Positions 1 through 32,370 of a DNA stretch of 32,370 nt are shown piece after piece. This DNA comes from Candidatus Raymondbacteria bacterium RIFOXYA2_FULL_49_16. GTDB taxonomy: Bacteria; Fibrobacterota; OXYB2-FULL-49-7; XYB2-FULL-49-35. The first letter of the stretch is position 1. The number at the start of each line of letters is the position of its first letter. The stretch lies in assembly GCA_001789205.1 (NCBI GenBank), contig MFYT01000096.1, forward strand, positions 85,522 to 117,891, in the 5' to 3' direction. The notes beneath the pieces are model-generated. The model did not search any database, was not told the DNA's origin, and saw nothing but the letters and a program-made list of their open reading frames with translations. The position numbers were made by a program, and so were the translations under genes.

Positions 1-931
1 GCAGACACCCGCCCGATGGGCCGCCCATCTGTACCGCTTTGATCGACCGCTTCTTGTTTTTTGAGCCGCCGCAAATATCATTCACAATGGTGGCAAGAGG
101 TATGCCCATGGGTACCTCGACAAGGCCCACGTTTTCTATAACGCCTGAAACGGCAAAGACTTTTGTACCCTTGCTCTTCTCAGGACCCAGTTGTGCATAC
201 CATTCGGAACGGTTGAGGATAATGTGCGGCACGTTTGCCAATGTCTCCACATTGTTGATGACCGTGGGTCTGTTCCAAAGACCTCTGATCGCTGGAAAGG
301 GCGGCCGCGGTCTGGGCATACCCCGTTTGCCTTCGAGCGAACGGAGCAAAGCGGTTTCTTCGCCGCACACAAAAGCGCCCGCGCCAGGATAGATTTCAAT
401 ATCAAACGAAAAACCAGTGTTCAAAATATTTACGCCCAGCAATCCCATAACACGTGCCTGGGTAACCGCTTTGTGCAGTTTCTCGATTGCAAGGGGGTAT
501 TCAGCACGCACATAAACGAATCCCTGTCCTGCGCCAATGGCCTTTGCGGCAATGACCATGCCTTCAAGGACCGCATGGGGGTCCGCCTCAAGCAATGAGC
601 GGTCCATAAAGGCGCCTGGATCGCCCTCATCGGCATTACAGACAATATATTTGACCGGTCCCTGCGCATCGGCGCAGAATTTCCATTTCATGCCCGTGGA
701 AAAACCCGCTCCGCCCCTGCCGCGCAGGCCTGATTTCAGTATCTCCTCGATTATCTCGCCCGAAGTCATGCTAGACAACGCTTTTGCTGCAGCGGCATAT
801 CCCTGCTTGCCAATGTAGTCCTCGATACTGTCAGGATCAAGAGAGCCTCTGTTGCGCAACGCCACAAGCAACTGGTCCTTGAAAAAGCCCACATCCTTCA
901 GATGCGGTATAAATGCGAATGATTCAGCCAT
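1..931 (-). CDS. nuoF: NuoF-type NADH-binding flavoprotein subunit (partial, C-terminus outside window)
   Basis: NADH dehydrogenase 51 kDa-like subunit, the family that oxidises NADH on FMN and passes electrons to Fe-S clusters (NuoF, HndC, HydB, HoxF). The frame is open from the ATG at 931 to the window edge, giving about 310 residues. Visible motifs are the FMN loop GRGGAGF at about 71-77, the NADH-site motif NADEGDPGAF at about 99-108, CGEETAL, and GRPTVINNVETLA-like sequence written here as NRPTVINNVETLA. There is no N-terminal thioredoxin domain; that function is supplied by the neighbouring genes. The C-terminal 4Fe-4S domain would lie left of base 1 and cannot be checked. It follows the [2Fe-2S] gene by 12 bases with a GAGAAG ribosome-binding site. 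As the last visible gene of the rnf operon, it is the only subunit there with a canonical NADH/FMN site. Confidence 0.92.
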   Translation of the reverse strand, partial: MAESFAFIPHLKDVGFFKDQLLVALRNRGSLDPDSIEDYIGKQGYAAAAKALSSMTSGEIIEEILKSGLRGRGGAGFSTGMKWKFCADAQGPVKYIVCNADEGDPGAFMDRSLLEADPHAVLEGMVIAAKAIGAGQGFVYVRAEYPLAIEKLHKAVTQARVMGLLGVNILNTGFSFDIEIYPGAGAFVCGEETALLRSLEGKRGMPRPRPPFPAIRGLWNRPTVINNVETLANVPHIILNRSEWYAQLGPEKSKGTKVFAVSGVIENVGLVEVPMGIPLATIVNDICGGSKNKKRSIKAVQMGGPSGGCL

Positions 932-943
932 ATTCTTCTCTGT

Positions 944-1312
944 TTAGTGGACCGATTCCAAACCTTGGGCAAGGGCGTATTCAACCACAGGCCTGTTCTC
1001 CATACCATGGCTGGCAAAGACCTTCCGGACCTTGTCCGGAGTAATATCACAATATATTACCCGTGGAAAACCTTTTACTTCAACAGTGACCATGGGTTCC
1101 CTGCTGCACATGCCCGCGCACCCTGAAGCGGAAACGTGTATGTCCGCATGGTTTTTCGCTTCGTAAGCAAATGCATCGAAGACCGCCTGGGCCCCTGCTG
1201 AGAGTCCGCACGTCCCCATATGGACAGTGATCCGCGCCCGGAAACCCTCGCGCTCTTCACGGGAGCGCCGGGCGAGCGCTGCAAGCCCATCCATGGTCAG
1301 TTTTTCCGTCAC
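944..1312 (-). CDS. Small thioredoxin-like [2Fe-2S] protein (HndB-like)
   Basis: A 122-residue protein resembling the stand-alone [2Fe-2S] subunit HndB of NAD(P)-linked hydrogenases, an electron carrier between NADH flavoprotein and partner. The thioredoxin-like ferredoxin signature appears as GTCGLSAGA (Cys35) and GCAGMC (Cys65 and Cys69). The first half carries only one cysteine, where NuoE proteins have C-x4-C, as in the HndB branch as I recall it. The N-terminal 25 residues are charged and contain no signal peptide, so it should act in the cytoplasm. Its ATG overlaps the stop of the NuoG-NuoE fusion by 4 bases, so the two are probably translationally coupled. With the NuoE domain of the fusion, the operon encodes two separate thioredoxin-like [2Fe-2S] domains. 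Confidence 0.85.
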   Translation of the reverse strand: MTEKLTMDGLAALARRSREEREGFRARITVHMGTCGLSAGAQAVFDAFAYEAKNHADIHVSASGCAGMCSREPMVTVEVKGFPRVIYCDITPDKVRKVFASHGMENRPVVEYALAQGLESVH

Positions 1313-4056
1313 TGGGCCCTCCGGTATTGTTCAAGTAACTGCGCGGTCTTTGCAGGCGTCAGTTTTGCATGGACATCGTTATTTATCATGACCGCGGGCG
1401 CAAGACCACACATGCCCAGGCAGCGCACCATCTCAAGTGAAAACTGCCGGTCAGGCGTAACGCCGCCCACGGAAATACCCAGACGCTCCTCAAACTCCTT
1501 CACGATTTCCTGGGCGCCCATTACAAAACAAGCGGTGCCCATGCACACTTTTATCTGGTTTTTTCCGCGCGGTTTCATGGAGAAAAATGAGTAGAACGAC
1601 ACAATGCCAAAGACATCGCTTGCCGGCAGATTGAGTCCAAGGGCAATATACGACTGAACGGGCAATGGAAGATAGCCGATCACTTCCTGCGCCTTCTGTA
1701 AAACCGGAATAAGGCCGCCTGTTTTTCCGCGATACGCGCTGAGTATGGCGTCCAGGTCTTTCTTTTTACCGTCAAGATGTCCGGCAGCAAGAAATTCCTT
1801 GAGCCGCTCCCTGGTATCTGATGCATTGGGCGCCGGGGTTACCAGACCAACGCCAACGCTCTCCTCGCACAACTTTTTACTATGGTATTCACCCGAACGC
1901 CAAGCCTTGTGGATAATATCAGGATAGCGATGATCGGGTATAAGCGCGTATTCCCTGCCGCCTTTTTCAAGCGACTCGTAAGTAAGGCCAGTGAGTTCAG
2001 GAACTGTTGCGAGAATTTCTTGTTCCCAAATATCACGGGCCGACTCATGATTCCAGGAAGCCCCCATGTGCCGCGCCAGAAGCGAAAAAATCTCCCATAC
2101 CGGTTTTGCCTGACCAAAAACAGGCGCCGCGGTACGCACCATGTTCACCTGCCTACGGCTGCTGATTGTTGTACCGTCGTACTCTGACCAGGCGGCCAGA
2201 GGAAGCACCATATCGGCGTCCACGCCTTTGAAAAGGGAAAAAGCGACTGTATAGTCGACCGTGGCCTGTTCCATACCCTGAAGAAGGGTATTCTCACCCA
2301 CGCAAAAAAGCATCTTTATTTTGCCGGTCCCGCATGCTTCAGCGACTTTTTCAAGATTTGGTCCCTTTGCGTTGGTAAGTCCGCAGTCCCACAACCGTTC
2401 GAACTGGTTTTTTCCCGGACTTGGCGCAATCTCAAGGAATCCGGGATAATAATCCGGCAATGCTCCCATAAGACAGGCGCCCAGTGTATTATTGTTGCCT
2501 GAAAAAGAATTGATGTTACCGTTGCCAAGTTTTTTGATGTTCTCGAACGTTTCGAGGCTTTGCACTGCCGCGCCGTCGTATACAACCAACGCCGGTCCCT
2601 GCTGAGCAATGAGCGCTTTGGCGGATTCAATATCAGCAGAGCTCACCCCCGTAACCGCACCAGCCTTGTCCGCGGAAATGGCGCCAATGAGGGCTGAAAT
2701 AATAATGTCTTCGGTCCCTATGCACGGTTTCAGGTGCAGCGCGGCAAAAGAAGCGAGTTTTGGGGTATCCGCGTCTATGAGAATCAACTGGCTTCCCCTC
2801 AATGTTCCCCGTTTGACAAAGGCGGTTGCCACAGGATTATCTTCTCCGATCCTGCCGCCAATAACTATGCAAAGCCGCGCCTCCTCTATTTCCCTGAAGG
2901 AATTGGCCATGAGGGAACCGGAAAAGGCCGCATGTTCGGACTGGTTAATGGCATTTGTCCCGACCAGGGTCCTGAAGAATTTCTGCAGCAGAAAGAAGTC
3001 CTCGTTCGTGTGACGCGGCGACACCACACAGGCAATAGCATCGGGGCCGTGTTGATCGCGCACATTCATTATTTTCCTGCCCACCAGTTCGAGCGCTTCG
3101 CTCCATGACGCCTCCCGGTAACCATTGGCTTCGCGGACAAGGGGCTTTGCCAACCGGTTGGCGGAATGGATGAAATCATAGGCAAACCTGCCCCGCATGC
3201 ACAGACTGCCCTGATTGGGCTTGGCGGATTCATCTCCGGTCACCTTGACGATCTTTCCTCCCTTTACATGCAGTACAAGACCGCAGCCAACACCGCAGAA
3301 ATGACAGACCGTGCGCACCATGGCCGTTTCCCATGGACGGGCGTGATAACGCGCCTTTTTTTCAACAAGCGCGCCAACCGGGCACGCCTGCACGCATTCG
3401 CCGCAAAAGACGCAGTCGGATCCAGCAAGGGACAAGTCTCCGGCGGTCACCACCTTGGCCGATTTGCCCCGGTAGCCCAGAGAGATGGCGTTGTTCACCT
3501 GCTGCTCGTTGCATGCCTGGACACACCTGCCGCAGAGTATGCACCGTGAAAAGTCTCTGATAATAAAGGGATTCGCATATTCGGCCGCATAGCGTGGTTT
3601 GGAGCCCTTGAACCGGGAACTCTTTACCTGGTACCGGTAGGCATAGTGCTGAAGTTTGCACGCGCCATAGACAGCGCACAGATCCCCGCCCGCATCGTAC
3701 GCTGCCGCACTGGTCTGCAATGCAGTCCATTCTTTGGCGTCAACACTGCGGGATGCGCAATTATGATTTCCCGATGAAAGAAGGAGTTCGAGAGTCGCCT
3801 TTCGTGATTTTACCACACGCGGACTCTCGGTTTTTACCACCATGTCTTTTGCAGCGGGCATGGAACAGGCCGGTACCAGACTCCGGGCCTTTTCAACCTC
3901 AACCACGCAGAGACGGCACGCGCCAGTAGGAATGGTCCCTTTAAGATGGCAGAGCGTGGGAATAGCAATGCTGTTCCGCTGCGCAACCGCAAGAATGGTT
4001 TCGCCGCTCTCAAAGGGATATTTGATCCCGTTTATGATAATGCCGTTTTCGATCAT
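1309..4056 (-). CDS. NuoG-like / formate-dehydrogenase-alpha-like Fe-S subunit fused to a C-terminal NuoE domain
   Basis: A 915-residue soluble electron-transfer subunit. Domains in order: [2Fe-2S] ferredoxin (Cys36, 47, 50, 64); a NuoG N3-type His/Cys motif (His98, Cys100, Cys127, Cys133) interrupted by about 24 extra residues; two 4Fe-4S motifs (Cys172-182 and Cys215-225); the molybdopterin-oxidoreductase Fe4S4 domain (Cys251, 254, 258, 286); a molybdopterin-oxidoreductase-like domain to about 690; and a NuoE-type thioredoxin [2Fe-2S] domain (Cys838, 843, 879, 883). The expected catalytic Cys/Sec of formate dehydrogenases is not seen: the aligned region reads NQSEHAAFSG. A wiring role like NuoG is therefore more likely than formate oxidation. 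The ATG at 4056 overlaps the rnfB stop by 4 bases and fits the ferredoxin N-terminus; an upstream non-ATG start at 4104 would overrun rnfB. Best call is a NuoG-NuoE fusion serving the adjacent NuoF. Confidence 0.88.
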   Translation of the reverse strand: MIENGIIINGIKYPFESGETILAVAQRNSIAIPTLCHLKGTIPTGACRLCVVEVEKARSLVPACSMPAAKDMVVKTESPRVVKSRKATLELLLSSGNHNCASRSVDAKEWTALQTSAAAYDAGGDLCAVYGACKLQHYAYRYQVKSSRFKGSKPRYAAEYANPFIIRDFSRCILCGRCVQACNEQQVNNAISLGYRGKSAKVVTAGDLSLAGSDCVFCGECVQACPVGALVEKKARYHARPWETAMVRTVCHFCGVGCGLVLHVKGGKIVKVTGDESAKPNQGSLCMRGRFAYDFIHSANRLAKPLVREANGYREASWSEALELVGRKIMNVRDQHGPDAIACVVSPRHTNEDFFLLQKFFRTLVGTNAINQSEHAAFSGSLMANSFREIEEARLCIVIGGRIGEDNPVATAFVKRGTLRGSQLILIDADTPKLASFAALHLKPCIGTEDIIISALIGAISADKAGAVTGVSSADIESAKALIAQQGPALVVYDGAAVQSLETFENIKKLGNGNINSFSGNNNTLGACLMGALPDYYPGFLEIAPSPGKNQFERLWDCGLTNAKGPNLEKVAEACGTGKIKMLFCVGENTLLQGMEQATVDYTVAFSLFKGVDADMVLPLAAWSEYDGTTISSRRQVNMVRTAAPVFGQAKPVWEIFSLLARHMGASWNHESARDIWEQEILATVPELTGLTYESLEKGGREYALIPDHRYPDIIHKAWRSGEYHSKKLCEESVGVGLVTPAPNASDTRERLKEFLAAGHLDGKKKDLDAILSAYRGKTGGLIPVLQKAQEVIGYLPLPVQSYIALGLNLPASDVFGIVSFYSFFSMKPRGKNQIKVCMGTACFVMGAQEIVKEFEERLGISVGGVTPDRQFSLEMVRCLGMCGLAPAVMINNDVHAKLTPAKTAQLLEQYRRAQ

Positions 4057-5948
4057 GCTTTTTGTTTTACCCGTGTATAGCAGACCAGGCCGCAGTCGAG
4101 ACAACGCGATGCCTCGTGCACTGCGCTTTGCTCATCAAATCCCGCATCTGTGTGCATTATCTGGAGGGCCTCAGCAGGGCTTCCAGCGCCCAAAAGCGAA
4201 GGTATGGTCCGTAGAATGGTTTCAAGGTCCTCAATGCGGTCTATGTTCTGGATGTCTTTTGTCTCATGTACCAGCTTTTTTTGAGGCTCAATAGGATCGC
4301 CCGAAAGATATCTGTGGAGCGACCTGACAATCTTACGGCCCGCGCCCACTGCATTGACCACAGCTGTATAATCGCTCACCCTGCCTGCCTCTACAGCGCC
4401 AAAAAGCCCCTCGTTCCGCTGCTCTGAAAATCCTCTGAAGGTCTCGACTGTGCGCCAGCCCACCCGGACGCCCTCCTCAAACACAGGAACAATGACCATT
4501 TCAGACAGCCTGCCTGTTTCAACAATGACACAATCTGCCGAGACCGCCTTTGGTGCTTGCGTATCGGTACTAATATTCACCGTGGTTAGAACATTGCCCG
4601 TTCCAGACAAGCCCACAACAAGTTCCCTGGCGCCTGGCCGCGCATTGACGACCCGTTTCCCGGAAATAAGCCTTTGCTCAGCCCCTTCCTGGAGCAAATC
4701 GACCTTCAGGTACACGCCTGGCATAGAGGATTCAGAAACAGCAGGGCCGCGTATCACTTTTCTGCTGTCCATGCCGCCAGTGGTAAAAAGAATTGCCGCA
4801 AAGCCGTCATTAAAAAGGGAGTCAAAGGTGATGTCCCGGCCAAAGAGACAATTGGTTTTTACTTCCACACCGGATTGAAGTATGCCATCTATCTCCCAGT
4901 CAAGCGCTGCTTTTGGCAGCCGGTCCCGGGTAATGACATAGCGGAGAACGCCGCCCAGTTCTGGCATGGCTTCAAAAATGACCGGCGAATGGCCTAGCCG
5001 CGCAAGATAATAGGCCGCTGTAAGACCCTCTGCGCCCCCGCCAATCACCGCCACTTTTTTTCCGGTCTTTTCAGCGGTATGCGAAACAACCCGCCTGCCC
5101 GAGGCCATTTCATAGTCAGCAACGAATTTCTTGAGTGTATTGATAGACACTGCCTGGTCCGCAAGGTTCCGGCGGCATTCAAATTCACAAGGCGCCGGGC
5201 AGATACGGCCGCAGACAAGAAGCAGAGGGTTTTTTTCGCGCATGACACGTATGGAATCTTCGTACCTTTTCTCGGCAATGGCCTTGATATACCTGGGAAT
5301 GTCAATCCCGGCCGGACAAGCACGCTGACAGGGAGCCGTGCATTCGGCGGCCGTGTATTCGCTGGTAAACCGCTTTTCATTCGTAGTGCGGACAATGATG
5401 CCTTTGGGACATATTTTTTCGCATATGCCGCAGCCTGTGCATAATTTCGCATTGACCACGGGCAGGGTTCCATGCATGGTAATGGCGTTGAATGGGCAGG
5501 CCTGCGCGCAGGTGCCAAGTCCCAGGCAGCCAATGGTGCAGGTCTTGGAACCGCCATAGAGCGCTGTGGCCGCCCTGCAGTCCCTGAATCCATTGTAAAA
5601 ATATTTGAGATCAGCATGTTCAAGATCGTATCGGCATCCCGGAAGCGCTATTTCAGGTTCGCGCATGCGGACTTCAATGCCAAGGACGCGCGCAACCTGG
5701 ATGGCAATGGCATTACCGCCCGCAACGCACACCGAGGGGCCCGCCTTGCCCGCAACCACGGCAGTAGCGGCGGCAGCGCAGCCCGCAAAACCACAGGCAC
5801 CGCAATTCGCACCTAAAAGCGCTCCGGTCACGGCTTCAATTCGGGGATCTTCCCGTACAAAGAAAATCCTGGCTGCAATGACAAGCATGCCCCCCAGCAG
5901 GAGGCCAAGGCCAAGCAGCGATAGAGTGGCGATAAGTACCGGTTGCAT
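4053..5948 (-). CDS. rnfB: RnfB fused to a GltD-like FAD oxidoreductase domain
   Basis: A 631-residue fusion. Residues 1-30 form the RnfB membrane anchor. Residues 49-74 hold the RnfB 4Fe-4S motif C-x2-C-x4-C-x16-C. Ferredoxin cysteines follow at about 137-151 and 170-180. Canonical RnfB ends near there, but this protein continues with a GltD-type N-terminal Fe-S domain (cysteines 203-258, with CQRACPAGIDIP and CGRICPAPCEFEC), an FAD Rossmann loop GGGAEG at about 303-308, and a final EASRCLDCG at about 612. RnfB is the ferredoxin-side subunit of the Na+/H+-pumping ferredoxin:NAD+ oxidoreductase; GltD-like domains pass NAD(P)H electrons through FAD. The usual second GxGxxA nucleotide loop after GKRVV is not recognisable. 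The gene starts 5 bases after rnfA and overlaps the NuoG-NuoE fusion by 4 bases. No frameshift is visible at the fusion junction. Confidence 0.92.
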   Translation of the reverse strand: MQPVLIATLSLLGLGLLLGGMLVIAARIFFVREDPRIEAVTGALLGANCGACGFAGCAAAATAVVAGKAGPSVCVAGGNAIAIQVARVLGIEVRMREPEIALPGCRYDLEHADLKYFYNGFRDCRAATALYGGSKTCTIGCLGLGTCAQACPFNAITMHGTLPVVNAKLCTGCGICEKICPKGIIVRTTNEKRFTSEYTAAECTAPCQRACPAGIDIPRYIKAIAEKRYEDSIRVMREKNPLLLVCGRICPAPCEFECRRNLADQAVSINTLKKFVADYEMASGRRVVSHTAEKTGKKVAVIGGGAEGLTAAYYLARLGHSPVIFEAMPELGGVLRYVITRDRLPKAALDWEIDGILQSGVEVKTNCLFGRDITFDSLFNDGFAAILFTTGGMDSRKVIRGPAVSESSMPGVYLKVDLLQEGAEQRLISGKRVVNARPGARELVVGLSGTGNVLTTVNISTDTQAPKAVSADCVIVETGRLSEMVIVPVFEEGVRVGWRTVETFRGFSEQRNEGLFGAVEAGRVSDYTAVVNAVGAGRKIVRSLHRYLSGDPIEPQKKLVHETKDIQNIDRIEDLETILRTIPSLLGAGSPAEALQIMHTDAGFDEQSAVHEASRCLDCGLVCYTRVKQKA

Positions 5949-5953
5949 ATATC

Positions 5954-6547
5954 CTATTTTAATGCTGTTAAAGAAGCGTCAACGCCCGCAAAACCAAAAA
6001 AAGCCAGCGCCATAAGTCCCGCGGTAATCAGAGTTATTGCCGTGCCCTGGAGCGCTCTGGGCACTGGTGAGACCGATATCCGTCTCCGGATCCCGGCCAT
6101 TAACACAAGCGCAAGAGAAAATCCCGCGGCAGAAGCAAGGGAGAAGACTATGGTATGGACAAAATCGTAATCGCGGCGGATACAGATGATAGCCACCCCG
6201 AGTACCGCGCAGTTTGTCGTAATAAGAGGCAGATAAATGCCCAGTGCCTGGTAGAGTAACGGCGCGCTTTTTTTCAGGAACATTTCCACAAGCTGGACAA
6301 GTGCCGCAATAACCAGGATAAAGACCAGCGTCTGGAGGTAGCCAAGGCCAAAAGGATCGAGCATATATCGCTGCACAACCCACGTACAGGCGCTCGAAAG
6401 GGTCAAAACAAAAATGACCGCCATGCCCATACCTAGGGCCGTGTCCATTCTGTTTGAAACACCGCAAAAAGGACAGTTTCCAAGATATTGGGCAAGCAGG
6501 ATGTTTTTTACTAGCATAGCGGAAATGACGAGTATCAGCAGTTCCAT
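5954..6547 (-). CDS. rnfA: Rnf complex integral membrane subunit A
   Basis: A 197-residue hydrophobic protein with about six membrane segments, matching RnfA in length and sequence (KNILLAQYLGNCPF near the N-terminus, DTALGMGMAV, and LITTNCAVLG). Together with RnfE it forms the membrane-embedded channel-like core of the Rnf ion pump. The cysteines thought to hold the membrane [2Fe-2S] cluster shared by RnfA and RnfE are present (Cys25 and Cys113). It lies 4 bases downstream of rnfE and 5 bases upstream of the rnfB fusion. Nothing in it departs from the family, so the ion-translocating core looks functional even though the electron-input subunits of this operon are unusual. Confidence 0.96.
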   Translation of the reverse strand: MELLILVISAMLVKNILLAQYLGNCPFCGVSNRMDTALGMGMAVIFVLTLSSACTWVVQRYMLDPFGLGYLQTLVFILVIAALVQLVEMFLKKSAPLLYQALGIYLPLITTNCAVLGVAIICIRRDYDFVHTIVFSLASAAGFSLALVLMAGIRRRISVSPVPRALQGTAITLITAGLMALAFFGFAGVDASLTALK

Positions 6548-6551
6548 GACA

Positions 6552-7145
6552 TCACCTCTTCCCCAATGAATTCATGATGCCTAAAATAAGGCCAAGGCAG
6601 ACAAATGCGCCCGGCGCTTCTACCAAAAAAGAAAAAGGTTGATAGCTGCTGCCCATAACCTGCATGCCAAACCAGGTACCGCTGCCCAATATCTCCCGGA
6701 TGGAGGCAAGAACAGTAAGCGATAAAGTATACCCAATCCCCATGCCCAGGCCATCAAGAGCTGAAGGCAGCACCGGATTTTTTGACGCAAAGGCCTCTGC
6801 CCTGCCAAGAATAATGCAGTTTACCACAATGAGCGGTATAAATATCCCCAGTTTCTGATAGAGGGGAAAAAAATAGGCCTGGGTTATCATTTCGACCAAG
6901 ACCACATAGGTAGCCACAATGGCGATATAACTGGCTATCCGTACTTTTTTTGGAATCACGTTACGTAAAAGAGAAACCAGCACGTTGGAACAGAGCAGCA
7001 CAAAAGTGACGGCAATACCCATGCCAAGGCCGCCATCAGCCGATTTTGTCACAGCGAGCGCCGGACAAAGTCCGAGCACCAGCCTGAAGGGCGGTATCTC
7101 TTTCCAGAGACCCTTAGTAAATTCCCTAATTCTCAGATCCATCAT
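6552..7145 (-). CDS. rnfE: Rnf complex integral membrane subunit E
   Basis: A 197-residue multi-pass protein of the RnfE/NqrD family, partner of RnfA in the ion-pumping core. Family features are LGLCPALAVTKSA near the N-terminus, GLGMGIAVTFVL, IPLIVVNCIILGRAEAFA, and a final GLILGIMNSLGKR. Cys27 and Cys110 match the cluster-binding cysteines expected opposite those of RnfA. The gene opens with two consecutive ATG codons (7145 and 7142). The first overlaps the rnfG stop as ATGA and is used here, with AAAGG just upstream. The length is typical, apart from the absence of a long C-terminal tail seen in some homologues. Confidence 0.96.
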   Translation of the reverse strand: MMDLRIREFTKGLWKEIPPFRLVLGLCPALAVTKSADGGLGMGIAVTFVLLCSNVLVSLLRNVIPKKVRIASYIAIVATYVVLVEMITQAYFFPLYQKLGIFIPLIVVNCIILGRAEAFASKNPVLPSALDGLGMGIGYTLSLTVLASIREILGSGTWFGMQVMGSSYQPFSFLVEAPGAFVCLGLILGIMNSLGKR

Positions 7146-7717
7146 TTGCCTTTCAACACGCGCTGTTTACGCTCCTGATATCTCAGCAGATTGCTAATAA
7201 CAGCCGCACAAGCGCCCCGTGATGAGACCGTTGCTCCTGAAATACCGTCTATAACGCCGCCATCAGCCCGTATTTTCATGATATCGTTAACTGATTTTCC
7301 CTTGAAAAGACCGGTAAACGCCTCCTCGGTAATACGCAAACCAATACCCGGCGTCTCAGAACACGAGGTAACAGCCATGCCGGTAATAGTATCCATTGCA
7401 ATGTTGTATCCGACAATAATACATATATCACCGCCAAAACCGGCTGCTTTTGAACCGCAGGCAATTGAAACGAGAGAATCGCCCCGCTTCCCAAGAAAGA
7501 GCGTGGCGCCACCGGTACTATCCTGTATCTGCATCCTATCCGATACCGGATCGTTTGTTGTCTCTTCGAGGACCTTCTTGATCGCAGGGCCTTCCACATA
7601 TCGCAGAAACTGGTCTTCAATGCACTCTCGCGTCAGGGTGCGCGCTCCTGCGAGCAAAAACCCGCACAACCCGCAAAAAAGGGTAAGCATGCCGATCATT
7701 TTCAGATTCTCGTTCAT
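7142..7717 (-). CDS. rnfG: Rnf complex FMN-binding subunit G
   Basis: A 191-residue RnfG/NqrC-type protein. It has one N-terminal membrane helix (about residues 7-25) followed by an extracytoplasmic FMN-binding domain. The covalent flavin motif is clear: DGISGATVSS, with Thr163 the expected phosphodiester-linked FMN site. The segment GYNIAMDTITGMAVTSCSETPGIG matches the family's G-x-I-xGxxVxxxxETPGxG pattern. RnfG shuttles electrons on the outer face of the membrane between RnfD and the remaining subunits. It overlaps rnfD upstream and rnfE downstream by 4 bases each. Unlike RnfC and RnfD in this operon, its cofactor motif is unaltered. Confidence 0.95.
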   Translation of the reverse strand: MNENLKMIGMLTLFCGLCGFLLAGARTLTRECIEDQFLRYVEGPAIKKVLEETTNDPVSDRMQIQDSTGGATLFLGKRGDSLVSIACGSKAAGFGGDICIIVGYNIAMDTITGMAVTSCSETPGIGLRITEEAFTGLFKGKSVNDIMKIRADGGVIDGISGATVSSRGACAAVISNLLRYQERKQRVLKGK

Positions 7718-8682
7718 ATCTGCTGCACCTTTTCAAATTGCCGCGGTTTGGACAAAACCATTTCAAGAAGCGGGGCCGCGATATTCATGATCATGATTGC
7801 AAAGATAACGCCGTCTATGTTCGAACTCCATACTCTGAGGAGCATTGCGAATACTCCAGCACCAAGCCCGTAAAAGAACCTTCCCGGAGGATTTCCTGGA
7901 GAACTCGCGTAGTCGGGCGCAAGGAAAAAGGCGCCCAAAAGCGCGTTTCCGGCAAGTATATGGAAAAGCGGACCAGCATACCTGGCCGGATCAACACTAT
8001 GGAAGAGCTGGCTGCAAAGCGCAATGCCAATGAGGAAAGACGCGGGAACAATCCACGATGCGAATCCCCGAAGAACAAGGTAGGTCCCGCCCGCAACAAT
8101 ACAAAGCGCGGATGCTGCGCCAATACCGCCTGCCTGATTGCCCAGCAGAAGGTCTTTTATCGCGAATTGGCCGATCCCCGCCGCGCCCTCTTTTTTCAGG
8201 ACAGAGAGTGGATAGAGGGTCGAAAAACCCGGATCATAGTTTAACAGAGAAAAGTCAAAATTCACATACTGGGGCCATGAAAGAAAGACAACAGTCCAGC
8301 CCACAAGCACGGAATTAATGGGATTGCATCCAAGTCCTCCAAACACATGCTTTCCAACAAGCATGCTCATAAACGCGCCAACGAGGATGACCCAGAAGGG
8401 CGTTGACGGAGGCAAAAGAAGGGCAAAGAGCAGGCCCGCAAAAGCAGCGCTGCCATCGTGAACGGTTATTTCCCGTCTGAAAAGCCGCTGTAAAATGATT
8501 TCAAAAACCATGGCTGAACCCATGGAAAGAAGTATGACCCTGAGCGCGTGCAGGCCATAGTGACTGACGCCAATTGCGGCAGCTGGCATAAGGGCAAGAA
8601 TGGTATTAAGATACATGGTGGTAACATCCGCCTTGCTGTGGCTGTGCGGCCGGAACGAGACAACAAGCGGGGCCTGTCTCAT
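7714..8682 (-). CDS. rnfD: Rnf complex membrane subunit D
   Basis: A 322-residue multi-pass RnfD/NqrB-family protein. Recognisable segments are HDGSAAFAGLLFALLLPPSTP (split here as HDGSAAFAGLLFALL plus LPPSTP, about 75-95), VGKHVFGGLGCNPINSVLVG (about 109-128), LSWPQYV, LLLGNQAGGIGAASAL (about 178-193) and the C-terminal helices. RnfD normally carries covalent FMN on a Thr in an S/T-x-A-T-P-L motif ahead of the LLLGN segment. The corresponding stretch reads FSTLYPL (153-159), so the flavinylated Thr seems to be missing or shifted. It overlaps rnfC and rnfG by 4 bases each. Membership of the family is secure; the flavin question is an alignment by eye. Confidence 0.95.
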   Translation of the reverse strand: MRQAPLVVSFRPHSHSKADVTTMYLNTILALMPAAAIGVSHYGLHALRVILLSMGSAMVFEIILQRLFRREITVHDGSAAFAGLLFALLLPPSTPFWVILVGAFMSMLVGKHVFGGLGCNPINSVLVGWTVVFLSWPQYVNFDFSLLNYDPGFSTLYPLSVLKKEGAAGIGQFAIKDLLLGNQAGGIGAASALCIVAGGTYLVLRGFASWIVPASFLIGIALCSQLFHSVDPARYAGPLFHILAGNALLGAFFLAPDYASSPGNPPGRFFYGLGAGVFAMLLRVWSSNIDGVIFAIMIMNIAAPLLEMVLSKPRQFEKVQQI

Positions 8683-9701
8683 ACTGCGGCCTCCCCTTTT
8701 TTCAATTCATCTGAGGCAAAGGAGATTAGCTGGAGCAGGGGTCTGTGCGCCGGGCAGACATACGAACAGAGCCCGCATCCTATGCAGGAATCGATCGCAT
8801 ATTCCCGGCACGTGTCAAAGCGTGAATATTCGGCGTAACGCGCAAGATGATTGACCTTTAAACGGGCCGGACAGACAGCCGTACATTTACCGCAATTGAA
8901 ACAAGGTACGCTTTCATAGCGCACCAGCTCTTTTTCCGTCTGCGCCGCAATGCCGTCGGTTTGACTGGTTACCTGAATAGCGGCGGGCTGGTAGATTGCG
9001 CTGCCTGTCAGCAAGCCGCCGCAGACGACCTTTCTTACCACAGCCATGTCAACGGACTGCGAATCCAGGACCGATTGAACGCTTTGACCAACGCGCACAC
9101 ATACATTCTTGCGCTGGGGAAACCCGCTACCAGAGAGCGAAACCAGTTTTGTGGTTGGCGCTGCGCCCGTTTCAACAGCATTAGTCATGGCCACAAGCCG
9201 TTCGGCATTCACATACATGCTTGTACCCACGCCCGACCGCAACCGCTTTACCATGGAAGCAAGCATCTGGGGAAAACCATTTGGATACACTGGGGCTATG
9301 ACGGCCACCTCAGCCAGATCCGCGGCCAATGACACGGCCCGTTTTCTTTGGCAAGGAAATATCGCAAGCACAATTTTTTTTGGTTGGATGATATGTTGCA
9401 GCAGGCTGAGTCCCCTGGCAACCGTGTCCGGATACAGGGAAAAAACATGCTGCTGAATGGTCACTGCCGGGTCTGTATCACAGGCGCTGACAATGACAGT
9501 GTCAGCATCGGACGGAACAGCGCCAAGGCCAAAACCAAAGGTTTGCAGCTTTTCCCTGAGTTCCGTTGGCTTTTCCTGGAGAAAACCCGCAGTGAGTTTG
9601 ACAGGGCTTTCCGGGACAGCGTCGCGCATATCTAGATAGGGCAGCTCCTGCCCATGCCGGACCCGAAATGGAACTATGCCAAAAAACGAACGGATACCCA
9701 T
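8679..9701 (-). CDS. rnfC: Short, divergent RnfC
   Basis: A 340-residue RnfC homologue. The C-terminus carries the two expected 4Fe-4S motifs (Cys267, 270, 273, 277 and Cys306, 309, 312, 316) followed by HRPLLQLI. The middle follows the RnfC fold, with NGFPQML in place of the usual YPQGxEK and a GVGTSMYVNAERLV segment aligned to the NVGTA region. The N-terminus is shorter than typical RnfC (usually about 430 or more residues): the GGIHPP barrel-sandwich region and the GLGGATFP FMN loop are missing, and the NGAECEPYLT motif reads SACDTDPAVT (72-81). Loss of FMN/NADH binding is inferred. The ATG at 9701 is chosen because AAAGG lies 7 bases upstream and the gap to the cytochrome gene is 4 bases; an upstream start at 9737 would overlap that gene. 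Confidence 0.9.
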   Translation of the reverse strand: MGIRSFFGIVPFRVRHGQELPYLDMRDAVPESPVKLTAGFLQEKPTELREKLQTFGFGLGAVPSDADTVIVSACDTDPAVTIQQHVFSLYPDTVARGLSLLQHIIQPKKIVLAIFPCQRKRAVSLAADLAEVAVIAPVYPNGFPQMLASMVKRLRSGVGTSMYVNAERLVAMTNAVETGAAPTTKLVSLSGSGFPQRKNVCVRVGQSVQSVLDSQSVDMAVVRKVVCGGLLTGSAIYQPAAIQVTSQTDGIAAQTEKELVRYESVPCFNCGKCTAVCPARLKVNHLARYAEYSRFDTCREYAIDSCIGCGLCSYVCPAHRPLLQLISFASDELKKGEAAV

Positions 9702-9705
9702 TGAT

Positions 9706-10083
9706 TTACCTTTTATGACACAGGGAACAGTCGTCAAGCCCGTGGCAATCCGCGCACTGTGATCCTATGCAGCGCGTATGTATCTTTGCCTCTTTACATG
9801 CGCCCGCAGCGTGGCCGCGTGCATCATAGTGACACTCCCGGCAACGCATAACCGTCTGTTTTCCACCGTTAGGATCATAATTATGGTGGCACTGCGCGCA
9901 TTCAAGGCCGGCTTTATCGGGCCCAATATGCCGCGGATGGTCAAAAACAACAGGGCCGCCCTTTGCAAGGAACAGGACCTTTGCGGGAGATGATTTTTTT
10001 TCAAGCGCAAATCCGGCAAGACCCGCTGCCAGACAAAAAAAGGCAATGACCATCCAAAAAACCTTTTGCGCCTTTTTCTTCAT
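9706..10083 (-). CDS. Periplasmic tetraheme cytochrome c (class III / c7-like)
   Basis: A 125-residue exported cytochrome. Residues 1-26 form a Lys-rich start plus hydrophobic signal peptide ending near GFA. Four CxxCH heme c sites are visible at 62-66, 81-85, 110-114 and 119-123. Extra histidines at 49, 52, 67, 91 and 102 are candidates for distal ligands, and the FDHPRH segment is typical of cytochrome c3/c7 proteins. It is the first gene of the rnf operon, 4 bases before rnfC. A multiheme cytochrome at the head of rnfCDGEAB is known in Desulfovibrio (dhcA-rnf) and, with a different protein, in Methanosarcina. By analogy it could exchange electrons with RnfG/RnfD on the outer face. The ribosome-binding site is weak. 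Confidence 0.93.
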   Translation of the reverse strand: MKKKAQKVFWMVIAFFCLAAGLAGFALEKKSSPAKVLFLAKGGPVVFDHPRHIGPDKAGLECAQCHHNYDPNGGKQTVMRCRECHYDARGHAAGACKEAKIHTRCIGSQCADCHGLDDCSLCHKR

Positions 10084-10085
10084 TA

Positions 10086-10105
10086 GTTTTTGTTATTATA
10101 AATAA
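10086..10105 (-). promoter_or_regulatory. Possible promoter -10 and Rex-like half-site for the rnf operon
   Basis: On the minus strand, a perfect TATAAT (10100-10095) lies 11 bases before the cytochrome ATG and runs straight into TAACAA (10095-10090). The 16-base stretch TTATTTATAATAACAA matches the clostridial-type Rex operator TTGTTA-N4-TAACAA at 10 of 12 defined positions. No good -35 element is seen 17 bases upstream. The position ahead of the operon start and the presence of rex in the window make it worth noting, but short AT-rich matches are common. Confidence 0.25.
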
Positions 10106-10132
10106 AGGTGTGTTTTCCCGTAGGACGAATCC

Positions 10133-10363
10133 TTATTTCACTAATAACATTCTACGTTTTTGGATAAAATCGTCCGCTATTATCCGATAGATATATAGAC
10201 CACTGGCGAGTGTTCTGCCATTATCCGATTTACCATCCCAAATAACAGAATGATAGCCAGGTTTTTTTATTTCATTTACCAGTAATGCCACGGAATTAAG
10301 CCAGCCTAATAATAATGGGGTCTTTTTCATACCCTTCATCTCCTTAATTAAACTGTTATCCAT
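10133..10363 (-). CDS. Short ORF made almost wholly of a FlgD-like / type A sorting-domain end; probably a gene fragment
   Basis: A 76-residue ORF whose last 50 residues match the C-terminal beta-sandwich of FlgD-like and T9SS type A sorting domains: GYHSVIWDGKSDNGR, then ASGLYIYRI and a closing KRRMLLVK. In intact secreted proteins this module follows several hundred residues of passenger. Here nothing precedes it except about 28 residues without a signal peptide, so it is likely the surviving 3-prime end of a larger gene. An AGGA sequence 5 bases before the ATG could still allow translation. It lies 9 bases downstream of the beta-propeller gene, whose protein has its own different sorting end, so this is not simply a frameshifted continuation of that gene. 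Confidence 0.5.
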   Translation of the reverse strand: MDNSLIKEMKGMKKTPLLLGWLNSVALLVNEIKKPGYHSVIWDGKSDNGRTLASGLYIYRIIADDFIQKRRMLLVK

Positions 10364-10372
10364 CTTAATCCT

Positions 10373-11563
10373 TTATTTGGCAACTACGAATTTCGCAAAC
10401 ATCTTTTGTCCATTGCTTTTTATTCCAAAAATGTACAAACCTGGGGGCAGAGTATTGATTTTTATCCGTGTTTCGCCTGCAGAAATGGATAGTGTGTTTT
10501 CAAACACCTTTTTCCCACAAATGTTTTTAATAGAAACCTCTGTTCTCGATGAATACATTGTCCGTGGCGTTATTATGGATAGTGTGTTCGGGGTCATATA
10601 CTGAACACACAACGTGGCGCTGGATATTGTTGGACTTTGTTTCTTTGCAATTGATAACTCTGCATCCGGTGATGTATGAATTGTTCCAGAGATGCTCACG
10701 GCAACATACTGGCTGTTTCCATAAGTAATTGAAGAAAGGTGATGCGTTATCCCAGAGATTTGGCTTGTCCATGTAATGCCATCCGTAGAGGTAAGAACGC
10801 TGCCACTCTCTCCAACAACAACATATTGATTGTTACCATAGACGATCGAAAAAAGATAGCTAGACAAACCAGACGTTCTATGTGTCCATAATATGCCATC
10901 AGAAGAAGTAATGATGATACCACTATCCCCTACGGCGATATACTGGTTGTTGCCATAAGTGATTGATGCAAGGTTTTTACTTGTTCCAGTGGTCTGACTT
11001 GTCCATGTCGTGCCATTAGGAGAGGTAAGCATCGTCCCGCCGTAACCATCAGCGATAAATTGGTTGTTGCCATAAGTGATCGAATTAAGGGAGCTTGATG
11101 TTACAATGTTTTCTGTCCAAGATATTCCGTCTACTGAGGTATTGATGTGGTTGCCCGTGCCCAAAGCCACATATTGATTGTTGCCATAGGTGATTGAATA
11201 GAGATAATACGGTGCACCTCCATTGTTCGTGATGTTTGCCCAAGTTATACCATCAGTTGAAGTGACTGTGGTAGTGGCATTGTATTGGGACATAATATAG
11301 CCCCCACCCACCGCAACGAATTGGTTGTTTCCATAGGTGATTGAATTAAGCCCAACCGTTGTTCCTGAGTTTCTGCTGGTCCAATTCATGCCATCCGAAG
11401 ATGTTAGAATTGTACTATTACCCCCCACAGCAATAAACTGGCTGTCTCCAAACGTGATTGAATTAATGTTGTACGTTGTTCCTGAGGTCCTATTAGTCCA
11501 ATCAACCTGGGCAAAGCAGGTAATGGAAAATAGAATGATTATTACTTGTGTTATTTTAAACAT
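10373..11563 (-). CDS. Secreted seven-repeat beta-propeller protein with C-terminal sorting domain
   Basis: A 396-residue exported protein. The ATG at 11563 gives a classic signal peptide (residues 1-18, ending CFA) and has AAAGGA upstream; earlier in-frame starts back to 11617 would bury it. From about 25 to 295 there are seven tandem repeats of about 38-48 residues, each with SITYGNNQY-AVG ... ILTSSDGITWT. This is the sialidase/Ycf48-like blade pattern, so a seven-bladed propeller is expected. The C-terminal 75 residues (beginning near MYSSRTEV, ending LPPGLYIFGIKSNGQKMFAK) form a type A-like sorting domain. The substrate is unknown. The region is lower in GC than the rnf operon. Confidence 0.85.
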   Translation of the reverse strand: MFKITQVIIILFSITCFAQVDWTNRTSGTTYNINSITFGDSQFIAVGGNSTILTSSDGMNWTSRNSGTTVGLNSITYGNNQFVAVGGGYIMSQYNATTTVTSTDGITWANITNNGGAPYYLYSITYGNNQYVALGTGNHINTSVDGISWTENIVTSSSLNSITYGNNQFIADGYGGTMLTSPNGTTWTSQTTGTSKNLASITYGNNQYIAVGDSGIIITSSDGILWTHRTSGLSSYLFSIVYGNNQYVVVGESGSVLTSTDGITWTSQISGITHHLSSITYGNSQYVAVSISGTIHTSPDAELSIAKKQSPTISSATLCVQYMTPNTLSIITPRTMYSSRTEVSIKNICGKKVFENTLSISAGETRIKINTLPPGLYIFGIKSNGQKMFAKFVVAK

Positions 11564-11873
11564 TATGAGTCCTTTCCATATGCGATAAAAATGCATTACA
11601 TTTTCTTTTCTACGCACAGACTTGGCCTATACCGGCGCGTTTTTAGACAATGTCCGCTTTCCATTTAAATTAATCTCTTCCACTTCTTTTCGCAAGCATA
11701 TTTATGCGCTCTCCGTCAAAATCGAGATATAGCCGGCAATTCTTCAAAAATTGACCACACGGGAAGCTCTAGAGGCAATGATCGCAATTTATGATTCAGC
11801 ATGTCTTCAAAAAACTCTTTTCAATATTTATGCGGCCAGCCCCAGAGCCTCACGGTTATTTTATTTAGCATGA
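11564..11873. other. Intergenic stretch, no gene recognised
   Basis: About 310 bases between the two secreted-protein genes. No convincing terminator hairpin, RNA gene or coding sequence was seen. It should contain the promoter of the propeller gene, whose AAAGGA ribosome-binding site is at its low-coordinate end, but no clear -35/-10 pair stands out. Confidence 0.4.
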
Positions 11874-12785
11874 CTACCTCGTTAAAACTGCCATAGCAAT
11901 ATATTTGCTTTCTAAACCGCTAATATTATTGACGCACACATAATACGAGCCACTCGGAAGGCCTGATGCATTCCATGAATAAACAGGCGCATCCACTTGC
12001 TTTTTATATACACAAGCTCCGGTAACATTATATATCCTTAGATATTGGATTGAATTCCCTTGGCTAAGAGCAATCTTTACTGTGGAATTAAAAGGGTTAG
12101 GGCTAATATTCAAGTTGTTTTTTATGTGTTTATTCGGCTCTTGAAAATCGATTGATGCAACGGTGTCATAATAAGTTGAGCCTGAGCCTTTTTTAAAATC
12201 CCTAAGATAGTAATATGGCCCTGTAAAGCGGCAAAATTCAGTAAAAAATGGGCCGCGTATATTACCAATCCCCAATAGAATCGTATCAGCGTACGTTTCA
12301 CCACATAGATAATCATAATAATATGCATCATATATGGTATTCATTAATAAAGATTGGCCTATTCCTTTGAAATATTTTGTCATGTACAATGGCTCAAATA
12401 AATCTACACTTACCTGAATAGAATCCCCAACTGTCGTTGTTAAAAAATCGTAGAGTATTACTTCTGAATCTGAAACAGAATGTCTATAATAAACTTTTCT
12501 GAGTGAATCTTCACGAATCCAACCATAGAATGAATGATTAGAAATCTCAGTGCCAGCATCATCCTTTTCATAGCTATAGATATTTGTATACATAGTTTGA
12601 CCAATGTTAGTTTTACCGTCAAGAACATATTTAAAATGAGAAATTTCATACCCAGGAGGGCCACTAATTTCTGAATATCTATCAACAGCCCAAATTGCAC
12701 TATCCGTCGGAAATGGTACATATGTCTGAGCCGAGTTTACTGAAACTATCATAATAATAAAGAATCCACATAAAGAACGAAACAT
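11874..12785 (-). CDS. Secreted protein of unknown function with C-terminal type A sorting domain
   Basis: A 303-residue exported protein. The ATG at 12785 follows GGAGG by 5 bases and gives a signal peptide (MFRSLCGFFIIMIVSVNSAQ); in-frame starts further out to 13028 add an implausible charged leader. The body (20-220) is rich in Tyr, Asp and Ser, and I do not recognise the fold. The last 80 residues are a clear sorting domain: NISPNPFNSTVKIAL, LRIYNVTGACVYKK, then ASGLPSGSYYV. Such ends direct export and surface attachment through type IX secretion in the FCB group. The gene stands alone, has low GC like its neighbour, and may be an extracellular or cell-surface protein. Confidence 0.8.
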   Translation of the reverse strand: MFRSLCGFFIIMIVSVNSAQTYVPFPTDSAIWAVDRYSEISGPPGYEISHFKYVLDGKTNIGQTMYTNIYSYEKDDAGTEISNHSFYGWIREDSLRKVYYRHSVSDSEVILYDFLTTTVGDSIQVSVDLFEPLYMTKYFKGIGQSLLMNTIYDAYYYDYLCGETYADTILLGIGNIRGPFFTEFCRFTGPYYYLRDFKKGSGSTYYDTVASIDFQEPNKHIKNNLNISPNPFNSTVKIALSQGNSIQYLRIYNVTGACVYKKQVDAPVYSWNASGLPSGSYYVCVNNISGLESKYIAMAVLTR

Positions 12786-13055
12786 AAAACCTCCATTAGT
12801 TAATACGATTTTTATTCGTATGTCTGGTGTGGATCGAGAGCCTCTTTTGGTCTTTCTCTCTTTATAGGAACATAAATTAGGGTCGTTTCTCACGCTATAA
12901 TCTCTTTCGTGCGAATCATTTATTCTGCCAGTTCTCCCTCGGATTTCCTTATATTCTTGTAAGAAAAGGCGGGATCGGGAAAGACATTTTTCCTGTGAAT
13001 TTCCCCACCCCCTTATGAACTTTTGCAATGAAAGGGTCTATCGTAAAAGATCACC

Positions 13056-13629
13056 GTGTTTAACATAGATTCCTTACTACACTCGGTCAAGGATTTTCTT
13101 GCCGGATTCTTCATACATACTGACATCCGTGGCCGGATTATCCTGTCCCTTTCCCGTCTGGCAGTGTGCGGGGTCTGCGGCGTTGATTGCGGTTTCGTGA
13201 AGGAAAGGTTCTACGATCATACCGTGGTTTCATTGTTTGGGGTCTTTGTTCTTCGCATTCAATGTTACGAATGCAGGGGCAAGACTGACGGGACAAGCGG
13301 CATACTTTCGGCGTGCTCCCCCCTTTTTGCTCAGATACAGCCCCTACGCTTTGGATTTTTACACGGCGGTATTGCTGTTTGCCTCTCACGAGGAATTGAC
13401 TGAAGATGAAATTGAAAAGGAGTTGTCCAGACATACCCGCCCGTTAGGTTTTGAAGGGTCGCGCATCAAGACCATTCAGCGTTGGCTGAACCGATTCCGG
13501 GAGGACGCAAAAGAGCATACCCAGACAGTGCGGAAAACAATGTCCTGGTTCTCAATCATTCAGCACTGGTTATACAGTTTTCACCCAATAAAACCCTTTC
13601 TATGTGCAACATTCAGGAAATATACTTAA
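13056..13629 (+). pseudogene. Frameshifted zinc-ribbon protein (DUF6431-like, transposon-associated type)
   Basis: Two overlapping frames together resemble one protein. The first supplies a zinc ribbon: CGVCG ... FVLRIQCYEC (CxxC pairs, second pair ending at 13274). The second frame continues GARLTGQAAYFRRAPPFLLRYS and then a helical part with TEDEIEKELSRHTRP. One extra base near 13275 (TGC-A-GGG) would reconcile them. The layout of ribbon, P-P-F-L-L-x-Y-S and helices resembles DUF6431 proteins often found with insertion sequences; I hold that family assignment loosely. It is the only plus-strand gene between two minus-strand blocks. The preceding 12786-13055 contains the promoter region of the secreted-protein gene and nothing else recognised. 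Confidence 0.4.
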
Positions 13630-13649
13630 ATTTTAGTGGGAATTAAAAA

Positions 13650-14663
13650 TCAGCAGATACGGGGAAGCTCTTCCCCTGCGGGGACCTCAACAATTCGTTC
13701 GCCGCCCATGGCGGTTTTTAACAACACCATCCCCGGGTGATCAGGGACAACGGAACCAATAATGCGTGCATTTTTTCCCAAGGTATGCGTTCTCAGGATC
13801 GAGATCGCTCTCTCTGCAGCATCAGCAGAGCATACAACGATCGCCTTGCCTTCGTTAGCAACATTCAACGGGTCAAAACCTAATAAGCCGCACGCACCTT
13901 TTACAGCCTTTTTAATAGGCAGATGGCTTTCCACCAGTTCAATGCCCACGTTCGAACTCTCAGCAATGTCGCACACGCCAGCTGCAACTCCACCACGCGT
14001 TGGATCATGCAAAACATTTATAGAAGCCACTAACTCATTGAATAATAAGCTAATGAGACTATCGAGCGATGCAACATCACTCTCCAGATCACTTTCGAAA
14101 CTTAATCCCTGGCGTTTCCCAATAACCGCAATGCCATGGTCGCCTATTGTACCTGTAACAATGACCACATTACCTGGTTTTGCATTGGAAATACCAGCAG
14201 AAACGCCTGGCCTGCGCACACCAATACCTGAGGTGTTAATGTACAAACCATTGCCCCTGCCCTTTTCCACCACCTTGGTATCGCCCGTAACAACAAGCAC
14301 GCCTGTTTCGCGCGAAACAGCGGCAATTGATCCAAATATTTTGTCCAAATCAGCAATGGCAAACCCTTCTTCAATGATCAGTCCTAATCCAATGTATTTT
14401 GGGATCGCGCCTTGCATGACAAGATCGTTTATCGTTCCGCACATGCAGAGCTTGCCAATATCGCCGCCTGGGAAAAAAAGAGGATTCACCACATACGAAT
14501 CAGTGGTAAATGCCAGATCAGGAGATTCGAACGAAACAACAGCGCTATCATCAAGCTGGTTCAAAATAGGATTGCCAAGATGCGCTAACACCAGTTCCTT
14601 GATGAGATTCCTGGTGCGTATTCCTCCCCCTCCGTGGGCAAGGGTAATGATATCATTTTTCAT
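13650..14663 (-). CDS. hypE: [NiFe]-hydrogenase maturation protein HypE
   Basis: A 337-residue HypE. It dehydrates the carbamoyl group made by HypF, turning a C-terminal thiocarbamate into the thiocyanate that donates CN to the active-site iron. Seen here: AHGGGG near the N-terminus, DDSAVV, TTDSYVV, the GDTKVVEKG motif, HDPTRGG, NVANEGKAIV, and the essential C-terminal PRIC with a terminal Cys. The ATG at 14663 overlaps the hypD stop as ATGA and follows GAGGGG. It is last in the rex-hyp operon. Length and motifs are those of a functional enzyme. Confidence 0.96.
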   Translation of the reverse strand: MKNDIITLAHGGGGIRTRNLIKELVLAHLGNPILNQLDDSAVVSFESPDLAFTTDSYVVNPLFFPGGDIGKLCMCGTINDLVMQGAIPKYIGLGLIIEEGFAIADLDKIFGSIAAVSRETGVLVVTGDTKVVEKGRGNGLYINTSGIGVRRPGVSAGISNAKPGNVVIVTGTIGDHGIAVIGKRQGLSFESDLESDVASLDSLISLLFNELVASINVLHDPTRGGVAAGVCDIAESSNVGIELVESHLPIKKAVKGACGLLGFDPLNVANEGKAIVVCSADAAERAISILRTHTLGKNARIIGSVVPDHPGMVLLKTAMGGERIVEVPAGEELPRIC

Positions 14664-15730
14664 GCGCCCCTCTTTTTCGCGTACGCATAATAGGCCGCGC
14701 AGGTCCCTTCGCTCGAAACCATGCACGCACCCACAGGTTCCGACGGCGTACACTGCCTGGCAAAAAGGGCGCAGTCGTATGGCGTCTTCACTCCTCTTAA
14801 TATTTTACCGCAGATGCATGCGGGATTTTCATCGTCAGACTCTATCGCAATATCTGAAAAAATCAATTCAGCGTCAAAGGCCGCGTATTCCCTGCGTATT
14901 TTTAAACCGCTGCCCGGTATGCGTCCCACGCCACGCCACATAGCATCGCACGGTTCAAAAACCTCCTGTATAATACGCTGGGCAGCCAGGTTTCCTTCGG
15001 GCGTAACGCTCCGGGAATATTCTATCTCAACACTGGACCGACCTTCAACAATCTGGCGTAACAACATCTCTATGGCGCCAACCATGTCCATTGGCTCAAA
15101 ACCAGCCACAACGCAGGGGACCTTGTGCTTTTCCGCTAGAAACGCATAAGCGTTCGATCCAATGACAACGCTGACATGCCCAGGGCAGAGAAAACCATTG
15201 ATATCAATGGGTCCGGCTGAAACAAGAGCGGCCATTGCCGCTGGCATTGTTTTGTGCATGCACAGGACTGAAAAATTGGCCACACCTGTCTCAGCGCTGT
15301 TTTTAATGGTCCATGCCACACCGGGAACAGTTGTCTCAAACCCCACACCTAAAAAGACAACCCGTTTGTCCGGGTTTTTTCGTGCCAGGTCCAAAGCATC
15401 GAGCGGGGAATATACCACATGTACATGGCCGCCCTGGGCACGCACGCGTTCGAGCGATGTAGTGCTTCCAGGAACCTTGATCATGTCGCCAAAGGTGGCC
15501 ACGATTGTGTCAGGACAACCGGCAATGGCAATGGCTTTGTTGATTGAATCGTTTGCCGTGACACAGACCGGACATCCGGGCCCGGAAATGAGTGACAGCC
15601 GCTCTGGAAGCAGGGAACGCAGTCCAGACCTGAAGGCCGCCATGGTATGAGTACCGCATACTTCCATGAACTTAAGCGGCTGTTTTGCCTCTGCAAAAAG
15701 CGCGTACACCTGTTCAATGCGTTTATTCAT
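14660..15730 (-). CDS. hypD: [NiFe]-hydrogenase maturation protein HypD
   Basis: HypD scaffold, about 356 residues, which with HypC assembles Fe(CN)2CO for [NiFe]-hydrogenases. Signature stretches are MEVCGTHTMA, SGPGCPVCV, GVGFETTVP, LCPGHVS, GFEPMDM and the C-terminal cluster region with CICG. The conserved Cys of GTHT and GPGCPVC motifs are all present. The start is taken at the ATG at 15730, which overlaps the hypC end by 8 bases and has AGGA about 10 bases upstream. ATG 15739 is an alternative that would add three residues. It overlaps hypE by 4 bases. Confidence 0.96.
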   Translation of the reverse strand: MNKRIEQVYALFAEAKQPLKFMEVCGTHTMAAFRSGLRSLLPERLSLISGPGCPVCVTANDSINKAIAIAGCPDTIVATFGDMIKVPGSTTSLERVRAQGGHVHVVYSPLDALDLARKNPDKRVVFLGVGFETTVPGVAWTIKNSAETGVANFSVLCMHKTMPAAMAALVSAGPIDINGFLCPGHVSVVIGSNAYAFLAEKHKVPCVVAGFEPMDMVGAIEMLLRQIVEGRSSVEIEYSRSVTPEGNLAAQRIIQEVFEPCDAMWRGVGRIPGSGLKIRREYAAFDAELIFSDIAIESDDENPACICGKILRGVKTPYDCALFARQCTPSEPVGACMVSSEGTCAAYYAYAKKRGA

Positions 15731-15971
15731 GCGGACCATGTCCTGGCGCGCCAGGTTCAACACTGCGCATTTCATCCATCAGACCGTTGAACTCAGCCAC
15801 ATCAGCTTCAGACCATTTTTGAATGGCAAATCCGGCATGAACAATAACATGGTCGCCAACCTTCGGGTCTGGGATGAGCGAAACAACCACTTCCCGCCGT
15901 ATGCCTTCAGTATCAATGATCGCCTTTTCACCGTCTATACTCACAATTTTCGCTGGTACTGCAAGACACAT
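15723..15971 (-). CDS. hypC: [NiFe]-hydrogenase maturation chaperone HypC
   Basis: An 82-residue HypC/HybG chaperone that carries the iron centre with HypD and hands it to the hydrogenase large subunit. The N-terminus must be Met-Cys so that Cys2 is exposed. The ATG at 15971 gives MCLAVPAK exactly, so the slightly longer start at 15977 is rejected. The OB-like core shows the VGDHVIVHAGFAI motif. The tail is Gly/Pro/His-rich and short. It lies 18 bases after hypF and overlaps hypD. Confidence 0.96.
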   Translation of the reverse strand: MCLAVPAKIVSIDGEKAIIDTEGIRREVVVSLIPDPKVGDHVIVHAGFAIQKWSEADVAEFNGLMDEMRSVEPGAPGHGPHE

Positions 15972-15989
15972 AAACAACCGCCATTCCGG

Positions 15990-18236
15990 TTAATAAATAC
16001 TGTTTGCCAGGGCGACAACAGCCTGGCCAAGGGCAATACCGCTATCGTTTGGCGACACAAGAGAATGAAAATATACAACAAAGCCTTTTGCCAGTAAAGC
16101 GCTGATTGTGCGTTCAAGCAGCAGGGCGTTTTGAAACACTCCTCCGGACAACACCACATGGCCAATTTTCTCCTGCTCCCGCAACTGAACACACATAGCC
16201 GTCGCTGCCTGTGCCATGGTTTCGTGAAACCGGACAGCGCACACGCTCGCCGCGGTTTCTCCGGCAACAATTTCACGAATGGCCGGGCCAAGAGACAACT
16301 CAAGAAGATCTCCCGTACTATACAGGTCATAAGCAAAAGGTTCTCCAGTCTGACCCCGGGCATTTGCCTGGAGCCGGACTGCTGCCTGTCCCTCGTACGA
16401 GGCAGTATCACAGAAGCCCAAAAACGCTGACACAGCGTCGAACAACCTGCCTGCACTCGACGTAAGTGGCGAATTAATGCCTTTTTCCATGAGCGAAAAC
16501 AACAGGCCCATTTCTTTTTCAGACATACGACCTGACAGTTTTTCCACTTCAAGCCCTTCGGTCTTGAGCACACTCAGCGCCATGCGTACCGGATGCATAA
16601 CAGCCTCTTCACCGCCAGGCATGGGATATTGCTTAAGCCTGCCCACTCGTCTGAACCCTTTCAAATCGACCACTAAAAACTCTCCACCCCATATGGAGCC
16701 ATCGGTCCCAAAACCAGTACCATCAAAGGCAATACCAATAACCGGCCCTTGTATGCGGTTCTCTGCCATGCACGATGCAATATGAGCATGGTGGTGCTGT
16801 ACTGGAACCACTGATCTCTTGCCCAAAGCATGCGCATACCTGGTTGAATGATAATCAGGGTGCATATCGCAGGCAACAATCGCCGGATCTATCCCTAAAA
16901 GCTTCATTAGATCATTCACTGATTCACCGTAAAATAAATGACTTGTGTATTCGACCATGTCGCCGATATATTGCGATAAATAAGCTTTGTCTCCCCGGGT
17001 CATGCAAAAGGTGTTTTTTTGATCTGCCCCGCATGCAAGTATTGGTGGCCCCTCTTTGAGAAGCACAATGGGATAGGGCACAAACCCGCGCGAACGTCTG
17101 AGAACCACCCGCTTTTCACCAGAATAAGCAACAACCGAATCATCACAGCGCCTGACAATAGGCCGGTTGTGAATAAGAGCATAGTCTGCGATAGTGCCCA
17201 GAAATGGAACCAGAGCCTCCTCTGTTGCAACAATGGGTTCTTCCGACCTGTTGCAACTGGTCATTACCAGGGGCAACGACTTTTCGAGCAAAAGATGGTG
17301 CAGCGGCGTATATGGCAAAAATGCGCCAACATCATGAGTGTCAGGTGATACCAGGACCGGCAACTTCGAAAAAGCGAGTAATGCAAGTACAACAATTGGC
17401 CTGGCAGGCGAAACCAGTTCTTTTTCCTCAATCGAGGAAACACGGCAATAATCCCTGATCTGCTCCAGAGAGCTGAACATGACTGCAAAGGCCTTGTGAG
17501 GCCGGTTCTTCCTTTGGCGAAGCGTGTTCAATGCGCTGCTATTGTGCGCAGAGCAGCACAAATGGTAACCTCCCAGCCCTTTGATTGCGACAATAACTCC
17601 CTGCTCTAGAAGCCGCTTTGTTTCCACTACAGGATCATCAGTTTGAATTTTGTCGCCGGAGCTGTTCAGCAACGTGAGTCCTGGTCCGCATACAGCACAG
17701 GCATTGGGCTGCGCATCAAAACGCCGGTCGCGAGGATCTGCATATTCCCTTTGACACGCAGGACACATGCCAAAGCTATGCATGGAAGTGCGTTCGCGAT
17801 CGTAGGGAAGCTCCCTGATAATAGTAAAACGGGGCCCGCAATCAGTGCAATTCAGAAAAGGATATTTGAAACGCCGGTCAGAAGAGTCAAAAAGTTCGGC
17901 CATGCATTGTGAACAAGTGGCAATATCAGCGGGCATGCCTGCGAGAAGGTCACCTGACCGTTCGCTCGATCGAATGGAAAACCCGGTCTCTCCAGTCGCC
18001 AACAGCTCTTCCGTGATACAGGATGATATGATTGCCTGGGAAGGCGGCGACCCGGTAATGCGCTGGGAAAACTCCGCAAGAGCCTCTTCCTCCCCTTCGG
18101 CCTCAATGATCACACCCAAGGGCGTATTGGAGACAAAACCGGCAATAGCACATGACTCAGCATGCCGGAAAACCGCGGGTCTGAATCCCACGCCCTGCAC
18201 GCAGCCGTTGACAACAAACCTACGCCGTTTTTTCAT
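15990..18236 (-). CDS. hypF: Carbamoyltransferase HypF
   Basis: A 748-residue full-length HypF, which makes the cyanide precursor from carbamoyl phosphate and ATP and loads it onto the HypE C-terminal Cys. Domains: acylphosphatase (GCVQGVGFRP, 11-20), the paired zinc fingers with four CxxC motifs (CSQC, CTDC, CPAC, CAVC), a YrdC-like nucleotide-binding domain (LGGYHLCCSA, RPHKAFAVM), and the C-terminal Kae1/carbamoyltransferase domain (HHHAHIASCMAE, AFDGTGFGTDG, SSAGRLFDAVSA, LSGGVFQN). The ATG at 18236 is preferred to a TTG at 18263. It overlaps the end of hypB by 17 bases. Confidence 0.96.
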   Translation of the reverse strand: MKKRRRFVVNGCVQGVGFRPAVFRHAESCAIAGFVSNTPLGVIIEAEGEEEALAEFSQRITGSPPSQAIISSCITEELLATGETGFSIRSSERSGDLLAGMPADIATCSQCMAELFDSSDRRFKYPFLNCTDCGPRFTIIRELPYDRERTSMHSFGMCPACQREYADPRDRRFDAQPNACAVCGPGLTLLNSSGDKIQTDDPVVETKRLLEQGVIVAIKGLGGYHLCCSAHNSSALNTLRQRKNRPHKAFAVMFSSLEQIRDYCRVSSIEEKELVSPARPIVVLALLAFSKLPVLVSPDTHDVGAFLPYTPLHHLLLEKSLPLVMTSCNRSEEPIVATEEALVPFLGTIADYALIHNRPIVRRCDDSVVAYSGEKRVVLRRSRGFVPYPIVLLKEGPPILACGADQKNTFCMTRGDKAYLSQYIGDMVEYTSHLFYGESVNDLMKLLGIDPAIVACDMHPDYHSTRYAHALGKRSVVPVQHHHAHIASCMAENRIQGPVIGIAFDGTGFGTDGSIWGGEFLVVDLKGFRRVGRLKQYPMPGGEEAVMHPVRMALSVLKTEGLEVEKLSGRMSEKEMGLLFSLMEKGINSPLTSSAGRLFDAVSAFLGFCDTASYEGQAAVRLQANARGQTGEPFAYDLYSTGDLLELSLGPAIREIVAGETAASVCAVRFHETMAQAATAMCVQLREQEKIGHVVLSGGVFQNALLLERTISALLAKGFVVYFHSLVSPNDSGIALGQAVVALANSIY

Positions 18237-18882
18237 GCCTTGCCAAACCCGATATCCAGTCAATCCACTGGGAAAATCCTGATGCGGTAAAGGAGGATAT
18301 CTCGAACACGGGCACTGCGCTGTTCACTTGTTTCACATATCCCATGCACGCAGCCAGATCGAACCGAAGGTGCGGCAAAAGGTCTGTTTTGGTGAGCACA
18401 ACCGCGCCCGACTCCCTGAAAAGAGAGGGATATTTGATGGGCTTATCTTCACCTTCGGTAACGCTTAAAAAAGCCACTTTCATATGTTCGCCAATATCGA
18501 ATTCAGCGGGACAGACCATATTGCCCACATTTTCCACAATCACCACATCAAGATCGTTAAGGGGCAGGTCTCTAAGTCCGTGATACACGAGCTTTGCCGA
18601 CAAATGGCACGCGCCGCCCGTGATAAGCTGGTATGCGATGACCTGCACAGCGTGCAGCCGTTCCGCGTCGCGCGTTGTTTCAACATCGCCTTCGAGTACG
18701 GCAAACCGGACTTTTTTTCCCAGGGCTTCCGCGGTTTTTTCCAGAAAAGTGGTCTTGCCGCAGCCGGGCGATCCGATAAAATTCAACATGAGCACTTTTT
18801 TTTCTTTGAGCAAACCCCGGCATTTTTCAGCCCAGACATCGTTAGCTCCCATCAAATTGCGGTAGACCTTTATTTCACTCAT
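18220..18882 (-). CDS. hypB: Hydrogenase nickel-insertion GTPase HypB
   Basis: A 220-residue HypB, the GTPase that supplies nickel to the hydrogenase large subunit together with HypA. It shows the P-loop GSPGCGKT (37-44), the metal-site residues Cys91, His93 and Cys124 in ENVGNMVCP, and the TKTDLLP guanine-binding loop (164-170). There is no His-rich nickel-storage extension and no N-terminal CxxCGC motif, as in many shorter HypB proteins. The ATG at 18882 follows GAGG and overlaps the end of hypA by 8 bases. Confidence 0.96.
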   Translation of the reverse strand: MSEIKVYRNLMGANDVWAEKCRGLLKEKKVLMLNFIGSPGCGKTTFLEKTAEALGKKVRFAVLEGDVETTRDAERLHAVQVIAYQLITGGACHLSAKLVYHGLRDLPLNDLDVVIVENVGNMVCPAEFDIGEHMKVAFLSVTEGEDKPIKYPSLFRESGAVVLTKTDLLPHLRFDLAACMGYVKQVNSAVPVFEISSFTASGFSQWIDWISGLARHEKTA

Positions 18883-19237
18883 TGTCCACAACCTCTATGC
18901 TTTCAAGAAAAAGCTCGCGTCCGCCCGTCAATTTCCCCTCGATCGCCCCGCATTTGGCACAGATAAACCCGATCACCGGCCCCTGGAGTTCACCTTCCCA
19001 TGCGCACAGTGCGCACACACCCGTTGCCGGTGCGCGTACAATTTCAAGCACCGATGAATCAGCGCAGGTATCTTTAGTCAGGGTCTCGTAGGCAAACTGT
19101 AGTGTGTCTGGAACAATCTGGCGGAGATCGCCGACCTTCACGCGCGCTCTGACCACTCGTTTGGATACAGGTCCGGCTGCAGCAGCCTCAGCGATAATTG
19201 CCTCCACCAATCCCTGGCAAATAGAAAATTCATGCAT
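18875..19237 (-). CDS. hypA: Hydrogenase nickel-insertion protein HypA
   Basis: A 120-residue HypA, the nickel metallochaperone working with HypB. The invariant MHE start (nickel ligands Met1, His2, Glu3) fixes the start at 19237; in-frame codons back to 19345 lie inside rex and are rejected. The structural zinc site is Cys75, Cys78, Cys93 and Cys96. It starts 34 bases after rex on the same strand, with no clear ribosome-binding site, which fits co-transcription with rex as the first hyp gene. Length is normal. Confidence 0.95.
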   Translation of the reverse strand: MHEFSICQGLVEAIIAEAAAAGPVSKRVVRARVKVGDLRQIVPDTLQFAYETLTKDTCADSSVLEIVRAPATGVCALCAWEGELQGPVIGFICAKCGAIEGKLTGGRELFLESIEVVDNE

Positions 19238-19271
19238 AAACGGAAAAAATACGATGCTGTGCTGGGAATGA

Positions 19272-19943
19272 TCAAGAAATAGCGGAAATACCCTCTTCGT
19301 TGTCTCGCAGGGCCGCCTGGCCGGCCTTGTCCTGGGCATTGACAAAATAGATCATGTTCTCGAGTTCTACGGCAAGATTCACGTTTGTTACAATGCACCC
19401 GTCAGTCACTTTCAGCTCAATGGGCGAAAAATTGAGCACACCCTTGATGCCCGCCTTGCACATAAGGTCAAAAGTCTGCTGAGCCGCAATATCCGGCACG
19501 CATAAAATGGCTATCCGTATGCCATGGTCTTTTATAAACGGGACCAGTCTCTCGAGCGGCAGCACTTCAACGCCCATTTTACTGTTCTGCTTCGCCGGAT
19601 CAATATCAAAGGCCGCCTCGACTTTAATACCCTCTTTCTCAAAATTCTTGTATTTGAGCAGCGCGGATCCCAGATTTCCCGCACCAACAAGCACCACCTG
19701 CTGCACTTCGTTCTTGCCCAGAATATCGTTCAATTTTTCTATCAGCTGTTCAATGACATATCCTCCCCGCTTGTTGCCCATAATATTAAAAAGGGAAAAA
19801 TCTTTACGCACCTGGGCTGAAGTCACGCCAACTGCGTCAGCGAGATAACTGGAAAAAATCTTGAAAAAACCAAGGGATTTGAAACGATGCAAGGCGTTCT
19901 TATACCGAGAAAGCCTTAATACGCAGTTTTTGTTTGTGACCAT
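19272..19943 (-). CDS. rex: Redox-sensing transcriptional repressor Rex
   Basis: A 223-residue Rex. It binds operators when NAD+ is high and is released by NADH, controlling fermentative, hydrogenase and respiratory genes. The N-terminal winged helix contains SLGFFKIFSSYLADAVGVTS-like sequence and VRKDFS. The Rossmann domain has GAGNLG (87-92) and the AAFDIDPAKQN NAD-binding strand. The C-terminal NLAVELENMIYFVN matches the domain-swapped helix. It heads the hyp operon, so hydrogenase maturation is probably under NADH/NAD+ control. I found no convincing Rex operator in its own upstream region by eye. Confidence 0.95.
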   Translation of the reverse strand: MVTNKNCVLRLSRYKNALHRFKSLGFFKIFSSYLADAVGVTSAQVRKDFSLFNIMGNKRGGYVIEQLIEKLNDILGKNEVQQVVLVGAGNLGSALLKYKNFEKEGIKVEAAFDIDPAKQNSKMGVEVLPLERLVPFIKDHGIRIAILCVPDIAAQQTFDLMCKAGIKGVLNFSPIELKVTDGCIVTNVNLAVELENMIYFVNAQDKAGQAALRDNEEGISAIS

Positions 19944-19949
19944 TGCTTT

Positions 19950-20024
19950 TTAACACCTCTCTTTTTCCAAGTCTTCATTGAATCTCTTCAAACATTCAGG
20001 ACACAATTCGGATGTTATTTCCAT
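19950..20024 (-). CDS. Possible 24-residue Cys-containing leader ORF ahead of rex
   Basis: A minus-strand ATG at 20024 opens a 24-codon frame with Cys8, Cys11 and Cys24 (LCPECLKRFNEDLEKERC at its end). It stops 6 bases before the rex ATG, and the rex ribosome-binding site (GAGAGGTG) lies inside its last codons. The composition is protein-like and resembles half of a zinc ribbon. No Shine-Dalgarno sequence precedes its own ATG, so translation is uncertain. It may be a leader peptide, a remnant, or chance. Confidence 0.25.
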   Translation of the reverse strand: MEITSELCPECLKRFNEDLEKERC

Positions 20025-20154
20025 ATGGGAAAAGTGGTTTAATATGGTTCAAAACCCCATCATTTGTTCGTAGACCACTGCACATATAACATTATCAATG
20101 AGTGCCTGTGTGTTTTTTGTGTTTTTTAAATTACTGTAATATTTCCATCATGTA

Positions 20155-22878
20155 TTATCCTAAATCATTTGATTTTGTTTTTCCTGTTTCGTGAGCAGAC
20201 CCTTTATATGCCTTGAAGCCCTCCAACAATTGCCGGAATGAAGTGGGGTTGTATTTCTTGAAGCTTTCTTCATCCACGTAAGTGAAGTCGTATTTCACTT
20301 CTGTCTGCACTCGGTTGATGTCTTCGCACCATTGCCGCAGCCGGGCCATTTTTAGCGGTACATCCAGGTCTTCCTGCCCTTTGGTTTCGACAATAACAAT
20401 CCGCTTATCAGACAGCTTGACCATAAAATCCGGGTAGTAGTTGGAAATGTCGCCATCGGCTTTCACGTAGTCCAACTTGAAATGCACTGCCATGTAGTTC
20501 TTCGCGAAAGAGACCACATCACTGCAATCCTCCAAGAATGCGGCAAACTGAAGCTCCAGTTGGCTGTCACCAATGATACGATTAAAGATGCTTTTCTTCG
20601 GAACAAGGTAACCTTGGTCCTTTGCCACAAAAGGCCGGGTCTGGCGCAATTTGATCGTGTCCCGGATTTCAGCGTCGCCTTTGTCCCGGACAGTCAGCGC
20701 GTTGATGGCTTTTTTAAAGGTCTCAATCAGCGTCTTTGTGGCAGGCAGTTCTGATAGGTTGCGTAATGTGTTTGGTTCTTCCAGCACCACTTGGCGGTCG
20801 AACAACTCCTCTTGCACAAACGTCTTGACCTTGCCATACAGCACGTCATATCCGCTGACCAGGCGCAGGTCTTTCATGATGGTTTGCGCAAAATAGCCGA
20901 TCACGCTGCGGTAGTCAGCAACGCCGGCTGTGTCGAGAATCGTGGTATGGGTAATCTTGCCGTCAGCTATGTCCTTGAATACGATTTCCCGTTGTTCTTC
21001 CTCGCTGAACTGCAGATACAACAATCGCTGATGTTCCATTGCTTCAATGTCCAGATCGACCAGGTTTTTATATTCCCTGTATACACGAGGGCTCAACACT
21101 GGGATTTCAATATCCAGCGCATCAAGGTCCTTCTTTTTGTTTTCTTTGTCTACCTCAACCACCAGCGGCGTTTTCGGTCCTGTTCCCTCCCCCATCGCCT
21201 TGTGCTCCAGAACCACACCTTCGGCCTGAATGGATTCCACGAACTCCATAAAGGCATTGGTGCCAACCACACTGACATACTCTTCGACATCGCCGGGATA
21301 CATTTTACGCAAGCCGCGGCCCAGTGTCTGCTCGGGAAGAATGTTGCTTTGGGCAGCATATGCACGCAGGCCCACAATAGTGGTGACATTTCGTACATCC
21401 CACCCTTCCTTGAGCATCATTACCGAAATGATGGCCTTGTACGGGCTGTCTTTTCCATCAATTTCATTGGCCTGTTTGCGCAGTTTCTCCAACTCATCTT
21501 TGTCCTTGCCAGAGACGGATTCGGAAATCTCACCATTATTTTTAGTGTGAATAACCAGTACGGCATCTTTTAAATCCGGGTAATTCCCTTCCAGATACTC
21601 AGCCACGTCATCACAGTTGCGGGTGTCATCGGTCATCACGAATAAAATGGCCTTTTTGCCCATCTTTTCGTGTTCAGTATATGCTTTGCGCCATTCAATC
21701 ACGCCCAGATGGATATAATCAGCGTATTTCTCCGTGTATTTTGCGCTCTGACGCTCCTGCAACTTAGCACGGCTCGGAGCATCAGGCAAAACAGGATGTT
21801 TGACAACATTCTGTGATATTGCCTCTACCAGCGGGTAATCTGCCACGGTCTGCACAAAGATTGCGCCGTTGGTATGCTTAGGCGTGGCTGTCGTGTCCAC
21901 CTGCATGGAAAGAGCTGCCCCTTTCTGCTTCAGGCGGTTGTGTATGTCTTCGATTGATTTAAACCAGGCCATACGAGGGTCATGAATATGGTGCGCCTCA
22001 TCATTCAACACCATCAGTTCCTCTATGTCCCTGACTATCATGCCCAAATCCACCTTGGAATCAGTTGTCGCGCCCGTGGGCCACTTTCCCAGGAAATAGT
22101 CCCGCATATCTTCATCTTCCGGTGATGGTGGAATATCATCGCCCGAATAAACCCGGTGAATGTTGGTCAGGAAAATATTTCCGGTTGGCCGGGTTATGCG
22201 TACCTCGTCCTGCAGATGCAATGTCAGTTGAAAATCATCGTGCCAGTTGTGGCCGTCCACGCCATTATCTGGCAGCACCGGATCGTCAAAGAAAATACGG
22301 AGACCCTGAAAATCCCGATAAATTCTGTCCAAAACAATGATGTTGGGCGTAATGACCAGGAAGTTGCGTGACAGTTCCGATTCCGGCTCGTAGAGCTTGT
22401 GATAAAAACTCCACGCCAGCACCAGGCTCAGCACTTTGGTCTTGCCGCTGCCTGTTGCCATCTTAACCACGAACCGCCGCCAGGTCTCGTCGAACATGCT
22501 CCCGGATACAAGGCCGCTTCCATCGAAGCGCATCAGGTCGTGCTTGTCCTTGACCCCCACCACATCGTAAAGATAAACAATCGTCTCCAGGGCCTCGCGC
22601 TGGGCAAAGTAGTATTGAAACTCCGCCATGGTCCCGTCGGCCTTTGACAACAGGTGAGGCTTATTAAACCACCAATTGAGCAGGCTCCGGCTGGTGTCTG
22701 TTGCGCCCACATACCCCCCGTCCCGGAACTCTTTCACCTTACGGCGCAGTTCCACCACGAGCGGTGGCATGAGCTTCTCCATGCTGCTTTCGCGTAACGC
22801 CTCATCAGCGGGAAACCAGCGGACGCTTGGGTCTAGAATCGCATAAGGGGATGGCGGAAAGTCTTTATGCAGAGCCAT
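20155..22878 (-). CDS. res: Type III restriction endonuclease subunit Res
   Basis: A 907-residue Res subunit, an ATP-dependent SF2 translocase/nuclease that cuts when two unmethylated Mod sites meet. It shows Walker A MATGSGKT (140-147), the DEAH box NDEAHH (292-297), TATPKH (motif III), QTLGRGLRKM (motif VI), and a C-terminal PD-(D/E)xK nuclease: YYPDF with Asp817, then Glu831 and Lys833 in VETKG. All expected catalytic residues are visible, so it looks active. It begins 6 bases after dinD, as the last gene of mod-dinD-res. The 210 bases after it, up to rex, hold only the possible leader ORF and the rex promoter region. Confidence 0.95.
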   Translation of the reverse strand: MALHKDFPPSPYAILDPSVRWFPADEALRESSMEKLMPPLVVELRRKVKEFRDGGYVGATDTSRSLLNWWFNKPHLLSKADGTMAEFQYYFAQREALETIVYLYDVVGVKDKHDLMRFDGSGLVSGSMFDETWRRFVVKMATGSGKTKVLSLVLAWSFYHKLYEPESELSRNFLVITPNIIVLDRIYRDFQGLRIFFDDPVLPDNGVDGHNWHDDFQLTLHLQDEVRITRPTGNIFLTNIHRVYSGDDIPPSPEDEDMRDYFLGKWPTGATTDSKVDLGMIVRDIEELMVLNDEAHHIHDPRMAWFKSIEDIHNRLKQKGAALSMQVDTTATPKHTNGAIFVQTVADYPLVEAISQNVVKHPVLPDAPSRAKLQERQSAKYTEKYADYIHLGVIEWRKAYTEHEKMGKKAILFVMTDDTRNCDDVAEYLEGNYPDLKDAVLVIHTKNNGEISESVSGKDKDELEKLRKQANEIDGKDSPYKAIISVMMLKEGWDVRNVTTIVGLRAYAAQSNILPEQTLGRGLRKMYPGDVEEYVSVVGTNAFMEFVESIQAEGVVLEHKAMGEGTGPKTPLVVEVDKENKKKDLDALDIEIPVLSPRVYREYKNLVDLDIEAMEHQRLLYLQFSEEEQREIVFKDIADGKITHTTILDTAGVADYRSVIGYFAQTIMKDLRLVSGYDVLYGKVKTFVQEELFDRQVVLEEPNTLRNLSELPATKTLIETFKKAINALTVRDKGDAEIRDTIKLRQTRPFVAKDQGYLVPKKSIFNRIIGDSQLELQFAAFLEDCSDVVSFAKNYMAVHFKLDYVKADGDISNYYPDFMVKLSDKRIVIVETKGQEDLDVPLKMARLRQWCEDINRVQTEVKYDFTYVDEESFKKYNPTSFRQLLEGFKAYKGSAHETGKTKSNDLG

Positions 22879-22884
22879 TGGGGG

Positions 22885-23745
22885 TTACTCGCTTTTCTTC
22901 TTTGCGGGCGTTGCAGCCTTGCCGAATCGCTTACGCTGTTTGGTTACAATCTTTTTGATACTTTCGACTACCGGCAATTCTTCGGGCATAGTGCCGCCCA
23001 GTTCCTGGATGGTTTGGCGCACTTTTGCGCCGACTTCATGATGTGTCCTGTTTGCGGCGGTCTTTCCCTTAATCTGGTCCCGGCGCAGCTTCTCTTCCGC
23101 TTGGGTTGCGCGAAACAGGTTTGCCGCGAGTTCCGTGCTGCCCATATGATCCAGAATCTTCTGGCTCTTTTTCAAGCCTTTCCGCTGGTGAATATCTTCC
23201 TGTTTCAACCCGCCATAAAGACCCATATACCCGTGATTTTGAAAGATGGCGTAGTCTATTGGTTCGATGACACCTGCATTCTTGGCCGCATCGGCCAACT
23301 GGACGTTATGGCGGCGCACCTCTTCACGCAACAGAAACCGCCGATCTTCCTCAATACGCTCGTCCGTCAATTCCTGCCGCCGTGTCTGGATGGCAAAATA
23401 GGTTTGACCCTGCGCTACGATCTCCTTGTTGGGATCAGCGTTCTGAATAACGAGATAGCAGGCATAGCGCGATAGTAGAACAGTTTTAACAGGCCGTTGC
23501 CCACCTTTCCCTATCTCGATCATATCGGTGATATCAACGAAATGATCCTCCAGACGATAGCCGCTGTTAAAACAGGCCATTTTGGCTTTTTCTATGACCC
23601 CCTCAAAATTACGATAATCGCCGTAACTGAGCACCTCGGAAAAGTCACGACTTGACCAAAATTCCATACCCGCATCGTTCACGCGTTTGATCCGCTCGAA
23701 AGGCGAGGTGTGACCGCCGGTTGTCTTTGCGATTTCCTTTGCCAT
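22885..23745 (-). CDS. dinD: DinD-like DNA-damage-inducible protein
   Basis: A 286-residue homologue of DinD, a protein of the Bro-N type fold named for SOS induction in E. coli and reported to antagonise RecA filaments. Typical sequence runs through FERIKRVNDAGMEFWSSRDF, YGDYRNFEGVI, NSGYRLEDHF, VKTVLLSRYACYLVIQNADP and QTYFAIQTRRQEL. The C-terminus ends in a Lys-rich tail. Its ATG shares one base with the mod stop (TAATG), and res follows after 6 bases, so it is embedded in the restriction-modification operon. A role in protecting the host during restriction damage, or in regulating res, is conjecture. Confidence 0.92.
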   Translation of the reverse strand: MAKEIAKTTGGHTSPFERIKRVNDAGMEFWSSRDFSEVLSYGDYRNFEGVIEKAKMACFNSGYRLEDHFVDITDMIEIGKGGQRPVKTVLLSRYACYLVIQNADPNKEIVAQGQTYFAIQTRRQELTDERIEEDRRFLLREEVRRHNVQLADAAKNAGVIEPIDYAIFQNHGYMGLYGGLKQEDIHQRKGLKKSQKILDHMGSTELAANLFRATQAEEKLRRDQIKGKTAANRTHHEVGAKVRQTIQELGGTMPEELPVVESIKKIVTKQRKRFGKAATPAKKKSE

Positions 23746-26033
23746 TACTTCTTCCCTCCGTTCTTTCCCACGCTTACGTCCACTATTGTCATTGTATCGT
23801 TGCCGAAGATGTCCACCACCTTCACGGCAATTTTACGCCGCCCAGGTTCGCATTCGTGAAAGACGCTCTTCATTTCCAGTGTACGGTCTTTCTTGGTGCG
23901 GAAGCTCTGCCATTCGTTCTCAAAGACGTAATCCCCTGTCCAACGTTCTTCCCATTCGCCGGTATCTTCATTCTTAATCCGGATGATCTCCCGTTTGCTC
24001 TCGAAATCGAAGTCAACGGACCAGTAATCAATCCAGTCTGTCCATTCCTTGGTGAGTACCTCACGTTTTACAATGCCTTTGGCGTCCTTGGTCACCTTCA
24101 CTATCTGGCCCTTTTCTACCACGATCCGGCTGCCCTTGTTCTTTATTTCCGCCTCTGCGTTGGCAATGGAGTCCTGCGAATAGAACACTGAAAAGTCGGT
24201 CAGTTCTACCGCCACGCTGCATTCGTGTTTATTGGCTTTTACCAGCGGTTTGACTTCTATGAAGGACACGTCGTGAAAGACAACCTGGTTCTTCTCCACA
24301 GCCCGCTTGTCGAACACCTCAGCGGGAATGTACTTGGGCGCAATGTCGATGCCCTTAGCCCGTGCCTCGTCCAGTACATTTGGGAACAGCCCCATCTCGA
24401 ACTCAAAGCCAAGGATATCCACCTTGGTGATGTGCTTTTTGCGGCATTCGAGGATTATCTCCTCGACAAACAGCCGGGTCACGGGCAGGTTTACCGGACC
24501 GACGGCCACCAGCCGCCCTGCCCTCTTGCCGTGGAAGCTGGCGAAACCCGTTGTCCTTTCTGCGCGGTATGCGCGCAGAATTAGGTCGAGGAAAGCCGCC
24601 TCTTTATCTTCAAGCTGTTTTTGCTGCTCTGCTTCGCGCAGGTTGGGGTTCACGCCTATGTAGTGTTGGCGTTCGTACTTGCCCAGATTGAGAATTTCAA
24701 ACGCACGGTAGTCCTTGCCCTCGCTCTTGAGCTCACGCTGCACGCCAATCATTCGCTTGCGCGTAGTGTGTATGCCGAACTTTCCCAGGTCAGTGGCAAT
24801 CCATTTGCGGCCCAGCTTCTCCGCCACTGCGGCAGTAGTGCCGGAACCGCAGAAGAAATCAGCGATGAGATCGCCTTCATTGGAAGAGGCTTTTATAATG
24901 CGTGCGAGTAGAGCTTCAGGTTTTTGGGTAGCATAACCGGTGCTTTCTTGACGATGCCAAGAACGCAACGGCTGGATATCTGCCCATAAATCGCCGGCAG
25001 GCATTCCATCCGTCTCATCAAGAAATTTCTTCAACCGTGGAACATTATTACGCGTCCAAAAAATCCTATTCTCGTGTAAAATTTTATCTATTCCATTTTG
25101 GTCAAACATCCAGTGCCGCCCTGCAGGTGGTGCAATTTCGCCTTTTTCTCCGAAGTTCCGCGATGGCCCAGCACCAGACCCAGACAAGTCACCTGACATA
25201 AACTTACGGCCGTTAGGTTCTTCATAACGATAATAATCATCTACATATTCTTTGTCGTAATCTTGAAGAACCATATTTCGCTTGGCGTTTTCTTTTGCGA
25301 AATACAATATAGTATCGTGGACGGAACCAAATGATTTCGCATCCGAGTGACTTGTTGTACGCTTCCAAATCAACTCATTCCGAAAATAAGCTTGTCCAAA
25401 TATTTCATCTAAAACACACCGAATAAAAGCAGTTACTCGCCAATCACAATGCAAATAAATACTCCCATCAACCGCCAATAAATCTCGCATCAGAATCAAC
25501 CGTTCGTAAATCATCGCGATGAATGAATCCGCTCCCTTGCCCCAGGTGTCACGGTAAGCGATCTCTTCGAGGATGTTGGGCTTCTTTGTGAATGTGTCAT
25601 CGCCGATCTCGATGTCCATGCTGAAATCCGCGCCTACGTCAAATGGCGGGTCAATGTAAATGAGCTTGAGGCCGCCCTGCTTCTCGATCTCCTCGCGCAG
25701 GGGACCGTTCTTTAGACTGGAAAGTATGAGCTTGTTGTCGCCCCAGATGAGCTTGTTCGTCCAGCCCTTAAGCTGACGGCCGCGTTCATCCATGGAGAAC
25801 AGACCCATCTGCAACGAGGTATCTTCTGGCTTTTCCGCACGCGGTTCGTCCACCTGCTCAATAATCTGAAAGGGCAGGACGATGTTGCAAACCTCGCTGG
25901 TCTTGCCGTTCCAGACCAGTTCTACCTCGCGCTTATCGTCGAACAGAAGAAAGCGGTATTTATCCGGCAGGGGTTTGCCCGCCGAGATAAAGCGGACGAT
26001 CTCCTGTTGTTCCTGTTCGGTTAGTTGTGGCAT
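23745..26033 (-). CDS. mod: Type III DNA methyltransferase Mod (N6-adenine, beta class)
   Basis: A 762-residue Mod subunit, which methylates adenine and gives the system its sequence specificity. The motif order is beta class: IDPPF (127-131, motif IV, with Phe in place of the commoner Tyr), then the target-recognition region, then TGYATQKPEALLARII (365-380, motif X) and FFCGSGTT (393-400, motif I). The ATG is at 26033. Bases about 25020-25510, encoding residues near 175-335, are visibly more AT-rich (roughly 38-45% by sampled lines) than either side (about 54%). This matches the target-recognition region and suggests a swapped specificity segment. The C-terminal 250 residues are of the type III Mod kind without further recognised domains. 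Confidence 0.94.
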   Translation of the reverse strand: MPQLTEQEQQEIVRFISAGKPLPDKYRFLLFDDKREVELVWNGKTSEVCNIVLPFQIIEQVDEPRAEKPEDTSLQMGLFSMDERGRQLKGWTNKLIWGDNKLILSSLKNGPLREEIEKQGGLKLIYIDPPFDVGADFSMDIEIGDDTFTKKPNILEEIAYRDTWGKGADSFIAMIYERLILMRDLLAVDGSIYLHCDWRVTAFIRCVLDEIFGQAYFRNELIWKRTTSHSDAKSFGSVHDTILYFAKENAKRNMVLQDYDKEYVDDYYRYEEPNGRKFMSGDLSGSGAGPSRNFGEKGEIAPPAGRHWMFDQNGIDKILHENRIFWTRNNVPRLKKFLDETDGMPAGDLWADIQPLRSWHRQESTGYATQKPEALLARIIKASSNEGDLIADFFCGSGTTAAVAEKLGRKWIATDLGKFGIHTTRKRMIGVQRELKSEGKDYRAFEILNLGKYERQHYIGVNPNLREAEQQKQLEDKEAAFLDLILRAYRAERTTGFASFHGKRAGRLVAVGPVNLPVTRLFVEEIILECRKKHITKVDILGFEFEMGLFPNVLDEARAKGIDIAPKYIPAEVFDKRAVEKNQVVFHDVSFIEVKPLVKANKHECSVAVELTDFSVFYSQDSIANAEAEIKNKGSRIVVEKGQIVKVTKDAKGIVKREVLTKEWTDWIDYWSVDFDFESKREIIRIKNEDTGEWEERWTGDYVFENEWQSFRTKKDRTLEMKSVFHECEPGRRKIAVKVVDIFGNDTMTIVDVSVGKNGGKK

Positions 26034-26068
26034 AATATTATTTCCCTTCGCGGCGTCCTACTCTGCAA

Positions 26069-26131
26069 ATGAAATATAAGTTTTCCCTCTTTTGTCGTGG
26101 TATCAATGATGCTCTCCAGAATGTTTTTAGG
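26069..26131 (-). pseudogene. Relic of a serine recombinase gene
   Basis: About 60 bases match the intact recombinase gene at 26628-26690 at roughly 50 of 60 positions, with one 3-base insertion. On the minus strand it reads NILESIIDTTTKEGKLIFH, against SLQESIDTTTSGGKLIFH in the intact protein. The similarity stops abruptly on both sides. It lies 35 bases upstream of the mod start and so overlaps the mod promoter region. It is best read as the remains of a second, related recombinase copy. Confidence 0.6.
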
Positions 26132-26145
26132 TCCCCCAGGGCGCC

Positions 26146-26349
26146 TTATTTCCCTCCAGATGGAGGTTTTATCTTGCCCAAGAGAACATTCAGCCCGAGT
26201 TCCTCGTCACTCATATCCATAATTCGATTGATGGTTCCTTTCCTGAGCTCTTCTAACAATTCCAAGACTTTTTTCGATTCATCGCGGAACCTGTTGTTGT
26301 CGGCTTCAAACTTATCTACCTGAACTCTTTGCTGTTCAGATCGTTTGTT
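26146..26349 (-). pseudogene. Orphan C-terminal coding remnant, coiled and charged
   Basis: A minus-strand frame open between a TAG at 26352-26350 and its TAA at 26148-26146. It reads like real protein (VDKFEADNNRFRDESKKVL, LEELRKGTINRIMD, MSDEELGLNVLLGKIKPP), strongly helical and charged, but has no ATG at its start and no ribosome-binding site. It may be the end of a deleted gene or of the relic recombinase element. Function unknown. Confidence 0.35.
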
Positions 26350-26393
26350 CTATTTGGTGTCCTTTGGCGAAAGGGAAATTAAAGTACGCTAAG

Positions 26394-26966
26394 CTATCTT
26401 CCACGGACACACCTGTAAAAAGTCGTTCTCGAAATCCCGACCGTCCTGCATATCTCCCCTATTGAATTATTCCTGTCCTTCAGCATTACCTTTGCTAACT
26501 TTATCTTTTTAACATCCACCGTAACAGGCCTTCCACCATGCCGCCCACGGGCCCGGGCAGCCTGAAGTCCGGCATTGGTGCGTTCCCTTATAACATCCCT
26601 TTCAAACTCAGCCAAAGCGCCAAACACATGGAATATAAGTTTTCCCCCGGATGTCGTGGTATCAATGCTCTCCTGAAGGCTTTTAAGCCCTATTCCCCGC
26701 TCGTTTAGCATTTTTACTGTCTCAATCAGCTGTTTCAGGGATCTTCCAAGGCGATCCAGTTTCCAAATGACCAGCGTATCGCCTTTCCGAAGGTATTCTA
26801 TGGCCTTAGAGAGGCCTTTCCGCTCGTCTTTTGCCCCGCTGGCCGTGTCCGTGTATATCTTTTTGCATCCAGCGCTCTTTAGAGCATCTTTTTGAAGGTC
26901 TAAATTCTGATCCTGGGTGGAAACCCTGGCGTAACCGACCTGGAGGCCTTTTTCTGATTGTGCCAT
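26394..26966 (-). CDS. Serine recombinase (resolvase/invertase family)
   Basis: A 190-residue small serine recombinase. The catalytic Ser16 is in GYARVSTQDQ; IWKLDRLGRSLKQL and EFERDVIRERTNAGLQAARARG match the catalytic core and E helix; the C-terminus (SIGEICRTVGISRTTFYRCV) is the DNA-binding helix-turn-helix. Such enzymes resolve cointegrates, invert segments or move small elements. It starts at the ATG at 26966 and is transcribed away from hamA. No transposase is adjacent, so its role here is not obvious. Imperfect copies of a 12-base dyad (26381-26392, 27015-27026) flank the gene. Confidence 0.93.
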   Translation of the reverse strand: MAQSEKGLQVGYARVSTQDQNLDLQKDALKSAGCKKIYTDTASGAKDERKGLSKAIEYLRKGDTLVIWKLDRLGRSLKQLIETVKMLNERGIGLKSLQESIDTTTSGGKLIFHVFGALAEFERDVIRERTNAGLQAARARGRHGGRPVTVDVKKIKLAKVMLKDRNNSIGEICRTVGISRTTFYRCVRGR

Positions 26967-27401
26967 AACTCATCAATTCCTGTTAGTTTTGGTACTTTGA
27001 TTATGGTACGGGTTTTAGTACACTAAATTAGGTCTTTTCAGGCTGTTTTTGCAAGGAATTTAAAATGTGTTATATACGACCGTTATTGATACAGCACCAT
27101 TTTAAGGGGTGTTTTCAGGTCAATCCGTTAAGCTTGGCGTATATTTTTGCACGAAATGGGTCGGAACCCCAAATCAATTAAATCATAAAGAAAAGTTACG
27201 TTTTTTTACAGAAACTTATGTATATAAAAAGCAGCAAAATGTCATTATTGTCTTGCCGTTTAGCCAAATATGATCTATATTTAAAAAGGCAAGGATAGCT
27301 TGTTTTACATGTGCGCATCTGATTAAGAAGAAGAAGAAGAAGGATGAGGGAAAAGGGAAATTTGTACATACTCAATACGGGAAACTGAAAAGGGAGGACG
27401 T
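26967..27401. other. Intergenic control region between the divergent recombinase and Hachiman genes
   Basis: About 435 AT-rich bases. It holds three GTAC-centred sequences near the recombinase start (26991-26995, 27005-27009, 27017-27021), the dyad TTAGT-AC-ACTAA at 27015-27026, and an (AAG)6 tract at 27325-27342. The plus-strand promoter for the ham genes should lie here; TATATAAA around 27220 is a weak candidate -10. A minus-strand frame with a poly-Leu run is an artefact of the AAG tract. Confidence 0.4.
27325..27342. repeat. (AAG)6 trinucleotide tract
   Basis: Six uninterrupted AAG units, followed by a purine-rich stretch up to the micro-ORF ribosome-binding site. It lies about 60 bases upstream of the micro-ORF and could vary in length by slippage. 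Confidence 0.8.
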
Positions 27402-27488
27402 GTGTGGACTTGCTCAAAATGCAAAGAGGAACTGGAAGATACTTTTGAAATGTGTTGGAAATGTTCGGCCAGTTTACAACCAAATTAG
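27402..27488 (+). CDS. 28-residue zinc-ribbon micro-ORF upstream of hamA
   Basis: A GTG at 27402 preceded at good distance by AGGGAGGA opens a 28-codon frame ending TAG at 27488. It encodes Trp2, two CxxC pairs (Cys4/Cys7 and Cys18/Cys21), acidic residues between them (KEELEDTFEM) and Trp19. The pattern W-x-C-x2-C ... CW-x-C is that of a compact zinc ribbon often seen as a terminal module in larger proteins. It ends 9 bases before hamA, whose AGGA ribosome-binding site overlaps the micro-ORF stop region, so the two are probably co-translated. A TGA lies 55 bases upstream in frame, so it is not the tail of a longer intact gene. Function unknown. Confidence 0.55.
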   Translation: MWTCSKCKEELEDTFEMCWKCSASLQPN

Positions 27489-27497
27489 GACGAAGTT

Positions 27498-28313
27498 ATG
27501 CCTTGGACTTCAGCACATCTAAAATGGTTGAAGAAAACCAAATTGAAATTATCAACAATTGATAATAAAAACATCGAGGTTTGGAAATTTTGTCATCAAG
27601 ATGACCCAGCAATCCTTTCAGCCTGGGCGAAACACTTCAGAAATCATTACTGTCGTGATAACGAGATCGACAATTTCAGAAAAGGATATGGCTATCAACG
27701 CAAGGATTATCTGCTTAAGATAAAATTCCCTGACAATTTAAAAACACCTGGACCCAGTATACGTGCAGGGGATTTTGGTGAGGTTTTAGTTGCAGACTAT
27801 CTTAATTTCGTTTTGGGTTATTGGGTACCAAGGATTCGATATTCAGAAAAGGATATTAGAAATGAATCATCTAAGGGCTGTGACGTTATCGGGTTTAAAA
27901 TATTAGGAGATGACATAAGCGATGAAGACTCTCTCGCAATTTATGAAGCAAAAACGCAATTCTCAGGTAAAAGCGCAAAACCGAGGCTCCAAGACGCAAT
28001 AAATGGCTCTGCCTTAGACAGTTTACGTAAAGCTGAGACACTGAATGCGATTAAGCAGAGATTGTTTGACAAGCAGCATCTTGATAAGGCCATAATTGTG
28101 GAAAGATTTCAAAACCCCGCCGATAAACCATATACCGTATATTTCGGTGCTGTTGCATTGTTTGAAACAGCGCTTATTGACATCGAGCTCCTAAAAGAAG
28201 CTTGTGCAACAGATCATCCATTCCCCAATGCTCTTTCGCTAGTTGTCATACATGGTACTGACATGATGAAATTGGTTCACAAATTATATGATAGGGCCGC
28301 AGATGAAGCCTGA
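27498..28313 (+). CDS. hamA: Hachiman anti-phage protein HamA (DUF1837 nuclease)
   Basis: A 271-residue HamA. In Hachiman systems HamA is the PD-(D/E)xK-type effector nuclease held inactive by the helicase HamB. The nuclease core is visible: Glu95 in FGEVLVADYL, Asp129 in KGCDVIGFK, and Glu150-x-Lys152 in YEAKTQ. AGDFGEVL and the following YWVPRIRYSEKD are characteristic of DUF1837. The ATG at 27498 has AGGA 7 bases upstream. It overlaps the start of hamB. Base composition is AT-rich relative to the hyp and rnf operons, which fits horizontal acquisition. All catalytic residues appear intact. Confidence 0.9.
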   Translation: MPWTSAHLKWLKKTKLKLSTIDNKNIEVWKFCHQDDPAILSAWAKHFRNHYCRDNEIDNFRKGYGYQRKDYLLKIKFPDNLKTPGPSIRAGDFGEVLVADYLNFVLGYWVPRIRYSEKDIRNESSKGCDVIGFKILGDDISDEDSLAIYEAKTQFSGKSAKPRLQDAINGSALDSLRKAETLNAIKQRLFDKQHLDKAIIVERFQNPADKPYTVYFGAVALFETALIDIELLKEACATDHPFPNALSLVVIHGTDMMKLVHKLYDRAADEA

Positions 28314-31300
28314 AAGAAACTCTCTGCGTATTCTCGGAATGGCTCAATCGAAAGCCAAAATGTTTGAGTATTCTGTCCCTGAAGTAGATCACATTAATTT
28401 ACCAGTAGATCCCGCCATACTCTTCTCCCTTACTATTGGACTCATCGGCGATGTCTCAACACAGATAAACGGAGGAAGTGCGGATAATAACTTGAACAAA
28501 ACCGAAAACCGTGCCGCACTTAAATTTGGTGCGCATTTTTTCTATGCATATCTCCAAGCTAAATTGGAAACAAATCTTGACAGCTATCTCATATTGTTGG
28601 GTGCTGCATCCTTTTATCTCGCTGACATGCCTGGTAGTTCCGCCGTCTTGTTAAAATCTTTAGAAACATTAGAGATTGAGCCTGGGGCCAGTGGAATGGA
28701 AGTCTTTCTTGCTTGGCTACTAGAGGGTGACTTCACCAATTTGCCAACAATTCCTACGAATCTTTTTCGGGATTATATTTTAAATATTTCCGAACTACTT
28801 TCACATTACTTTAATCAGGGCACCAGCAAAGAGGATCTTCTCGCATCATTAAATAATATTCATACCTTTTCTTATCAGAACGGTACACCAAGAGAACTTT
28901 TACTTTGCGACATCGCATGCGCCGTTGCCAGAAAGAGGCTTGACAATTCGACCTGGCTTGCGCTGCCGCGATATTCCAATATAGGATTGGAACTTTGGTA
29001 CTCGATTATAAAAAAACAAACTTTCATACGCGAATTGTGGCCAGCTCAACATTTGCTCGGAGAACATGGAATCTTTAGAGGGGCCTCAGCTGTTATTCAA
29101 ATGCCTACGAGCGCTGGCAAAACTAAAGCAACGGAACTAATTATACGTAGTGCTTTTCTTGCTGAACGGACGCGGCTGGCGGTAATTGTAGCCCCTTATA
29201 GAGCGCTTTGTCACGAAATTAGCGATCATCTTAAATTTGCTTTTTCTGGAGAAAGTGTTGGCATTGATGAATTTACTGATGTGATTCAAGCCGATTTTGA
29301 ACTTAAAGTAAATTCTGAACAAAAACAAGTTTTTGTCGTAACACCGGAAAAACTAAGCTACGTCCTTCGGCATGAACCCACAATGGCGAATAAAGTTGGT
29401 ATAGTAATTTATGACGAAGGGCATCATTTTGATAATGGTGCAAGAGGTGTCACTTATGAATTGCTGGTATCTTCGTTAAAAAAACTTGTACCGAAAGTCT
29501 GCCAGGTGATCCTCATTTCCGCAGTGATTAGAAATGCCGAAGCGATAGGCGTTTGGCTAAACGGTGAACATAATAAAGTTGTTTCAGGACAAAACCTTGT
29601 TCCGACGGATCGCACAGTCGCATTCGTAAGTTGGCAAGATTATTTAGGTCGGCTTCAATTTGTTAATCCTCTTGACCCAACCGAAGAACAGTACTTCGTT
29701 CCGCGCATTCTTGAAAGTCAATCGCTAATGTGCAAACCCAGGGAAAAGACAGGCTATGTTTTCCCCAATAAAGAAAATGGACGGGACATTGCCCTGAATT
29801 TAGGACTAAAACTTTGTAAAAATGGTTGTGTGGCTGTTTTCTGTGGAACAAAACGAACCGCATCGTGGTTTTGCGAAAAAGTAACTGATGTTTATTCAAG
29901 GCAACTAACAATCCCATCACCTGCAACATATTCTGATCCTTCGGAAATTGAAAAATTGTTTGTATTGCATAAACAAAATTTGGGGGATGATGCCTCATGC
30001 ACACTCAGCGTAAAACATGGTGTTTTTGCACATCATGGTAATATTCCAAGAGGACTCCGACTTGCTGTGGAATATGCACTTCAACAAGGTTTAATACGGT
30101 TTGTTGCGTGCACTTCAACCTTAGCCCAAGGTGTTAATCTGCCAATAAAATATCTCATAGTATCAGGGGCGTATCAGGGGCATGAGCGAATAAAAGTCCG
30201 TGACTTTCACAATTTAATAGGTCGGGCCGGAAGATCAGGCAAGCATACTGAAGGGAGTATCCTTTTTGCCGATCCGCAAATCTATGACCAGCGAAATAGT
30301 AGCGATAATAAGCTATGGCGTGAAGCAAAGCTGTTGCTAAATCCTGATAACTCAGAACCGTGCGGAAGCAGTCTTTTTGACATATTCCTGCCTCTGCACA
30401 GCGACAATGATATGTATACCATCGTGAAAGATCCGCTTGACCTAGCAAAACTATACATTCAGCAGCCAGGGGAACTCATATCTTTGCCGGACCAAATTGC
30501 GCAACAGCATTTCGATAAGGCTTTCACGAAGGAAGGAGTGGCAAACCAGATACAGCACAAGTTGGAAATCATATATTCTATTGAGAGCTATTTGATGGCT
30601 CACCTTGAGCAAGATGATAAAGAGACGGCGGAGAAAGATGTAGCCAAAATGGCGGAGGACACGCTGGCCTTTCATCTAGCCAATCCAAAACAAAAGCAAG
30701 ACTTAGTCGAATTATTCTTAATCCTTACTCGCAATTTGGTAGAACGAATTCCCTCATCAGGCAAAAGAAAAGCATTTTCGAGAACTCTCAAAGGTGTGTC
30801 TGACTGCCTAAAGATTGAAAAGTGGGTTGATGAAAATATTGTATCTCTGCGCAATAGTAAAAACATCGAATCTTTAATGATTTCCTTATGGCCTATTTTA
30901 TCAGAGCAGATTAAGAACAGGAACTTTCAGAAGGCTACCTCTTTACAAACAATGCTTATTTTAGCAAATAGCTGGTTAAAAGGTAAAACGTATCGCCAAT
31001 TATTACAAATATTGGAGGATGCCGGGGTCAAAATTGGTAGTGGAAGTCGTCCCCGTAATCCCACAATTGATCATGTAATAGACATTTGTGATAGCGCGTT
31101 CGCCTTTGATGGAACACTTATTATTGCAGCTATATGGGAGACCATTGCGCTCCAAGAAGATCCGGCAAATAGTGCTTTTCTTGACGAATTGGCATTACTC
31201 CAAAAGCAATTAAAATATGGTTTGAGCACCGCAACCGCAGTTTCTTGTTATGAATTAGGTTTTAGTGATAGGATAATTGCACAAGAATTGAATGAAATAA

Positions 31301-31437
31301 TTAGCGATAATGAATTGAATAAGCAATCGCTTAAACGCCAAATACGAAAGAAACTTGTTTTAGTTCAGAATAAAATAGCAGCTTACCCAAAGTATTACTC
31401 CACTGTTTTAGAGCAACTGATATCTGCCCGGGCATAA
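28303..31437 (+). CDS. hamB: Hachiman anti-phage helicase HamB
   Basis: A 1044-residue SF2 helicase of the HamB type, the sensor and gatekeeper of HamA that responds to phage or damaged DNA. It shows Walker A MPTSAGKT (about 267-274), the DEGH box YDEGHHF (371-375), a motif III-like LISAVI, CTSTLAQGVNLPI (motif V), GRAGRSG (640-646, motif VI), and long helical N- and C-terminal regions. The ATG at 28303 is chosen because AGGG lies upstream; ATG 28288 lacks a ribosome-binding site and ATG 28339 is a third option. It overlaps hamA by 11 bases. The 194 bases after it contain no gene; a weak GGAAAC...GTTTCC stem near 31516 could end transcription. Confidence 0.9.
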   Translation: MKPERNSLRILGMAQSKAKMFEYSVPEVDHINLPVDPAILFSLTIGLIGDVSTQINGGSADNNLNKTENRAALKFGAHFFYAYLQAKLETNLDSYLILLGAASFYLADMPGSSAVLLKSLETLEIEPGASGMEVFLAWLLEGDFTNLPTIPTNLFRDYILNISELLSHYFNQGTSKEDLLASLNNIHTFSYQNGTPRELLLCDIACAVARKRLDNSTWLALPRYSNIGLELWYSIIKKQTFIRELWPAQHLLGEHGIFRGASAVIQMPTSAGKTKATELIIRSAFLAERTRLAVIVAPYRALCHEISDHLKFAFSGESVGIDEFTDVIQADFELKVNSEQKQVFVVTPEKLSYVLRHEPTMANKVGIVIYDEGHHFDNGARGVTYELLVSSLKKLVPKVCQVILISAVIRNAEAIGVWLNGEHNKVVSGQNLVPTDRTVAFVSWQDYLGRLQFVNPLDPTEEQYFVPRILESQSLMCKPREKTGYVFPNKENGRDIALNLGLKLCKNGCVAVFCGTKRTASWFCEKVTDVYSRQLTIPSPATYSDPSEIEKLFVLHKQNLGDDASCTLSVKHGVFAHHGNIPRGLRLAVEYALQQGLIRFVACTSTLAQGVNLPIKYLIVSGAYQGHERIKVRDFHNLIGRAGRSGKHTEGSILFADPQIYDQRNSSDNKLWREAKLLLNPDNSEPCGSSLFDIFLPLHSDNDMYTIVKDPLDLAKLYIQQPGELISLPDQIAQQHFDKAFTKEGVANQIQHKLEIIYSIESYLMAHLEQDDKETAEKDVAKMAEDTLAFHLANPKQKQDLVELFLILTRNLVERIPSSGKRKAFSRTLKGVSDCLKIEKWVDENIVSLRNSKNIESLMISLWPILSEQIKNRNFQKATSLQTMLILANSWLKGKTYRQLLQILEDAGVKIGSGSRPRNPTIDHVIDICDSAFAFDGTLIIAAIWETIALQEDPANSAFLDELALLQKQLKYGLSTATAVSCYELGFSDRIIAQELNEIISDNELNKQSLKRQIRKKLVLVQNKIAAYPKYYSTVLEQLISARA

Positions 31438-31631
31438 TTGGGTATTCTTAAACATTTAGGGTTCTGCTCACGAAACGGAAAAAATCGTACGTTAAGGATT
31501 TTGGGGCCACGGAAACCGTTCGTTTAGTTTCCATAATTACTTACTACAGGAACGCTATTAAGTATATCTTTGTTTTTTGTTTACCGTCAATCTTTTCCTA
31601 CACCTTCGTTGTATGATTATTATAAGGTTTC

Positions 31632-32370
31632 TTATTCGCTTATCTTGTTAAGCCATTCAACTAATACTTGGCGTGCAGGCATATCTTTCAGAAACATTCC
31701 AATTCCCAAATTTGTATGATGGATGTGCTTATCAGTTTCAAGATATAAGTCGCCTAATGCAGATCCATTTTGGTTTACTTTTTTTAGAAACTCCACTGAA
31801 GTCTGATAATTGCACAAAGGATCGTTTAAGCTGTGGATGCACAATACTTGAATACTGTCCTTTGGCGAAACAAAATTATATGGCTCTGCATTGCTTCTGT
31901 CATATCCCTTTTCAAAAAGCATATTGAGCATATGATTTGCAGAACGATCTTTCCCAAAAGCCGATTCAAAACGAAGAGGCCCGGAAATCGAGCAGAATCC
32001 TTTGATTGGCAAGAGTTTAACGCCATACTTATCCTGCAGTTCTTTATTATATGCAATTAATCCACCTAAATGAGCACCTGCGGAAAATCCAACAATTATA
32101 ATATTATCTATCTGAAGATGTTGTTCTTTGAAATTTTGTATCGCCGTGGAATAGCCAGTAAGAATATCTTCTATTTGAGCAGGATATTTGTTTTTTGGAG
32201 TAAGACGGTAACCTAAAGATGTTGTTGGATAACCCAGATTTGAGAAGAAAGACCCTACATATTTAAAATCATCTGGTTCAAAATGATTCCACCCACCACC
32301 ATGAATATAGATTACAAGCGTCTTTTTTATATCGTTTCCATCAGGTATGAATTGCAGAATATATTGATGT
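31632..32370 (-). CDS. Alpha/beta hydrolase, esterase/lipase-like (partial, N-terminus outside window)
   Basis: A minus-strand frame open to the window edge, giving 245 residues of the C-terminal part. It shows the oxyanion-hole motif HGGGW, the nucleophile elbow GFSAGAHLGG, an Asp in SLNDPL and a His in the DKHIHHT segment, so the catalytic triad is accounted for. This matches the carboxylesterase/BD-FAE-type hydrolases that act on short acyl esters, including acetylated polysaccharides or peptides. A TTG at 32012 is internal and not a start. It converges with hamB. The signal peptide or start, if any, lies beyond base 32370. Composition is AT-rich. Confidence 0.85.
   Translation of the reverse strand, partial: HQYILQFIPDGNDIKKTLVIYIHGGGWNHFEPDDFKYVGSFFSNLGYPTTSLGYRLTPKNKYPAQIEDILTGYSTAIQNFKEQHLQIDNIIIVGFSAGAHLGGLIAYNKELQDKYGVKLLPIKGFCSISGPLRFESAFGKDRSANHMLNMLFEKGYDRSNAEPYNFVSPKDSIQVLCIHSLNDPLCNYQTSVEFLKKVNQNGSALGDLYLETDKHIHHTNLGIGMFLKDMPARQVLVEWLNKISE

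Follow-up and report, generated by a model that had tools for sequence, protein, structure and literature searches.

An RnfB-GltD fusion predicted to carry FAD without binding NAD(P)H in an Rnf2-type operon of Candidatus Raymondbacteria

Introduction

Can a GltD-like flavoprotein domain fused to RnfB still contribute to electron transfer when the part that should bind NAD(P)H is missing? This question is raised by a fusion gene in a 32,370-nucleotide stretch of the genome of Candidatus Raymondbacteria bacterium RIFOXYA2_FULL_49_16, which is called the window here. A sequence-only reading of this DNA had proposed that the added domain holds FAD, does not itself bind NAD(P)H and acts as a flavin relay between Rnf and the products of the next genes.

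In the Rnf complex of A. woodii, electrons pass from RnfB via AE1 in RnfA/E to FMN on RnfG, then to FMN and riboflavin in RnfD and finally through RnfC to NAD+ (PMC11889175). In the Rnf2/Tol2-type cluster of D. toluolica, RnfB is about 700 aa long and has NAD-binding sites, RnfC lacks the NADH domain, and a small cytochrome is encoded as well (PMC5109826). Rnf2 belongs to the core genome of the Desulfobacteraceae, is constitutively expressed and has been drawn as a link between the NADH and ferredoxin pools (PMC11887813). In StnABC, the GltD FAD is connected to a HydBC-type core, and the FAD of the GltD part of StnC is a non-bifurcating relay (PMC10482914).

Results

The fusion is encoded by an uninterrupted open reading frame of 631 aa at positions 4053-5948 of the minus strand, in which RnfB is joined to a GltD/NfnB-like domain. 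The RnfB part (residues 1-190; 5379-5948, minus strand) consists of a membrane anchor, an Fe-S domain (GANCGACGFAGC) and a 2x[4Fe-4S] domain, and is matched by the Pfam FeS and Fer4 models, NCBIfam RnfB and the PDB entries 7zc6 (RnfB, E=3e-50) and 9eri. As the sequence-only reading had stated, its Fe-S cysteines are all present. Residues 186-430 match the Fe-S and FAD half of NfnB/StnC/GltD (9n5u, E=8e-54; 9bov; 8oh5), and the two elements that had been recognized by eye in this half were recovered, namely the N-terminal [4Fe-4S] domain (Fer4_20, Pfam PF14691, E=8e-24; residues 202-283; 5100-5345, minus strand) and the FAD-binding loop GGGAEG (residues 303-308; 5025-5042, minus strand), which is intact as GGGAEGL and carries the class-B signature of the fusion alignment described below.

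The second GxGxxA loop had been read as missing from a shortened region, and this was borne out. The NADPH domain spans about 165 residues elsewhere and roughly 65 residues in the window fusion, where neither GxGxxA nor YRR is found. In an alignment with an NfnB-like protein from contig C71 of the window's own genome and 40 other fusions, what is left of the GGGNTAxDxA/YRRS domain is a short stretch with RVVNARPGARELVVG at residues 432-446 (4611-4655, minus strand), the position at which an alignment to 55 fusions places the missing loop. Pfam, NCBIfam and PDB sequence searches gave no significant match across the stretch expected to hold the NADPH domain. No remnant of this domain was seen in the other two minus-strand frames of the fusion, and the possibility of a frameshift or a hidden NADPH domain was rejected on this ground. 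Further downstream, GLFGAVE (residues 514-520; 4389-4409, minus strand) replaces the C-terminal FAD motif GVFAGGD of the relatives, and a C-terminal CLDCGLVCY motif (4077-4103, minus strand) is conserved across fusions. Among 38 aligned fusions, little or no variation was found at the cluster cysteines C207, C211, C250, C254, C258, C616, C619 and C623 or at R343 in the RLPK motif.

The structure predicted by AlphaFold2 from the alignment of 38 fusions (pLDDT 81) has beta strands as the sole secondary structure in residues 430-501 and is free of helices between residues 428 and 527. In contrast, the model of the relative L050 (682 aa), calculated with the same sequence set, shows the full second Rossmann fold of GltD/NfnB (E426-430/H434-445/E450-455/H466-474/E478-481). 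An intact Rossmann fold within residues 380-520, which would contradict the proposed loss of NAD(P)H binding, was thus seen in the L050 control and not in the window protein. Foldseek identified NfnABC and StnABC as the nearest structures to the window model, with A. woodii RnfB also matched. The prediction that the window domain carries FAD and does not bind NAD(P)H is therefore well supported by the sequence, by the predicted structure and by an entire sister clade whose NADPH motif is degraded and whose FAD loop is kept, with the qualification that the C-terminal FAD motif of the window protein is altered.

To place the fusion among its relatives, we sorted 56 RnfB-GltD fusions into two classes, for which the names class A and class B were coined in this analysis. 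Class A (25 of the 56) shows the usual proline in its FAD loop, which reads GGGPxGL or GAGPAGL, and retains GGGNTAxD and YRR in all 25 members. The 31 members of class B, including the window protein, lack that proline and mostly read GGGAEGL or GGGVEGL; none has the canonical NADPH loop with YRR, with a loose GxGxxA left in many. The loop is hence not lost from all fusions, a question that the sequence-only reading had raised, since it is kept throughout class A and its canonical form is absent throughout class B. The N-terminal FAD loop was found in 56/56 fusions. Each class forms one clade of the fusion tree (100/100 support). The window protein pairs with L194 (99/95) and, together with it, groups with L192, L205, L206, L208 and L209 (100/99); its own branch is long (0.88). 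The window protein is the extreme case, being the only one among the fusions seen in which the NADPH domain is wholly gone.

Such fusions are common in the deltaproteobacterial-type genomes searched. The class-A relative L050, full-length and with an intact NADPH loop, was found in a deltaproteobacterial MAG by a genome scan. The 395 genomes searched of its phylum yielded over 50 fusions of full length (about 680-730 aa); in the order of G225, about 60 of 85 genomes encode one. Among 168 genomes of the window's own phylum, the fusion was detected in this genome only. A search of the 13-genome phylum around L058, performed without a positive control, gave no fusion.

The two classes also differ in their neighbors. 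Genes for FDH, NuoE, NuoF or NuoG adjoin the fusion in 17/31 class-B loci and 0/25 class-A loci (Fisher p=3e-6, a value that ignores shared ancestry and unequal flanks). The neighbor at seven loci is a formate dehydrogenase gene in which an in-frame TGA occupies the Sec position (CARLUHSSTVAGL). About half of the class-B fusions have no NuoEFG or FDH genes within the fetched flank, which counts against the explanation favored below.

The remaining Rnf genes of the window lie upstream of the fusion on the minus strand. Both RnfA (5954-6547; C25 and C113) and RnfE (6552-7145; C27 and C110) possess the cysteines of the membrane [2Fe-2S] cluster, and RnfG (7142-7717) keeps the SGAT flavinylation motif. 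RnfD (7714-8682) reads STLYPL instead of SGATPL at the site of the covalent-FMN threonine, and RnfC (8679-9701; about 340 aa from the ATG at 9701) lacks the N-terminal domain and the GLGGAxFPT FMN/NADH loop while both of its [4Fe-4S] clusters are kept. We compared the 24-25 readable fusion operons with 64-66 non-fusion Rnf operons as controls. The RnfC loop was present in 0/24 fusion operons vs 63/64 controls, and the threonine context of RnfD in 0/24 vs 65/66, whereas the flavinylated Thr/Ser of RnfG was retained in both groups (25/25 and 60/60). A loss of the covalent-FMN threonine from every RnfD would be too strong a statement, since six fusion RnfDs hold T or S in the aligned column, outside a GAT context. 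The single exception among the controls with respect to RnfC is L051, a Desulfobacterales MAG whose RnfB is longer (477 aa) and not fused to GltD, whose RnfC loop and RnfD threonine context are lost and whose genome encodes a separate 991-aa GltD protein. Because L051 shows these losses without the fusion, the GltD fusion and the RnfC/RnfD losses are associated but not strictly linked. The genome of the window also keeps a canonical Rnf paralog on contig C8.

Next to rnfC, a membrane-anchored class III (c3-like) tetraheme cytochrome c with four CxxCH motifs is encoded at 9706-10083 on the minus strand (Pfam PF02085, E=2e-8). A multiheme cytochrome c was found within the fetched flank of 15/25 fusion loci vs 3/65 controls. 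Near the fusions of L154-L161, L174 and L178 no cytochrome was found, and this likewise counts against the favored explanation.

On the other side of the fusion, the gene that follows encodes a subunit derived from FDH/NuoG and fused to NuoE (1309-4056, minus strand; 915 aa from the ATG at 4056), whose start overlaps the rnfB stop. All NuoG-type Fe-S ligands are kept in it. Unlike in FdhA, the catalytic Sec/Cys-His loop is absent, owing to an 11-residue deletion around the CARLUHSSTVAGL site, and NuoE replaces the last, C-terminal Mo domain. The same or a larger loss of the catalytic loop was observed in the FDH/NuoG-like subunits of L194 and L205-L209. Two further genes complete the module on the same strand: a thioredoxin-like [2Fe-2S] protein (Trx; 944-1312) equivalent to the N-terminal domain of HydB/BfuB-type subunits, which was assigned from a weak NCBIfam 2Fe-2S ferredoxin match below the cut-off, Cys35/65/69 and synteny with L205-L209, and a NuoF/HydB-like subunit of 501 aa (1-931), which runs off the window and is complete in L009. 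The latter has the GLRGRGGAGF FMN/NADH loop and a C-terminal 2x[4Fe-4S] domain. Although separate, the Trx and NuoF genes together hold the NADH/FMN loop and all HydB/BfuB cysteine sets, and a BfuC-type [2Fe-2S] site is present as well. The NADH/FMN site of NuoF is the only intact nucleotide site that was found in the operon. Stop and start codons overlap by 4 bp at both rnfB/nuoG-E and nuoG-E/trx, and the operon order is the same in L205, L206, L208, L209 and L194.

Two of these relatives show further variation. NuoF is fused to a second GltD domain in L205 (12730-15813) and L206 (3-2927), with an intact FAD loop (GPAGL) and an NADP loop that was unmatched by the pattern used; this looks like a transfer of the pyridine-nucleotide reader from RnfB to NuoF. 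In L205, PHP-domain and HATPase genes (10502-11980) lie between the NuoG-NuoE and Trx genes, a position at which the window has neither.

Discussion

Judged from sequences and models, the operon has lost the NAD(P)H domain and the catalytic motifs of RnfC, RnfD and FDH, with the NuoF, RnfG and Fe-S motifs intact in a conserved gene order. With the first leg of Rnf preserved and the return leg interrupted at RnfD and RnfC, an exchange between RnfG and the cytochrome is the simplest reading, and the wiring of the pump appears to have changed such that electrons pass between NADH and a periplasmic cytochrome. We consider it reasonably probable that the window encodes a class-B, Rnf2-type RnfB whose GltD-like extension is an NAD(P)H-blind FAD/Fe-S relay, that NuoF reads NAD(H) and that the route runs between NADH and the cytochrome. 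This route, from NADH through NuoF, the NuoE/NuoG-derived subunit, the GltD domain, RnfB, RnfA/E and RnfG to the cytochrome, is suggested because NuoF is the sole intact nucleotide site and because the parts are analogous to those of StnABC. NADH would enter at the FMN of NuoF, and electrons would move to the Fe-S clusters of NuoE and the dead FDH/NuoG subunit, from there to the Fe-S cluster and FAD of the GltD domain and then to the Fe-S clusters of RnfB. Transfer from RnfB to the [2Fe-2S] cluster of RnfA/E would be the ion-pumping step, followed by FMN on RnfG and the class III cytochrome c. The second leg of canonical Rnf, from the FMN of RnfD to NADH at RnfC, would be disabled, and the reverse route may be possible if driven by the ion gradient. 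With its proposal of a relay between Rnf and the products of the next genes, the sequence-only reading is plausible and gains from the context, namely the FDH/NuoEFG neighbors of class B, the 4-bp overlap and the intact NuoF; FAD occupancy, the relay role, direction, cytochrome exit and bifurcation are what we infer beyond it.

Ferredoxin may be a third partner, because the NuoF/NuoE/Trx set has the ligands of the HydBC/Bfu bifurcating core. A more elaborate version, which we put forward only tentatively, is an Rnf-Bfu respiratory complex, in which a HydBC-type bifurcating NADH/ferredoxin core would feed the NAD(P)H-blind GltD domain and the first leg of Rnf, with RnfG exchanging electrons with cytochrome c3 and not with NAD+. 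If this is true, such a complex would represent a third membrane-bound Bfu class and a one-legged ion pump.

Rather unlikely, in our view, is that the GltD remnant is a structural dock that holds the NuoEFG/FDH-like module against RnfB, its FAD being lost or redox-idle. The changed C-terminal FAD motif and the missing NADPH domain would agree with this, as would the C1/C2 cluster branch of StnC, a non-functional electron-transfer remnant that possibly serves stability or assembly (PMC10482914). However, the N-terminal FAD loop occurs in every fusion, and an idle domain is not expected to keep all ligands in the way that the cluster cysteines and R343 are kept in the 38 aligned fusions. The NuoG-like subunit could also be docked elsewhere and feed RnfB directly, in which case the GltD part would be no more than a docking fold, and this counts against the relay. 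Decay of the operon, leaving RnfC, RnfB-GltD and the FDH relic as pseudogene-like leftovers of a horizontal transfer, appears improbable: while the presence in 1/168 genomes of the phylum, the long branch, the three missing catalytic sites and a GC content of 53% vs 45-47% in the rest of the window point in this direction, all frames are open and their stops and starts overlap tightly, the Fe-S ligands are kept without exception along with the motifs of NuoF, RnfG and RnfA/E, and relatives from other genomes show the same losses.

It is very improbable that the complex has an ordinary, class-A-like function in which NADPH or NADH is still used via the fused domain or RnfC. Class-A fusions do keep an intact NADPH loop and YRR, and Rnf2 has been modelled as a link between the NADH and ferredoxin pools (PMC11887813), but the window protein has no NADPH domain and its RnfC loop is absent. 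We give hardly any credence to a sequencing or assembly error as the origin of the missing NADPH domain. The genome is a single draft without a second copy for comparison; yet the deletion is in frame, the other two minus-strand frames hold no remnant, and the loss of the motif is graded across class B. The relay reading remains the one we prefer.

Compared with known systems, the window encodes a variant of Rnf2, neither a typical member nor a new category. It shares with Rnf2/Tol2 the RnfB-GltD protein, an RnfC without NADH site and a small cytochrome, and the loss of the RnfC NADH domain was already noted for Tol2 (PMC5109826). It differs in that its RnfB is 631 aa long without any NAD-binding site, as opposed to an RnfB2 of about 700 aa with such sites, and is followed by the NuoG-derived/NuoE subunit, Trx and NuoF. 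RnfA, RnfE, RnfG and the RnfB core are intact as in canonical Rnf (A. woodii and the C8 paralog of the same genome), whereas the FMN/NADH site of RnfC (G[LM]GGAxFP) and the covalent-FMN threonine of RnfD are lost. The transhydrogenases StnABC and NfnABC (8oh5, 9bov, 9n5u) combine similar parts, i.e., GltD, a NuoG/FdhF relic, NuoE and NuoF. In contrast to these, the GltD domain of the window sits on RnfB and apparently does not bind NADPH, and Rnf is predicted to attach the complex to the membrane. NuoF, Trx and NuoE resemble BfuB/BfuC with all cluster cysteines, and the NuoG part resembles BfuA (PMC9304861); the portion of the Bfu description considered here names Mbh-Bfu and Nuo-Bfu as membrane-bound types and contains no Rnf-linked one. 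For the Rnf of M. acetivorans, electrons have been proposed to exit via a multiheme cytochrome (PMC12174285), as we suggest for the window. Unlike in the window, a GltD fusion or NuoEFG module is not described for that Rnf (PMC12174285).

Beyond the sequence-only reading, the fusion is of a known type (Rnf2), the NADH and flavin sites of RnfC and RnfD are lost, and the next gene encodes a dead relative of formate dehydrogenase. Foremost among the new results are the split into classes A and B, the association of this split with FDH/NuoEFG genes, and the finding that fusion-type Rnf has lost the sites of RnfC and RnfD together. The latter suggests that the NAD branch is disabled at RnfC and RnfD and that the leg from cytoplasm to periplasm is kept, which bears on what Rnf2 reduces. 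There are two sub-types, one with the NADPH reader kept on RnfB and one with the reader lost, often beside FDH/NuoEFG modules, and the question of the partner is directly testable. Fusion-type Rnf also lends itself, as a minimal system provided by nature, to the question of which half of Rnf pumps ions.

The rest of the window holds genes of several kinds. Two proteins with T9SS sorting domains (10373-13028, minus strand) are encoded between the rnf operon and the hyp genes. The latter lie upstream of the operon (13650-19943, minus strand) and comprise hypE, hypD and hypF, identified by family matches, hyp-like open reading frames and a Rex-like redox repressor. They are followed at 20155-26033 (minus strand) by a Type III restriction enzyme and a Type III methyltransferase, with an open reading frame between them that matches PADLOC PDC-S13 and a Type I specificity model. 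A serine-recombinase-like open reading frame (26394-26966, minus strand), read by eye and without a PADLOC match, lies beside the defence genes. On the plus strand, HamA (DUF1837) and the helicase HamB (27498-31437) constitute a Hachiman anti-phage system according to PADLOC.

Follow-up and report, generated by a model that had tools for sequence, protein, structure and literature searches.

A shortened RnfC that appears to lack its NADH/FMN site, in a candidate cytochrome-linked Rnf operon with a hydrogenase-like NADH module

Can an Rnf complex work with an RnfC that has lost its NADH/FMN site, and where would its electrons then go? The question is raised by the window (the whole stretch of 32,370 nucleotides analysed here, from Candidatus Raymondbacteria bacterium RIFOXYA2_FULL_49_16), which encodes an RnfC that the initial annotation read as a pure Fe-S relay in an operon where NuoF handles NADH. 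The gene is part of a tightly spaced operon on the minus strand (gaps of −4 to +12 nt), with the following genes in operon order:

9706..10083, minus strand: tetrahaem c3/c7-like cytochrome c with an N-terminal hydrophobic anchor or signal; four CxxCH motifs (Pfam Cytochrom_CIII, E 2.3e-8)
8679..9701, minus strand: RnfC of 340 aa without the barrel domain, the GxGGAxFP loop or ECEP; both 4Fe-4S motifs present
7714..8682, minus strand: RnfD; covalent-FMN motif [ST]xAT changed to STLY (Thr to Tyr) in the alignment to 7zc6_D and 9eri_D and in a 91-row alignment
7142..7717, minus strand: RnfG of the NF045876 (RnfG_DVU2794) type (197.4 bits, cut-off 205); SGAT flavinylation motif kept
6552..7145, minus strand: RnfE (TIGR01948 above cut-off); cluster cysteines C27 and C110 kept
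5954..6547, minus strand: RnfA (TIGR01943 above cut-off); cluster cysteines C25 and C113 kept
4053..5948, minus strand: RnfB fused to a GltD/NfnB-like flavoprotein, 631 aa (Pfam FeS, Fer4, Fer4_20); FAD motif kept, NAD(P) Rossmann motif deleted
1309..4056, minus strand: BfuA-like subunit (FDH/NuoG-like) fused to a C-terminal NuoE/BfuC (Pfam, NCBIfam, alignment to 6tg9_A)
944..1312, minus strand: thioredoxin-like [2Fe-2S] protein, the HydB/BfuB N-terminal domain as a gene of its own (NF041612, E 8.2e-6), homologous to the Trx gene of loci L173 and L174
2..931, minus strand: NuoF/BfuB, the start of a 501-aa protein reaching beyond the window (L009:16948-18453; 7t2r_B, E 1.9e-207)

The cytochrome gene is the first of the operon and lies 4 nt before rnfC. 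The cytochrome at the head of the operon, the loss of the covalent-FMN threonine in RnfD and the RnfB-GltD fusion had all been passed over by the initial annotation. A scan for a Rex box 5′ of the operon gave nothing above the window background. The start of the BfuA-NuoE fusion was placed at the ATG at 4056 by start context and spacing (the listed ORF begins at TTG 4104), and its NuoE-like C-terminal part matches 2Fe-2S_thioredx (E 3.3e-48). Alignment to 6tg9_A reveals the BfuA-like part to be a formate-dehydrogenase/NuoG-like Fe-S protein with the Sec/Cys-His loop missing, as in L173 and L174, and a working formate dehydrogenase was therefore rejected for this subunit. NuoF/BfuB has intact FMN/NADH motifs (GRGGAGF, NADEGDPG, CGEETA) and a C-terminal 2x4Fe-4S segment; 7t2r_B, its closest match, is subunit B of a bifurcating NiFe hydrogenase. 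One ApbE is encoded elsewhere in the genome and could flavinylate RnfG.

Comparison with solved RnfC structures defines what the window RnfC has lost. The protein can be aligned to 7zc6_C from residue 64 on only (E 4.4e-29), and the profile comparison that the initial annotation had suggested gives a TIGR01945 match limited to profile positions 154-432, at 155 bits and below the cut-off of 245.95. In particular, GGVHPA and GLGGAAFP fall in gaps, INGCECEPYLT is replaced by VSACDTDPAVT, and GGEKQLI is replaced by GFPQMLA. Both CxxCxxCxxxCP motifs are complete (CFNCGKCTAVCP and CIGCGLCSYVCP). Complex1_51K persists as a sub-threshold remnant (24.3 bits, Pfam cut-off 31.2); the soluble-ligand-binding domain (SLBB), which the D. 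toluolica-type RnfC is also described as lacking, has no Pfam match at E 0.001, yet its region is alignable with the solved RnfC and NuoF folds; and the Methanosarcina-type RnfC equivalog NF041837 matches the C-terminal part only (113.7 bits, cut-off 650). The earlier description of a shortened RnfC, missing the N-terminal GGIHP region and the GxGGAxFP loop, altered at ECEP and intact at both 4Fe-4S motifs, is thus borne out. For comparison, the same genome (5.43 Mb) encodes a separate canonical Rnf, whose RnfC of 445 aa (L011:6383-7720) aligns with 9eri_C over its full length (residues 9-444, E 2.4e-125) and scores 549.7 bits against TIGR01945.

The rnfC ORF opens with an ATG, just 5′ of which is an AAAGG ribosome-binding-like stretch. 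The N-terminus, MGIRSFFGIVPFRV, is similar to MSIRSFFGILPARL of a 461-aa relative (L164), with the first 14 residues matching, and this resemblance suggests that the barrel was cut out internally, by what looks like an in-frame deletion. An upstream start, which had been named as the finding that would restore the missing domain, and a frameshift were both rejected, since there is an in-frame stop at 9765-9767 and the cytochrome gene, ending at 9706, fills the space. Among the RnfC proteins compared, the barrel deletion occurs in the window only, as might be expected if the missing barrel (not the missing FMN loop) were an assembly artefact of this genome; however, the deletion is in frame and the start context and neighbouring genes are intact, and we regard such an artefact as very unlikely. 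Chance can be set aside for the missing FMN motifs, whose loss recurs in 46 of 83 operons.

These 83 deduplicated rnfC-rnfD operons formed our comparison set and were counted without any filter on Fe-S motifs. The RnfC FMN loop and CEP and the RnfD FMN threonine are all lost in 46 of them, all kept in 35 and mixed in 2 (L052 and L054), while both RnfC Fe-S motifs are kept in all 83. A multihaem cytochrome c gene (at least three haems) adjoins rnfC in 34 of the 46 loss operons, as against none of the 35 intact operons, for most of which the upstream flank is short (of the 38 rows that fall outside the loss clade, 34 offer 747-1500 nt); no adjacent cytochrome was seen in the other 12 loss operons. 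The RnfG flavinylation residue is present in 70 of 71 rows, which include overlapping loci and are not all independent, and the remaining row ends before it. In a midpoint-rooted RnfD tree built without the trait columns, 45 of the 46 loss operons, from five phyla, lie on one side of a single branch (SH-aLRT 100). The 46th by pattern, L040, lies among canonical rows; its RnfD motif did not align, and it was grouped as partial. We infer that the intact FMN-site state is ancestral, because the GxGGAxF loop is common to NuoF and canonical RnfC.

The loss operons were sampled from several directions. Named genomes were scanned with the window and with two relatives as queries, which gave 11 loci; those read further show that Chitinispirillaceae, Krumholzibacteriota, Thermoanaerobaculales (Acidobacteriota) and Gemmatimonadales have this RnfC type as well. 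When 297 Desulfobacterota genomes were scanned with NF045876, 117 gave a match, 36 of them over the cut-off, and 40 regions were taken from matching genomes. The loss is clade-wide and includes many operons without NuoF, such as decahaem-cytochrome operons with an unfused RnfB (L133-L135). An intact NuoF is indeed encoded in the operon, but NuoF as the reason for the RnfC loss is not supported, and a one-off loss tied to it was rejected. The reading of RnfC as a pure Fe-S relay is a plausible prediction.

An AlphaFold model of the window RnfC, built from 8 sequences, has a pLDDT of 58.3 (below 50 in the Fe-S domain) and a pTM of 0.56. Its best fold match is RnfC 8ahx_C (Foldseek 6.4e-17, VIA Z 20.8), and the NqrA and NuoF folds match too; a middling model of this kind supports an RnfC/NuoF fold but cannot show FMN contacts. 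The likeness to NqrA is what one would expect if RnfC were a structural remnant like NqrA in Na+-NQR, with Fe-S clusters that take no part in turnover, and NqrA provides a precedent for the loss of RnfC cofactors (PMC12174285, PMC4014512). NqrA itself, however, is described in the same sources as having no clusters, whereas the 4Fe-4S motifs persist in every operon of our set, which makes a purely structural role highly improbable.

The retained and lost sites can be placed on the electron path described for the Rnf of A. woodii, which runs through RnfB, the RnfA/E cluster, RnfG FMN, RnfD FMN (T156) and riboflavin, the RnfC clusters and RnfC FMN to NAD+ (PMC11889175). Judging by their motifs, both FMN sites after RnfG are damaged in the window (the RnfD threonine changed to tyrosine, and RnfC FMN), whereas RnfG, the cysteines of RnfA/E and the clusters of RnfC are still in place. 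On balance we favour, as the probable reading, that the window RnfC acts as an FMN-free relay in a cytochrome-linked Rnf of the kind seen in D. toluolica and Desulfovibrio, which passes electrons from NADH/ferredoxin to periplasmic cytochrome c. Specifically, RnfC would no longer be an NADH:FMN enzyme, and its two 4Fe-4S clusters would let electrons pass between RnfD and a soluble partner. NADH, and perhaps ferredoxin too, would be oxidised by the BfuB/NuoF module; RnfB or the exposed clusters of RnfC would receive the electrons from the Bfu Fe-S chain, and the electrons would then cross the membrane from the RnfA/E cluster to the RnfG flavin and go on to periplasmic cytochrome c, or the whole path would run in reverse. 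Ion translocation would take place at RnfA/E. For the Rnf of Methanosarcina acetivorans, a path ending at RnfG with hand-over to cytochrome c has already been proposed (PMC4023990).

In favour of this cytochrome-linked relay we count the joint loss in RnfC and RnfD, the kept RnfG flavin site, the adjacent cytochrome and the conserved Rnf-Bfu gene order, together with the separate canonical Rnf in the genome, the intact NuoF motifs, the tight spacing and ApbE. Weighing against it, Bfu modules can act alone in the cytoplasm, Rnf-Bfu operons fall in three places on the RnfD tree, and the 12 loss operons mentioned above have no adjacent cytochrome.

A different route would leave the U-shaped path intact: the RnfG flavin would sample RnfD directly, and electrons would return via riboflavin and the RnfC clusters to NuoF, so that the complex would still be a ferredoxin:NAD+ oxidoreductase, with its NAD site on a separate subunit and the cytochrome as an accessory. 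The retention of the RnfC Fe-S motifs in all 83 operons and the intact NuoF motifs fit such a route. The Asn and Asp at the riboflavin positions are also kept in the window RnfD (the riboflavin contacts given as N123/D249, alongside the FMN threonine T156, in PMC11889175), and flavin sampling has been proposed for Nqr/Rnf-like pairs without the RnfD site (PMC11334425), which are two-subunit complexes and a different system. Loss of the RnfD threonine throughout the clade, the cytochrome gene at the operon head and the canonical Rnf already present in the genome speak against it, and we consider this route doubtful. Work on D. alaskensis bears on both routes. There, dhcA, which encodes a decahaem cytochrome beside rnf, has little fitness effect, although growth on H2 or formate depends on rnf (PMC4215793), evidence against the cytochrome as an obligatory partner in that organism; attempts to detect ferredoxin-to-NAD+ coupling in membrane vesicles are reported as unsuccessful (PMC4841214), and the two results point different ways. 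Because the RnfC clusters and RnfD are fully retained, the sequences suggest that the RnfD-RnfC branch still carries electrons, with the periplasmic cytochrome perhaps no more than a side exit.

An RnfC without its NADH part is not new: the class is in print as the 'Desulfobacula toluolica-type' Rnf, with a large RnfB bearing NAD sites (PMC5109826), and the window is a variant of it. Like the Rnf of D. toluolica Tol2 (Rnf2 of Desulfococcus multivorans), the window has an RnfC without the NADH-oxidoreductase part and an enlarged RnfB (631 aa; about 700 aa in the published type, PMC5109826). Unlike that type, its RnfB-GltD has no NAD(P) motif, its RnfC has lost the barrel too, and a BfuABC-like module follows. 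With the Desulfovibrio Rnf (dhcA-rnfCDGEABF) the window shares a multihaem cytochrome before rnfC (PMC4841214) and an RnfG of the NF045876 (DVU2794) family; L133-L135, the three best NF045876 matches, which we provisionally assign to the Desulfovibrio type, differ in having a decahaem cytochrome, an unfused RnfB and no Bfu module in the downstream stretch covered. The Rnf of M. acetivorans is likened to the window in being NAD-independent, with a multihaem cytochrome c co-transcribed and RnfG as its proposed donor (PMC4023990), but is archaeal. With canonical Rnf (A. woodii, C. tetanomorphum, A. vinelandii) the window has in common the membrane core, the RnfG flavin site, the RnfA/E cysteines and the RnfC Fe-S domain, and differs in having neither the RnfC FMN loop/ECEP nor the RnfD covalent-FMN threonine. 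The BfuABC family (HydABC, Nfn-Bfu, Mbh-Bfu, Nuo-Bfu) is matched by the NuoF-like B subunit with C-terminal 2x4Fe-4S, the NuoE-like C subunit and the Fe-S A subunit; in the window, however, A is fused to C, the Trx domain is a separate gene, the partner is apparently Rnf, and bifurcation is a prediction.

In many members of the clade RnfB is fused to a GltD-like domain, the place of a further NAD(P) site. Among 21 such fusions, GGGNxAxD and YRRxxxEMPA (or near variants) are kept in 13 and not in 8. Compared with the 20 others, the window fusion has the GGGNTAxD/YRRSRxEMPA stretch deleted, and Pyr_redox_2 covers residues 293-333 only (295-594 in L078). The motif is degenerate or deleted in 15 of 15 Rnf-Bfu operons (14 from Desulfobacterota and the window). 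Downstream of the 13 fusions with an intact motif no Bfu module was seen, in stretches of about 4 kb for L074, L075, L077 and L078 and of about 160 nt for L143. A Fisher test (p 0.042; 3 of 5 versus 0 of 13) was set aside, since the rows are related and L143 is not judgeable from so short a stretch. In Desulfovibrionaceae, rnfB is reported as lost, with a gene for an FAD-dependent oxidoreductase in its place (PMC11434368); this gene may be the same thing as the RnfB-GltD fusions, which keep the RnfB part.

In one Desulfobacterota family, 14 of 46 genomes repeat the Rnf-Bfu gene order of the window. Specifically, a full-length A-C fusion is present in these 14 and a contig-cut piece in 4 more (about 61-69% identity), and a fused RnfB-GltD with a degenerate NAD(P) motif lies directly upstream in 14 of 14. 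The missing Sec/Cys loop of the A subunit was displayed for 10 of the 14. In a wider look at 11 of these operons, rnfC is on the contig in 7; all 7 of these RnfC proteins are without the FMN loop and CEP and have two Fe-S motifs, and a cytochrome gene could be identified for 5 of them. BfuB is fused to a second GltD in the two Desulfobacterota operons that were read completely, in contrast to the window BfuB with its usual 2x4Fe-4S. A Bfu module also stands behind Rnf at L142/L173 and L144/L174. In the L164/L175 operon, the reading frame of an FDH-like A subunit contains a TGA where selenocysteine would be expected, and this operon may carry a true formate dehydrogenase; no B or C subunit was found behind it. 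The three positions of Rnf-Bfu on the RnfD tree point to several recruitments or transfers of the module, or to its repeated loss.

Two arrangements of the module can be weighed on this evidence. The Bfu module could act by itself, as a soluble NADH-linked enzyme with nothing but the operon in common with Rnf, which would be fed by ferredoxin only, via RnfB. Many Bfu enzymes are soluble (PMC9304861), and the clade includes members with a short, unfused RnfB (L133-L135 and L158), both consistent with independence. Against it stand an A subunit devoid of its own catalytic Sec/Cys loop, a gene order shared by two phyla, and the loss of the GltD NAD(P) motif wherever Rnf and Bfu share an operon, and we judge independence unlikely. 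More tentatively than the relay itself, we suggest a possible 'Rnf-Bfu' supercomplex, in which a BfuABC flavin-bifurcating NADH/ferredoxin module would dock on the cytochrome-linked Rnf, as a third membrane-bound, ion-pumping Bfu beside Mbh-Bfu and Nuo-Bfu. Such a complex would couple cytoplasmic NADH and ferredoxin to a periplasmic multihaem cytochrome, and the NAD(P)H entry site would have moved from RnfC to RnfB-GltD to BfuB. In the open-licence literature, in the parts available, neither a loss of the RnfD threonine from the D. toluolica-type class nor an Rnf-Bfu operon came up, and in the Bfu paper Rnf is named in the reference list only (PMC9304861).

The window complex thus appears to be without the textbook NADH site of Rnf and to borrow the NADH-oxidising, hydrogenase-like module of its own operon, in a mechanism that we read from sequence and gene order alone. 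The usual assumption for related complexes of other bacteria is that they run on NADH, and publications on sulfate reducers (PMC4215793, for one) regard their Rnf as a ferredoxin:NAD+ pump, yet the RnfC class described here has no NADH/FMN site. Taken together, the losses of the RnfC FMN site and of the RnfD threonine offer a simple criterion, readable from sequence, by which NAD-linked and NAD-independent Rnf can be told apart, and they make the question of the redox partner testable. The Rnf-Bfu operon, in turn, suggests a new way to join electron bifurcation with an ion pump.

Partial degradation of the RnfC FMN motifs is also seen in the Fibrobacterota at loci L040, L052, and L054, which are positioned on the RnfD tree outside the loss clade, the side of the tree whose operons lost the RnfC FMN motifs and the RnfD covalent-FMN threonine. 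These losses are incomplete and separate from that in the loss clade. In the window's own genome, NuoF (L009:16948-18453) contains seven consecutive unread residues (N), located just beyond the window edge.

The window contains the following features outside the Rnf operon:

10133-13028, minus strand: a pair of secreted proteins, both carrying Por_Secre_tail sorting domains, plus an FlgD_ig-like fragment of 76 aa
13650-19345, minus strand: NiFe-hydrogenase maturation cluster (Pfam matches HypA, cobW, HypF, HypD, and AIRS)
15723-15977, within the span of the maturation cluster: 84-aa ORF, presumably HypC-like
19272-19943, minus strand: Rex-like redox repressor (domains CoA_binding and Put_DNA-bind_N)
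20155-26033, minus strand: ResIII helicase and an N6_N4_Mtase methyltransferase, together forming a Type III restriction-modification pair
26394-26966: resolvase
27498-31437, plus strand: HamA-domain protein, then a 1049-aa DEAD/DEAH helicase

The maturation cluster sits upstream of the Rnf operon, the two being separated by the secreted-protein stretch, which is of lower GC, and is adjoined by the Rex-like repressor gene. A simple scan for a Rex box ahead of the Rnf operon gave no signal over background; Rnf is described as being under Rex regulation in Desulfovibrio (PMC4215793). Within the restriction-modification pair, a BRO-N domain gene separates helicase from methyltransferase. The HamA-domain protein and helicase, adjoined by the resolvase, look like a Hachiman-type defence pair.

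The Desulfobacterota Rnf-Bfu operon L173, in which Rnf continues into a BfuABC-like module, carries genes (L173:3748-5556) between BfuC and the thioredoxin-like Trx; by eye, we take these to be DRTGG-like, PHP-like, and histidine-kinase-ATPase-like genes, which are frequent near [FeFe]-hydrogenase operons. At L164 (9348-12101) and L175, the Rnf operon is followed by a gene for an FDH-like A subunit, in which a TGA interrupts the frame at the expected selenocysteine position; a search behind this gene for a B or C subunit found neither. Judging from sequence, Rnf at these two loci is possibly paired with formate dehydrogenase.
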